Shown here: in pieces, positions 1-64,000 of the stretch
How the letters are laid out: each line of letters starts with the position of its first letter
Position numbering within the stretch: position 1 is the first letter of the stretch
Assembly: GCA_948567375.1 (NCBI GenBank)
Contig: OX419762.1
Location: forward strand, 37,243,034 to 37,307,033
Length of the DNA stretch: 64,000 bases
Direction of reading: 5' to 3'
DNA from: Lunularia cruciata
Taxonomy: Eukaryota; Streptophyta; Marchantiopsida; Lunulariales; Lunulariaceae
Notes under the pieces: model-generated
Told to the model about the DNA's origin: nothing
The model's input: only the letters and a program-made list of their open reading frames with translations
The model's database searches: none
Made by a program: the position numbers and the translations under genes

Positions 1-307
1 GAAGATCCATCCAGTGTTCCATGTCTCCCTATTATGCAGATATGCTCCCCAATCAGGCCAAGGTACTTCCACACAGGACATTCGACCTTGTCCAACAGTC
101 ATTGATGGCATAGAAGAATATGAAGTGGAGCGGATTCTCCAAAAGTGCATGCATGGTACTCGCTATCCGCGGGTGGAATATCTAGTACAATGGAAAGGTT
201 GCCCCCTCTATGAAGCAACCTGGGAACCCGCTGCCAATTTGGCACATGCACCGGTGGTGGTGCAAGCATTTGAGCAACAATTGCACAACGAGGACGTTGC
301 GTCTTAA
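1..307 (+). CDS. Ty3/gypsy (chromovirus) polyprotein, C-terminal end with chromodomain
   Basis: This is the last hundred or so codons of a pol polyprotein whose start lies outside the window. The opening HPVFHVSLL is the usual tail of the integrase C-terminal module of plant chromoviruses. It is followed by a chromodomain: YEVERIL, then YLVQWKG, then EATWEP and a C-terminal helix (VVVQAFEQQL). The aromatic cage positions (Y of YEVE, W of WKG, W of TWEP) are present. Chromodomains of this family bind modified histones and guide integration into heterochromatin. The reading frame ends in TAA at 305-307, just before a purine-rich tract and an LTR starting TGTAATACC, so the gene and its 3' LTR belong to one element. 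The visible part is intact. Confidence 0.9.
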   Translation, partial: KIHPVFHVSLLCRYAPQSGQGTSTQDIRPCPTVIDGIEEYEVERILQKCMHGTRYPRVEYLVQWKGCPLYEATWEPAANLAHAPVVVQAFEQQLHNEDVAS

Positions 308-320
308 AAGGAGGGAGGTC
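306..320 (+). other. Polypurine tract of the chromovirus
   Basis: A purine-rich run (AAAAGGAGGGAGG) lies between the pol stop codon and the TG that opens the LTR. This is the normal place for the plus-strand primer of an LTR retrotransposon, and it fixes the LTR start at 321. Confidence 0.7.
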
Positions 321-1056
321 TGTAATACCAAGGGTTAGCCATATGATCTAGATGTGAAATTTGGTTTGGTAACATCTAGAATGATGTTATACATGATGGT
401 CAAAATAGATCAGATAGAAGTATCACCAAAAGAGTACTTCTACTAATAGGGCAGAAACCAAAATAGACTTGAGAACCTTGGAACCAATAGCTAGACATAT
501 GATTTAAAGGTGAGAATTGGTTTGGTAACATTTGGAAGCATGTTACACATGATGGACTAAATAAATCAGAAAGAAGTATCACCAAAAGAGGACTTCTACT
601 AATAGAGTAGGAACCGAAATATGCTTGAAATCTTTGAAGGCAATTTCGGAGGCCTAAACGGATGAATTAGGCCTTGAAAATGTGCAAATCCCTTCCGCAA
701 TGGAGGATAGGATGGCCTTCCCTCCCCTCCTGGTTTGTCTCATCGAGAGCTTTCCAACGGTACCTTATGTGATTCTGAGATTCCTACAAGAAGATTCTCT
801 AAAAGATTCCCTCCGGTCAAAGCTCGTTTGACCAACCAGATAGGACCTAGACCAGACAAGTCACCCATCCAAGTAAGTAATCCAAGGGTGGAGCTTGCTG
901 ACATGTCACCTATCTGTGTCCCTAATCCTATGGTGGAGCTTCCTTGGAGGAGATCCTCTTTGTCTATATAATAAAGAGAAGGTGCTCTCTTGGGGCATCG
1001 AATGTTTGAGTGTGCAATCTGTGTTTTCTCTCTTCTCTTGTCCTCGGAGTATTACA
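321..1056 (+). repeat. 3' LTR of the chromovirus (LTR-A family, 736 bp)
   Basis: The LTR begins TGTAATACC and ends GAGTATTACA, with TG...CA termini inside short inverted ends. The same sequence recurs on the minus strand at 10529-10916/20811-21148, 49218-49914 and 53127-53707, where 5-bp target duplications confirm the ends. A TATA-like TATATAATA near 965 and a purine-rich stretch mark the promoter part. The 5' half contains two similar blocks (around 345-480 and 495-640), an old internal duplication. Confidence 0.85.
965..975 (+). promoter_or_regulatory. TATA box of LTR-A
   Basis: TATATAATAAA lies about 90 bp before the LTR end, in a position fitting transcription start inside the LTR. The same motif is readable in the minus-strand solo copies (for example near 49300). 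Assigned by sequence and position only. Confidence 0.4.
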
Positions 1057-1843
1057 AGAAGTCAGAATTGCAAAGAGGCATAACTTTTGAAGACAAATTC
1101 TCTACACAAAATCAAGTTTTGTGTGATTTCTTCCTTAAAAGCCAAAAATGTTCTCTCTGCTCTAAACAAGAAAAAACATAACAAAATGAAAAAAATAAAA
1201 TATCTTGACACTACAACTACAATCATTAATTCCAAAATATTTTTTATTTTATTATTCAATAATTGATAAGTAATCTCTCTGATAACTAAACAAGTTATCT
1301 TGCTAACTTTACCAAGAGAAATTTACAATTATTTCCAACAAGTGGAAAATCAAATGCTAATAGAGCTAAATTTGACATATTTAGGATGTATTTTCTAAAA
1401 CTTCTAATAAATTTCCTTATGAAATAAGTTATGTTTTTTTTAGAAATTTAATCTATACATGCATCTTATTCTCTAATTATATGTCATTAAAACAAGAACT
1501 TTCTTTGAAATTTGATTCCTTTAGATCTACATACAACCTCTTTGTATCTTTGTAATCTAAAATTGAATGTACTTATTGAGGTTTCTTTGCAACCACAAGA
1601 ACAACTATTGAATCTATATTGCAAAATGAATGACCACAATATGTTTTGTGTGAGCTTGCATCCAATGAGTTCTTTGCATACTAGAGTAAAGCTTTCTTCT
1701 CTCCCACAAACATTAACTTAGTTCTTGAGAAGATTGACAATATCCTACTCATATTTATCATGTCAATAAAAGTTTCACATGCATCCACTACTTTTTGAGG
1801 GATGAGAAACCAAACTAAATTGAAAATAAAGAAGGTTGCTTTG

Positions 1844-1846
<3 letters not shown>

Positions 1847-1922
<76 letters not shown>
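1847..1922. repeat. (AT)n microsatellite, about 38 units
   Basis: An uninterrupted alternating A/T run of about 76 bp. Such tracts are hypermutable by slippage and can form cruciforms. Confidence 0.95.
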
Positions 1923-1924
<2 letters not shown>

Positions 1925-3414
1925 TCTCAATGTCTTTTGAGAGGTAAAGTAATTATATTACCATGAAATTTTCTTACTATCAAAGTGCTTGATATGATAT
2001 GTTTCCTTTCAAGCTCTCCTAGACTTCAGTAAATTTTAAGGTCTCAATCTATAATCCTTCTTTGTTAGAGTAGTTGATTTTTTACGAGATCCTCCAAAAT
2101 ACCAACTCAGAGCTCATTAGTACTCTCGCATCACCATATCTTTGAATAAGTACTATTCTTTTACTCCATCCAATTTACTTGCTTTGCAACAATCTCACCT
2201 AAAGAGGTTTCCCTTAGAATATCTTGAACTTGATATACAAACTTAGCAAAACTTTCCCACTTTTCCAGTAGAGATTTGAGAAATGATGATGGATAGATAC
2301 ATACTTTGCATTATTCTTGATACTATATAGCTGCTTCTGGATCCACTAAAACTTTTTTTATCTCTTTCACCTAGAGGCTATAAGAACATATAGTCAGTAA
2401 AACAATTAGATAACATGGCAAGTTTATTTTTGTTTATTTGTAAAGAAATCTAACCTTGAAATCTTTTGGAGTTTGATGGTTTTTGTGTTAAATATAGCAT
2501 GCTTATTGTGTATTTGATATCAAAACACTCATTTAGGTTTCCCTGCTCAAAAGTACTCTAAAATCTCCAATTTCATATTTGGTAGTTTTGAGCTCCCAAT
2601 ATTTTGTCTTTGTTTGAAACAAACTTGGACAAATCCCTACCATGTTGTAGAGAATAGAAGAAGGCATGGTATGGAGTATTGAAGAAAGTGGGAATTTAGA
2701 AAAAGAAATTTTTTTCCCTTTTTAGAATTTTTAATAATAAATCTAGAGAATAAAATAAACTATAAGGTAAAAAAATATTTGATCTTCAAGATTAGAATTT
2801 GTCTTCTTCTTGGAGTTAGGTGAAATCTCAAAGTAGTAGTACTCCAATCAAGTTCCACATTACTCTAGATTGACTACCATAAATATTCATCAAATATCCA
2901 TAAAGACAATCTTGGAAAAGAATGAATAGAGAATCTAGGAATAAAGCTAGACCAAGTAATCAATAATAAAAAAATATAATTGATGAGCATGATCCAATCC
3001 TATAAAATTATGTGTACCACACACATGGTAAACTTTTACAAAACCTCTCATACAGTTTTTTTTTAAAATATAAGATTGATTGATAAGCAATAAAAAATTC
3101 ATTGTCAATGGAAAGATAATTTATATGCATATTTCATGTGGATGGAAGGGGCATTTGTATAATGCTCTCTCCATTTTTGCAGAGGATGTGGGCTAAAGTA
3201 AACTCTTATATAGTCAAGACAAATAAATTATAGTAGTGGATGTTGCTGTTATAATCCTCTATTATTAAGCAAATCTAAACTCCTTATGGATAGATGAATA
3301 CTTTATATGGATGACACATATTTCACACAAAAGTAAGGAATGTGGTTGTTAAAATTCCCTAGTTATAGGCAAATTATCTATTAATTGATGAGTGCTTAAA
3401 AAGCCCAATGGATA

Positions 3415-3630
3415 TTTCAGACTAATGGTAACGGTTGGTATGGTTTGTAGATGATGGGTTTAGAGGAAACTCATATATGGTCTAAGAATATCAAATTATA
3501 TACAATAGATATTCACACTAATGGAACGCACGTTGGTATGGTTTGTAGATGATAGGGTTAGAATAGACTTGTATATGGTCTAAGAACACCAAGTTATACG
3601 AGTAGATACAAGAAAGTGCTGTAACATATC
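3415..3630. repeat. Diverged two-copy tandem repeat, unit about 108 bp
   Basis: The block with GGTATGGTTTGTAGATGAT and TATGGTCTAAGAA recurs about 110 bp further on with scattered substitutions. No coding potential was seen. Confidence 0.6.
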
Positions 3631-3840
3631 CTATAGTCAATGCAATGCAACTTTAGAGGGTAACCCACTCTTCTGGACCAAAACTTTGGCAACAAAGCTT
3701 AGGTCTGAGTAGCAAGGTTTATTTCTCAAGCCTTGAAGTTATACAGAGCTTCAGGTTCATACTTATGATAGACTATACAAGAACTTATGCACTAAACACA
3801 TATCACTCTCACTTTTGTAATTTAGTTATTTTAGATACTG

Positions 3841-6528
3841 AATATCAATGAACAGAGAGCCAACTCACAATCGTGGGACACGCGGCTGCAGTACAAGTAG
3901 ATGATTGAACAAACTCTCTGCAGGCTTAACTGATCCCGTGGAAGAGTCACGCCTGATATGCAGGACTAGGAAGTTGACAATTACGGGCGAAGTTCGACAG
4001 TGCTGCGAAGACGTCTTAAGTGCCACATTGCTCCTCAGCTTACATTTCCCTATAGCGGTAAGTCCCGAATTTCCTTAGCTCATTTTGATTCTTCAGCTTA
4101 AAAGCACTACACTTGGAGAGATGACTTGCACGTGATGGTTTCATGCATGTACAAAGAAACGAGCAGGCCTACCGTACGACGTGGATTTCCTGACTTGAGC
4201 TAGAGCGATGGGAATGTTTATTTTTCGATCGGAAGGAACTGGCTCCGGCGTGTGATTAATGTTCAGTGAAAGGGATGTGCTATCTTGGTTACTGGCCAGT
4301 CGTCCACAATATGAATTGCACGCCTTAAGTGTGCACCGATCATGCATGCGCTGCTGATGAGAGCAGATGCATGTTGCCCAATGATGCAGACAATCGTACA
4401 TCAAATCCTAAACTTCTTGCTCCAAAGGTCGAGCTCTTCTACTGACCCTAGGCTTGAAATTTGGACCAGATTTGCAGCTACAGCTTCTGTATCTAGTACC
4501 TAGATATCACTCTCACTTTTCTAGTTTATAACTTGTGTGTACGAGGTCCTCCCGTACTTTTTCATCCATAAAAAGTTTTCAAAATTAAAAGTCATGGATG
4601 AACTCAGAAGAAACACATTTGACTTCACATGTTTAACTCATGAAGTTCAGGTCAACTTATGAAGTTGAGGGTGGACCGTAAAAGCCGAAGAGAGCATGGG
4701 ATTGGAGACCGTTCGAAACCTCGCGGATACCACACTACTTTCAACACGGTGCCATAAACACGGGAGACTCTCTGAAATAGTAACAAAGTACAGACAATAG
4801 TGTGATGTAAACCTTATTGGAGGTAGACTCCAAAATCCCTTGAAGCTATTACCCCATTGCCATTGAACAAAACTTCTGCACCTTGTCTTCCATCGGTGTA
4901 CTGGTCAGATCCACAAATCTGCTTAAGGAACCGATCGATGGTCTAAACATGAACACCTAACTCCATAAAGTTCTCCTTAGTTATATAATATGTCGCCAAG
5001 GTAACGCTGGCACATTCACACGGCAACCATTTGACACGCAAATAAGACATTGTTTATTTTCAGCAGGTAGCTCTTCTTTAGCTACAAGTCCTTCCATGTT
5101 CTAACTTGCCTAACCTGCCGATTGTAGTCCGGTACTTCCAGACGTTCCATAAGGTATCATTTCGTGCTCAAAGACCACGAAATGAGATGGTCAAAGTTTG
5201 TTTCTTCCCTTGTATATCAAAGTGAATAGGTTTCTTGTTAGTGCGCGATAACAATCATATGTGAATAGAAACCCCCACGTGAAATTAATACACGTTGCAC
5301 AACATCAAATTTCCATGTGAAGTCACCCACAGTTCCCATTTACTCATTCTTTCAAATCGAAGATAAACTAGTCTAGTAATCGTTCATGTCGTGTCATGAT
5401 GAAATTTTTTATCTCATTAGGTCTTTGCGAATTCGTAACCATCGCCTACAGCAAAGAGTGATGAGAACTATCGAGTATATACATTTCAAATGAATTGAGA
5501 TTTCATTTTGGTAGAAAACCATAATACATGTTCTTATTCTGAAGGCGAGTTGCTTGAAACATTCGTAGATCCGCCATGGTCTGGAATAATTGGTATTAAC
5601 ACAAACATATCGGTGGATCTCTTAGTCAGCGAATGAGTTTAGAAAATGGTAGATCACATCTTCATTTCTCTTCTTCTTAGAGCAGGTATCCAGGGACTTA
5701 AGGTGTCCATAAACACTGCTGTACAAGATTGGAGCTGACGAGCAACGACACGGATGTCTGATGGGGAAACCTTACGTCATTTTCGTGAGGAAAGGTGTTA
5801 CATCGATTAAGTGGAGCAAAAGCGACTGAGCAGGAGGTTGCTCGTGTTGAACTTAAGAAAATAAACTCAGAGAGGTTCATTTGCGGTTCAGTGCTGCAGA
5901 TAGATTAAATAGAAACAATCCTGATAAAACACGAGCAACCGAAATGTACCGTCGACCATTCTTGAATCAAAACTCGATGTGGAGATATAAGTGAGATGAG
6001 AATGGGGTCTTGGGGATCACCATCAGAGACCTGAACAACGAAACACCGAAACTTCCACATAATAGGAATGACTCGGCATCTCATTGCAGCCGCATACGCC
6101 AGTGACAATACTTTGGAGAAAAATCAACATTGTTGCAAAAGCTGAACTCGAAATGAAAAGTTGAGTCATTGTCTACCTGCTTTAGCCAGAGAGTTAAGAC
6201 GACAAGTTGACGTTTTTCGTAGAAGTTCCAGCACCTGAAATCTGCTGAGACAACAAAGACATGGAAACAATCCAAACGAACAATTCCACCGTGGATGTGC
6301 CGCTGCTTCCGCACCCTCGTCAGCCCTTGAGATTCTAGTTAAATCCAAGGACTTGCAGTCCTTGGATTGCAGTTGAAAATGGTACTGGATAAGTATAGCC
6401 CAGCCGGACTTATGCCCTGCACCTTTCAACGGACCTCCTTCGGCCATGAGAAAGTCCTAATCATCTTCACTGATCAAATTAAGGTAAGAATATACACTCC
6501 AGTGCAGAATGTGTTGTACTGTGTGAGC
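3841..6528. other. Intergenic sequence left of the copia nest, no supported gene
   Basis: Base composition is more balanced than to the left, as in the host-gene island. Short open frames occur, such as one on the minus strand at 6166-6447 starting MAEGGPLKGAG, but none shows a recognisable domain or a convincing exon structure. Undetected exons are possible. Confidence 0.3.
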
Positions 6529-6853
6529 TGTTAAGAATCATCGTGCTCAATCAAAACATAAACACAACAAATAATCACATAAGAGACCCATATTTGGTAC
6601 CGAGGTTCAACCAAGATGAGCTACGTCCCCGTGCAGAGTTTCACTAGATCAGATCTAACGCTTGCAAGTTTTCTGATAGATCTGCTTCCTCTCCCTGTCT
6701 AAAATCCCTCGCAGCTCATAGATACACACTCAAGTGTTTATGTATCAACACACTGTGGGTTCAAAGTGCTACACTTCAGTTCAATCTTCAAGTTCAATGT
6801 TCAATCAAGAGATCACGGGCTTTCATGTGTAGTGGGGAGACTAATGCTCAACA
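6529..6853 (-). repeat. 3' LTR of the copia element
   Basis: 325 bp, matching the right LTR at 21731-22129 but shorter. A purine tract (GGAGGGGGAG on the minus strand, 6855-6872) lies directly inside it, as expected before a 3' LTR. Confidence 0.85.
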
Positions 6854-6911
6854 AAACTCCCCCTCCAAACTAATGTGAAAGACATCAATATCCATTGAAG
6901 CTCCCAGCTTC

Positions 6912-7604
6912 TTATTGACAATGTACACAGAACTCTATGACTCTACTTGCAGTATGGGTAGTGCAAAATATATGTTTATCTAGATCTATGACATTGGTAA
7001 ACATATCAGAAGGATTCTTTGCGCCTTCAGTCTTCTTGAGCTTCAACTCATTTTCCTTGAGTGCTGGCCTGATGAAATAGTATCTTCTTTTGATATGTCT
7101 TGTCATGGAATGGTAAGCGGCATTCTTTGCCAAATGTACTGCACTTTGATTGTCACTCTAGAGAGTGCTCATGGATTGCTTTTGCTGTAACTGTTCCATG
7201 TATCCTTGTAACCACATAATTTCCTTTGAAGCTTCTGTGATTCCCACATACTCAGCTTCCGTTGTAGGTAAGGCCACTATCTTTTGTGATCTTGACATCC
7301 GACTTACAACTGTACCTCCAATTGTAAAATCATATCTAGTAGTGCTTCTTCCACTATCTTGATCTCTTGAATGATCAGCATCTACATAGCCTGGTATATC
7401 TAAGGATTTCCCTTCAAAACAAAGAGCATAAGTAGATGTACCAGCTGGATACCTAAGTATCCTTTTGACTGTGTTCCAATGCTCCTTGCTTGGATTTTGC
7501 ATATATCTTCCAACATTCCTCGCAGCTTGTGCAATATCTGGTCTTGTGCTCACCAAAGTATACATCAGGCTTCCAACCGCTGATTGATATGGAACCTTGG
7601 ACAT
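6912..7604 (-). pseudogene. copia RNase H domain region
   Basis: The minus-strand frame 7604-7158 carries typical copia connection/RNase H motifs: YQSAVGSLMY, TRPDIAQAA, GYVDADH, SRSQKIVALPTTEAEYV and EASKEIMWLQ. The frame continues after a stop at about 7157 into 7133-6912 (AVHLAKNAAYHSMTRHI, then KNPSDMFT), the usual C-terminal end of copia pol. The acidic residues in VDADH and TEAEY are kept. The stop and several substitutions mark it as inactive. Confidence 0.9.
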
Positions 7605-8513
7605 CTCAACAATTTCAGCTTTATTTATTGAGCATGAGTCCTTCCAGAGCTTGAAATGTCATCCGAGAGGAGTTGAAATTGGTTTTGCATTATGCATGTT
7701 GAATCTCTTCAACACCTTCTTGATGTAGTCTTCCTGGGACAACTCTAACTTCTTGTTCTTCCTATCTCCAACAATATTCATGCTAAGTATCTTCTTAGCT
7801 TCACTTAAATCTTTCATAGAGATTTCAACATTTTTTTCAGTTCTACTATTCTCTTGATATTGGAGCTAGCTACAAGCATATCATCCGCATATAAAGAGAG
7901 AGATATATAATATCTCCATCACCAAAATCTCTAAGAGAAATAAATGATCAGCTTCACATCTTGTAAAACCTTTTTCTTGCATGAAATTATCAAATTGCAA
8001 GTACCATTGTTATGGGGCCCCTTTTAGCCCATATAGACTCTTCCTAAAATGACAAACTAGATGTTTTTTTCCTTTTGCTATGAAACCCATTGGTTGTACC
8101 ATGTACAGTGTTTCATCAAGCTCACCAAGAAGAAATGTTGTCTTAACATCAAGCTGTTCTAGATGAAGATCCTCCACAATAAATATATTCAATAACTCCC
8201 TAATGGATGTCATCTTCACCACTAGTGCAAAAATCTTTGCGTGGTCTACTTCTTCCTTTTGAGAAAAACCTTTGACGACAAGCCTTGTCTTGTGTCTTAT
8301 GCTCCCATCTACTTCTGTTTTGACCTTGAATACCCATTTATTTAGCAAAGCCTTTTTGCCAATAGGTAGTCTTGTCAGCTCCCATGTCTTATTTTGGAAA
8401 AGCAAATTCATCTCATCTTTCATGGCATAATCACATTTCATAGAAGATATATCATTTCTAGCTTCCTCACATGTCTCTGGCTCCCCCAAATTTGAATATA
8501 GGACATGACTCAT
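7605..8513 (-). pseudogene. copia reverse transcriptase (RVT_2), broken
   Basis: The frame 8513-8010 has the N-terminal half of a copia RT: MKDEMNLLFQNKTWEL, NKWVFKVK, GFSQKEEVD, LEQLDVKTTFLLGELDE and RKSLYGLKGAP. The remainder (7605-8009) reads as the fingers-to-thumb part only after frame changes. The acidic catalytic region (normally YVDD) falls near 7870-7890, where several stops are present. Confidence 0.85.
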
Positions 8514-8554
8514 AATTATATTTGTGGATAGATCAAAATTTACCTTTGGTTTTC

Positions 8555-8803
8555 TTAGTCTTGTTGATCTACTTCGTTTGGGATTTTTTTGCTCCTTAAG
8601 TTTCTTGCTTTCCTCTTGTTGACCTTCTTGGTCACTAGATTCTCATGCTCATTAAATTCCTCATGAATTTGATCTTGAGGAGCAAGTGGATCTTTTGAAA
8701 GAATCTTCTTGGACACAATATCCAAATCAACATCCTCTGGTTCAGTCATTGCTTGTTGCACATCTTCATGATCTTTGTACATCTTACTCTCATGGAATAT
8801 CAC
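8555..8803 (-). pseudogene. copia integrase-RT linker
   Basis: A charged, low-complexity 82-residue stretch (DVDLDIVSKK, NEVDQQD) sits between integrase and RT, where copia polyproteins have a variable acidic linker. It has no domain of its own. Confidence 0.55.
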
Positions 8804-8807
8804 ATTC

Positions 8808-9738
8808 TTAACAAAGTCTTATGACTTTGTTATTTTCAAAGTCCCAAATCCTATGACCATACTCATCACTCCCATAACTAATGAAAGTGCACTTCTGAGA
8901 GTTTGTGGTAAGTTTCTTCTTGTCTTTCTTGTCAATCAAGGAGTATGATAAATAGCCAAATACCCTTAAGAAGGAGTAATTTACCTTCTTACTTGTCCAC
9001 AATTCCTGGTTAGATTTTCCATTTAGTGCACTAGTCCTTCTTGTCAATCAAGGAGTATGCTAAACAGCCAAATACCCTCTAAGAAGGAATAATTTACCTT
9101 CTTACCTGTCCATGCTTCCTCGTGAGATTTTCCATTTAGTGCACTAGTAGGACTTCTATTGATCAGGTACAAAGTTGTATCAATTGTTGCTGCACAAAAA
9201 AGGAGTGGTAATCCACCATGCATTCTCATACATCTTGCTCATCCCAAGATTGTTCAATTCATCCTTTCAGCTATGCCATTTTCTTGGGGTGTTCTTGAAA
9301 CTATTTTGATGCTGTGAATGCCTTCTTGGCTCAAGAATTATGAAAATTCTTAACTTGTGTATTCTCTTCTGTTGTCAAATCTTAGTGCTTTGATCTGACA
9401 GCCTATATCTTTCTCAACCATTTTTTTCCACAATTTGAAAATATTGTAAACATCTGATTTTTCACACATAGCATAGACCCAAGTCTTTTTGGTTGCACAT
9501 CAATTAAAGTGACAAAGTACCTATTGCCTTTGTAGGAAAGCTCTTGCGATGAAACCCATACATAGGTGTGTACCAACTCCAACTTCTTGGTTTTGCTTTG
9601 TCTACCTTTTAAATTAAAACTGACTGCCTTTTGCTTTCCATAGATATAGGTTTCACAGAAATCTAACTCAAATTTCTTCAAACATGAGAGTAAATTTCTT
9701 GCGTGTAACTCCTTCACACCTTTTTCACCAAGATGCAC
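8808..9738 (-). pseudogene. copia GAG-pre-integrase and integrase, with internal duplication
   Basis: The frame 9738-9403 has the pre-integrase motif (GEKGVKELHARNLLS, LDFCETYIYGKQ) followed by the first integrase strand (LELVHTYVWVSSQELSYKGNRYFVTLID). Frames 9229-9044 and 9047-8808 both carry the same downstream piece (SALNGKS, KKVNYSFL, YLS) because about 110 bp is duplicated in tandem here. The reading frame is broken several times, so no intact integrase remains. Confidence 0.8.
8928..9148. repeat. Tandem duplication inside the copia integrase, period 112 bp
   Basis: CTTGTCAATCAAGGAGTATG starts at 8928 and again at 9040, and the following ~105 bp are repeated with about ten differences. 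It is absent from the normal integrase layout and shifts the frame. Confidence 0.85.
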
Positions 9739-10528
9739 TTATCTTTGATGCCATAGTGTTAATGGATTTTCTAGAAACCACAGTAGCTATCACCAAATTC
9801 TCAATGCTATCTCCTTGGAGATAGTAAAGTGTACTTGGACACTTTCCCTTTGCTACTACTTGTGCTCCAGATGTTATCTTCCATTCTCCACTTCCAAATG
9901 TTGTGAACCTTCTTCATCAAGCTTGCTAGCTGATATAAGGTTTTTCTCCAATTTACAGACATGTCTTGTATCTAGTAAGACAAGCTTTTCTCCACTAGGA
10001 ATGTTGATCACAATCTTTCCTTTCTTACCTATTGAACACCTCTGACAGTTTCCCACAATGACTTGTCCAAAATCACAATTATAGTAAGTGCTAAACAAGC
10101 TTTTCTTTGATTAACAATGAAAAGAAGCTCCATAGTCTACAAACCACTTGTTTCTGATTGAATCCAAACCTATAAATAAGCACATGTTTTCCAAATATAA
10201 TTCTTCACTAACCGCATTTGTGTCTACTCTGTCTTCTTGCAGCTTTTGTTTCTAAACCTCACATTGATGCCTCTACGCCCAAGTTGATGATAATACAAAC
10301 ACTCATTATTTGATATTCTTGTCTTGCTTCTTGTCTTTTCCTTGGACTTCAATCTATTGCAACCATGGTGTTTAAATTTTTTTGATTTCTCCCATGATTT
10401 TCCATTAAAAAAGCCATCAAAGATGTAGATGCCAAGTAATTATCTACCCTTGAATCTCATTGTCGCATCTCTTCATCCATTTAACTACTCACAACATCAT
10501 TAACATTAAGTCATCTTTTGTGGTGTTG
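9739..10528 (-). pseudogene. copia protease and late gag remnant
   Basis: On the minus strand a decayed knuckle-like string (ECLYYHQLGRRG) appears near 10290-10325. It is followed by protease-like text and at 9874-10098 by a stretch ending KLVLLDTRHVCKLEKNLISASKL, typical of the segment between copia protease and pre-integrase. No intact frame joins them. Confidence 0.65.
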
Positions 10529-10916
10529 TGTAATACTCCGGGGACAAGAGAAGAGAGAAAACACAAATTTCACTCAAACATTCGATGTCCCAAAGGAGCA
10601 CCTTCTCTTCATTATAGAGACAAAGAGGATCTCCTCCAAGGAAGCTCCACCATAAGATTAGGCACACAGATAGATGACATGTCAGCAAGCTCTACCCTTG
10701 GATTACATACTTGGATGGGTGACATGTCAATCTAGGTCCTATCTATTTGGTCAAACAAGCTTTGACTAGAGAGAATCTTTTATGGAATATTCCTATAGGA
10801 ATCTCAAAATCACATGGGTAAGGTACCTTTGGAAAGCTCTCGAGAAGACATACAAGGGGGAGGGAAGGCCAACCTTTCTTCTATTGGGGGGGGGGGATTC
10901 TGTACATTTTTGAGGC
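10529..10916 (-). repeat. Solo LTR-A no. 1, left part (split by element B)
   Basis: Reverse complement of the 3' half of LTR-A (compare 640-1056). It starts TGTAATACTCC, preceded by the 5-bp duplication TGTTG (10524-10528). The LTR is cut at TTTGAGGC and continues at 20811 with AGGCCTAATTC. Together the parts make about 726 bp, close to the 736 bp of the complete copy. An 11-base G run lies at 10886-10896. Confidence 0.9.
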
Positions 10917-11367
10917 TGTCACGTCATTTGTAGTGTCGCATCTAGATTGCTCGGACACTAGAGTTCCAATGATAGTAGTTAGAGTTATTTGAGCAGTTTC
11001 TTAGAGACTACTTTCCGACGGTCAGATTTTGTGTTTGGGGTACTGACTTCACAATGGGGCCCATCGTCACTTTGCACCATTTGCACTGTCAAGTGTGCCA
11101 TCAGCGAGACCGTTAGGGTTTAGACCTAGCTCGAGTCCAGGGGGTATACTTCGAAGTGCAGCTCCAGAGAGCTCACTTCTCTGATGTTGAGCCTTCAAGT
11201 TCCTGGCTATGGTGGACAAAGGCCGGCGAGCGTCACCTAGATTCTCTATGCTAGAGTGGGTGTGACTTGACTATAACCAGTGCACAGTTGTTGGTAGTTT
11301 ATAGAGTTACATATCAAGAACTAATCTGAGTTGAGTTGAGTTGAGAGTGGTAAACAATCTGATTACA
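10917..11367 (+). repeat. Element B terminal repeat A1
   Basis: About 451 bp starting TGTCACGTCATTTGTAG and ending GATTACA. It aligns along its length with A2 at 20256-20705 at high identity. Unlike a normal 5' LTR it lacks the B segment with the TATA box. Confidence 0.85.
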
Positions 11368-12739
11368 TCAGCGAAGTCAAGTCAGGGGGAAATCAGGTGT
11401 AGGAACTTTGAGTGTTTATGGTATCTCCAAGCTCGGTGGATCATTGGTAGCTCGATTCAAGTTCAGTGTTTCCCTAGTGTGAAGAAGTTGGTTCAATTGA
11501 TGTAGATTTGGCAATAAGGCAGACGGTGTGCGGAAGCGCTGGCCAATTTTTGAGCAAAGAAGGAGCAAATTTCGAGCAGTGGTTGTGATTTTGAGCTCAA
11601 GAGATGAAGGCATGACCAATTTGCTGTGAGTTGGGCTCAGAAAGTCAAATTGAAGGTGGAGTTGGGAAGCTATTCTCATGAATTTGTGATTTGGAAAAAC
11701 CCGTGTTGTCAATTTGGCTCGAGTAAAAAGTTAGTGGGGGATTTGGCGGACAACCAACTTTAGGGTTTATGTCAGATTTTACGTTAGATTTTGGTTAGAA
11801 TTTATGTCAGATTTTGGCCAGATTTGGAGGAGTTTCATTGTTTGGCCAGATTTGGAGTACTTTTGCTAGTTTGGAGGACTTTTGCAAGTTTGGAGAAATT
11901 TTGCCAATTATGGAGGAGGTTCGAAGTGGCAAGAAGAAATGCCTCATTTGGGAGTTTAGAGGCTTTGAGGCATAGGGCTGTGGGCTATGAGAGGCTACAA
12001 AGGCCTAGAAGGGCCAACTTGCTAGCGTGAGGCTAGCTAGTTTAGAGTAGACCTTGGTCATTGGTTGGCAAAATCTGCCTTTCCTGCTAGATTGTGGGCA
12101 ATAGGGTTTGACCGCTAGATCTCTTGTTCCTAGACTGGTGCCCTAGCCAACTGGTCCACCCTCACTTGTTATCTTAGTGACTGTGCCACTATTATTTATA
12201 CACATGTAGCTTTAGCTAGGAGAGGCAGTTTGATCCCATTCTTGGTAATCTTGGTAGCTTAGAACTTATATACAAACTTCTCTTATGTCAAATGCCAAAT
12301 GGTGGTAGAGTCAGTCCCATGTTGTATTATGAGATGGAGGGTTTTAGTTTAGACTTCTTTTTGGACCTCCTCCATTCTCTACTTTGTGCACCACATTTGT
12401 GTGAGGTGCCCTGACTTTTGAGCGTTGGTGCTCTGGTGTGCTCTCGATAGTGAGGCTGGAGTGATGACCAATCAGACTACCTTTGTTTCTCTCTGGTGAG
12501 GTAGAAAGTGATGACCTGCAGACCGTGAGAATGCGTGTTATGATGGCAAGTTACAGGTTGCCCTTTCCCCTAGTGTAGTTATCTCGGTTAGATTTACATT
12601 AGTGGGTGGTGCTTAGTTGGTATTGGCACTTGGTGGTGTTGGCACTTGGTGGGGTACTTGCGGTTGCGACTTGCAGTTGCAATTGGTGGTTCTGGTTTGC
12701 TATTGCGGTTACTTTGTCACGACGGAGTTCTTTGGAGAT
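11368..12739 (+). other. Element B untranslated leader
   Basis: About 1.4 kb between A1 and the first Gag-like text. It contains T/G-rich imperfect repeats (AGATTTTGG and TTTGGAG units at 11770-11930) and, near 12628-12660, a short repeated TTGGCACTTGGTGG. Homologous sequence is at 44581-45950 in element C. No protein domain is seen. Confidence 0.6.
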
Positions 12740-14485
12740 TCTAGAGGAGTAAGCCCTGTAGTACACAGTGGGTTTACTCGGAGTGGTGCTTGGTATAAGC
12801 TTGTATCTCAGGTCCTAATGAGAGAGTAGATTGACTTTGAGTTGGAGTTTGACAAAAGAGCTGATTCAGTTGAGAGTGCACTTGGTGTGTCCGCACCATT
12901 GTTGTGGGACATGGACAAGATTTATGGGGCCTCCAAATACCCTAGGTGTTGCTCTGGTACAGTGGGCACCATTGAGTTGGATGACTTCATCCATGAGTTT
13001 GATAGTTGGTGTGATTTGTAGCAGATGCGGAACCCGACTTTGTTTACACCCTTCATGGCATGGAAGGGGTTGTTTCAACATATGGAGGGTCCGCCAATGG
13101 ATGACTACCATGAGTTCAGGAGAGCTCATTTGGAGGAGATTGAGTTATGGAGACAGTATTGGTCTCCACATTATGTCTCCATCACTTTAGGCTCGGTGGC
13201 CAATAGTAGATCGGCTGTACCTACAAGTTCTAGCTCAAGTAGTGTTGGTGGAGCTAGTGGAGGTGCACTAGCTGGAGATAGTGCTACTACGAGTGGAGGT
13301 ACCACTACAAGAGGTGGTGTGGTACCGATGGTGGAGTTCTTCTTGTGTTTGAGGTAGAACTACCAAGGAGTGCGGACTGACAAGCTGAGGAGCTTGCAGG
13401 AGTTCCAATGGAAGGCTAGAGAGAGCTTACATGAGGCATACACTCGCATGAGGCGGCTGATCGGTTTCACTCAAGGAGTTACTGAGGCCCAAGCAGTCTA
13501 GTTTTGGTATGGAATACTGGATAGGGAGTTACGACGTAAAGTTCATGATGCTATGTTGTTATAGGCTACTTCGCCTACTTTGGCCGTGGTCTTTGGTTTG
13601 GTTGAGCGTATTGAGCTCAACATGGTAGAGGAGAGGGTGGCGACATCTGGATTTGGTAGGGAGACCTCATCCACAACTGTGACTTCTTCTAGAGTGCAGT
13701 AGAGTGCACCACACCTAGTTGGTTTTTGAGTATAGGGTGGACAGCCCAGATCCTATGGAGTGAGTGGAAGGCCTAGTGGAGTTGGACCCTTACCTTCATT
13801 TTTGGGTCAGCAGCCGCCAGCGAGTGGTGATGTTGCTTGTTGGACTTGTGGTGGACCTCCTCATCGGAGAGAGTGTACTCAAGGCAATGGACCTGATACC
13901 TAGGGTGCATTACATCCAACACAGAGACTGTGTGAGCATTGCCACAGGTTTGGTCACACTAGTGATTGGTGTTTTGACCTACACCCGGAGTTACGGAGTG
14001 GTAGGGCTGCTATGGCAGGTAGTAGAGGAGCTCCAGTTCATGCAGGACGAGGTGGTGGAGGTGGTGGTAGAGGATCTACACCTAGTAGGGGTGCAATACT
14101 TGCCCTTACTTCTGATATAGCTATGGAGCAGAGATTGGCTAGTATGGCTAGTGCTCAGAGGAGATCAGATTTGGGTGTTGAGGCTTCCACCTCATATACT
14201 GGTGACAGAGATGCTTTGGATTTCATGTGTGGAGCAGCACAAGTGGATGCATCTGTAATAGTGACTAGGAATGCAGTACGTGCTCCAGAGCCTAGAGGAG
14301 CATCAATGGAGTTGGACCCACAAAGAGGAGAGGTTGGGAAACATGTCAGACTTCCGCATTCTTTCATGCTATATGAGGCATTGCAGACAACATCCATGGT
14401 TCCTAGACGTCCTAGTGCAAGTGTGGTAGGTGGTGATGGAATGCATGATGGACTACCTACTAGTCAACCACCTGCTACTACATAG
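12740..14485 (+). pseudogene. Element B Gag (capsid and two zinc knuckles), with stops
   Basis: One reading frame runs through the region with several TAG interruptions. It starts with SVESALGVSAPLLWDMDKIYG, then a retrotransposon-gag segment (FQWKARESLHEAYTRM, LLIGFTQ-like text, FWYGILDRELR). Two CCHC knuckles follow: CWTCGGPPHRREC (Cx2Cx4Hx3C, one residue short of the standard spacing) and CEHCHRFGHTSDWC (standard Cx2Cx4Hx4C). A glycine/arginine-rich tail (GRGGGGGGRGS) follows, typical of nucleic-acid-binding nucleocapsid. The in-frame TAGs at 13356 and 13500 stand where element C has CAA, so they look like mutated glutamine codons. Capsid assembly and RNA packaging are the expected roles. 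Confidence 0.75.
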
Positions 14486-15567
14486 ACTGAGTCTAGCATG
14501 ATATTGGGGGCGGCTCAGCTGATTATGCGATGTCTTTGTTTTTGGCTAGTGACATGTTTACATTGGGAGTTGACCCAGCCCCAGTGTTCCGGTTGGCTGC
14601 CACACTTTGTGAGAGTAGGGATGATGCGGTTCCTACTACTAGGGTAGAGGTGGTTGATAGTGGAGCTCACTTGGTTGAGGAGCATGGGATCCGTTCAGCG
14701 ACCAATGGTTTATGGCAAGCAGTAGCGGCTAGATTGGAGGAGTTGCCAACTAGACCGGCCTTTGAGAGAGCGCGGTTCACACATGGTGTTGTCCTATTGG
14801 ATAACCAAAGGGGGATTTTTTGTTTGGTGGGACCTTCAAGGAAGGTCTATACACCACAAAGAGTCTTGTTAGACTTTGGTGCGCAGCCCTTTATGTTGGG
14901 GAAGGCTACAGTTGTTGGTCTGGAGTTACGGAAGACCGATGTGGAGAGGTGTCCATTTCAAATCCAGACATCTCTAGGTGGTGATTCAACACAATACATC
15001 ACACGTGGGGAGCTTGTTGTCCAGGTTCAGCCTGGTCATCTGATGGATAGCTCGGTGGTGAGAGCTCGGGCTATTGCAACAATAGTTGAGTCATATGATG
15101 TGCTAGTTGGGGGAGTAGTGTTATACCCCATGGGTTTCAGTATTGACTATTGGGAGGAGACACCCTCCTATAGACATGGTTGGCAGTTTGGTGAGGGACG
15201 GGTATGTCGCCTACCAGTATGCTTCAATAGCGGTAGTCTTGGCTCACTACAGTCCAGGACCATGGCAACATCAGTTTTAGCTTTCAATGGTGCAGTTACT
15301 TGGCCTGGTGACTTGTTGGAGGGGAACGCCCATGCAGAAGATACTCTAGTACCAGAGGAGATCACTCGGCTTTGGAGTATGAGTGGGATTGTTCCATCCA
15401 CCTTGGATGTTCCATTGTGGAGTTCAGATGAGGCGTCGCAGTAGCATGTAGATCAGTTAGTGCAGGAGGCTTGGAGTGGAGCCTTCGTACCATCAAGAGA
15501 TGAGTGTGAGGATGAGCCTCCAAAGGCAATTGCTTTGACACCTCTAGATACCACACTCATTGCTTGG
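14486..15567 (+). pseudogene. Element B protease region
   Basis: An open frame at 14530-15444 contains RVLLDFGAQPFMLG, which fits the active-site loop of a retropepsin-like aspartic protease with DFG in place of DTG/DSG. It continues with VGLEL and later VLVGGVVLYPMGFSIDYWEE, a second conserved block also found in element C. The frame is offset by one base from Gag. Element C has one extra base at the junction and reads through, so the offset is a deletion in B rather than programmed frameshifting. The expected role is polyprotein processing. The protease assignment rests on the D-x-G-A motif and on gene order. Confidence 0.65.
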
Positions 15568-16572
15568 TAGTATCCAATAGAGTGGATATGCCTATTGGAG
15601 TTATTTGGTGGGATCAACACTGGACTAGTTGCGGTGTTACAGGCGGGTATCCGAGTACAGAGGTACTTGAATGTAGAGAGAGATGAGACTGCTAGGTGAG
15701 TCTTTCTACATCATGTGGCACACTTGGCCTATTGGTATCCAGAGTTATTATCGATGTCAGCAGTAAGAGATTACCAGAAGGCCCTACCAGCAAACATTTC
15801 CTTATTGGGGGCGCATGACCTAGAGAGACATGGGCCTATTCACTTGGTGATTTCTGGATAGCCATGTCAAGGTCATACACGTGCGGGCCACGGTTTGGGT
15901 CTTCAGGATCCTCATTTTGGTGTGTTTTGGGAGATGTTACGGATATTACGACATCTCCAAGTTCATCAGTCCATTTCTCCAGCTTACCTTTTGGAGAACG
16001 TTCCTTTGATGGGTGATTCTTGCACCAGAGTGGTGGTGAGTACACATTAGGTCCATTCTTGGATGGGACATGCTATTTTGTTAGATGTAGTCAGAGTGGG
16101 ATCACGGGCTCATCATCTTCATCTTTGGTGGACAAACCTCTTACCCAGAGAAGTTTTACAACGTGCTTATGATGGGATTCAACGACTTGACCACATCCTT
16201 GTTGATGATATCTTGGATGTTGGGCATTAGTCTCAGAAAGTGGTAGTGGTTGATAGGTCACCTATGGCAATGGTGAACCTAGTTGGATAGCCTAGAGCCG
16301 CATTTCCTACACTCATGAGTTTCCTAGGCTCTCATGCATTTTGAGAGGGAAGACTTGGACTTGTTTGGGACTCAGAGTTATAGCAGTTGGTGGAGCCCAA
16401 TGTTGATGAGAGAGAGCAGGCAATGGGTTATCGCACTGGTATTACCGCTGTTCCAATAGTGTCAGAGGCATCCATGCGTCAAGTGTTAGGTCAAGCTATG
16501 GACCTGAACTGTTTGACATGGATTGTGAGCCTTGGCTTGGCAGAGCAGCGTAGGATGCACTTGATAAGCATC
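15568..16572 (+). pseudogene. Element B cytosine-5 DNA methyltransferase, DNMT3-like
   Basis: In the same frame as the protease. Motif I is LLELFGGINTGLVAVLQAG (SAM binding), then RYLNVERDET (motif II-like acid), then GPIHLVISG-stop-PCQGHTRAGHG (motif IV with catalytic Cys in PCQ). Next come FWEMLRILR, PAYLLENVPLMG (motif VI, ENV) and VRVGSRAHHLHLWWTNLLP (motif VIII-like). It closes with EREQAMGY and RQVLGQAMDLNCLTWIV (motif IX/X). The order I-to-X is unpermuted, unlike plant DRM. The AHRxRxxW-N block and the spacing resemble DNMT3. Stops interrupt it at the positions before PCQ, after TAR and elsewhere. Element C has TGG at the residue before PC, so the TAG there is a G-to-A change. The product would methylate DNA cytosines; whether that served the element or its target is unknown. 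Confidence 0.85.
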
Positions 16573-16959
16573 ACCACTCGGACACTTGTGAGCCTTGTGC
16601 CTATCAAGACAATTCAAGCACATGCTGGGGGCGATGGACCGGGTGGACATGGTATTCTTGGGACAGATCCAGTAGCTACTAGGGAGAGTGGTCTACTTGG
16701 AGTCCATCCAGGTGAGCGTGGGCTACTTGAATTACACCCTTGGTCCACTTGGGATGCAGCTAGAGGACGTGTGGAGCTTGCAGCCAAAGTGGAGGGAGTT
16801 TTTCACACAAAGGTTGGGACCTCTAGTGGTCGAGAGCATGACACTATTGCTCCCAAGGGCCCAGTGTAGCAACTAGTCAATACGTCTTCCACTCTTACTA
16901 TAGTTATAAAGGATACTTGGGAGCCAGATCTTGGACCCAAGCTTATTGGAGAGGAAAGA
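16573..16959 (+). pseudogene. Element B methyltransferase-RT connector
   Basis: About 130 codons of proline/glycine/histidine-rich text with no recognised domain. Three short repeats of the type GLLGVHPGERGLLELHPWSTW occur. It is kept, degenerate, in element C (50440-50690). Confidence 0.5.
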
Positions 16960-17985
16960 CGGAGGGTTTGGAGGTTCTTGAGGAGCCAAATGAGTTGTTT
17001 TGCCTTCAATTTGAAGGATTTGGGTGCTCTAAAAGGACTTGGTACACGGATTGAGCTGACTAGCGATACACCAATTTTCCAACATCCTTATCGATATAGT
17101 GAGATGGAGAGGACATTGATTCAGAGCCGGAGTAGTGACCTTTTTGAGGTTGGTTTGGTGGAGATTTCACATGCAGAGTATGCATCAGCGACAGTGATGC
17201 CAACCAAGAAAGATATGCATGGAAACTACATAGATAGGCAGATGTGTGGAGATTACCATCCTATCAACCGACAGACCAGGGCTGATTGGTATGCCATGCA
17301 TACACCGGAGGAGATTTTTGATGCGATTAGGCATGCAAAGGTCTTCAGTACTTTAGATCTTTGAGCGAGATATCATCAATTGCCTTGCCGATCAGGGAGG
17401 AGGATAAGTCCAAGATAACATTTTGGGCTATTGATCCTCATGGTAAGGATGTGTTATATCAATGGAGGTTCTTACCATTTGTGTTGAAGAACGCTCCAGT
17501 TGAGTTCTAGCGGGTCATGGATAGGATCCTAGCTGGATTGGATTTTGCTTGGTGCTATATTGATGACATTTTGGTTTATAGCACTACTATGGAGGAGCAT
17601 GAGAGACAATTGTTGGAGGTGTTTGAGAGGTTGAGATCTCATGGACTCAAAATACATCTTGGGAAGTGTAGGTTCTTCCAAGAGCAGGTTGAGTATCTGG
17701 GTCACACTATCTATCCCGGAGGACTTGGTGTTCAACAGACCAAGGTGGAAGCTATTGCACATATTCCTTGGCCTACGAATGTGAGCAAAGTGCGAGCATT
17801 CCTTGGGTTGGCAAACTTCTATTGCCGCTATGTTAGAGGATTTAGTGTCATTGCCAAGGCCTTGAAAAAGCTGACCAAGCTTACACATGAGTGGTGTTGG
17901 AGAGATGAGCAAGAGAGGGCTTTTGTAGAGCTCAAGGAGAGGTTGACATTTGCTTCTATTTTGAGGAGACCAATCAAAGGATGAC
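16960..17985 (+). pseudogene. Element B reverse transcriptase
   Basis: Ty3-type RT: CGDYHPINRQTRADWYAMHTPEEIF, KVFSTLDL, then after a frame break MDRILAGLDFAWCYIDDILVYS with the catalytic YIDD, then HLGKCRFFQEQVEYLGHTI, KVEAIAHIPWP and VRAFLGLANFYCRYVRGFS. The break near 17381 is a 5-bp tandem duplication (TTGCC twice) absent from element C. A TGA at 17362-17364 replaces an arginine codon (C has CGA nearby). It would copy element RNA to DNA in virus-like particles if intact. Confidence 0.9.
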
Positions 17986-18735
17986 CATTTCAAGTTCATA
18001 CGGATTGGAGTATGTTGGGGCTTGGAGTGGTGCTCACCCAACATGATGATGAGGGGAAGGAGTTTGTGGTGGCTTATGCTAGTCACTCCAACAATTTAGT
18101 GGAGGCAAAGTTTAGTTCATATGAGGGAGAGTGCTTGGCAGCAATTTGGGCAGTAGCACATTTTTTATGTTACCTATTTGGTAACCCTTTCACTCTCATC
18201 ACTGATCATCAGCCACTGAAGTGGTTGATGGAGTCCGACAAGCTTTCAAGGAAGCTTGCACAATGGGCTCTGATTTTACAGGAGTATGATTTCACGGTTG
18301 TTCACAAACCTGGAGTGGTGAACCATGATGCAGATGGGTTGAGTAAAAACGCATGTCCCAGCCATCAAGATCAAACCGAAGCACGTTGGCATGGTGAGAC
18401 AGATGTGGAGATGGTGCCAGGTTGGCATGCATCGGCCTTTTTGTGTATATTTTCAGAGGCTTTGGTGGTATCTCTCTCAGCACATACAGGAGGAGTTATT
18501 GAGGTCATAGATCCAAAGAGTGAAGATATTGGTACAGTTCAGCGAGACATTCATGATGATGTCTTAGTGATGGACTATCTTTGCACTGGTGTTGTGGGTG
18601 GCACACTTGGAGCCAAGGAGAGAGACCGTGTTCTTCAGCAAGCTAGACGGTTCAGATTGGAGGGCAGGCACCTTTTGCATGTATGGGAGGATGGTAGAGT
18701 GCGAGTAGTACCACTTCCTACACAGAGACCATAGT
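17986..18735 (+). pseudogene. Element B RNase H and tether
   Basis: The Ty3-type RNase H has VHTDWSMLGLGVVLTQ, EAKFSSYEGECLAAIWA, FTLITDHQPLKWLM and ADGLSKN, keeping the four acidic positions (D, E, D, D). About 125 codons of less conserved sequence follow, ending at a TAG (18732-18734). The upstream TGA at 17982-17984 sits in the RT-RNase H hinge. Confidence 0.88.
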
Positions 18736-19835
18736 TGATCTGTCATGCTCATGAGGAGCTAGGACATTTTGGAGTAAAACATACATATAGCTTACTCTAG
18801 AGTCATTATTGGTGGTGCGGTATGCAAACCAAGGTACAATTGTTTGTTGCCAGATGTGTGGTTTGTGACTGAGTTAGAGCATCATTCAATGCTCCAATTA
18901 CACCCATTACCTATCATGGGATTGGGTTACCGTTGGAGTTTGGACTTTGCTGGACCTTTATTGCTGACTGTGAGACATCATCGGTATGTTTTGGTGATGG
19001 TGGAGCACTTCCCCAAGTGGATTGAGTTGGTGGCACTCCTGACAAGTCTAGTGAAGGGACAACTTACTCGTTCCTAGATCGAATTCTTAGTCATTTTGCT
19101 GCACCAGCTGAGGTTTTGACTGATCAGGGTACAAAGTTCTTGGGAGAGTTTCAGGTCCTGTGTGACAAGGCTTTGATTGATCATCGTATTACATCCCGAG
19201 ATCACCTTGAGGCAGATGGCTTAGCAGAGAGAGTGGTTCAGACGGTGAAGAGAAGATTGCAAAAGTATGGTTTGCATAGAGGCCACTTGGGAGATTGGGA
19301 TCTCCAATTATTTTGGTTGGCCATGGGCTATCAGTTCAGCCGGCAAGCTTCCTTAGCATCCTTCTCTCCGTACTTTCTACTTTATGGATGAGATCCAGAT
19401 TTACCTGCAGCTATTTGTCGAGATGCTAATGTAGTTTTGGACTTGGATGACCTAGATGTATGGATGAGTGCATGTTCTCAACAAGTTGAGATCTTTCGGA
19501 GAGTGATGCCGATGGCCCTTGAGAATTTGGCAATTGCTCGGCATAGAGATACTTTACGCTATGCTACCATTTGAGGAGGAGGTTACAGACCCTCGATCCG
19601 TCGATTTCATCCAAGTGACTATGTATACCTACAGCAGACAGCACCGACGACACTTGATGTTTTGACAAGCCGCACTATCTTGAGAGTGCGTGAGGTTTTG
19701 CCATCTAGAGTCCTTGTGTTAGAAGGACGTGATGGTGTTGTTTGGAAGGATCATGTGCGCAATTGTGCGCCATGCCATCTTCCAAACATTGATGGTACTA
19801 TGGATCCAAGCTTGGCACTTGTACGTGCAAGCTTG
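18736..19835 (+). pseudogene. Element B integrase (H2C2, DDE core, C-terminal part)
   Basis: The zinc-binding H2C2 region is visible as HAHEELGHFGVKHTYS followed by CVVCD. The DDE core has WSLDFAGPL, LTDQGTKF and EADGLAERVVQTVKRRLQKYG with the catalytic Glu. The C-terminal part has FHPSDYVYL, an SH3-like segment as in other Ty3 integrases. Two one-base indels (near 18890-18900 and 19045), both absent from element C, shift the frame. A true DDE integrase agrees with the 4-bp target duplication and argues against a tyrosine-recombinase element. Confidence 0.85.
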
Positions 19836-19838
19836 AGG

Positions 19839-19979
19839 TGTATGTTATGTGGCTCTTTTGGTGGAGCTGCTACTATGTTAGTGTGTGATAGTTGTTCGAG
19901 AGGATAGCATATGGCATGTATGACTCCTCCCCTCACGGTGGTTCCTCAAGGACAGTGGTTATGTCCTAGATGTATTTGA
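19839..19979 (+). pseudogene. Element B C-terminal PHD finger
   Basis: A C4HC3 finger closes the polyprotein: CMLC, CDSCSRG, HMAC, then PQGQWLCPRC. All eight zinc ligands are present in the usual spacing, followed by a TGA. One TAG stands where PHD fingers normally have Trp (before HMAC). Element C reads TGT there and keeps most of the finger (54239-54379). PHD fingers bind the histone H3 tail according to its methylation state, so this domain takes the place of the chromodomain as a likely chromatin reader. Its binding preference cannot be told from sequence alone. Confidence 0.85.
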
Positions 19980-20137
19980 CCTATAGTTAGTTCATTCTTT
20001 ATATGGTATAGATTGCAGACAGGCAACTAACGATGGGGCTCCATAGCACCTGGCTTCCTGATCTTTGCCCATTATAGGGTATACCATATACTTAGAGTAG
20101 ACGGCTATCTGGAGTTAGAGGGACCTAACCACCAGCT

Positions 20138-20148
20138 AGGGGGGCAAT
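20138..20148 (+). other. Element B polypurine tract
   Basis: AGGGGGGCAAT directly precedes the TGTGGCCC that starts B1. The same arrangement (GAGGGGCAAT before TGTGGCAC) occurs in element C at 54508-54517. In a standard LTR element this would define the LTR start. Confidence 0.65.
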
Positions 20149-20255
20149 TGTGGCCCTTTAGAGTCTATGTATGACTTATGTGTGAGTTGTGCTTCTATAG
20201 TGTATGATGTTGACAGCGATGTATGTTGTGTAGTGATGTATATAAGCACGACAAC
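20149..20255 (+). repeat. Element B terminal repeat B1 (contains promoter)
   Basis: 107 bp starting TGTGGCCCTTTAGAG, nearly identical to B2 at 20706-20810. It lies between the polypurine tract and A2 and carries a TATA box. Confidence 0.85.
20239..20246 (+). promoter_or_regulatory. TATA box in B1 (TATATAAG)
   Basis: It lies 17 bp before the start of A2, so transcription would begin at or just inside the A repeat. No B segment stands before A1, so this promoter points out of the integrated element and not into its genes. Confidence 0.5.
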
Positions 20256-20705
20256 TATCACATCATTTGTAGTGTCGCATCTAGATTGCTCGGACACTGG
20301 AGTTGTAGTGATAGTAGTTAGAGTTATTTCAGCAGTTTCTAAAAGACTACTTTCTGACGGTCAGATTTTGTGTTTGGGGTACTGACTTCACGGTGGGGTC
20401 CATCGTCACTTTGTACCGTTTGCACCATCGAGTGTGCCATTAGTGGGACCGCTAGGGTTCAGATCTAGCTCCAGTCTAGGGGGCATACTTTTGAAGTGCA
20501 GCTCTAGAGAGCTCACTTCTCTGATGTTGAGCCTTCGAGTTCTTGACTATGGTGGACAGAGGCCGGCGAGCATCACCTAGATTCTCTATGCTGGAGTGGG
20601 TGTGACTTGACTATAATCAGTGCCAAGTTGTTGGTAGTTTATAGAGTTATAGATGAAGAACTAATCTGGTTGAAGTGAGTTGAGAGTGGTAAACAATTTG
20701 ATTAT
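20256..20705 (+). repeat. Element B terminal repeat A2
   Basis: 450 bp, homologous to A1 throughout (for example GGTCAGATTTTGTGTTTGGGGTACTGACTTCAC is shared apart from scattered transitions; only a part is quoted). It begins TATCAC where A1 and both copies in element C have TGTCA. Confidence 0.85.
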
Positions 20706-20810
20706 TATGGCCCTTTAGAGTCTATGTATGACTTATGTGTGAGTTGTGCTTCTATAGTGTATGATGTTGACAGCAATGTACGTTGTGTAGCGATGTATAT
20801 ACGTACAGCA
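20706..20810 (+). repeat. Element B terminal repeat B2
   Basis: 105 bp, a second copy of B1 with about eight differences, ending TACAGCA. LTR-A sequence resumes immediately after it, so B2 belongs to the inserted unit. Confidence 0.85.
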
Positions 20811-21148
20811 AGGCCTAATTCATCCGTTTAGGCCTCTGCAATTGCTTTCAAAGATTTCAAGCATATTTTGGTTCAAACTCTATCAGTAGAAGTCACCTTT
20901 TGGTGATACCTCTTTATGATCTGTTTAGTCCATTATGTGTAACATCCTTCCAGACTTTACCAAACCAATTCTCACCTTTAAATCATATGTCTAGCTATTT
21001 GTTCTAAGGTTTTCAAGTCTATTTTGGTTTCTACATTAGTAGAAATATTCTTTTGATGATACTTCTATCTGATATATTTTGTACATCATGTATAATATCA
21101 TTCTAAATATTACCAAACCAAATGTGACATCTAGCTCTTGGTATTACA
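20811..21148 (-). repeat. Solo LTR-A no. 1, right part
   Basis: It continues LTR-A from AGGCCTAATTCATCCGTTT to GGTATTACA, matching the reverse complement of 321-655. The following TGTTA pairs with TGTTG at 10524-10528 as a 5-bp target duplication with one change. Confidence 0.9.
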
Positions 21149-21600
21149 TGTTAGAAATCCCTTGTATTGCTATGTTATAACTATCATGTAGTGAACACAA
21201 AACCAGTAAGGCCTGGAATTTCATCTTCATGTCCATGCATATAGACTCCAACTGATTTGTGACATGTGTAAAGTTATTGACATGCTCTAATACAGATCCT
21301 TTATCAGTCAATTTCATGTTGACTAATCTCTTCAGCAAAAGTATTTGATTCAATGTAGAAAACTTCTCATACATGTTTGTCAAAATATCCGTTGTTTCTT
21401 TTGTTATTTAGCCTTTTGCAATGTGATACCCGGTTTTCTTCCGCAAACCTAGACAAATTACTTGAAGTGCCTTTCGATCCTGGATCTTCCATGCTACAAT
21501 CACTCTCAAGATCAACATCTGCAATTTCTGGTTTCACTCCTTCAAGAGGAGCATACAAATCCCTGTGATAGAGGTAGTACTCAATCTGAAGTTTCCACCA
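21149..21600 (-). pseudogene. copia Gag, N-terminal part
   Basis: The minus-strand frame 21383-21144 reads MYEKFSTLNQILLLKRL, MKLTDKGSVLEHVNNF and CMDMKMKFQALLVLCSL, the usual UBN2/gag segment of plant copia elements (loading, Ω-shaped helix order L..LL..L..MK). A second frame at 21558-21367 holds the preceding acidic part and is offset by a frameshift. The protein continues beyond the nest at 10528. Confidence 0.8.
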
Positions 21601-21716
21601 TCCAAATCTTGTCCATAAAACTTTTTCAGTTCTAATTTTGTCTTCTGTCTTTACTGTCGGCTATGAATCCAGCTACACTAAAGATTCTTAGGAGAAAATA
21701 TTTCTATGCTACCCTA

Positions 21717-21730
21717 ACTCCGATACCACT
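21717..21730 (-). other. copia primer binding site
   Basis: On the minus strand AGTGGTATCGGAG follows the LTR end directly. It resembles the initiator-Met tRNA complement TGGTATCAGAGC used by most plant copia elements, with a few changes. Confidence 0.65.
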
Positions 21731-22129
21731 TGTTCAGACTCATCATGTTCAATTGAAACATACACACAAGAAATAATCACCAAAGAGACACAGATTTGTT
21801 ACCGAGATTCACCTAACATGGGCTACATCCCCGTGCGGGGCTCTTTGCTAGTTCCATTAGATTGGGTCTAACGCTTACAGATTGAGAAAATCACCGATCT
21901 GCTCCATCTCCCTGTCTAAGTTCTCTCGCAGCTATTGTACTCGAGTGTATCGAAATCAACACCACCCGGTTAATGATCTGTAGGACTCTGTTTATAATAG
22001 AACAAAATAATCGGATTCAAAAGGCACCGCCTCTTTGCTAAACTTCAGTTCAATCTTCAATCAAAAGACCACGCTCTTTCAAGTGTAGATCACGCTCTTT
22101 CAAGTGTAGCGGGAGACTAATGCTCAACA
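21731..22129 (-). repeat. 5' LTR of the copia element
   Basis: 399 bp, TGTTCAGAC...GCTCAACA. It is longer than the left LTR, partly through a small tandem copy of CTCTTTCAAGTGTAG near 22073-22110. The outer flank TGAAC pairs with TGAGC at 6524-6528. Confidence 0.85.
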
Positions 22130-25121
22130 TGAACAACGTATGATTTCCTGTATTTCTAAGCAATTAAACCTTTACAACAAGGGAACATGAGTGGCTCAAG
22201 CTCACAATGTTGTAGTTTGGTCACCGCACTCACTACATGATAAGTTCAGCTGAGATAGGCCGTGCTCACTTCCTTACAGTCCAAATAAACTATCCAGTCC
22301 ATTTCTTATGATTGCCAACTAACGGAACTACAAGGCAAGCTAAGGAAATGTGATGCATGAAAGGCGCCAGCAGAGAGCGTCCCACTTCATCTCTTCCAAT
22401 TGATGATGAACTTTACTGTACACGAGATCAGGCGAGGAGCTAAGAGCGAGATTGTAGTGACGATGTACGGTCATATTTAACATTAGACACTGCTTATAAA
22501 ATGCTAACAAACGTCGCCTGCAGCTACTCCTAGCCTTGAACTTGATCTGCAATCGTTGTATAAAATAGAGACCCGGAAGCAAATTTGACTGCGCCGCTTC
22601 AAGATCCGAATTTTGCCAGCTTTCAGCCAGAATCTAATTTACGAAGTTTCGCAGCTGTTGGTAACTAATTGCAGGTGTCGTCACTCGGTTTGCAAACTCC
22701 GAAGTAGTTGGCGGGCACTGATGTTTTGAACGATCCCTACTTTCGTCCTTCCTTCAGTGACGAGCTGCCCAGAGAAGCCCTTCTGAAAATACAAGCCGCA
22801 ATGTCATGCCAATTGAGAGCAAAACATGAAGCTCAACGCAGTAAGATTTACATTAATTGATATCCGTTGACCTGGTACCTTTCAGCCAATAATTCAAATT
22901 TGAAGTACTTACCACACGAGTAAACCAAGATTCGGCCACCCCATGTGATTTACACTTCTGCCCGTCTCCGCGCTTCTTTTGAGGTTCTTGGCAGTCTTGA
23001 ACCTCTCGAGCCGGCTATTCACCTCAACTTCGAGCATCATCGAGTATCGGACCCTTCTTTCTGAAAGTACTCGTCAGATCTTCCAGCTGACGGGATCGAG
23101 CAAATATCGGTTAGTAGAACCCTTTTGACGTTTCTTAGAAAGGGTTTGACCTTTGTGTTCTTTCATTAAGTCTTACGTCTGTTCCTGTCGTTCGGATCAT
23201 CCCTCTGCAACTGAAACCATTTGTTGAACCATCCGTTGAAGCTTTAAGAAGGCATAATGGCAGAAGGCGAAGAAGCTGCCGCGTGGCGAGACTCCTTCCA
23301 GAGCGTCTCAAACTCGCATTATACCACCTGCCAATAAGTGGGCCAAGCACAAACATGAGTCTTTGCACCAGCTCCTCCACAATCCTAGCCAGTGGCAAAA
23401 TCGTTTTGCATCATTGACCTTGACCCCTCCATGAAGATTAAACGCCGCGTACCTTGATTATAGCAAGTAATCCTAACGTGCGCCTTATTGATCGAACTTG
23501 GTATTTACGCCTCAACGACGAGCTACCATAAAACTACTCTAAAACACTACTATCTAGAACTGATCCTTGCTTTCTCTACAGCTAGTTGATGCGAAGTTCA
23601 AGGAACAGAGGAGGAGGAAAGCATAGACAAGCATGCACACCTGAATTCAAGATGATCATGAGACTTGCAAGTTAGCACGATTAGCTAGACTGATATTCAA
23701 GGTCCTTAATGTTGAGTGTGTAGAAGGAGAAGAACGTGTATGTGGTCGTATGCTTGCCTTCACTCCAGCGTGCAGGAGGAGAACTGGAGTTAAGAAACAA
23801 TTCAGAGCTCACTCTACAGATAGAAATCAGGAGAAGAAGTATCAGAATTATCAAGCATTGTCAAGCACTATCAAGCATTGTGGTGAACCAAGCCTTGAAC
23901 CTTTAAGACAGCGTATTCAGTACCGTCAAATTGCAGTTAATTTAAGCACTCTGTTGTGAAGAACGAGACTGCAACTGGGAAGTGTCCCCACAAACAAACA
24001 TTGATTTATGTTACATACAGATATTGAACGGATTAATCACATGGTCAATCCACCACAGTTGCTGCTTCATCAAATCACCAGTGACTAATCTTATAGCATC
24101 CTAAGCTACTCTTATGGAAGTATCTCAATCCTCAGACCTTCTATCTGCTGCAAAGTGACAAAACTGGTACTCTACGTGGAAGAGCTTAACAATGTTGGAT
24201 CACTTTTGGAAGGAGTGACGCGGACCCTTTGTGCCAAATTTAGGGTGTAGTTTATCAATTCAAGGTCCTTGTCTTAATTGGCCTGCAGCCTCAGAAGCTT
24301 GAACCAACAGTAGCCAAGCCAGAAAGCTCCACTGTTGGGCCACTTATTCCATGTACTTCTGTAATAACAGAAGTCCATCAATTGTTCAAAAAGTTCTGGT
24401 CTGTAAGGCGTGGATCCTGCACAGTTCTACACTAGTACTACAGTACCCTTCAGTCCAGTAACAGAGCACTATACATGTTAGTTTTGAAGGGCCCTTAATA
24501 AAGAAACAATTACGTCAATTGACCTCCGATCTCCGCTCTGTGCAGCTTTCCTCGGATGGCTCATGTCGACTGACTTCTTAAGTGAAGCTAGTTGTCTGTG
24601 TTTAGGAGACTCGTTTCTGTGAAGGTAGGGATCGTCTCTTTAGAAAATTCCTTTGCTGCGAGATTTGTCAGTAAGACGGACAAGCTCTACTTGGAATCAA
24701 CACACCAGTGGTGGTAGGGGAAGTCCTCCGAACCAGTGATGAGAACATGCGGACTTTGTTCGAAGGGATCGCCATCCTCGAGTCCGATCCGTAGTTATGA
24801 TAAGAAGGTCAAAGCTGAGTACCCACCATTTTCATCATGCTGCATGCATGCTGTTAGAAACTCTGTGAATCTGACACTCATGCGGTTGGAAAGGCCCTGC
24901 TTTCAAAATTGTCATTTGCAATTGGAAACCGGATTGCCATGTATGGGTCCCTGCATTCCGTTGCACATTGCTATTGCCTAGACTAAGTTATAGAATCGAT
25001 TATGCGAATCTATCGCAGCTCATCGGAGAAATTCCACTGATTTTGAGATAGTGCCTTAGTCTTAGCACATTGTCACCACAAGTCCTGCAAGTAACGTGTT
25101 TCTTGGTAGCTCTGTATACAC
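22130..25121. other. Intergenic sequence, start of the host-gene island
   Basis: Balanced base composition without transposon text. Apart from the possible exons at 22690-23300 no gene can be supported. A short imperfect repeat of TCAAGCATTGTCAAGCACTA lies near 23855-23880. Confidence 0.35.
22690..23300 (-). CDS. Possible exons of an unidentified minus-strand gene
   Basis: Three coding-like pieces with plausible splice signals lie in order on the minus strand. The first contains FNKWFQLQRDDPNDRN and ends before GTAAGAC (about 23180). The second, after TACTTTCAG (about 23065), reads MMLEVEVNSRLERFKTAKN and ends near GTAAGTAC (22917). The third, after TATTTTCAG (about 22781), reads KGFSGQLVTEGRTKVGIVQN and ends in a stop at about 22692. 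The phases of the last join are ambiguous. I do not recognise the protein. Chance open frames remain possible. Confidence 0.22.
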
Positions 25122-26521
25122 ATGCATGAGGAACAATTCTCACTAATTTTGAATCTGTACAGATCTGAATCCAATGTATTTGTGTTCAAGAAAGGATCAA
25201 CCAAGACCTATGTTCCACATCTATGGTTAAGTCATTTGAAGGGTGGATTCAGCCTTGCCTTGCGCTTACCAGCAGAGGCAGATCCTGACGAAGTTACTCT
25301 TAATCTGCTGCAGCTGAATGACTCAGTCTACGAGCTGTATCCTTGCGAGGATCCGATTTGCGAAGTAGTCTTCTTCCACGGCTTGCAGTTGACAATTAAG
25401 AAGAAGATGCTCAGGGAGGCTCACAGGACGACTTGGCTCACTGAAAGTGGAGACCAGTGTTGGCCACAAACTTTCCTTCCAAAAGCTTTCGACAACAAAA
25501 TACGGGTTCTCTCTGTGACTTACGATTCTTCCCCTGTAAAAACCAGGGACACCGGTCGGTTCGATTTATTTCTCAATGGCGATTTATTTCTCAATGGTTC
25601 GATTAATTGAAAGCAAATCTGTAAACTTGGGCCAAAGGGGGGTCCCCGTGGTTCTAGTGGCTCATAGTTTTGGCGGATTTGTAGTGAAGAAGATGATTGA
25701 TCATGCAGACAGCGTATCTGACAGTCGCCCTATGGTCCGTAATTTCTTGACAAATCTGAAGGGCGTGTTCTTCTACGCTACACCTCATTTGGGTTCTAAG
25801 CTTACAGATCTCCTGAGGTATCTACCAAAGATGCTAGAATCGAAACAGGGTCCAGTGCTTGAGGAGTTAAGACCTCTGACTGACGAGGGAGCTAATCTGA
25901 ACAAGACCTTCAGCCAGTGGAAGCGGAAGCACAACATACGTAGCCAGTCAGTGATAGAGACAGCGGAAATTCAAATAGTAAGGCTTATTATGTCTTGCCT
26001 GCTTGTTGGGAGACGTATGCCTGTGTCTTATTCTTTCAGCTCAATTTTCGCGAACCTTGTGCTTATTTTGCGATTTTTCACGACTCTAAACATTTTCCCC
26101 TTGTGGGATGGTGGGGATGGTTTCCAGTTGACTTTCTTCTTTCTTTCTCCTTTCAGTCAGATTGTGGTTATCATGATTTTCAGTCTTGGAGTAATTTGAG
26201 TATTTGCTCAGTATTTGCTCCTGCATGTGTGAAGTTTAGGCGATTTGGGAAACTATGCAAACTTGTTCGTTAGTCAGGCAACTGATGATTGTGATGGTCG
26301 TGGTCCTTCACAAGTACAAGATTCCAGTGGAGCAGGTGGTAACCGAAGGAGCAGCCAGGAGTGCTTACGATGACCTGACTCATGCTCTAGATGCGGACCA
26401 TTGGAATATATGCAAACCAGATACTGACGGCTCCTCAAAGTTCACCTGGTTGAAATTCTTCATCGAGGAGATCGTAAATGATGCTGGGGGAGGAATTCCA
26501 ACCGCCAGTTCTGGGGCCTGA
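25122..26521 (+). CDS. SERAC1-like alpha/beta hydrolase, probably frameshifted
   Basis: The first part (25122-25610) has CEVVFFHGLQ, the oxyanion strand of the fold, and CWPQTFLPKAF followed by RVLSVTYDS, as in SERAC1-like proteins. The second (from about 25600, shifted by one frame) has PVVLVAHSFGGFVVKKM, with the nucleophile Ser in AHSFGG, and GVFFYATPHLGSK. An intron starting GTAAGG at 25978 and ending at AG 26320 or 26335, both phase 0, leads to VVTEGAARSAYDDL and DADHWNICKP with the likely catalytic His. The shift sits at an 18-bp tandem duplication (25562-25597), so the gene may be a recent pseudogene. The start is uncertain; an upstream exon is possible. Family members act as lipid hydrolases or in phospholipid remodelling; no substrate can be assigned. 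Confidence 0.65.
25562..25597 (+). repeat. 18-bp tandem duplication in the hydrolase gene
   Basis: CGATTTATTTCTCAATGG occurs twice in a row, and TTCGATTAATTG right after it is a partial third. The two units keep frame with each other, but the frame of the serine-containing part is one base off after them. Confidence 0.9.
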
Positions 26522-27537
26522 TTTACGCAAAGAAGGAGAAGAGGGCGTCCATCGACTTGTAAAGCTCGACTAGTGCCGGAGATGTTGTTCCCAGACGTCC
26601 AATTCAGGGCAGACAGAGACCCTGCTAGCCACATGGTTCATCATCGGTCTCCTACAAAAGAAATATAACTGATTGAATAATCAGTACCTTTGATCAAGAC
26701 TATAAATGCTGGACGCAGGGAATTTGTCGGCAAGCTAGTTAAATCCTCTTGGTCAGCTCCAGGAGCTTGTAGACATCAGCCTTGTCCCGGACAGAGAAAA
26801 TCTGATCTGAAATGCTCGAATGCCATGGGTGCTTTACATTCTTAAAAGTCAAGAGACCGAATTGATTAGGCTCTCTCCATTCACAAAGGGCGGAGAGCAT
26901 AAGCAAGCAAGGAAAACGGTGAAGTCAATCGATGACCAGAAGGTAACTCGGTATGTATCTCCGTTCATAGACGCGAAACACTCAGCGGAGTAAACGGCAA
27001 GAGAAGATATCGCCCCTGGTTCCTTAGGTTCGCTATCCCAACGAAAAGTTCCACTATTGACAATCAGGGGCTAGACGTTAGCATGACGACTGGAGGTGCA
27101 GATTCGTAATGTCATCAACCACTATGTTGGGGAGGCTACAGATCCATTGACGGTGCATTCATAACTGCAGGGAGAAGGGATCGGCCTTGAAAAGTGTACA
27201 TTGACTTAGCGACAGGACGACGGACGACGGCGAAGGAGACCCAAGAGAACGACCTAGCAAGATCGTACATGGAGTCCCAAATCTGCAATTGGATCGCCAC
27301 TGGGGCAAATGAAGAACACAGAGCAGAACCACAAATCTTCCGAAACAACTCACTGTGCTCAGGAACTCGATATTTGCAACGTCGAGAACAATAATCTAGT
27401 CAATAGCAAAACATGCCAAATTCCGTACTTAGGAACTAGAATTAGGAAAGAACGTAGTGTACATCTTGTGCCGAATTTATAAATTAAATGAACGGATATT
27501 TGTTCTGAATTTACCCAAAATTTACATATCGTAAAAT
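26522..27537. other. Intergenic sequence between convergent genes
   Basis: It holds the 3' flanks of the hydrolase (+) and the PsbP-domain gene (-). Open frames at 27136-27394 on both strands overlap each other and look like chance. Nothing else seen. Confidence 0.5.
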
Positions 27538-28401
27538 CTACACAGTAAATGATTCAAGAATGGTTCGTAATAACTGTTCTGAAGCCCCCCATTGTTTATC
27601 GCTGGCACTCACAACAAAAAGCATCACCACACTTCCCTTGGCAGTCGCAGTCGCCAAATTATGCTGTCCAGTTTTCGCAAACGGTGTCTCTAACTGATAC
27701 TTGTAATACGTCTGATCACCCCTCCGTTCCACAGAAGTCTCTGTAACCTCTTCCGGATCAAAACTATTCCCCGTCACAAAGGGCCCCAGAGCTGCAAGAA
27801 TCTTCGCAGGATCTCCGATCTCTTCAATAGTTGCATTGGGCTTGTTCGTCAGACGAACCATGGGAGCCGCAACCACCTGCAGAGCACCCTCCTTGACATC
27901 GCCGAACTTCACTTCCACCCACGGCTCAGCGCACTTCGGCTGGCAGTAGTTCCCCGACAGAATGTTGGCAACCCTCTCCTGCTTCCATGAAGGAGGGAGA
28001 ATAAATTCATACGGCTGCACGTTTCCAGCCCTAAGCGCCGGTGTATCTTTCGTGGAAGCCTTGAACTGCACAAAATTAGGGTCTGTTGAAGCCACGGGTA
28101 AGTAACTTCCCACTTCCACCTCCCTGGCAGCGGCATCACCAGGTTTCACGGCCAGAATTCCCAAGGGTGATGCGAGCACAGTCGCCATATCCAAGCACGC
28201 TCGCCTCCGATTCAACACTAGAGCCTCTGTCTGCTCCTCCCCGGACCCGCGGACTCGAAGCTGAGGCCGCCATTGCGATGGCCGGAGCACCACCGGGGAT
28301 ACTCTCGTCAGTGAAGATGTGGATGCAATTGAGGAGGCGGAGGATGGCAGTGCCGCGACGGCTGCCATGGTCCTTGAACAACAACACAATGCTTGTTCCA
28401 T
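27538..28401 (-). CDS. PsbP-domain protein of the thylakoid lumen, PPD6-like
   Basis: A single-exon 287-residue protein. Residues 1-60 are rich in Ser/Ala/Arg, as in a chloroplast transit peptide. Around residues 66-95 a twin-arginine block (NRRRACLDM) precedes a hydrophobic stretch (ATVLASPLGILAV) and an AAA cleavage-like site (GDAAAREVEVG), a Tat-type lumen signal as used by PsbP relatives. The mature part is a PsbP fold: PYEFILPPSWKQERVANILSG, then CQPKCAEPWVEVKFG, VVAAPMVRL, EEIGDPAKILAALGPFVTG and YYKYQLETPF. The two close cysteines (NYCQPKC) and the lineup fit the PPD6 subgroup, in which a disulfide has been suggested to be redox-active. The second Met (MAAV) could be the real start. 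Its role in the lumen is not settled in the family. It is intact, in contrast to its neighbours. Confidence 0.88.
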   Translation of the reverse strand: MEQALCCCSRTMAAVAALPSSASSIASTSSLTRVSPVVLRPSQWRPQLRVRGSGEEQTEALVLNRRRACLDMATVLASPLGILAVKPGDAAAREVEVGSYLPVASTDPNFVQFKASTKDTPALRAGNVQPYEFILPPSWKQERVANILSGNYCQPKCAEPWVEVKFGDVKEGALQVVAAPMVRLTNKPNATIEEIGDPAKILAALGPFVTGNSFDPEEVTETSVERRGDQTYYKYQLETPFAKTGQHNLATATAKGSVVMLFVVSASDKQWGASEQLLRTILESFTV

Positions 28402-29090
28402 GTCGGGCAGGCAGCGAGGAAATTGAATTGGCTAGGATTTCCGCCGAGCTACAGCATCTGCTGCTGGCACATCCCCTTTGCTTGCTCGTCGTCCCAAGTG
28501 GATAAGAGGAATTGATGGATTCCAATTCGAGGAAATTGCAATTTTTCTCGAGTTCGAGGTTTTATACCACTCTTGGCTACATCTCCCCGCGCCATAATGT
28601 GACTGTGTAGACTTATCCTGTGATCGTCAATCCTGGGCCACCAGCACCACATTGACGATGAGAAAAGTTCCCCGAGCAATGGCTCCGTGGAGTTCTGGGT
28701 CGGGAAACTTTTATCAAGGACCTGTCCACTTTGGGGAAAATATTCGGGATCTTTAAGGAGATTCTTTACTATCTTTGGCCTTCTTTGAGCCAGGTCTCTC
28801 TGCGATGCCGCAAAGTCCAACTGCTCCTGTTTGCCCGTTGCCGGATACCTCCAACACTCTCGCCTACTTACGGACGACCGATGGAAACCTGATATGACTG
28901 GTGCATGCGATGCGTTCAACTTCTGTTGCGAGAGTACAGAAGCGAGGAAAGCCGAAACACTACTTCCTGATAGAATGCGGCGGAAAGATGGGGTGACTCG
29001 AGTCGAGTCGACCAGTTCCATTGTATTTCCTTTGATACAGAGTAAAACCTCCAATCAATAATGATAACTCTGAGCGTACCATGAGTGAGC
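28402..29090. other. Upstream region of the PPD6-like gene
   Basis: A 201-residue minus-strand open frame (29054-28449) occupies much of this span but has no recognisable domain and no similarity I can name; it more likely reflects chance in a promoter/5' UTR. No clear TATA box. Confidence 0.35.
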
Positions 29091-30260
29091 AAAAGTAAAG
29101 GAATATTTGGTCTATAATCCATATATTTGTTGAATAGTGATGTATGTCACTGAATAGTAATAGGGAAGTGTCAATGGTAGCAGTTTATATTCTAAATAAA
29201 GAAGATTTTCTTTATAAAATTATAGAAAAGAAGTATAATCAAGAATGTAGACATGGTGATATATAAACAATAATAGTTTGTATTATGTAAATAAAGAAAA
29301 TTTCTCAAATAAAATTTGGAATCGACTTGGTATAGATACCACCTGTTTAACAAGGCTTCTCTTCTTCTAGATGTTGGTTCCCGCACTACATGTCCCCAAA
29401 ATTTCAATGCTGCTTAATCATATGTGGCTCCAGGTTGACTGAAGAAATTAAGAACCTCTAACTTACTTTTTGTATCCAAAGGCTTAGGCAACCAACATCT
29501 ACGCACATAATAATACAAACATAACACCTAACCTCAATAATCGAGTCACCAAAAGAAAAAGTACATCGGAAAAGAGGGAAATAATCAACGGATATCTAAG
29601 CAGATAATCAAATGCAAAGATAACATCTAACATCAAAAGTCGAGCGGCCAAAAGGAAGAATATATAGTAGAGGAGAGAAAATAAATAAATAAAACAAATT
29701 TCACCATAGTCCTTTATCCAAAACATTTAAAAGTCCGTTAAAAAGAATTTAAGAGCCTATACTTATAATTATAACTAGAACGAAAGGCTTTGTTCTTCTC
29801 TCGGGTGAATAGTAACCTCTCAACAATGATATCTACCCCCACATATCATTGTATAACATTGAAATAGTTATACCCTATAATTCTGATATTAACTTAGAAA
29901 TTTTTATCCTTGAACATTTTCCAAATTCTAAAATTTTCTACTATCTATATTATTTATGTTCTGTTATAAAAATTTAGATTAACGTATACGCAAGCGGGGT
30001 AACTTAACCCCGGGGGCAACTCCCGAAGCTCTAAATGATACCGACACCAACACCAATTTGCTCCAAGATATCATATGGAAATTTCAAAATATTCTATAAC
30101 CATAATCATAACAAAATTTTAGAAATATGTAATTTAGTTTAAAATAATTTTTTTCTTGTTGTAAAATTTCCAAACTCTTTAACATTTATAAGTTATGTAT
30201 AATTATTTTCTAGAAAATAATTATATTACATGACAAGTATCACGAAATGACAGTAAATCC
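29091..30260. other. AT-rich decayed sequence with small repeats
   Basis: Strongly AT-rich compared with both sides. Near 29515-29570 and 29620-29665 a segment with TCGAGTCACCAAAAG and TCGAGCGGCCAAAAG is repeated imperfectly. At 29995-30050 a GC-rich island (GGGGTAACTTAACCCC, GCTCTAAATGATACC) contrasts with the surroundings and has a small stem. Probably remains of an old transposon; no coding domain. Confidence 0.4.
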
Positions 30261-32245
30261 AAAAGTAGCTCAAGTCAATTGGCATCATTGCGGAAATTCC
30301 TTTTAATTAAGTCTACTGTGATCAACCTGGTATCGTAGGACACAATCCTGTGCAACTGCCAGCCACGTAATAACCACAAGGTTCCCATGTCGATGAAGTC
30401 CTGTTCTCTTGTCTCTGATCCAAACCACTGCGAATGTCAAGCGGTCAAGGCGGCCACGAGTCCCCACAGAATTGAGGATACAGTGGTGACATGGATGGCA
30501 GCTCATCTTCCCAGAAAACCTTGTTCCTTACTTCTTTCAGATGTAGAGAACATTTCATTCCATAAGATGACGTATTCACGTTCCGTATTAGCACCAGATC
30601 TTTATGTTCCCGAAATTCCTGTGTCATGGGCTCGTGGGTTCTGATCTGCAAATCTCACTCAGAAAGAATTTCGATTTTGCCCATCATCGAATGTTAAATC
30701 TTGAATCTTATCTACATTATCCCCTTTATATGACGAACTAGAGTTTCTTAATTCCAGCTATTAATTGGATTGGAAAGAGAAAAGAAATGTGAAACCATTC
30801 TCATCTTGACCATGTCTTCGTATGAAAAGAAAACTACGCTTGATTCCCGTAGATTACCGGAAGGATCGGATGTCGGCTTGAGAAGACGTGGTTGAGAAGA
30901 CGACTACATGCGGATCTAGAAGTCCCTTTCTACATTTCAGCAGCCGTGTGAAAAGCTACAGTTTATTGAGACAAAAGTTGGAAAGGGAGAACACAGTCGG
31001 ATATTGTACCCGGTGTGAAGGAGGATGTTATCTATACAGACAAATCTCAACAGAGTCTGAGACTACTGTCAGAAATAGGAGATTGGATCGAAAGATATGT
31101 AGGTGAGTTGGAACAGAATAGTGTGAATTAATGTGACACGTGAGTTGGAAGTGCGGGACATCGGAAAGCTCTGCTCACGGTCTTGAGCACAGGGAGGTTT
31201 GGATCACATCGTTTGGCCTTCTGCATTCAGTGCTCGTCTAGGTCTTCCATCAGGAAATCTCCTGAACCTTCATCGCCAGTGTGTGATTGTGGTTTACCCG
31301 AGAATCCTTTGGTGTTTGGTGATCCGTCTGCGCCTCTGCAATAGCATGCATCTGGCGAACGTGCGGAACATTATTGTTAACTGGGAAGATCGTGAATAAC
31401 TTCAAACTGGCGCTGTTCATATCAACCATCGCGGAATTGGTGAATAGGTCAATTGCCAAACGGGGATGTGTTGGTCGTTGCTGAACTGTTGGTTGAATGA
31501 TTCCATTAACAACTTGGAGAAGTTTGAAGCCTTAGGTATGTACCGGTGAAGGTTGACTGGTTAAACATTCAGAATTCGCAGAATGTGCCGTAGAAGACGC
31601 GGGTCGGAATGCCATGGTTGAAGTGGAGGATTGACGTCAAGCTCGACATTCAGTCGTGTTCAGATGGACTTCATGTAAAATTGTGATTTCTAGCGCTCTT
31701 TTGTATGTTGCAAAGAGGAGTAGTGCTGTTCGTAGCCTGCACGACCGTGAAGGGAGATATCTTGCAAACTCACCTGGGGCAATAGAGCATGTTGCAATGA
31801 CCAGAGCTTGACAGGTCAATCTGCCTTGATGAACGTTGCTTTCGGTCAGGACTTTACCCTCGTCTGATATAGAGCAGTCAGACTGAATATATCAAGAAAC
31901 GAAATGTAAAAATGATTTTTTCCAAGTTCATGAGTTTAGTACGAGAGAACTCAGATTACTGGAGTAGCGTGAATCCTCTCGACTTGCAAATCGTTTCAAG
32001 GTCTTTCAAGCACTGGATATTTGCCTCAGAAACTCAAGTTAGAGAATCATGATTCAGAAGTATCCTCAGCAAAATGTTTGATTCAGTACATACATACACA
32101 TCGCAATTTGAAGAAGGAGAACTCATTATTTCCTTGACATGTCACTGATTAAGGCGACAGGGAAGCGTGTGTCGAGCAGCACCGTGCGTTGCATGTCATG
32201 CTGTAGACCCGCCTTCTTGTGAACGAGTTGAAAGGACCCGAAAAA
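30261..32245. other. Intergenic sequence before the LRR gene
   Basis: No domain recognised in any frame. Several overlapping short open frames on both strands between 30303 and 31819 show no consistent splice pattern. Confidence 0.4.
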
Positions 32246-35025
32246 ATGTCTCCGAAAAAGAAGGGAAAAAGGAAGGGAAAGAAGAAACCTAAGGAGCCAA
32301 AACATGACTCGGGGTGGAAAAAGGTGACGAGTTCTCTGTCATCTCACTGAATCACCTGTGAACCTTGAATGGAATCCTGCAATACTTATTAATTAATTTT
32401 ATTGTATTGAGGAAGATAAAATCAGAAAAATCTGTCAAAAGATATATTACGCTTCGACAATGCGGCCATATCTAGAGCTATTGTTGAGAGTTGAGAAGGA
32501 AGTGGCATTTGACTTAAATTTAACTGTTGAAGGTGATTTTTAGGTCTTGATAGATTTGGCGAAGTATATATGCTTCTTGCAGGGATTGCAGTACTACACC
32601 CTATGTCCCACTTCTTGCATCTCCTCACTACCATATTGGATAGTTTCAGAGAACTCTCAAATGGAGTGCTATTCAGATCATCTGTTGACTTGAGATTGAT
32701 TGAAGAAAATTTATGTCGTAACTACTAAGAAGTAAATGGAAGAGTTCCCACTGCTGATGGCTTTGGGCAGGCTATCGAGAACGGAAAGTGGGAGAGGCCG
32801 CTTGAATCATTACCTTCCACGGACAAGTGGCCTACGTGGGGAGAAATACGAGAAAAAATGTTTGCAGCGTTGAAAAAGGTCAGGCACAACCCTCGCTGCC
32901 CATTTGATGTATTTGCTGGCCATGGCAAATGCTCAGCTGCAGGAGCCCATGCTTCATGCTCTAAGATCCCGTTGTCAATGCAGCTTGTTATCATCTGGAG
33001 TGAGGGGTTGAACGACATGTTCATCGCTGAGTTGTTTGCGAATCCCCGGCCTCAACTGGTGAGCTCTTGATCTGATGCAGAGGACCTGATTTAAGCCCTT
33101 ACAGAAACAAGAACAACACCATGCAGGGCTTTAAAATCTTCTGCAAAAACGTTCAATCCGCTCTTGAATGAATGCTATATGTTTAGATGTGAACTCATTG
33201 TAAGTTGTACATGTCTACCTTTGTGCACTCAGTCTGCTTTGTTTTATCATGAAAATAACGGTCTGAGTTGTTAGTTCCTTAAACAAACTGGACTATGTCT
33301 CCAGCGTTGCTCTCTATATCAATCCTAGGCTGAAAAAGTAAGACAAAAGGTTTCTCGCAGTTGCATTTGGACCTTCGAGGATCAAAGATGCTTACGAAGT
33401 TCATATTGTCCCCATGGTGGATGGCTTCAACAATCAACTACATTGACATCTCATGTTGTCAATATTTGGCCTTTGTGATGATCCAGGTCAGTGCACGTGG
33501 TAAAACTGTTGATAATCTAACGCCTATTTAAACTACTAGATATCTGGTGTAACATACAGAGAAGCGCATCATGAACTGTTTCTGATAACAACAGGTAAAT
33601 ATAAGATGTAGATGGTCCAGATTGAGATAAGCGAAGTATTTAGAGTTAGGGAACCACCGTTGTACCTCAGAGTCTATTGTAATTATGTGGGAGTTTCACC
33701 TTTGTTTTTTATGATATAGTGACTTGCAGCATATGGCACGTACCCACCGCTCTAATGCCAGTATGGATGCGTCGGTTTATGAATATCAAAATCTGGTGGT
33801 CGGAAACAGCCCAGATAGGTACTCTAGTATGCAGAATCTCATTTCTCCTGTATGTTCGCACATTGGATAAGGTGATCGCAGTCACCAACGCTGGAAAAGC
33901 TGGTTCTGTCACGATCCATGATGTTGAAAAAGGTTCTGCTGGAGACTTCAAATCTTAAAGAGCTAGTTTTGACTACGTGCACAGCTCTTGAGACTCTAAT
34001 GGTGTGGAGTGATGAACTATTTCATCTGAACCTGATGGACTGCACGGAACTTCTTAATCTTGAGCTCTACTGTCCGAAGCTCGTAAATCTCGACATGGGT
34101 CCTTTGAAGGTAATACATATTACTTTTACCGATCAAACATACATGTTTAACTATATGATTTTACTTACTGTCAGTATACTTACTTTAGCTGAGCGTATTG
34201 TTCTAATTTTGGTTTGCTCCTCTCATGCACTCTGTCGTAACTTTAACTTCTCGCTTCGTTAAATCTTTTAACGCAGTACCAGCAATTTCTTGGGTTGCAC
34301 GCTTAGTTACTCATCAAGGGTATAGAACCATGGTCATAGCTTCATTCCCTAGTATAGACCTGATTATGATGATGGAATAACTACTGTAAGGTCTGTATGG
34401 GCAATTGAATAAACTCTACAAGATGATAGGTTCAACTTGAAAACAAGTCCATCTTCTGAGCTCCTGACTGACGTGAATTCTTCTTCCACGCCTTGGTGTA
34501 AACTGCTTACTCTATGTAGATATCACTGCTATTCGCAAACAGGTCCGAGAGTTTGGTAGACTGCTTGAAAGGTAATAGTTGCTTCAACTTGAAATTCTCG
34601 GCTTGGTTAGCTGATCAAGCAAAATCCCACAATATCTGTACATTGTACAGATTTCGGGGAGTTGTCATCTAAAACTTAGTACTTCTTACCGTCTCAACAA
34701 GCGAGCGAAATTTCTTTGCCGAGTACGATGATATTTTACGTACAAGAAAATATCTGGACTCGACTTAGCCAACTAATCATTGGCACTCTTAATTTGTCTG
34801 TGAATTATCTTTCCGGTGATGAATGATAACTGACGTCTTTGCCAATACTTACAGGTTGTCGAAGATCCAGCAAAACCTCGTCCATCTATCCTGTTCATCA
34901 TGCAACAACAGGATCTCCGTGCACCTATACCTCCCCCCGAATTTGGTTATCCAGATGCAGATATCAAAGATGGTCTTCAAAGCACTCGACCCATAGTACC
35001 ACGGACACACTTATTCGGATTCTGA
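32246..35025 (+). CDS. Leucine-rich-repeat protein with lysine-rich N-terminus, six exons
   Basis: Exons 32246-32323, 32771-32878, 32984-33058, 33361-33486, 33882-34109 and 34855-35025 all join in phase 0 with GT...AG introns, giving about 261 residues. Exon 1 is MSPKKKGKRKGKKKPKEPKH then DSGWKK. Exon 2 has AIENGKWERPLESLP and WPTWGEIREKMF. Exon 3 reads IIWSEGLNDMFIAELF. Exons 4-5 hold LRRs of the cysteine-containing type: LDLRGSKMLTKFILSP, LKELVLTTCTALETLMVW, LFHLNLMDCTELLNLEL and CPKLVNLDM. The last exon (VVEDPAKPRPS...) is proline-rich and ends in TGA. The 105-bp intron at 32879-32983 is open and a multiple of three, so it could be retained (296 residues). The repeats resemble F-box/LRR proteins of the FBL15 type, but no F-box is seen. 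The lysine-rich start could be a nuclear or nucleic-acid-binding tail. The function is unknown. Confidence 0.75.
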
Positions 35026-35240
35026 ATATATATATGATTTGTACAGCATGATTTATTTGGTAGCCAGCGAATGCATGGCTGGGGAAGTGTGCACTTCCCA
35101 GTTACTACTTCCGGATGCCGATACTAAGACTGCATAGGTTTTCCAATTGAGCTGAGGACGAAACTGTAGAGCATTTCTGTTTGGATAAGCATTGAGACAA
35201 CTTTTGGTCTCAGTTAGATACTTCCAGCTCTCCTCATGTG

Positions 35241-35449
35241 CAATACTGGGATACCGCAGACTTGTTTTGGACAGCACTTTTGACCTCATCTTTGGGCAAG
35301 CTGGTAAGGATAAACTTGTCAATCTCGATCGGATTTTCTTGAACGGCATTACCCGTCTTGCTAATTCGAGAAGTTTTGAAGCAGTGAATTCTGCCAAGGT
35401 GATCGGGCTGCAGTGCGAGATAAAGCTCACTGCTCATCTCATGTCCTGA
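35241..35449 (+). CDS. Possible exon of an unidentified gene
   Basis: After an acceptor-like CCGCAG at 35261 the frame reads LVLDSTFDLIFGQAGKDKL, then LDRIFLNGITRLANSRSFE and VIGLQCEIKL, ending in TGA at 35447-35449. Codon choice looks coding and the sequence is not LRR-like. It lies only 0.2 kb after the LRR gene stop and might be an alternative last exon of it. Confidence 0.25.
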
Positions 35450-36062
35450 AGTTTGTCAAGCCGGGCCTTTTGGAGGCAGTCTAGGTGTCAGCATTGCAAC
35501 TGGTCGTTACTAAGCGCCGCATGTACAAATACGTGCAGTCGGAAAGATCCTTAAGCTTCATTTTATAGACCACAGGTCTAACTATTTCTCATTCACTCTA
35601 AGCTAAATTTGGATTCCTCCTATGGTCAGCACACGCTCGTGACTCTAAATATGATCTCGCAGGTGGTCACTGTAAAGGTTTCACGCAATAGAGGATCCCT
35701 TGTTTTCAGCTTTACACTGTAACATGAACGCGTACAGCGTACGTAGAGGCTATCTTGGAAGTTGGAAGACCCGCTAAGCAGAGCATACAATCGGCGCGAG
35801 CATCTCGCTTGCAAACACAACCGACACATAGAAGTGTTTAGAATATCGGTATCAGTGACCTCTAAAAGAAAAAGATTCCTTCCTCCTTCTCTGGATGATG
35901 CGTGCAACTTGGTCCCCCAGATGCTTCGCGCTAGCTGATGTTGATCTAATGGATGTGGGTACAGTTGTCAACAATAGCTACTGATCATGAAGTCCATAGA
36001 ACGATCGACTTAGAGAATCGTGGAATCTTACTGGTACAGCAAGAAATCTGCCATGTGGGATC

Positions 36063-36392
36063 TTGTTATTCTGTCGACAAACATTTTCCGTACTCAATTG
36101 GGCCTGTCAAATCATATGTAGTATTCATGGGCAGCATGCGAAGAATGACGTACGTAAGCACCATAAAGTGGGAGATATCCCATCTGCCGGGATCCAAGTT
36201 GCACAGGAGGAATTTACCCTATATCCTACCCAGCTATCCTACCAGATCTCTACAGGGTATGAATCTATTACCATTGACAGTCATCCGAGTGGACTCAACT
36301 GGGACAGAGAGTTCAAAGTGTTCCGCCAGACACGTCTCTGCATGTTGACACGACCAGCAGGATTGCGTAAGGTGATTCTTAATCCTCTGTAG
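36063..36392 (+). CDS. Unidentified open frame
   Basis: 109 codons without a stop (VGDIPSAGIQVAQEEF, GYESITIDSHPSG, NWDREFKVF). A second long frame (35953-36348) overlaps it, so at most one is real. No family recognised. Confidence 0.15.
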   Translation: MLFCRQTFSVLNWACQIICSIHGQHAKNDVRKHHKVGDIPSAGIQVAQEEFTLYPTQLSYQISTGYESITIDSHPSGLNWDREFKVFRQTRLCMLTRPAGLRKVILNPL

Positions 36393-38108
36393 CTCAACTT
36401 TAACGCTTACTTCCATAGCAGAATCGGGAATTCAAACTGCAAGAATTGTATCGCATAAGATCTATTATATTGTTTCCACAGCTCGAAATCTAGGGAATAT
36501 ACATCTCCACACTTGCTCTGCGCATGCTTGGGATTGAAGACGTACTTACTTCAGTCATAAAATAAATAAAATAATTTGATTGACGTAGTGCCTCAAGTTC
36601 ACGGTCTCACTCACCTGTCTGCCGCTCGTCCCGCAATACTGTCAAACACCGGCTTGAAGTTGCGCTGATAGGTTCCTCTGTTCAAATGCGGGCTGTTCAA
36701 GATGCAAGATGTTCAAGATTCGGTTCGGTAAGCCGGGACTCTCATCGACACTTTGTCATAAGAATTCGTGTATAAGATACATTGATAATGAAGCTGCACT
36801 GCATTGAGCTGGGTTCCTTTGGACGGCGGGATGGATTTTCTCATCAATTTAGATCAGGAAAGACACAAGACAACACATCAAGTATGTCGGTTGATTGACC
36901 ATCTATTGTGGCTCGATTTTCACATCACCGCTATAACAAAAAGAAATTGTTCAAATCGAATCGAGAGGCTATAGAACCATGTCCTTATAAGAAAGTCACT
37001 ATATTTAAAACCTAGTACGTATCATCGCTCCTCCAAATCACTGGAGTCTATCAGAATCATGGATTCTTCCTCTAGATGCTCTTATGATAATATGATCATG
37101 AGGACAACCGTGTATATATAGGTGGAAAATGGAAAAGACAACCAAGTACTGTTTTGGGACGCGAAACATTTCTCTAGCCAGTGATTTAATTAGTAATATT
37201 TAAATTTAAGTGATAATTGATATTATATATTCTAGTGTTAACTTGTATTACACTTCCAAACTTAAATTATTTTACACATTGTTTTCTTTCTGAGGTGACA
37301 TGCTACGGGTACCGCAGTTCACGTTTAGTTCGTTAAACGTCTGGTCGGATCAGCAGCTTTAGTTCCCTAATCGGAGGACCACTGATTGCTTTGATGAACA
37401 GGCGAAACACCTTTGAAGATCCACAACCTCGGTCAACGAGTTCATTGCAAACCCACCAAAACTATGGCCACCAGAATCACCGGACTCCCCTCTGGCGGCC
37501 TAAGTTTACCTCTCTACGGTCAATTCCATGCCCATGTAAGCCGTCCTACAAACGCCTTACCTGCTTGAACTGAGCATAGTCTCAGCGAGGAGTGTCCAAG
37601 GAAGATTTCACTTTCATCATTCGCTAGTTCCGGCAAGTAGTTGAATTTCCTCTCGATTCTTCAGGAAGTCACGAGGTCTTTTTCAATTATACTAGAGTAC
37701 TTAGCCGCAACTTACCTTGATAGGGGAAGTCCACGTAAGTAAATCTGGACTTGAGTCAAACCTTGAACAAGCACCCTAGCTACTCATACTGTTCAGGCAA
37801 TGCAGGTCAAGGTCTCCCAAAGGTTGAATCTTGGGTGTGTACAATATGGACGAAACATCCATGGACGAATTATATCTTGGAATGAGACTGCTTTGCTGAC
37901 TTAAGGTTATTGAAGATTTCCTAATGTGGTGCCTAGTCGACGGCTTGGAATGTCCTTGCTAGATTTAAATAATTGAAGCGATTTATTGTTCAATGCTGAA
38001 AGCATGGTTATAAAATGAAAATGGTTTCTTCTGACGTTATTTACACTGAAACTACATTAGTAGGTTATATCTTGAGATATTGACAACGAAGTATTAATAT
38101 CCCACGAA

Positions 38109-38384
38109 TTGAAACAGTTTTCAACCAACTGCCTACAAGTAGGATTCTTCACTCCAAAGGAAATAGTCCATCTACATCACTCGATAGTTGCTTTAGGACA
38201 CTTCAATCACGCCTATTTACAAATCAAAAGAATCTTACACAAAGACGGAGTGGATAAGAAAATGCGAGAGAAAGTGATAAAATTCTATTCTATCCTATGC
38301 AATATACTGGATGCGTGTATCATGGACAGTGGAATTGCCCACAAAAAGACATCACAAGAAACCGTAATTACCCAGCTAGACTAG
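38109..38384 (+). CDS. Unidentified 91-residue open frame
   Basis: The translation has a protein-like composition (LHHSIVALGHFNHAYLQIKR, KKMREKVIKFYSILCN) and ends in TAG, in an AT-rich setting. It has no similarity I recognise. It could be an exon remnant. Confidence 0.18.
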   Translation: MKQFSTNCLQVGFFTPKEIVHLHHSIVALGHFNHAYLQIKRILHKDGVDKKMREKVIKFYSILCNILDACIMDSGIAHKKTSQETVITQLD

Positions 38385-41062
38385 TAATTATGAGCTCGTG
38401 GTGTACATAGAAAGTCACGAACTATTAACTTCTTAGTTCTAGTGGATATGATTTCAAAGTGGTTATATTACATCGTATTTATTGACGTTTTCTAGCCATG
38501 TGTGAATTTAGTTACTATGAATCGGCTGTAATGATTTGATTAATGCTTTGATTTCAGTTATTAACAAAAATTCTGTGACCACGATGGTGTTTTGTTAGAC
38601 ATAGAAGACTTGAATGAAACAGAAAGGTCGTCGCAGTATACTGCGATCAATATCCAAACATTGTAGTTTAAAAGGTTTTATTTAAGAACCTCAGCATCAT
38701 AAATATGATTATCTTACTGCTCTTTTCGCTCTATAAAGCGGCAGGACAAGTCCATCTTGCCTTCACGATCAGAGGTTGATACCAAGTGACATGCAGCCTT
38801 AGCGAACGCTTGCAAGCAGTGGTCTACGTTCATATTTCGGCTGAGCGCACAGGTTGTGGAATTGTTTACGCGTGCACTCTCACAATCCCTAAGCTCAGAT
38901 GTGGACGATCGATGATGTGAACTTATCACTAACCGCTATATGCGGATTCAGAGATTATATTCAGAGTCCATATAACTCCAGTTCGTCTGTTTTTGATGCG
39001 CAGCACTGACTACGAGATATCTCTTATTGTCGCACCACCATAGCCTCGTGTCAGTCTTCTCGTTCCCTATCTGTCGTTCACCTCTTCACGTGTAAGGTCT
39101 GAACAGTTCACAGGTAGACATGCAAACGATCTTTCTTCACCACAATCTCTTGGCGGAATGAGAGTTCTAAGTGTGGAGTATGTTGTAATGGTAGCAAATG
39201 TTCAAGTTGATCAAGTTTCAACCTTCTTCTTCACTGTCCTCACAACCAAAATTCATGGAATCAAGCAAAACCCAACTCGGAACAGAAGGCGGCTTATTGC
39301 CCGAGCCTAGGTTTCTCAGCTGCCAATCTTCGCCAAATCCTACAGGATTTGAGCTCTTCTGAGTATGTCTCCTCATCAACCTTTCCCTTCACCTTATCTA
39401 AAAGCTTATTTTTCCCGCCATATACATCCAACTGCCGTAGATGTAAATCTGTCTTTCTCTGTTTCTCTCGTGCAGCTTCGTCAGTTTTGAACTGCACGCT
39501 GATCTGTGGATTATTTCCCCGGCCAGTTTGACCAAGTCCTGAATCACATCTGTTCTTTCAATCCACAAGAGACGTTCCCATAGCCATCACGATCCGAGCA
39601 GCCAGCAAGCAAGTTTCGCGTTTACAATGCTTCGATTAAGGACACGTGGAAGGAGTCGATTCGCTCAAGATTAAAATCTCTATAAACCATCAGAGGAATA
39701 CCCCGTGCGGTTGTTCTGATCATAAATCAGCACCTACATATACACGACAATTTGAGGATATGAAACGCTATATTCTCCAATACAGCAAAGTTGTTTCAGG
39801 GTAATCAAGCAGCTGTGACGTTTCATTATTGCTGAAACTGGAAGAGAACCTCCGAGATTTTCTGCGGGCTCGCCAGTCGAAACAGGAAGAGGAAACTCCA
39901 TCTGCCAGTTCCCCGTCATTCTAGAGTGGGTATTACTGTCATCCACCTTCAGCTACAGTACCAAGAGACCGGACGATTTAGAAGCAACAGGGCCAGTCTT
40001 TCCAATTGATGATTGACATCCACCAACAATACCAAATGAGAAAATGGTTGGACGAGACCGTAGTCAAAGTCATTGCATGGTGCTCCAAATCCATTGTAGT
40101 GGGAGGGATCGGTCCCAAATTTGAAAAGTGATTTTGTGGACTCTCAAAACCCAAAGCTCTCAGCATACGACCCTTACAATATGAGCCGGAAGTGGACCGA
40201 TGGTGCATCCGAGCTGCCGGCAAGATAAACGAGGAATCACAAAACTTCCATATCTGAGAAGTGGAGAGGAATTCTCGGTAGCATCCCCTGGTTAGAGGAC
40301 GAAATGTCAGAGAAAGCAAACAAAGTCCTCAGGATAGATCGCCAGTTGTCGACCAAGTTATTACTAAAGTATTTGTTTGCGGCCTGCAACCTCACAAAGA
40401 TGCTAATGGTGATAATATTAGATTGATAGATCACGAGACAGGATAAAAAGATTGATGTAGACTTGGTTTTAGTGTTCAGGAGAAATACACTGGAAATCCT
40501 GGACCCAACGGCGATACGTGCTGCACTAAACTGTAAAACCATGCTACCGAACACTGCTGCTGTCACCTAGGAAACATATCTCATCCATTACGAGTCGGAC
40601 CAATACCTAATCGATTAGACGTAAATATCCACATTATACTAGTCGCTTGGATCACTGATGAGCTCCAGAGCTTCATTGTCTTTGCAAGGCGGGTGTTTCA
40701 CACTGCGAAATCTAATCTAAGGAAGTAGCTTGTCAGATACACAAATACAGTGAAAATAAAAATGGATGAGACAGTCTAGCCAAATATTTCCACAGATGAA
40801 AAGCTTGAATTGAACCAAAAATTATTAACACTATGAACACAAACATATTAACTCAAAACCTTTGAGTGTTGCATTTGCAACGGACCTAAAACTATACTCT
40901 TCTAAATCAATGCCCCTTCCTGATATTTCCTCTGTAAGAACTGGCCACACGGACTTTCATTTCAGCGTGTATACCCCCGCCCTGCTAGTAACTTCACCTT
41001 GTCTCCTATTAACATAGATCTTTTCCTGCCTGCTATCTAAATACTTTAAGATACGAGCTGGT

Positions 41063-42782
41063 TCACTGAGTGTTGAGGTTGTATAGTCCTTCTTCGATAC
41101 TAATAGTTTGGATGAACACCGGAGGCACCGTAGCAGGATCTTCACCTGGCAACAAACAACGCTAACGACCACTGAAGGGAGATGTTGATGGTTCAGGGCT
41201 GTCAGAACCTCACCAACGCTCACTTTGTAGCTGAAGTTCTTATCAGAGATGTCTCTCTCCGGACCACCAATGATGGGCATGTAAGCAAACCTTCCGGCAA
41301 ACTCAGTACATAGCCACGGTGTATCAAATGTTGCGTCGGGGATATTGATATATACAGCAAATTGCACCGCGAGATTCTTCCCGATCTTAATACCTGAAAT
41401 CGCAAGGATCTCATTCTTTCTCCCCTTGTTCAAACTCTTGTGGGGTCTGTCCACCACCGCCTGGAATGCCACGTTCACATCTAGAGAGATGTTGCCTGCA
41501 GGCATATTATGGGGCATTTTCATAATCGCCTCAACTTCGGAGACAGGAGTCTCGGAACAAACTGGTGCAAGAGATCCAAGCGTTGGGTACTGATTGATAC
41601 TTGTAACCGAGATTCTCTGATTTTAGCAAATCCTGGACCTTAATCCTCACCACCTGTGCATTCTCGTCGTAAAAGATGAACTCAGCGTTCAGAAAGTCTG
41701 GTTCCCTCAGGTCTTTACGACCACCACCCAAAGACTTCCATACATTCCAGAAGCGGTCGATGTTAGCATGGTTTGCGTAGAAGATAGGATCAGTTCCAGC
41801 GGCCAAGCTTCTCGGGATCTGGCTCTTCACGAGCACCGGCCCAAATGTGTGCGCTAGAATGAGGCCCCATCTCTACAGAGCCGCCATACAACAGACCGCG
41901 ATCATAGTTAGGCTTGGATTGCGGATCAGTTGCTCGAGCTGGCACGCCGAAGAAGATCTCAGGGTTCTTAGAGGTTTTGACGAGTGCTCGATGAAGAAGA
42001 TTCAGGTTGGAGGCAACTTGGTACGACCGAGATCTCAATGCAAACTGATTTGGGGGTTTCCAGACATACAGGCCCATGTCCACAATAGCGTTGGAGCTGT
42101 CACCGAGGTAGAGAAACTCTCGACGAGCACTCAAGCTTGACTCATTTTTCGAGTATGCAGTGGGGAACTTATTTCCCGACTTGAAGCAGTAGGAGGGGTC
42201 GGTGGCGGGAAGGGCAACATCAAGGCCTTCAAATGCTGAAATCTGGTTGTCATAGTTCCAGAACGGAAGACTGAAAGTTGGGTCATCTAATAGACTCTGA
42301 AGAATTCTCTCATGGAAGTAGATAAATGCGCGATGCCATGGGAAGAAAAGCCATGTGAAGTGAATATCGATTGAGTTGTTGGTTCCTGGATTGAGAAAGC
42401 CACCATCACAGTAAGCGCAGTGCATGATTGCCTGCTGATGTAACGAACGAGAATCATCTTTAGGCAGAGCACGCATCAGCTCATAACCCTTCTCCAACTT
42501 TGCTAAGTATTCCTCATCAGCGCACTGAATTGCTGGTCTAACTCTGATAGGATCTCCCTTCTTCACTGGAGACTCAAATTCTTTCACGGTGCCATTGAAG
42601 ACCGGTGGGCAGCAGTTCAAGCTGTCGGGGTCGTTTCCAGTCCCTGGCAGGGGATACAGGGATCTAGAAAGCTGGCATGTAGAGAAATCTGGCGTTCGGA
42701 CAGGTGCAGATTGTATTTGCAAGTGCACTTTACTCAAAAATACAAAAAGCCCAACAACAGAGCTGCTTGGGAAACCCATCAT
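41063..42782 (-). pseudogene. Polyphenol oxidase (tyrosinase type) with three frameshifts
   Basis: The N-terminus has a hydrophobic segment (SSSVVGLFVFL) like a secretory signal and a Cys-rich start (CQLS, NCCPP). CuA: MHCAYCDGG (His plus the thioether-type Cys), then FTWLFFPWHRAFIYFHERIL. Between the sites: LPFWNYDN. CuB: HSSAHIWAG and DPIFYANHANIDRFWNVW. The DWL-like and KFDV-like C-terminal domains follow (EILAISGIKIGK, FAGRFAYMP), ending IQTISIEEGLYNLNTQ and TGA at 41065-41063. The frame changes three times, near 41801-41815, 41587-41602 and 41149-41165, with no intron signals. About 573 residues would be the full size, normal for the family. The enzyme oxidises phenols to quinones with O2. 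Either this is a young pseudogene or the assembly carries small indels here. Confidence 0.85.
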
Positions 42783-43308
42783 GCTAACTTGCTTGTTACT
42801 TCGTACTGCTGCCGATTCGTACTTCCCACTGTTCAGTCCATCAATCTGGTAGCGGCTATAGCATTCAAGTGTACTACACTGTCAAAGCACAACTCTTTAG
42901 AAATTATACTTCCGGAAAACAGCAGATTTCCCTTTCCCTCACTACTACGGGACCTCTGAGCCCGCACATCGTCTGTTGGACGATGTGAAGTGGTTACTTC
43001 CCGTGGTTGCTCTATTTTCGTGTTTTCGCTGACCATCCTCAGGGCACCTAGTGGTGTAAGGTCCTCGAGGCTGCTGGCACAGAGTTAGCCGGTGCTTATT
43101 CCTCAGATACCGTCATTACATCTTGGATCTCAATTCTTTTCGATAATGGGGGTCGAGAGCTGACTTGACAACGCAAATTCACAATCTGTGGCACAAGGCA
43201 GAACTCGCTTCATGTTACTGAAGATGATACGAAGCCATGCTTAAATACCCATTCAATTTCCTTGTCTTCTCAGCTCAGCCTGTTCATAAAACCGACGACC
43301 ACGTTGGA

Positions 43309-43345
43309 TAACAAGAAGAATAAAACAAGCCGTACAAGGATAAAA
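43309..43345 (-). repeat. Short dispersed repeat, inverted copy
   Basis: AGCCGTACAAGGATAAAAC is the reverse complement of the ATCCTTGTACGGCT motif at 43595-43615. Related pieces occur at 58045-58120 (+) and 58635-58690 (-). Confidence 0.5.
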
Positions 43346-43564
43346 CACTATAGGTTGATTTCCGATGATCGGCGAGCACGTAGGGCAAATTTCACAATTG
43401 CAGAAGATTGGGTTGACCCTTTCAACTCTATTTGGAGGTACGGCAGTATCTAGTTTCTACGATGTTATGATAGCAACCACATTCCTGAAGAAGAAAGGAC
43501 ATTCCCCCTGATAGTTTCTCTGCTCTTACTCTGCTTTCTTTAATTTCTCTTACCGAGACGAGAC

Positions 43565-43690
43565 CATTGGGGCTTAGCCCCATTTACCTCATGCGTCCTA
43601 TCCTTGTACGGCTTGCTGGGTCTTCCCATCCTTCTTGTTATCTTTCGCCGTCGCCTTTTCGCCTTTCTGTTTCTCTGCTCTTACGGGGCT
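43565..43690 (+). repeat. Dispersed repeat (GGGGCTTAGCCCCATTTACC family)
   Basis: The order GGGGCTTAGCCCCATTTACC, ATCCTTGTACGGCTTG, TTCCCATCCTTCTTGTTA, then a CGCC-rich part recurs in pieces near 58030-58130 and inverted at 58600-58690. It may be a SINE or MITE; no tRNA-type boxes were identified. Confidence 0.5.
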
Positions 43691-43999
43691 TGAATTAACA
43701 AGGATGCGTGTTCTGTCGATGCAGCATGTCTCCAGTCCGGGAATCGCTTAACAGAGATGACGTCCCCGTAAGAATGAGTGAGCTTCAGTGATTCTCTCCA
43801 GTTTCCATATCCAATAGATGTTCATGTAACGACACTATCCAAGGGTCGTACAGTCCACTCTCGACAAGTGCAATGCGTAAGCTCTAGGCTTGGAGATTGC
43901 GGTACGAAGGTTTTTCACGTATCCAGAATATCTATATGCGTGAATTTTCATAAAAGTGCACTTCTCCAAAATTAAGGTATGAATAGGAGAGAGAGTAAG

Positions 44000-44580
44000 T
44001 GTCACTCATTTTGTACCCTCATATCTAGATTATTTTAACATCATAGTAGTGATGTTGGTAGTCAATAATATTTTGTTAATTATTCATAAACTATTTGTGG
44101 ATAGTCAGATTTCAGGTTCGTGATATTGATTATATGGTGGGGCCATCGGGACTTAGTCAAAGGTGTCATACGAGGTGTAGTATGCAAGACCATTAGGGTT
44201 GGGTATATTTCCAAAGTGCAACTCTAGAGACTCGTATCTCTAATGATGAGTTTTTGAATTCTTGGTTATGGTAGATAGAGGTCAGATCTCAGGTTTGCGA
44301 TATTGATTATATGGTGGGGCGATAGTCACTTAGTCAGAGGTGTAATCCGCAAGACCATTAAGGTTAGATATACTTCCAAACTGCAACTCTAGAGATTATC
44401 ATCTCTAATATTGAGCTTTTGAATTTTTGGTGATGATAGATAGAGCCCAGTGAACAGTGAACGTTAGAGTTTGTGAGACTTGGTTGTAATCAATATATAG
44501 TTGTTGGTATATTTTGGAGTGACAAGTCAAATATTGATCTGATTGAGTGTGATTCGAGTTGTATGAAGGGATTGATTTCA
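44000..44580 (+). repeat. Element C terminal repeat A1, with internal duplication
   Basis: It starts TGTCACTCATTTTGTA, matching the start of A1 in element B and A2 at 54625. No B segment precedes it. A 177-bp piece is duplicated in tandem (44104-44280 and 44281-44455), which accounts for its larger size. Confidence 0.8.
44104..44456 (+). repeat. 177-bp tandem duplication inside A1 of element C
   Basis: GTCAGAT(T/C)TCAGGTT, then GATATTGATTATATGGTGGGG and the following ~130 bp appear twice with about fifteen differences. Not present in A2 of either element. Confidence 0.85.
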
Positions 44581-45950
44581 TCAAAGAAATGAAATCAAGG
44601 GGAACTCGGGTTTAAGGATTGGAGTTGTTATTGATCATTGGTAGCTCGATCATGGTCTAGAGTTTTCCTAAGAGTGGTAGTGTACAAAAAGTCTTCAAAT
44701 TGATGTAGATTTGGCAGACGATGTGTAGAAACATTGGCCAAATTTTGAGGAAAGAGAAACAATTTTCAAATGTGGTTATGATTTTGAGTTCATGAGGTGA
44801 AAGCAAGACCAGTTTGGTGCAAATTGAGCTTAGAGAGTGAAAATAAAGATGGATTTTGGAATCCATCCCCGTGAATTTGTGATTTGGAGAACCCCATCTT
44901 CAATATGGCTCGAATGGAGAGTTAGTGGAGGAGTTGGTGGTTAGGTAACTTTAGTGATTTACGTTAGATTTTATGTCAAGTTTTTGTTGGATTTTATGTT
45001 AAATTTTGGCTAGATTTTGAGAGGGGTCAATGTGGCAAAGTTTGGCCAAAGTTGGAGTGGGTTCAAAATGGCAAGAAGAAAAGCCTCGTTTGGTATTTAG
45101 AGGATTCGAAGCATAGGGTTGTGGGTTATGAGAGGCTACGAAGGCCTAGAAGTGTAAACAGCTTGCTAGCATGAGGCTAGCTAGTTTAGAGTAAATTTTG
45201 ATCATTATTTGGAAAAATCTACCCACCTTGTTAGATTATGTGCATTAGGGTTTGACCCTTAGATCTTTGGTTCCTAAATTGGTGCCCTCGCCAACTAGTA
45301 CACCTTCACTTGTTGTTGTAGTGATTGTTCCACTATTATCTATACACTTGTAGTTTTGGCTTCTAAGAGATAATTTGATCCTATTTTTGGTGATCCTAGT
45401 AGTTTAGGAAGTAGATAACTCTTATTATGTCAAATGTCAAATGATGACAGAGTTAGTCTATTGCTCATTTATAAGTTAGAGTTTTTTGTTTAGATTTCTT
45501 ATGATTGGACTCCCTCCATTTTTTAGTTCTTTCTTATACACCATGTTTGTGTGAGATGCCTTGACTTTAGAGCGTTGGTGCTCTAGTGTGCTCTTGGTAT
45601 TGAGGTTGGAATGATGACCAATCAGACTACCTATGTTTCTCTTTGGTGAGGTAAGGAGTGATGATCTACAGACTGTGAGAGTGCATGTTGTGATGGCAAG
45701 TTATAGGTTGCCCTTTCTCCTAGTGTAGTTGTCTTAGTTAGAGCTACATTAATCGATGATGTTTGGTTGGTACGTTGGCACTTGGTGGTGTTGGCACTTG
45801 GTGGGGTACTTGTAGTGGTTCCGGTTATAGGTTGCAATTTTTGATTACCTTGTCACGATGGAGTTCTTGGGGGGTTCCAGAGGAGATAAAATTGTAGTAC
45901 ACTGTGGGTTTACTTGGAGTGATGCTCTATATCAGCTTGTATCTTAGGTC
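44581..45950 (+). other. Element C untranslated leader
   Basis: Homologous to 11368-12739 of element B, including the GAAGGCCTAGAAG block, the TTGACCCTTAGATC block and the TTGGCACTTGGTGG repeats. No coding domain. Confidence 0.6.
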
Positions 45951-47610
45951 CCAAGCAGGGAGGAGATTGACTCTAAGTTGGAGTTTGACGTATGAGCTAA
46001 TTTAATTAAGAGTGCACTTGGTGTGTCCGCATCATTGTTATGAGACATGGATGAGATTTATGGGGCTTCCAAAGGCCCCAAGTTTTACTCTAGAACAATG
46101 GGTACCATTGAGTTGGATGACTTCATCCAAGAGTTCAATAGTTGGTGCAACAAATGTGGAACTCAACTTTGTTCACACCCCTCATGCATGGAAGGGGTTC
46201 TTTTAGCACTTGGAGGGTTTATCGATGGACAATTACCATGAGTTTAGGAGAGCTTGCTCACTTTGAGGAGATTGAGCTATGGAGACAATATTGATCTTTG
46301 AACTATATTTCCATCACTTCATGCTCAATTTTTGGGGATCGATCTATTGTTCGCATGAGTTCTAGCTCTAGTAGCATTGGTGGATCTCTTGGAGATGGTG
46401 CTACTACGAGTGGAGGTACTACTATAGGAGGTGGTTTAGTATTGGGCTTTAATCTCATGGTGGAGTTCTTCCAATGTTGAGGCAAAACTACCAAGGAGTG
46501 CGGGCGGACAAGTTGAGTAGCTCACAAGAGTTCCAATGGAAGGCTGGAGAGAGCTTGCGTGAGGCATGCATTCGCATGAGATGGATGATTAGCTATACTT
46601 AGGAAGTTATTGAGGCCCAAGCAGTCCAATTTTGGTATGAGATACTTGACAAAGAGTTGCAACATAGAGTCCGTGATGTTATAGTGTACAAGTTACTTTG
46701 CTTACTTTGGTAGTGGTCTTTGGTTTGGCTCAACATATTGAGCTCAACATGGAGGAGGAGAGAGTGGTGATATTTGGATTTGGTAGAGAACCCTCATCCA
46801 CAACAGTTACTTCCTCTAGAGTGTAGTAGAGTGCACCATGCCATGTTAGTTTCCAAGGATAGGGTGGATAGCCCAGATCCTATGGAGCGGATGGAGGGCC
46901 TATTATGGCTAGACCTTACCTTCATTTTTGGGTCAACAATAACTAGTGAGTGGTGGTGTTGCTTGTTAGACTTGTGGTGGACGTCACCATAGGAGAGAGT
47001 GCACTCAAGTCAATGGACCTAATACCTTTGGTGCATCATAGCAAGCATAGAGACAATGTGAGCATTGCCATAGATTTTGTCACACTAGTGACCAAATGCT
47101 TTGACCTACACCTGGAGTTACGTAGTGGTAGAGCTACTATGGTAGGTGGTAGAGGAGCTCTAGGTCATGGAGGATGAGGTAGTAGAGGTGGACCCACAAT
47201 AGAGGTGCAGTACTTGCCTTTATTTTTTATACAGCCATGGGTACTCAAATTGAGCAATTGGAACATAGATTGGCAAGCATGGCCATAGCTCAGAGGAGAT
47301 CAAATTTAAGTGGTGAGGCTTTCAACTCATATGGGGATGATAGAGGCATCTTAGAATTCATATGTGGAGTAGCACAATTGGATGCATTTGCCGCAATGAC
47401 TAAGAGTGTAGTACATGCTCCAGAGCTTAGAGGAGCATCATTGGAGTTGGACCCATATAGAGAAGAGACGGGTAGCGAGGCTAGACTTCCCCAATCTTTT
47501 ACACTCTTAGAGGGATTGTAGATGGGATTCATGGCTCTTAGATGTCCCAATGTAGGTGTTGTAAGTGATGATGGGGGGCATGATGGACTACCTACTAGTT
47601 AGCCACTTGC
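45951..47610 (+). pseudogene. Element C Gag remnant
   Basis: Recognisable by alignment with element B: MDEIYGASKGPKF, TIELDDFIQEF, the Ser/Gly-rich linker and GGRGALGHGG. The first zinc-knuckle region (near 46960-47010) is badly damaged. A piece of about 94 codons stays open (47237-47521). Confidence 0.7.
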
Positions 47611-48690
47611 TACTACACAGATTGAGTCTAGTATGATGTTGGGAGCGGCTTAGTTGATTATGTGTTTTCCATTATTCTCAACCAGTGATATGTTTATATT
47701 GGGAGTTGACCTAATCCTAGTGTTTTGGTTGGCTGCCACCCTCTATTATAATAGGGATGATGTGGTCTCTACTACTAGAGCAGAGGTGGTTGATAATGGA
47801 GTTGACTTGGTTGAGGAGCATGGGATCCGCCCAACGACTAGTGGTTTATGGCAAGCAATTGTGGTTAGATTGGAGGAGTTACCAACTAGACTGGCCTTTG
47901 AGCAAGCATGGTTTACACTTGGGGTTGTCCTATTGGATAACTAGATGAGGATTTTTTGTTTAGTGGGACCTTTAAGGAAGTTCTATATACAACAGAGGGT
48001 CTTTCTAGCTTCTGGTGTATAGCTCCTTATGTTGGAGAAGGTTACAATTGTCGGTCTAGAGTTGTAGAAGACCAATGTGGAGAGGGGTCCATTTCAGATC
48101 CAAACATCTCTAGGGGGTGGTTCTACACAATATATCACATCTGGAGGGCTTGTTGTTCAAATTCAGCCTGGTCATCCAATTGATAGCTCTATGGTGAGAG
48201 CTTAAGCCATTGCAATAATGGTTGAGTCATATGATGTGTTAGTTAGGGGAGTAGTGTTATACCCCATGGATTTTGATATTGATTATTGGAAGGAGATAGC
48301 CTCCTATAGAGCAGGTTAGCAATTAGGTGAGGGATGAGTATGTCTCCTACCAATATACTTCAATAGTGGTAGTCTTGGCTCATTATAGTCCAAGACCATG
48401 GTGACATCAACTTTAGCTTTCAATGGTTTTGTTACTTGGCCTTTCGATTTATTGAAGGGGAACGGAAGGGGAACGCCTATGCAGAGGATATTCCAATACC
48501 AGAGGAGATCACTCGGATTTGGAATACAAGTGGAATTGATTCATCCACCTTGGATGTTCCATTGTGGAGTTCAAAGGAGGCATTATAGCAACATGCAAAT
48601 CAGTTGGTGCAACAAGCTTGGAGTGGAGCCTTTGTACCACCAAGAGACCAATGTGAGGATGAGCCTCCAAAGTTGATTACCTTGACATCG
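47611..48690 (+). pseudogene. Element C protease region remnant
   Basis: The frame 47654-47944 matches the start of the protease block of B (SDMFILGVDL, RAEVVDNGVDLVEEHGIR). Later text is shifted and stopped. Across the gag junction C keeps the frame that B has lost by one base. Confidence 0.65.
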
Positions 48691-50395
48691 TTGGATACAA
48701 CACTCATTGCTTGATAGTATCCAATAGAGAGAGTATGTCTATTGGAGTTGTTTGATGGGATTAGTATTGTACTAGCTATGGTACTCTAGGCGGGTAAACG
48801 AGTACAGAGGTACTTGTATGTGGAAAGAAATGAGACTACTAAGTGAGTCTATGTACATCATGTGGCACATTGGGCCTATTGGTATCATAAGTTATTACCA
48901 ATGTTAGTAGTTAGGGGCTACCAAAAGATCCTACAAGCATACATTTTTTGTGCGGGGTGCACAAGATTTGAAGTGACATGGTCCCATTCATTTGGTGATT
49001 TTTGGATGGCCATGTTAGGGACATACACGTATTGGCCAAGGTTTGGGTCTTCATGATCCCCATTCTAGTGTATTTTGGGAGATGTTACGGATACTACTAT
49101 TACATCTTAGGTTCATTAGTTTTTTTCTCCAACTTACATTTTGGAGAATATTTCTTTGAAGGGTGATTTTCACACTTGAGTGGTGGCAAGTACAAATTAG
49201 GTCCATTCTTGGATGGGTGTAATACTCAGAGGACAGGAGAGAAAACACAGATTTCACACTCAATCATCCGATGCTCCAAAGGAGCACCCTCTCCTTATTA
49301 TATAGACAAAGAGGATCTCCTCCAAGGAAGCTCCACCATAGGATTAGGCACATAGATAGGTGACATGTTGATCCTACTCCTATCTGGTTGGTCAAACAAG
49401 CTTTGACCAAAGGGAATCTTTTATGGAATCTTCTCATAAGAATCTTAGAATCACATGGGTGAGATACAGTTGGAAAGCTCTCACCAAGACAAAGTAGGGG
49501 AAGGGAAGGCTAGCTCTTCCTGCATCGGGGAGGAATTTGCACATTTTGAGGCCTAATTTATACGTTTAGGCCTCTAAAATTGCCTTCAAAGATTTTAGGC
49601 ATATTTTGATTCCTACTCTATTAATAGAAGTCTCTTTTTGGTAATACCTCTTTATGACATCATTCATGATGTTACTAAACCATCATGTGTAACATCATTC
49701 CAGATGTTACTAAACCAATTCTCACCTTTAAATCATATATTTAGTTATTGGTTCTAAAGTTTTCATGTCTATTTCAATTTCTGCCCTATTAGTATAAGTA
49801 TTCTTTTGGTGATACTTCTGTTTGATCTATTTTTTCCATCATGTATAACATCATTACAGATGTTACCAAACCAAATTTCACATTGAGATCATATGGCTAG
49901 CTCTTGGTATTACAATGGGACATGTTGTGTTATTAGATGCAAGTAGGGTGGGATCACGGGTTCATTATCTTTGTCTTAGGTGGATGAATCTCTTACCTAG
50001 AGAGATTCTACGATGCACTTATGATGGGATTCAACAACTAGACCACATCATTGTTGATGACATCTTGGATGTTAGGCATTAGTCTTAGATGGTGATAGTG
50101 GTTGATAGCTCAGCCTAGAGCTGCTTTTCCACACTTATGAGTTCCTATGCTTCCATGCTTTTTGAGAAAGAGGTCTTGGATTGGTTTGGGGCTCACAATT
50201 ATAGTAGTTGGTGGAGCTCAATGCCAACAAGAGAGAGCATGCAATGGGTTTTTGCACCGGTATTACCTCTATTCCAACCAATAGTGTTAGAGGTATCCAG
50301 ACATTAGATGTTTGGTCATGCTATGAACCTAAACTGTTTGACTTGGATTGTGAACCTTGGCTTAGTAGAGTACCATAGGATGTGCTTGATAGGTA
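48691..50395 (+). pseudogene. Element C DNA methyltransferase remnant, split by a solo LTR
   Basis: Motif I (LLELFDGISIVLAM) and the region before motif IV (GDFWMAM in one frame, FGWPC in another) match B. After the LTR at 49218-49914 it resumes at the residue where B reads MGHAILLDVVRVGS (here MGHVVLLDASRVGS) and continues to the DLDCEPWLS-type end. The Gln of PCQ is a TAG here, but the preceding Trp is intact, the reverse of the state in B. Together the two copies show that the ancestor had both residues. Confidence 0.75.
49218..49914 (-). repeat. Solo LTR-A no. 2, in the element C methyltransferase
   Basis: 697 bp from TGTAATACTCAG to TTGGTATTACA on the plus strand, flanked by perfect 5-bp duplications ATGGG (49213-49217 and 49915-49919). 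The uninterrupted sequence is seen in element B at 16062-16075 (TTGGATGGGACATG). Confidence 0.95.
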
Positions 50396-52180
50396 TCACT
50401 ACTCGGACACTTGTGAGCTCTGTGCTTATCAAGACAATTCAAGCACATATTGGGGGCAATGGACTGAGTGGATAGGGTATTCTTAGGACACCGCTAGTGG
50501 CTACTAAGGAAAGTGGTCTACTTGGAGTGCATCCAAGTGAGTGTAGTCTACTTGGATTACACCCTTGGTCTACTTGGGATGCAAGTAGAGGACATATGGA
50601 GCTTGTAGTTAGGTCAAAAAGATTTTTTCACACTTAGGTTAGGACCTCTATTGGGTTGGAGCATGACACTACTGCTCCCTAAGGCCCAATGTGGTAGCCA
50701 GTCAATATGTCTTCCACTCCTATGATAGTTAGAGAGGATACTTGGGACCCCAATCTTGGATCTAAGCTTACAAGAAGGGAAAGATGGAGAGTTTGGATGT
50801 TCATGAGAAGCTACACAAGTTGTTTTGCCTTTAATATGATTTAGGTGCTCTAAGAGGACTTGGTATTTGGATTGAGCTGACTAGCAATACATCAATTTTC
50901 TGATGTCCCTATCAATATAGTGATATAGAGAGAGCATTAATATATAGCCATAGTAGAGACCTTTTTGAAGTTGGTTTGGTGGAGATTTCACATGGAGAGT
51001 ATCCATTGGCTATAGTGATGCTACCCAAGAAAGATATGCATGGAAACTACACAAGTAGGCAGATGTGTGGAGATTATCATCTTATCAATTAACATACTAC
51101 GGCTAATTGGTATGCTATGGCTACATTGGAGTAGATCTTTGATGCAATTGGGCATGCAAAGGTCTTCAGTACTTTGGATCGTCGAGTAGGATATCATTAG
51201 TTGCTGATCAAGAGGGAGAATAAATCCAAGATAGCATTTTGGGCTATTGATCTTCATGGAAAGGATGTGTTATATCAATGGAGTTTCTTACCATCTTGGT
51301 TAAAGAATGTTCATGCTGAATTCCAAAGGGTCATGGATAGAATCCTAGCTGGATTGGATTTGCTTGGTGCTATATTGATAACATTTAGGTCTATAGCACT
51401 ATTGTGGAGGAGCATGATAGACATTTGTTTGAGACGATTGAGAGGTTGAGATCTCATGGACTCAAATTACATCTTGAGAAATGTAAGTTCTTTCATGAGT
51501 AGGTTGAGTATTTGGGTCACACTATCTGTTTTGGAGAACTTGGTGTTCAGTTAACCAAGGTGGAGGCTATTGCACTTATTCCTTGGCCTAAGGATGTGAG
51601 CAGATTGTGAGCATTCCTTGGGTTGATGAACTTCTATTGTTGTTATGTTAGAGGATTTAGTGTCATTGTGCAAGGCCTTGACAAAGCTGACCAAGCTTAC
51701 ACATGAGTGCTATTGGGGAGATGAGCAAGAGAGAGTTTTTGTAGAGCTCAAGGAGAGGTTGACATATGCTCCTATTTTGAGAAGACCAATCAAAGGATGA
51801 CCATTTTAGGTTCACACTGATCGGAGTATGTTTGGGCTTGGAACAATGCTCACCCATCATGATGAGGGGAAGGAGTTTGTGGTGGGCTATGGTAGTTGCT
51901 CCAACAATTCAGCGGAGATGAAATATAGTTCATATGAGGGAGAGTGTTTGGTTGCAGTATAGGCAGTAGCACATTTCCGGTGTTACCTATTTGGTAACCC
52001 CTTTACTCTCATCACTAATCATCAGCCACTAAAGTGGTTGATGGAGTTTGACAAGCTTTCAAGGAAGCTTGCATGATGGGCTCTGATTTTATAGGAGTAT
52101 AATGTCATGGTTATTCATAGACCTAGAGTGGTGAAATCATGATGTAGATGGGTTGAGTAGAAACCCATGTCCCAACCAAC
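50396..52180 (+). pseudogene. Element C RT and RNase H remnant
   Basis: MCGDYHLIN, KIAFWAIDLHGKDVLYQW, MDRILAGLDLLGAI (YIDD lost by a one-base change of frame) and the RNase H texts HTDRSMFGLG and ITNHQPLKWLM can be read. Stops are frequent. It lacks the 5-bp insertion that shifts the frame in B. Confidence 0.75.
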
Positions 52181-52539
52181 AAGATCAGACCAAAGCATGT
52201 TGGCATGGTGAAATAGATGAGGAGATGGTGCCAAGTTGGCATGCATTTGCCTTTCTCTGTATAATTTTTGAAGCTTTGGTGGTATCTCTCTTAATGCATA
52301 TAGGAGGAGTTATTGAGATCATAGATCCAGAGAGTAGAGATAGTTGTATAGTTTAGCGAGACATTCATGATGATATCTTAGTGATGGACTATCTTTGCAT
52401 TGGTGTTGTGGGTGGCACAATTGGGGCCAAGGAGAAAGACGGTGTTCTTCAACAAGCCAGATGGTTCAAATTGGAGGGCAAATACCTTCTTTGTGTATGG
52501 GAGAAGGATAGAGTGAGAGTTGTACTACTTCTATCTCAC

Positions 52540-53126
52540 AGACCATAGTTGGTCCGTCATGCTCATGAGGAGCTAGGACATTTTGGAGTAAAGTATACAT
52601 ATAGTTTACTTTAGAGTCATTATTGGTGGTGCGGTATGTAGACTAGTGTATAGCAATTTGTGGCCAAATGTGTGGTTTGTGACCAAGTTAGAGCATCATT
52701 TAATGTTCTTATGCCGTAGTTACACTCATTACTTATCATGGGGTTGGGTTACCATTGGAGTTTGGACTTTTTGGACCTTTACCATTGACCATGAGACATC
52801 ATCGATATGTTTTGATGATTATTGAGCACTTCTCCAAGGAGATTGAGTACGTGGTATTTCCTAACAAGTCTAGTGAAGGGACGGCTTACTCTTTCATGGA
52901 TCGTGTTCTCAATCATTTTGGTACACCAATTGAGGTTTTGACTGATCATGATATAGGGTTCTTGGGAGAGTTTTTAGGTCTTGTGTGACAATGCTTTGAT
53001 TGATCATTGTACTACCTTCCCATATCACCCTAAGGCAAATAGCTTAGCCAAGAGAGGGGTTCAAATAGTGAAGAAAGGATTTCAAAAGTATGTTTTGCAA
53101 GGAGACCACTTGGGAGATTGGGATCT
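52540..53126 (+). pseudogene. Element C integrase remnant, left part
   Basis: HEELGHFGVKYTYS (zinc region), then RHHRYVLMIIEHFSKEIEY, SSEGTAYSFMDRVLNHFGTP and LTDHDIGFLGEF, and KANSLAKRGVQIVKKGFQKY. The catalytic Glu of the core has become Lys (AKRGVQ where B has AERVVQ), a G-to-A change. Confidence 0.75.
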
Positions 53127-53707
53127 TGTAATACTACGAGACAAGAGAACTCTCCAAGAGAGATACAAGAGAGAAAATACAAGTTTCACACTCAATCCTT
53201 CAATGCCCCAAAGGAGCACCTTCTCTTTATTATATAACAAAGGGGATCCCTCAAAGGAAGGCCTACCGTTGGATCAAATACATGGATTGGTGACCTGTCA
53301 ATGAGCTCCATCCTTGGATTAGATGTTTGGATGGGTGACATGTAAGTCCTTGTCCTATCTAGTTGGTCCAAAGGGAATCTTTAGAGAATCTTCCTATGGG
53401 GAGCTCAGAATCACATGGGTGAGGTACCATTGGAAAGCTCTTGACAAGATGAATCATAGGGGGAGAAAACAAGCCTTCTCCCTTAATGTGGAGGACTCTT
53501 TCTATTTTCAAGGTCTAATTCATCCGTTTAGACCTCCAAAATTGACTCTAAAATGTTTAGGTTATTTTTTACTTTTAGTTATCCATAAAAGTACTCTTTT
53601 GGTGACACATCTGTTTGATCTACCTGGCCCATTATATGAAACTTCCTTTTAGATGTTACAAAGCCAATTTCCACCTCCAGATAATATATCTAGTTGTGTG
53701 TATTACA
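53127..53707 (-). repeat. Solo LTR-A no. 3, in the element C integrase
   Basis: 581 bp, TGTAATACTACG to GTGTATTACA, flanked by GATCT (53122-53126) and TATCT (53708-53712), a 5-bp duplication with one change. Element B shows the empty site (GGGATCTCCAATTA). It is shorter than the other copies because of internal deletions. Confidence 0.9.
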
Positions 53708-54238
53708 TATCTCCAGTTACCTTGGTTGGCCATGGGCTATCGGTTCAACCGACAAGCCTTCTTAGCATTCTTCTCTCCTTACTTTCTACTCTATGGACAA
53801 GATCCAAATTACATGCAACCATTCATTGAGATATTATAGTAGTTTTGGACTTGGATGATCCAGATGTATGGATGAGCGCATGTTCTCAATGGGCAGAGAT
53901 CTTTTGAGCGATGGCCTTTGAGAAATTGGCAATTGCTCAACATAAGGATACCTTACGCTATACTACCATTTGAGGAGGAGGTTATAGACCCTCAATCCAT
54001 CAATTTGATCTAGGCGACTATGTATATCTATAGCAAATAGCACCAATGACTCTTGATGTTTCTACAAGCCGCACTATCTTGAGAGTGCATGAGGTTTTGC
54101 CATCTGGAGTCCTTGTGTTGGAAGGACATGTTGGTGTTATTTGGAAAGGATCATGTGTGCAATTATGCACCATGCCACCTCTTAAACATTGATGTTACTA
54201 TGGATCCAAGCTTGGCACTTGTACGTGTAGGCTTGTAG
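53708..54238 (+). pseudogene. Element C integrase remnant, right part
   Basis: It continues with LAMGYRFNRQAFLAFFSPYFLLYGQDPNY, which matches B (ending the core helix), and LGDYVYL and TSRTILRVHEVLPSGVLVLEG further on. Broken by stops at the same CGA-derived TGA as in B (ATTTGAGGAGGAGG). Confidence 0.7.
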
Positions 54239-54379
54239 TGTATATTATGTGGCTCTTCTGGTGGAGCTGCTAATATGATAGTGTGTGATACTTATTCGAG
54301 AGGATGTCATATGGCATGTATGACTCCTCCCCTCATGGTGGTTCCTCAAGGACAATGGTTATGTCCTAGATGTACTTGA
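54239..54379 (+). pseudogene. Element C PHD finger
   Basis: CILC, CDTYSRGCHMAC, PQGQWLCPRC and a TGA. Seven of eight zinc ligands remain; the fourth Cys is Tyr. Independent survival of the finger in two diverged copies supports that it was a real part of the family's polyprotein. Confidence 0.8.
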
Positions 54380-54517
54380 CCTATAGCTAGTTCATCATTT
54401 ATATGGTATAGATTGTAGATAGGTGACTAACAATGGGGTTGGATAGGTTATACCATATACTTGGAGTGGATGGCTATATGGAATTAGAGAGACCTAACTA
54501 CCAACTAGAGGGGCAAT

Positions 54518-54624
54518 TGTGGCACTTTAGAGTCCATGTATAACTTATGTGTGAGTTGTGTTTCTATAGTGTGTGATATTGACATCAATGTATGTTGTGT
54601 AGTGATGTATATACACACAATAGT
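54518..54624 (+). repeat. Element C terminal repeat B1
   Basis: 107 bp, TGTGGCACTTTAGAG to ACAATAGT, following a GAGGGGCAAT purine tract. TATATAC lies about 17 bp before A2, matching the TATA position in element B. Confidence 0.8.
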
Positions 54625-55065
54625 TGTCATGTCATTTGTAGCATCACACCTAGATTGCTTGGACTTTGGAGTAGTAGTGTTTGTAGTTAGGAGTATTTTG
54701 GTAGTTACTCATAGACTACTTGTTGATGGTCAGATTTTTCATTTGGGGTATTGACTACATGGTGAGGCCCACTATCACTTAGCACCATTTGCATTGTCAA
54801 ATGTGCCATCAGTAGGACCATTAGGGTTGGAGACCAAGGGGTATACTTTCAAAGTGTAACTCCAGAGAGCTCACTTCTCTGATGTTGAGCTTTTGAGTTC
54901 TTGGCTATAGTGAATAAAGGCCGGCGAGCATCACTTGGATACTTTTAGCTAGAGTGGGTATGGCTTGATTCCAATCAATACCCAATTTTTGGCAGATTAT
55001 GGAGTTATAGATTAAATATTGATCTGATTGAGTGTGATTCAAGTTGTATAAACAAACTGATGAAT
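54625..55065 (+). repeat. Element C terminal repeat A2
   Basis: 441 bp starting TGTCATGTCATTTGTAG, homologous to A1 at 44000-44580 without the duplication. Conserved blocks include TCTGATGTTGAGC and GGCCGGCGAGCATCAC. Confidence 0.8.
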
Positions 55066-55170
55066 TGTGGTACTTTAGAGTCCATGTATGACTTATGTGT
55101 GAGTTGTGCTTCTATAGTGTGTGATGTTGATTGTGATGTATGTGGTGTAGCAATGTATATATGCACAACA
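55066..55170 (+). repeat. Element C terminal repeat B2
   Basis: 105 bp, TGTGGTACTTTAGAG to GCACAACA, a second copy of B1. The end coincides with the end of B2 in element B (TACAGCA) when aligned. Confidence 0.8.
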
Positions 55171-58020
55171 TAGGCATATCATGTCTATTTTGATTTCATA
55201 AGTGAAAAGTAGAGGAACATGGACAACATGTGACCTAATGACTAAAAGATTGTATCCTTGATTTATGTAATAGGTTCTATTATAAACATGTTTTTGAGTT
55301 TTTGAGATATGATATAGTGTTCATTAAATTTGGGCAAGAAACTCATAATAATGTAGTATCTGAGCCATAAAAGAAAGATATGGTGGGTCTTCTACAAACA
55401 CTACAATTGTTGAGAAGTTGCAGGCATATAAAACTTGCAATCATGGAGTTGTATGTAGTGAGTGCGCTCATGTTTTTAGGGGTTTATTGTACTTTTGGAG
55501 AGTGCACTTTAGATATGCACAAGAAATATTATACTAAGATGACTCTCTTATTGTAGTTAAGAGGTTGCAAACTGTTATGTAAACATGTAACAAGTGATTG
55601 CACACATGCTGATGGTATTGTCAACAACTGGAAATACATTGTCATGGTCAATTGATCTGTTTTGTAGTTCCCTATCCAATCCGTTCAATTCTCTTACATG
55701 AAGTTCTCCAAATTGACTGTGTTTTTCCTCACCCATGCATCCATTCCTCTCAATGCCTTAGGAATTTAACAAACTTGTTTTACCTCCATGTGACTTAAAT
55801 ATTATCACCTATCACATCAAATGGATTCAAGTCCCATAATTTTCAAATTTCTTTGGCTAGTGATTTGTTGTCAGACTGTGTCACATCACTCCCAATGTTT
55901 TTCTACTTTGTATCACTAGACTCCATAAAGATTTAGGCATACATAAGTAAGTAAGCACCCACACCTTTACAAGCATTCTCAATAATGCATTATTCTCAAA
56001 CAGAGCTAGTATTCTTTTTTATGGAGTGAAATGCTTTGGAGCTTAGCTCCATGCCTATCCTTTGATAGAGGATTTTTGGTTTACGAATGGGGAGTTCTCC
56101 ATTGTACTTGGCTTGTGTTTGGGTTTCTCATTTGTCTATGCTAGAGGATTTTTGGTTTACGAATGAGGAGTTCTCCATTGTACTCGGCTTGTGTATGGGT
56201 TTCTCATTTGTCTATGCTAGGGCTTCTAGACTAGTGTGCATGTGGTTTCATATATGATACACAAGGCATACATATTTTACAGTGTGTTGTAGGTGGAGAG
56301 GACACCCGAGTTTATGAAGCAATCCATGATAAGGTGGCTCAACTCCTTCAAGCTACATGATCTTAGGTACAAATTGAGTGGTGTTTGGACTTACAAGGAC
56401 CACCTTCACAACAGGTGAGAATAGATATCATCACATTCACAAATGGTCCATGTACTTCGTTTGTTGCTTGTAGGTGGTTGCAAACCCCTACAAGCAGAAA
56501 CACTAGCATGAGCCGTCATTTAGGCAAGAGTAACAACAACCTATAACTTGGGGAACTGAGGATCAGTATGCACCATGGCTTATCTTTGATACCTTTGTTC
56601 CTTTCGCCATGGAGATTTTTGGACACCTTAATCACCACTTTGACAGATTGCTTCATATATATGTTTCATCTTTGAAATCTATCTAGTGTGCAATGTGAGA
56701 GATTACCTCTTAATGTAGTGTAAAAAAGTTATTTTGTAATATTGGCATTTCAAGTTGAATAGATATACCACAATTTCTTCCATTGATACTTAAGGATTAT
56801 TATTTTTGGTCTTCTGAAGTAGAAATATCATATTGAAAATTATTTTGTGAAACTATAGTCATTGAAATCAATGATTCCAAATTAAATTTATTTGCTTCAT
56901 ATAATATGAAAGGTAATAAAATAGATGGCAAGATAGATAATATAGATCATATGATTCTAACAGACATATTAGGTGGAAAAAGAACCAAACTAATTTTTTA
57001 ATCAATATAAGTGTTGATAAAAGAAAAATGCAAACATAGTAAGAATGATACATTTAATCATATCTTTTTGATTGAATTTTAGAATGTACCAACATATCTA
57101 TTATTTTAATGAAAATGTAGAGAGGATACCTTACAGTCTAACAATTGTAATTTTTCAAGTCCTACTTGGTTTCAATTAGGAATAGAACCTCATAAATGTT
57201 TTGCTTCTTGTTAGTATGACCACCTAATTTTATGGGTAGAAAAAAATTGAAATAAGATCGTTAAACGATAGGTTAAAATATAGAATGAAGGCTTCTCTTG
57301 CTTGCACTTGGTATTATTAACTTCAGCAAATTTTTCATATATCTAGAAAATCTAGAGGATCATGGCAAGTTCTTCCAATCAATTTAATACCGTTTAGTAT
57401 ACATTTTAGTTTCTACTAAAATTTTCAAATGCTATTTATTTTGTTAATTTGAATTATAAAATTTAGCATTTTACCCTTGTTCTTGAACTATCGCGTCGAC
57501 CCCGTTTTCGCGGACCCCATCTTCCCGTTAGTATGTTGCTGGTCTTATTTCCCATTAGTAGCACGGAGTTATTTCAAATTCGGGACACTTCTGACGTTGG
57601 GTTTTCTTTTTTATCCCATCATGCATTCATGCGTCCGTGATGGCCCGAAGATTCACATAACTTTTAACTTCAGGATCTATACTATATATATTATGCTGGC
57701 TTATCTTGAATTAAATTAAACTCTATTTAAGTCGATGGATTCGTATGTATGTCCACTTTCCTTTATGACTCATGCATTCTAGGATATAAAATATATAAAG
57801 ATATTCTAGAAGGTACAAACTTCCCTTTTATTTTTATTTATTTATTTATTTGGCAAGCACACGCACACGAACTGGCATTCTCTTTGTTTGCTGCACTCCA
57901 CTCTACAAATGGGGCTGCGTGGTACTCGAGCATAAGTGAGCCGCCCTACAATGTGGCGCATCTCATGCAGTAGTAGCAAAAGTTTGTGAGCCCACTTTGT
58001 ACCTGCCTGCGTCGAAGTCA
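55171..58020. other. AT-rich intergenic sequence right of element C
   Basis: No recognisable gene. It contains the 76-bp tandem repeat at 56066 and short open frames without domains. Possibly older transposon remains. Confidence 0.45.
56066..56217. repeat. Two-copy tandem repeat, unit 76 bp
   Basis: TAGAGGATTTTTGGTTTACG opens each unit (56066 and 56142), and TCATTTGTCTATGC closes it. The copies differ at only three or four positions, so the duplication is recent. Confidence 0.9.
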
Positions 58021-58150
58021 GAATTGGGGTTATTGGTTTTACACTCTTATGTCTCATCCTTGTACTGTGGGCTTGGGCTTGATGGTGCTTTCCCATCCTT
58101 CTTGTTAGTTTACGCGATCGCCACTGCTTGACGAGTTTTGCCATCCTTCT
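58021..58150 (+). repeat. Dispersed repeat copy near 58 kb
   Basis: TCATCCTTGTACTGTGGGCTTG and TTCCCATCCTTCTTGTTAG match the repeat at 43590-43650 next to the polyphenol oxidase. Confidence 0.45.
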
Positions 58151-58599
58151 AGTTTATGCTCTGCGGTGGCCTTTTTCTTCTATATTAGAAGCCTCCACGT
58201 CAAGGCCAGAAGTCCCGGAAATTGGAACGTCAGGGAGTTTGAATTCGAGAATAAACGGAGTGGTAACGGGATTGAGGTGACCACCCATAAAAATTAACGG
58301 TACTCTTCAGAGGTCCGATTTGTATTGAAATTAACAGGTCCATAAAATCCATTGGACATAAATAAATAACAAAAGGTAGTTGCATTACGGTAGTAAGAAA
58401 AACCATCTTCTCCCAATACAGCTTATGAAGTTTTTGGCATGAACATTCCAGAAACATCATACAATACTCAAAGTTTCACGAATCCACTACGGTATTCTTT
58501 AGTTGCCTGATTGAAACCACGAATGAACAACAGGTGCTCTATTACCTCCATGTGATTTTCTTTTTCCACTTGTTTCGATAACTTCCAGAAAAAGTGAAA

Positions 58600-58690
58600 A
58601 AGGAAAGGCGATCAAACCAATCAAGTCGTACGATGATAAAACATAAGAGGTAAAATGGGACTAAGCCCCAGACGCGAAAAGGTTTGGCTA
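58600..58690 (-). repeat. Dispersed repeat copy near 58.6 kb, inverted
   Basis: The reverse complement reads CTGGGGCTTAGTCCCATTTT, then ACCTCTTATG and TCGTACGACTTG, matching the start of the repeat at 43575. With 58021-58150 it forms a pair of opposite copies about 0.5 kb apart, like the pair at 43309/43565. Confidence 0.5.
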
Positions 58691-60657
58691 GCTTCTTGGA
58701 CATGTCCTATTCCTGTCGAATGTATTGCAGATAAATCTCATAGGTACAAATATTCAATGGAACATTTTATTCAAAAATAGTCTAATAAATACCTTGTACG
58801 CACAGCACACGCCACCTCCGGACTGATGTTGTTATGCGTGTGGGATTGAGTCTTTCATAGGCTGGAATCAAGAAGTTCGGCCCATCCAATAATGTCCATA
58901 GACTTTATCATAGGGGGGTCTTGAGAAAAAAGTGTCTTTAAAGGCATAAAAATAATTCTTTCAGAGCTAGGCTTTCTACTTTAATATCAGAAAGGATTCT
59001 AGTGATAATGTTTCATCGTGACAATGTTCAGAATTCTCTATGTCTTAACATTCTTTACTTGGAAAGATATATTATTCGAAAAGCCAATGACATTTTGAAT
59101 GATAAAGATCTAAGACTACCCTGCTGTCTGGACCACCATTTTTTTCTACTTTACCGTAGGACAGCTGGATGGAAGTGCATCGCACGGTCGGTGGATGACG
59201 TGCAGTTTGGCTAACTGCGCAGTAAGGAAGGGCTGCAGAACTGAGCTGTACGTGGTTGGTATTGCCCATTGTGAAGTTCAGTTCTCGGGGCCTGACGAGA
59301 TGAGAGGATACAGAGGTGGGAGAGGTCGCTATGGCGAAAGATTGCGTGTATGTCGGCTGAGTTCTCGTGGATGATAGTTTATGGACTCATGCTTGCGATT
59401 CTTGCGAGTATGGATTAGGAGAAGGAGAGCAAGATAGAGTACTGACCTAGAGTTTTGGATTGAGTAGGCAGATAGGGAGTTCTGTAGTCAAGACTCCAGA
59501 ATAGATGGTGAGGAGATCGATAGCAGCGGGAACGAAACTCCGTTGAGGTCGATCGATTCATTCGTGCGTTGTCTGTAAGGGGAAAGAAACAACTATCCCC
59601 AGCAGCTTGAACTCAACTGAGGGCTTGTATTGAGTGATGGCTTGAAATTGGCTCACACGACAACTTAACATTAAATCCGTTGAAAATTCAGATAGTCACT
59701 GAAGAGGTGTAGTACCTGGTGCTATGAAGTGTATCTTTTACACAAATTGATTATCTAAAGCTGAATAGATTGGCTGCTTTGGGACTTATTGCGGCTACTT
59801 GTTGCATAGGAAATGTTGTCTGTAAGGAGGTTTCAATCATCAAAACAAACCATCATTCTATAAAGACTTCGACATATATTGCATGATTTCTGTACAGTTT
59901 ACTTTTTGCTGATTAGTTTCGACGAAATAGCTTACTGCGTTTCAATTCGTTGGATTCAAACTGTGTACATGCTCAATGAAACTCGAGGAAACAACGGTCT
60001 ACTTCTTTTCAACAAGAGGGTGTAATCTTTTGAATCTGCGAATGAAGACAAAACATACATGTTTTGACACCTTAGCAACTTCACTGATGTATGGAAGACA
60101 CAATTTCATTTCTTGCATGACCAATTCACGTTCCTTAGATGCCGACGACAATCGTCAGTGACGGGGACTCCCACGAGTAGGGAGTTCGGTCTGTTCCGTT
60201 GCCTACGATTACAAGGTTCCGCGTCTGATAATCATCTAGCTAAACTCGAAGGTTGCCATGTCGATCAGCCCTTTAGTGAACCTTATTTTCCTGACCTGAG
60301 TTAAAATATTGATCTTGTGTCAACTCGTCATCATCCATTGCTAAATGTCCTTCTGGATGAATTAGATTGACCATTGACCGGCAAAGATTGGATCCGGTAT
60401 TCTAGGAAGCTCTCATGACCTGCGCACAGCCACGTTTTGTTTTGAAAAGCCATATGGCCCAAAGAAATGGTAGAAAAGGAATACAAGTTCAAAAGAGATG
60501 CAAATGAGAAGGAAGAGCTAGAGAACTGAAGCCTATGTAATTGCAGTCTAGGGTAACCTACTCCAGAAATAACCAAAAAGGGAGATAGAAAAATGTATAA
60601 CTGGTCTAGAGTAACCTACACCATAAATAATAACAAAAGAATGATATAAGAACCTAT
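58691..60657. other. Intergenic sequence, no supported gene
   Basis: Short frames only (for example 59002-59214 and 59976-60161). No domain, repeat or splice pattern stands out. Confidence 0.45.
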
Positions 60658-62563
60658 AACTGAACAGTGCGGTAGAGATCCTCCAAGTCCAAGGGCACTT
60701 CGGGCAAGGGGGAGAGGAGTACCATCGATGGAAAGTGAGCACCATTACTCATGTCAGGGGATGAAGACTCAAAGCTTTTGATCTCTATAAGAAGACAAAG
60801 ACCATTTTTTATAAATAAGAGGTAAACATGGTGGGTGAGAAAGCCAAGACATCTCTCTTTGTAGTGAGCCTCATGTTGCCTCTCAAAGGAGACCATAAAA
60901 CTGGTCATGAAGGTGGCCAAAGATCTCCATTGCTAAGGAGACAAAGGTGTTGGAGGCAACCCGTGGGGCATAGTGGTCCTCCTTCTCCCTGGTGGTGATT
61001 ATTAATGTAGCTCGTGCCAAGAAATTTGGTTGAAGTGGGTTTTCCACCACCATATCATACAACGTACATCTGCCATCCTTGAAAGTGACCATATCTGTCT
61101 GCACCCTCATGTGAGGTGGGCTTGGTAGGACCATCTATCTCTCAATATGAATCTATGAGAGAGTAGATCATATGATTTGGGCCACCACATCTCTAATAGC
61201 AGTGTGGATTCTAGTAGAATCTCCTCTTATGGCACATTGTAAAATGTGGATGCACTCAACGTCAAATGTAGAACCACAAGGGCATTGGACAGGTATGCAC
61301 AAGAGTGTTGGATGTGGTAGATCTAGCTGAAGTTGAAGACCCATGATGAAAGCCTTTGATGTGAACCAAAAGTCCTCAATCAAAGGGGAAGCATGAAGCT
61401 AAGCTCACGTGCACTTCCTGCTTCAAGAAATGTTTCTAGCTATATATGGTAAAGGCATATTAGTGAGGATGCTAGAAAGGTTGTAAGTGTACATATACTC
61501 ATTGAGTTCTACTTGAATCTTACTAGAGTCTAGGGAAACAAATTCCACAAAAGGGAAGAAGTGTTGTACATGTTAGTCTTGGCAATAAATCACAAGCCAA
61601 TCAAAGAGATGTCTGGAAAGTATGGGTGCTTGAGCCAACTGCCGGATGGGTGCTTCTAATGTAAGAACCTGTTTACTAATAGGAGAGTCACAAGGGTTCA
61701 AGCTCTTAGGTAAGTTGTTGGTGCAATAGACTCCTATGATATGATACCACATCCTCCCATTGGCTATGGGAAAAGCTATTTGTATTTTTTGCCAATCATC
61801 TTATAATTATGGGAGCATACAAGGCCTAAGAGTGTGGAGAATGTACGGCATATGTGCCTATCAAAGGACCATAGATGTAGTAGGAGAAGCATTATGGGAG
61901 GATATGTGTGTGCCAAATAGGATACTCTTGGGACATAACATTGCAAAAGGAGAGAGTAGGTCACTTGTGTGTTCCCTAACCGAGGGAGTAGGTGGGCATG
62001 GGTAGTGGCCTGAATCAATATGTATGAGATATAAGAGTTACAAAAATCCTTAGCTCCAAGAGGGGAGCCCAATACCCTCAAACCTCCTATTGGGACTTGG
62101 AATCTTGATGGGAACTCAGAGGGGGTGAGGACTATATGTGGGCTCCAACCCTTGCATTTATGAGTCTGATCTCATGAACCCAAGGTTTAAAGATTGATTA
62201 TGTAAGCTTGCACTACTTGGACTACATCCTCCAATGGGCCCAAGATGTGTGTATCATTTGGTTGGGATAGAAAAGACATGTGAGAAAGGTGGCTACCACC
62301 TCACACAAAGCTATGTAATAAGCTATGGCAAATAAGGGCACTCCTAAAGGATTTCTTTGGCATGTATTCTCTGCAGATGCTAAATGAGTGAACTCTACTA
62401 TGGTAGTATGGTGGCTGTATAACAATGGTGTCTCAATGCCACAAAAGTACACACAAAAGGAATCAAAGAGGTGATTTTCTCCCTTGCAAAACAAAGAGCT
62501 TGAAACAATGCTTGACAAGAGATGGTATTGAAGGCATTTGAGATACACACTTGAAAAAACCAC
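60658..62563 (-). pseudogene. Decayed LINE-like (non-LTR) reverse transcriptase
   Basis: On the minus strand the order fits a non-LTR RT. At 62563-62222 CQRNPLGVPLFAIAY corresponds to the GDPLxxxLFA motif, and IHTSWA follows where the ADD-TH motif is expected. At 62081-61776 VLGSPLGAKDF and LPRLGNTQVTYSLLLQCYVPRVSYL look like the thumb. At 61383-61168 CPCGSTFDVECIHILQC is a C-x-C...H-x3-C finger. At 61134-60883 PPHMRVQTDMVTFKDGRCTLYDMVV and NTFVSLAMEIFGHLHDQFYGLL form the C-terminal domain, continuing weakly to 60654. The frame changes repeatedly and the catalytic Asp pair is lost. No 5' end or ORF1 identified. Confidence 0.7.
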
Positions 62564-64000
62564 TCAATTGGGATGGAGATTCAAGGAAGCTCTAATGCAT
62601 GCAATAATTTTTTAACAACCACTTAGCATGGCTATTGCATACTGATGAGGAGACAAGAAAGATGAAAAGGAGTGGCAAAATTGTAAGAGAATAGTGCATA
62701 ACACTAAATACAAGAAGACATCCCCCATAGCTATTGTGCGCACACCGTATGCCTCTTTGGATTGAGCAAGTAAACAAGATGCACTAAACAAATGAAATGC
62801 ACCTAGGGGCACCAAACTTGAGGCAAGACATTGGAAAAAATCAAAGAGAAGGAGGAAGCTTGAGTTTTGCAAGTCAAAAAAGGGAAAATCTCATAAATGC
62901 TCAAAAACTAGACTTGAAGGACCACCTACCAAGAAATGTGGAGAGTGGAGTACAACTTCGGCAAAGAAAGACTCTATAAGTCATAACTCTTTATTTGGGA
63001 GGTAATCATGGATAAAACAAGGAAAGTCATATGTGGCTAATGGATGGAGTTCCTATAAAGCTAAAAGAGTATCAAAGGAAATTGGTCCTAGTCTAGGGGG
63101 TGAGAGTGTCTAGAATGCTTGTCAATACTTCTCTACCTATCCTAACATCAAAGAATGATGTAGATGATGATGCTCTAGAGGTGGAGCATAAGCCTATGGG
63201 GACTCTATGACCCGTCGAGCTGCTGCTTGTGCTTGGAGTGTACTCCTGTCTCTTCGTTCTTTTTCACTCTCCTTGTAAGCTCTCTCATGATCCATTATTA
63301 TGAATGGTCTTGGAGTGTTGGTCCAATAAATGTGTTCTTTAACAAATAGAAATTAAAATAAGAAACTAAAATTGAAATATCCTTGGAGGTACGTGAGGGA
63401 GAATGAAAGGTGGAAAATGGACTTCCAGATAAACTGAAAGAGAGTGGAAGAGACAAAAATATACCGTCCAGGGAGAAAGAGCCCAAAGAGACGAATGATA
63501 TATTCAATCTTATTAATTAGGAATTGAATTTACATTCACTCTTTTCTTCAAATAAGTGTTTCTCTTCTCATATGATGGAAAACCAATTTATTAGACCGGG
63601 TAGTAGGCTTTAAAATTCCATGTGCCACCGTGATAATTATTCCTATACAATAATCTAATCCCCTTTGATTATTCTTCTTACTGCTAAGATTTGGAACCTC
63701 CATTTGGAACCCTTAACATGTCATATATTTTTAAACTCTAGGTAGCAGAAAGGGCTATTTTCACATATCATATTTAACAACTTGGATTTGAATTAATGTC
63801 GAGACTCTAACAACGAAAAAGAATATTTACCAAGAAGATAAGAACCTCGTTAACTTAACTCGAACCTCGAAACCACGTTAGCTTATTCCAAAATTGCTGC
63901 CTGCTTGTAGGAGTGCTTATCGGGATGACACGCTTATCTAAGAGCCTCAACCTGTGCCCCTGAAGATATTCGTCTACGGCTCCCCAGTACTTTCGAGAAT
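62564..64000. other. Right end of the window, no supported gene
   Basis: The first few hundred bases may be the upstream part of the decayed RT (minus strand), but no motif is convincing. The rest becomes AT-rich with a more balanced end at 63830-64000. Confidence 0.4.

Follow-up and report, generated by a model that had tools for sequence, protein, structure and literature searches.

A decayed Ty3/gypsy-type retrotransposon carrying a DNMT3-like cytosine methyltransferase in the liverwort Lunularia cruciata

The window analysed here, a stretch of 64,000 nucleotides from Lunularia cruciata (assembly GCA_948567375.1, contig OX419762.1, positions 37,243,034 to 37,307,033 of the forward strand), holds two copies of one retrotransposon, both on the forward strand. 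Copy 1 (10917..20810), recognised by its TG..CA ends, its repeats and an empty site, is an old, decayed Ty3/gypsy-type element in which a DNMT3-like cytosine methyltransferase is found after the protease and before the reverse transcriptase (RT). Its domains follow the order Gag (with two CCHC knuckles), aspartic protease, C5-methyltransferase, RT, RNase H, DDE integrase and PHD finger. Copy 2 (44000..55170) is the same element in a more decayed state. Among the neighbouring features is a gene for a PsbP-domain protein 6 on the reverse strand (27538-28431), an open reading frame without intron whose product is 80% identical to its counterpart in Marchantia paleacea, 78% in M. polymorpha, 72% in Riccia fluitans and 66% in Calypogeia among the best 120 of 406 matches. 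By itself this ranking makes a liverwort host very likely, and probably a complex thalloid one. By eye, a decayed Ty1/copia element with RT and RNase H fragments (7158-8642) and a polyphenol-oxidase-like (tyrosinase) open frame (41790-42881) were seen on the reverse strand, and a fragment of a SERAC1-like alpha/beta hydrolase gene (25110-26199) on the forward strand.

The calls of Gag, protease and integrase in copy 1 are based on tblastn with an intact relative, the contig L006 described below. The Gag remnant with its two knuckles (12830..14482) aligns to the first open reading frame (ORF1) of L006 over 13325-14446 with 24% identity; upstream of 13325 its likeness to the Marchantia protein P0244 was judged by eye, and Pfam found no family in the two Gag pieces. 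Its reading frame differs from that of the protease region (14497..15441), where the active-site block reads DFGAQP in place of the DSGAQP of relatives; Pfam listed no family for this protease piece, and the L006 counterpart scores below the cutoff in Asp_protease_2. The RT (16912..17981) was located by Pfam RVT_1 in 17511-17981 and by tblastn with ORF2 of L006, and shifts frame near 17385-17406. RNase H (17985..18731) is matched by Pfam RT_RNaseH at 2e-31. The DDE integrase remnant (18778..19571) was found with L006 ORF2, Pfam rve remaining below cutoff in one piece, and its C-terminus carries the PHD finger (19839..19976; Pfam PHD, 2.9e-12, with its one stop at 19905 written as X). A chromatin-reader domain at the end of the integrase recalls the chromoviruses; those, however, carry a chromodomain where this element carries a PHD finger. 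The initial annotation had placed the methyltransferase in the same frame as protease and RT. Indeed, frame +1 runs from 14497 to 17361 through the protease, the methyltransferase and the first part of the RT, but stops break it.

The methyltransferase domain itself occupies 15571..16569 and was identified by Pfam, by protein search and by sequence match to solved structures. The profile search that the initial annotation had proposed placed the translation of 15445-16869, with X at the stops, above the cutoff for DNA_methylase (E 1.8e-5; 24.8 bits against a cutoff of 22), and a search of a set of 5.8 billion proteins gave 103 matches with E values of 0.001 or less, the strongest reaching 2e-149, so that the domain is no chance pattern. 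A C5-methyltransferase between protease and RT, as first proposed, is thus borne out. Motifs I (LFGGINTG), IV (PCQG), VI (ENV), VIII, IX and X (EPNVDEREQAMGY...LGQAMD for IX/X) stand in linear order; since motif I precedes motif IV, the circularly permuted order of DRM is absent, as the initial annotation had claimed. The closest PDB sequence match is DNMT3A (1.4e-6), compared with 0.02 for DRM, and DNMT3A and DNMT3B are the nearest solved C5 enzymes by both sequence and fold, with DNMT2 well behind in sequence. DNMT3A/3B and the plant DNMT3 share the catalytic motif order and the fold with the window's enzyme, whereas motif IV is W-P-C-Q in the window's group and S-P-C-N in DNMT3A. The AHxxRxxW-N block described earlier as resembling DNMT3 could be located, but reads AHHLHLWWTN in copy 1, the motif VIII arginines present in most relatives being lost. 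Among 143 sequences examined, 47 have near-complete domains, and the catalytic Cys is kept in 42 and the Glu in 45 of these. L006 was compared with 14 ORF1 proteins taken from the 38 of one protein search, and in every case the methyltransferase (55-92% identical) is better conserved than both the linker (31-74% identity) and the tail (at 32-75%); the protease, at 59-96%, is conserved about as well.

As judged from its sequence, copy 1 is dead and cannot work because it has 16 in-frame stops, a count that covers 14497-17361, 17511-18731 and 18873-19979 and includes the boundary stop at 16867 and the stop at 19977, which is possibly the natural end. Nine of them fall within 15445-16869: one at 15568 directly upstream of the methyltransferase domain, seven inside it (15697, 15859, 16048, 16228, 16288, 16342 and 16381) and the boundary stop as the last. 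The stop at 15859 directly precedes the catalytic PCQ, at a site where 42 of the 47 near-complete relatives have Trp. Between the terminal repeats A1 and A2 of copy 1, 44 differences were counted over 444 aligned sites, 35 of them transitions, and the observed/expected ratio of CpG is 0.37 in copy 1, 0.21 in copy 2, 0.62 in the window outside the two copies and their margins, and 0.82 in the intact L006. The transition excess together with the low CpG of copy 1 is as expected for methylated, deaminated DNA. The pair of copies was also considered as a source of evidence for selection on the enzyme, which was dropped since change is nearly equal at the three codon positions and gives no sign of selection.

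Copy 2 starts with TG and ends with CA, is flanked by TAAG and TAGG, and has the same A-coding-B-A-B order, interrupted at 49218-49914 and 53127-53707. These interruptions belong to a separate repeat family of ~600-700 bp (TGTAATACT...TATTACA, with TG..CA ends), further copies of which lie at about 321-1056 (reverse) and at 10513-10916 plus 20815-21148. Two members are thus inserted in copy 2, while copy 1 itself sits inside another; the member at 49218 has ATGGG on both flanks and is solo-LTR-like.

The way copy 1 was inserted can be read from its borders. The duplicated target site AGGC stands at 10913..10916 on the left and 20811..20814 on the right, and the flanks, once joined, align without a break over the junction to three further members of the target repeat, which provides an empty site. 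Inside these borders, repeat A1 (10917..11364, 3' limit approximate) opens the element, and the coding region is followed by a polypurine tract GGGGGG (20139..20144; copy 2 and L006 have a similar tract in the corresponding position), repeat B1 (20145..20253), a two-nucleotide spacer AC (20254..20255), repeat A2 (20256..20703) and repeat B2 (20704..20810). The order A1-coding-B1-A2-B2, present in both copies, is the arrangement of split repeats known from DIRS/PAT-type retrotransposons; the window's element differs from these in its DDE integrase, its TG..CA ends and its 4-bp duplication. DIRS elements are not known to make a target-site duplication. A DIRS-type repeat order is therefore combined here with marks of the integrase type. 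At the internal B.A junction, which reads CA-AC-TATCAC in copy 1, the spacer is also two nucleotides long in copy 2 (GT) and L006 (GC), and in all three it is preceded by CA (TA in copy 2) and followed by TG (TA in copy 1). At the joint of A2 and B2, the end of A meets the start found after the polypurine tract; inspection by eye of the sequence after A1 revealed no primer-binding site. This arrangement could arise if an ordinary LTR product, with B-A at both ends, were joined end to end and the integrase opened the internal B.A junction. Alternatively, the A-coding-B-A-B order may come about by a templated route resembling that of DIRS elements.

The intact relative L006 is a contig of 9285 bases that came from a scan of prokaryotic genomes (GTDB), where it is binned with a cyanobacterium. 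Its two ends share an identical overlap of 127 bases, as in a circle, and it consists of the element alone, without flanks and of eukaryotic type. A cyanobacterial gene was for this reason rejected, and contamination of the cyanobacterial bin is likely. Its ORF1 encodes Gag, knuckles, protease and methyltransferase; ORF2, in the same frame, encodes RT, RNase H, integrase and PHD finger (4e-10). By Pfam, ORF2 contains rve and Integrase_H2C2, and neither a phage integrase (tyrosine recombinase) nor a chromodomain was listed for it; no PWWP, ADD or DUF3444 partner was found by Pfam in the two ORFs. The first Met of ORF2 is residue 117, within the RT, and the frame would hence need readthrough or another unusual start. 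Scans of viral contigs for further intact copies returned five weak matches (29-33% identity) in the first of three and none in the other two; one of the weak matches, L001, has a frame identical to one from the bacterium Longispora. Collectively, the DNMT3-like enzyme almost certainly belongs to an LTR-type element. An assembly artefact, or a host DNMT3 gene misread as a transposon, has a negligible chance of explaining why the window contains two copies and an empty site, why protease and RT stand on either side of the enzyme and why an intact 9.3-kb relative has the same order.

The intact layout modifies the initial picture of a methyltransferase inside a polyprotein, in that the enzyme of L006 ends a Gag-protease frame and a stop precedes the RT; it is not one simple Gag-Pol. 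Copy 1 has TAG CAA CTA at this boundary (16867..16869) and L006 has TAG CAA TCA, both conforming to UAG CAR YYA, the leaky-stop motif of the tobamovirus type. Only the boundary stop, among the 16 counted in frame in copy 1, stands in the context TAG CAR YYA; at the in-frame boundary this context is present in L006 and copy 1 and absent in copy 2. The string alone is not rare, with three occurrences on the forward strand of the window, where shuffled sequences average 2.3, so that the argument for a leaky stop rests on its place. Proteins of relatives were examined for where they end, although such ends can equally be contig ends or gene-model artefacts: among 15 compared at the boundary, seven (from Sphagnum, Calypogeia and others) end within one residue of it, in favour of a leaky stop. 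On the other side, three lack the HPW anchor shared by the rest, and five end 38-43 residues past this anchor, a distance that is 44 in the window. Also against a leaky stop, an RT or integrase match was found in 10 of 81 proteins extending well past motif X, a count made with an anchor that missed P0258 and P0260; the 10 include three Marchantia gene models, one from Riccia, and the stop-free P0248 and P0253.

The competing view is that the boundary stop of the window is mere decay of a single polyprotein from protease through methyltransferase and RT to integrase. Copy 2 reads TGG TAG CCA at the boundary, which can mean that the stop of copy 1 arose from TGG by decay; in P0248 and P0253 no stop interrupts the passage from methyltransferase to RT, and the stop at 15859 has likewise replaced a conserved Trp. 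However, the intact L006 has the stop in the same CAR YYA context, and the seven close relatives that end within a residue of the boundary also speak against decay, which we consider unlikely. The boundary UAG is probably a leaky stop.

Two protein searches gave 141 related proteins, the named ones including Marchantia, Riccia, Calypogeia, Sphagnum and Closterium; no record named Klebsormidium was among the proteins returned. P0255, P0258 and P0261 differ in carrying the methyltransferase downstream of RNase H and upstream of the integrase. A tree of 35 of the 143 relatives, with two identical rows of one distant bacterial sequence and 17 of 33 inner branches well supported, unites these three with P0259 and P0260 in a clade (100/100), the RNase H-DNMT-integrase group; Closterium and P0253 are on long branches and their placement is unsure. 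The methyltransferase domain thus occupies two places in the wider group of elements, through either two captures or a move. In the distant relatives P0248, P0253, P0067, P0255 and P0261, motif IV takes the form x-E-C-(Q/K) with the Cys kept.

The initial annotation had mentioned cytosine methyltransferases captured by LTR retrotransposons in some algae and protists, and such an element was indeed described in 2018 as KnitGypsy-Dnmt3, a Dnmt3 in a Gypsy LTR element of Klebsormidium nitens (de Mendoza et al., PMC5890265). As compared by the description in that paper, it shares with the window's element the Gypsy domains, an unpermuted Dnmt3-type enzyme in the coding region and DIRS-like repeats; here the Gypsy set of protease (weakly by Pfam), RT, RNase H and DDE integrase is present together with the Dnmt3. 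The hosts differ, an alga in one case and a liverwort in the other, and for L006 so does the location of the enzyme, which the paper assigns to the Pol ORF (PMC5890265) and which in L006 lies in the Gag-protease ORF upstream of TAG CAR YYA; in P0248 and P0253 it is fused to the RT. The words 'PHD' and 'readthrough' are absent from the paper's main text. The same source describes SymbioDIRS-Dnmt3 and SymbioLINE-Dnmt from dinoflagellates (PMC5890265), which likewise are retrotransposons with a cytosine methyltransferase but are of the tyrosine recombinase or LINE type, whereas the window's element has a DDE integrase. In PMC12344493, streptophyte and dinoflagellate retrotransposon DNMT3s are assigned to LTR Copia and DIRS, as opposed to the Gypsy of the 2018 paper (PMC5890265). 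Such elements are stated to be missing from land plants in PMC6338049, which the Marchantia, Riccia, Calypogeia and Sphagnum proteins contradict. Going by these sequences, methyltransferase-carrying retrotransposons, published from algae, also occur in land plants. No such element is reported in the available portions of PMC8616336, PMC7043111 and PMC10952607, and the matches listed, from a literature mostly without subscription journals and preprints, include none that treats DNMT-carrying retrotransposons of bryophytes. Among the same listed matches, neither bryophyte members nor the leaky-stop layout, the pairing with a PHD finger or integrase-type ends on split repeats were seen as published.

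On balance, we favour a reading in which the window holds a decayed element whose intact relatives are predicted to make their enzyme along with Gag, ahead of a UAG that is likely leaky, and would use it inside the particle to methylate their own cDNA prior to integration. Gag-protease-DNMT would be the main product, and a fraction of ribosomes would pass the UAG and add RT, RNase H, integrase and PHD finger. Being upstream of the leaky stop, the methyltransferase would be abundant in the particle, in Gag amounts; packed with the RNA, it could methylate the double-stranded cDNA there. The PHD finger may direct the integrase to chromatin that bears a particular histone mark, and the new copy would arrive already marked, resembling native silent DNA. 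Distant support for this scheme comes from SymbioDIRS-Dnmt3, which is reported to methylate CG de novo in yeast (PMC5890265); KnitGypsy-Dnmt3 gave no methylation in the same paper's yeast assay, a result its authors call inconclusive. Methylation of the element's own cDNA is the likeliest role, though we put it forward tentatively.

Two other roles compete with this one. Guided by the PHD finger, the methyltransferase might act not on cDNA but on the host's chromatin where the element lands or close by. The occurrence of the PHD finger in the window, L006, P0255, P0258, P0259 and P0261, and the position of the methyltransferase next to the integrase in three of these proteins, agree with such a role; in the window's lineage, however, a stop separates the enzyme from integrase and PHD finger and most of it would be untethered, making this rather improbable. 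Or the enzyme may serve a different substrate, for instance the element's RNA or a primer tRNA, or persist as a structural part of Gag. RNA was considered for LINE-borne enzymes by de Mendoza et al. (in the 2018 text, PMC5890265), and Glu replaces Pro in motif IV of three of the 47 near-complete relatives. Against this, sequence and fold are nearest to DNMT3, the sequence well ahead of DNMT2, and the catalytic Cys and Glu are kept, leaving it doubtful. Self-methylation of cDNA is retained as the preferred role. Taken further, and as a speculative possibility, the elements may form an ancient streptophyte lineage that couples a DNMT3 writer, made at Gag level ahead of a leaky UAG, with a PHD reader on the integrase, and that moves as permuted DNA: an ordinary LTR product of reverse transcription would be closed into a circle, which the DDE integrase would open at the B.A junction (CA-NN-TG), yielding the DIRS-like A-coding-B-A-B order together with TG..CA ends and a 4-bp duplication, and the element would arrive pre-methylated at chosen chromatin.

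Host cells use DNA methylation to silence transposons, and a transposon that keeps its own methyltransferase reverses this logic. Marchantia polymorpha is a genetic model, and with members of the group in Marchantia the question of why an element methylates DNA becomes testable. Further, split repeats with integrase-type ends offer a concrete route into the replication of split-repeat elements.
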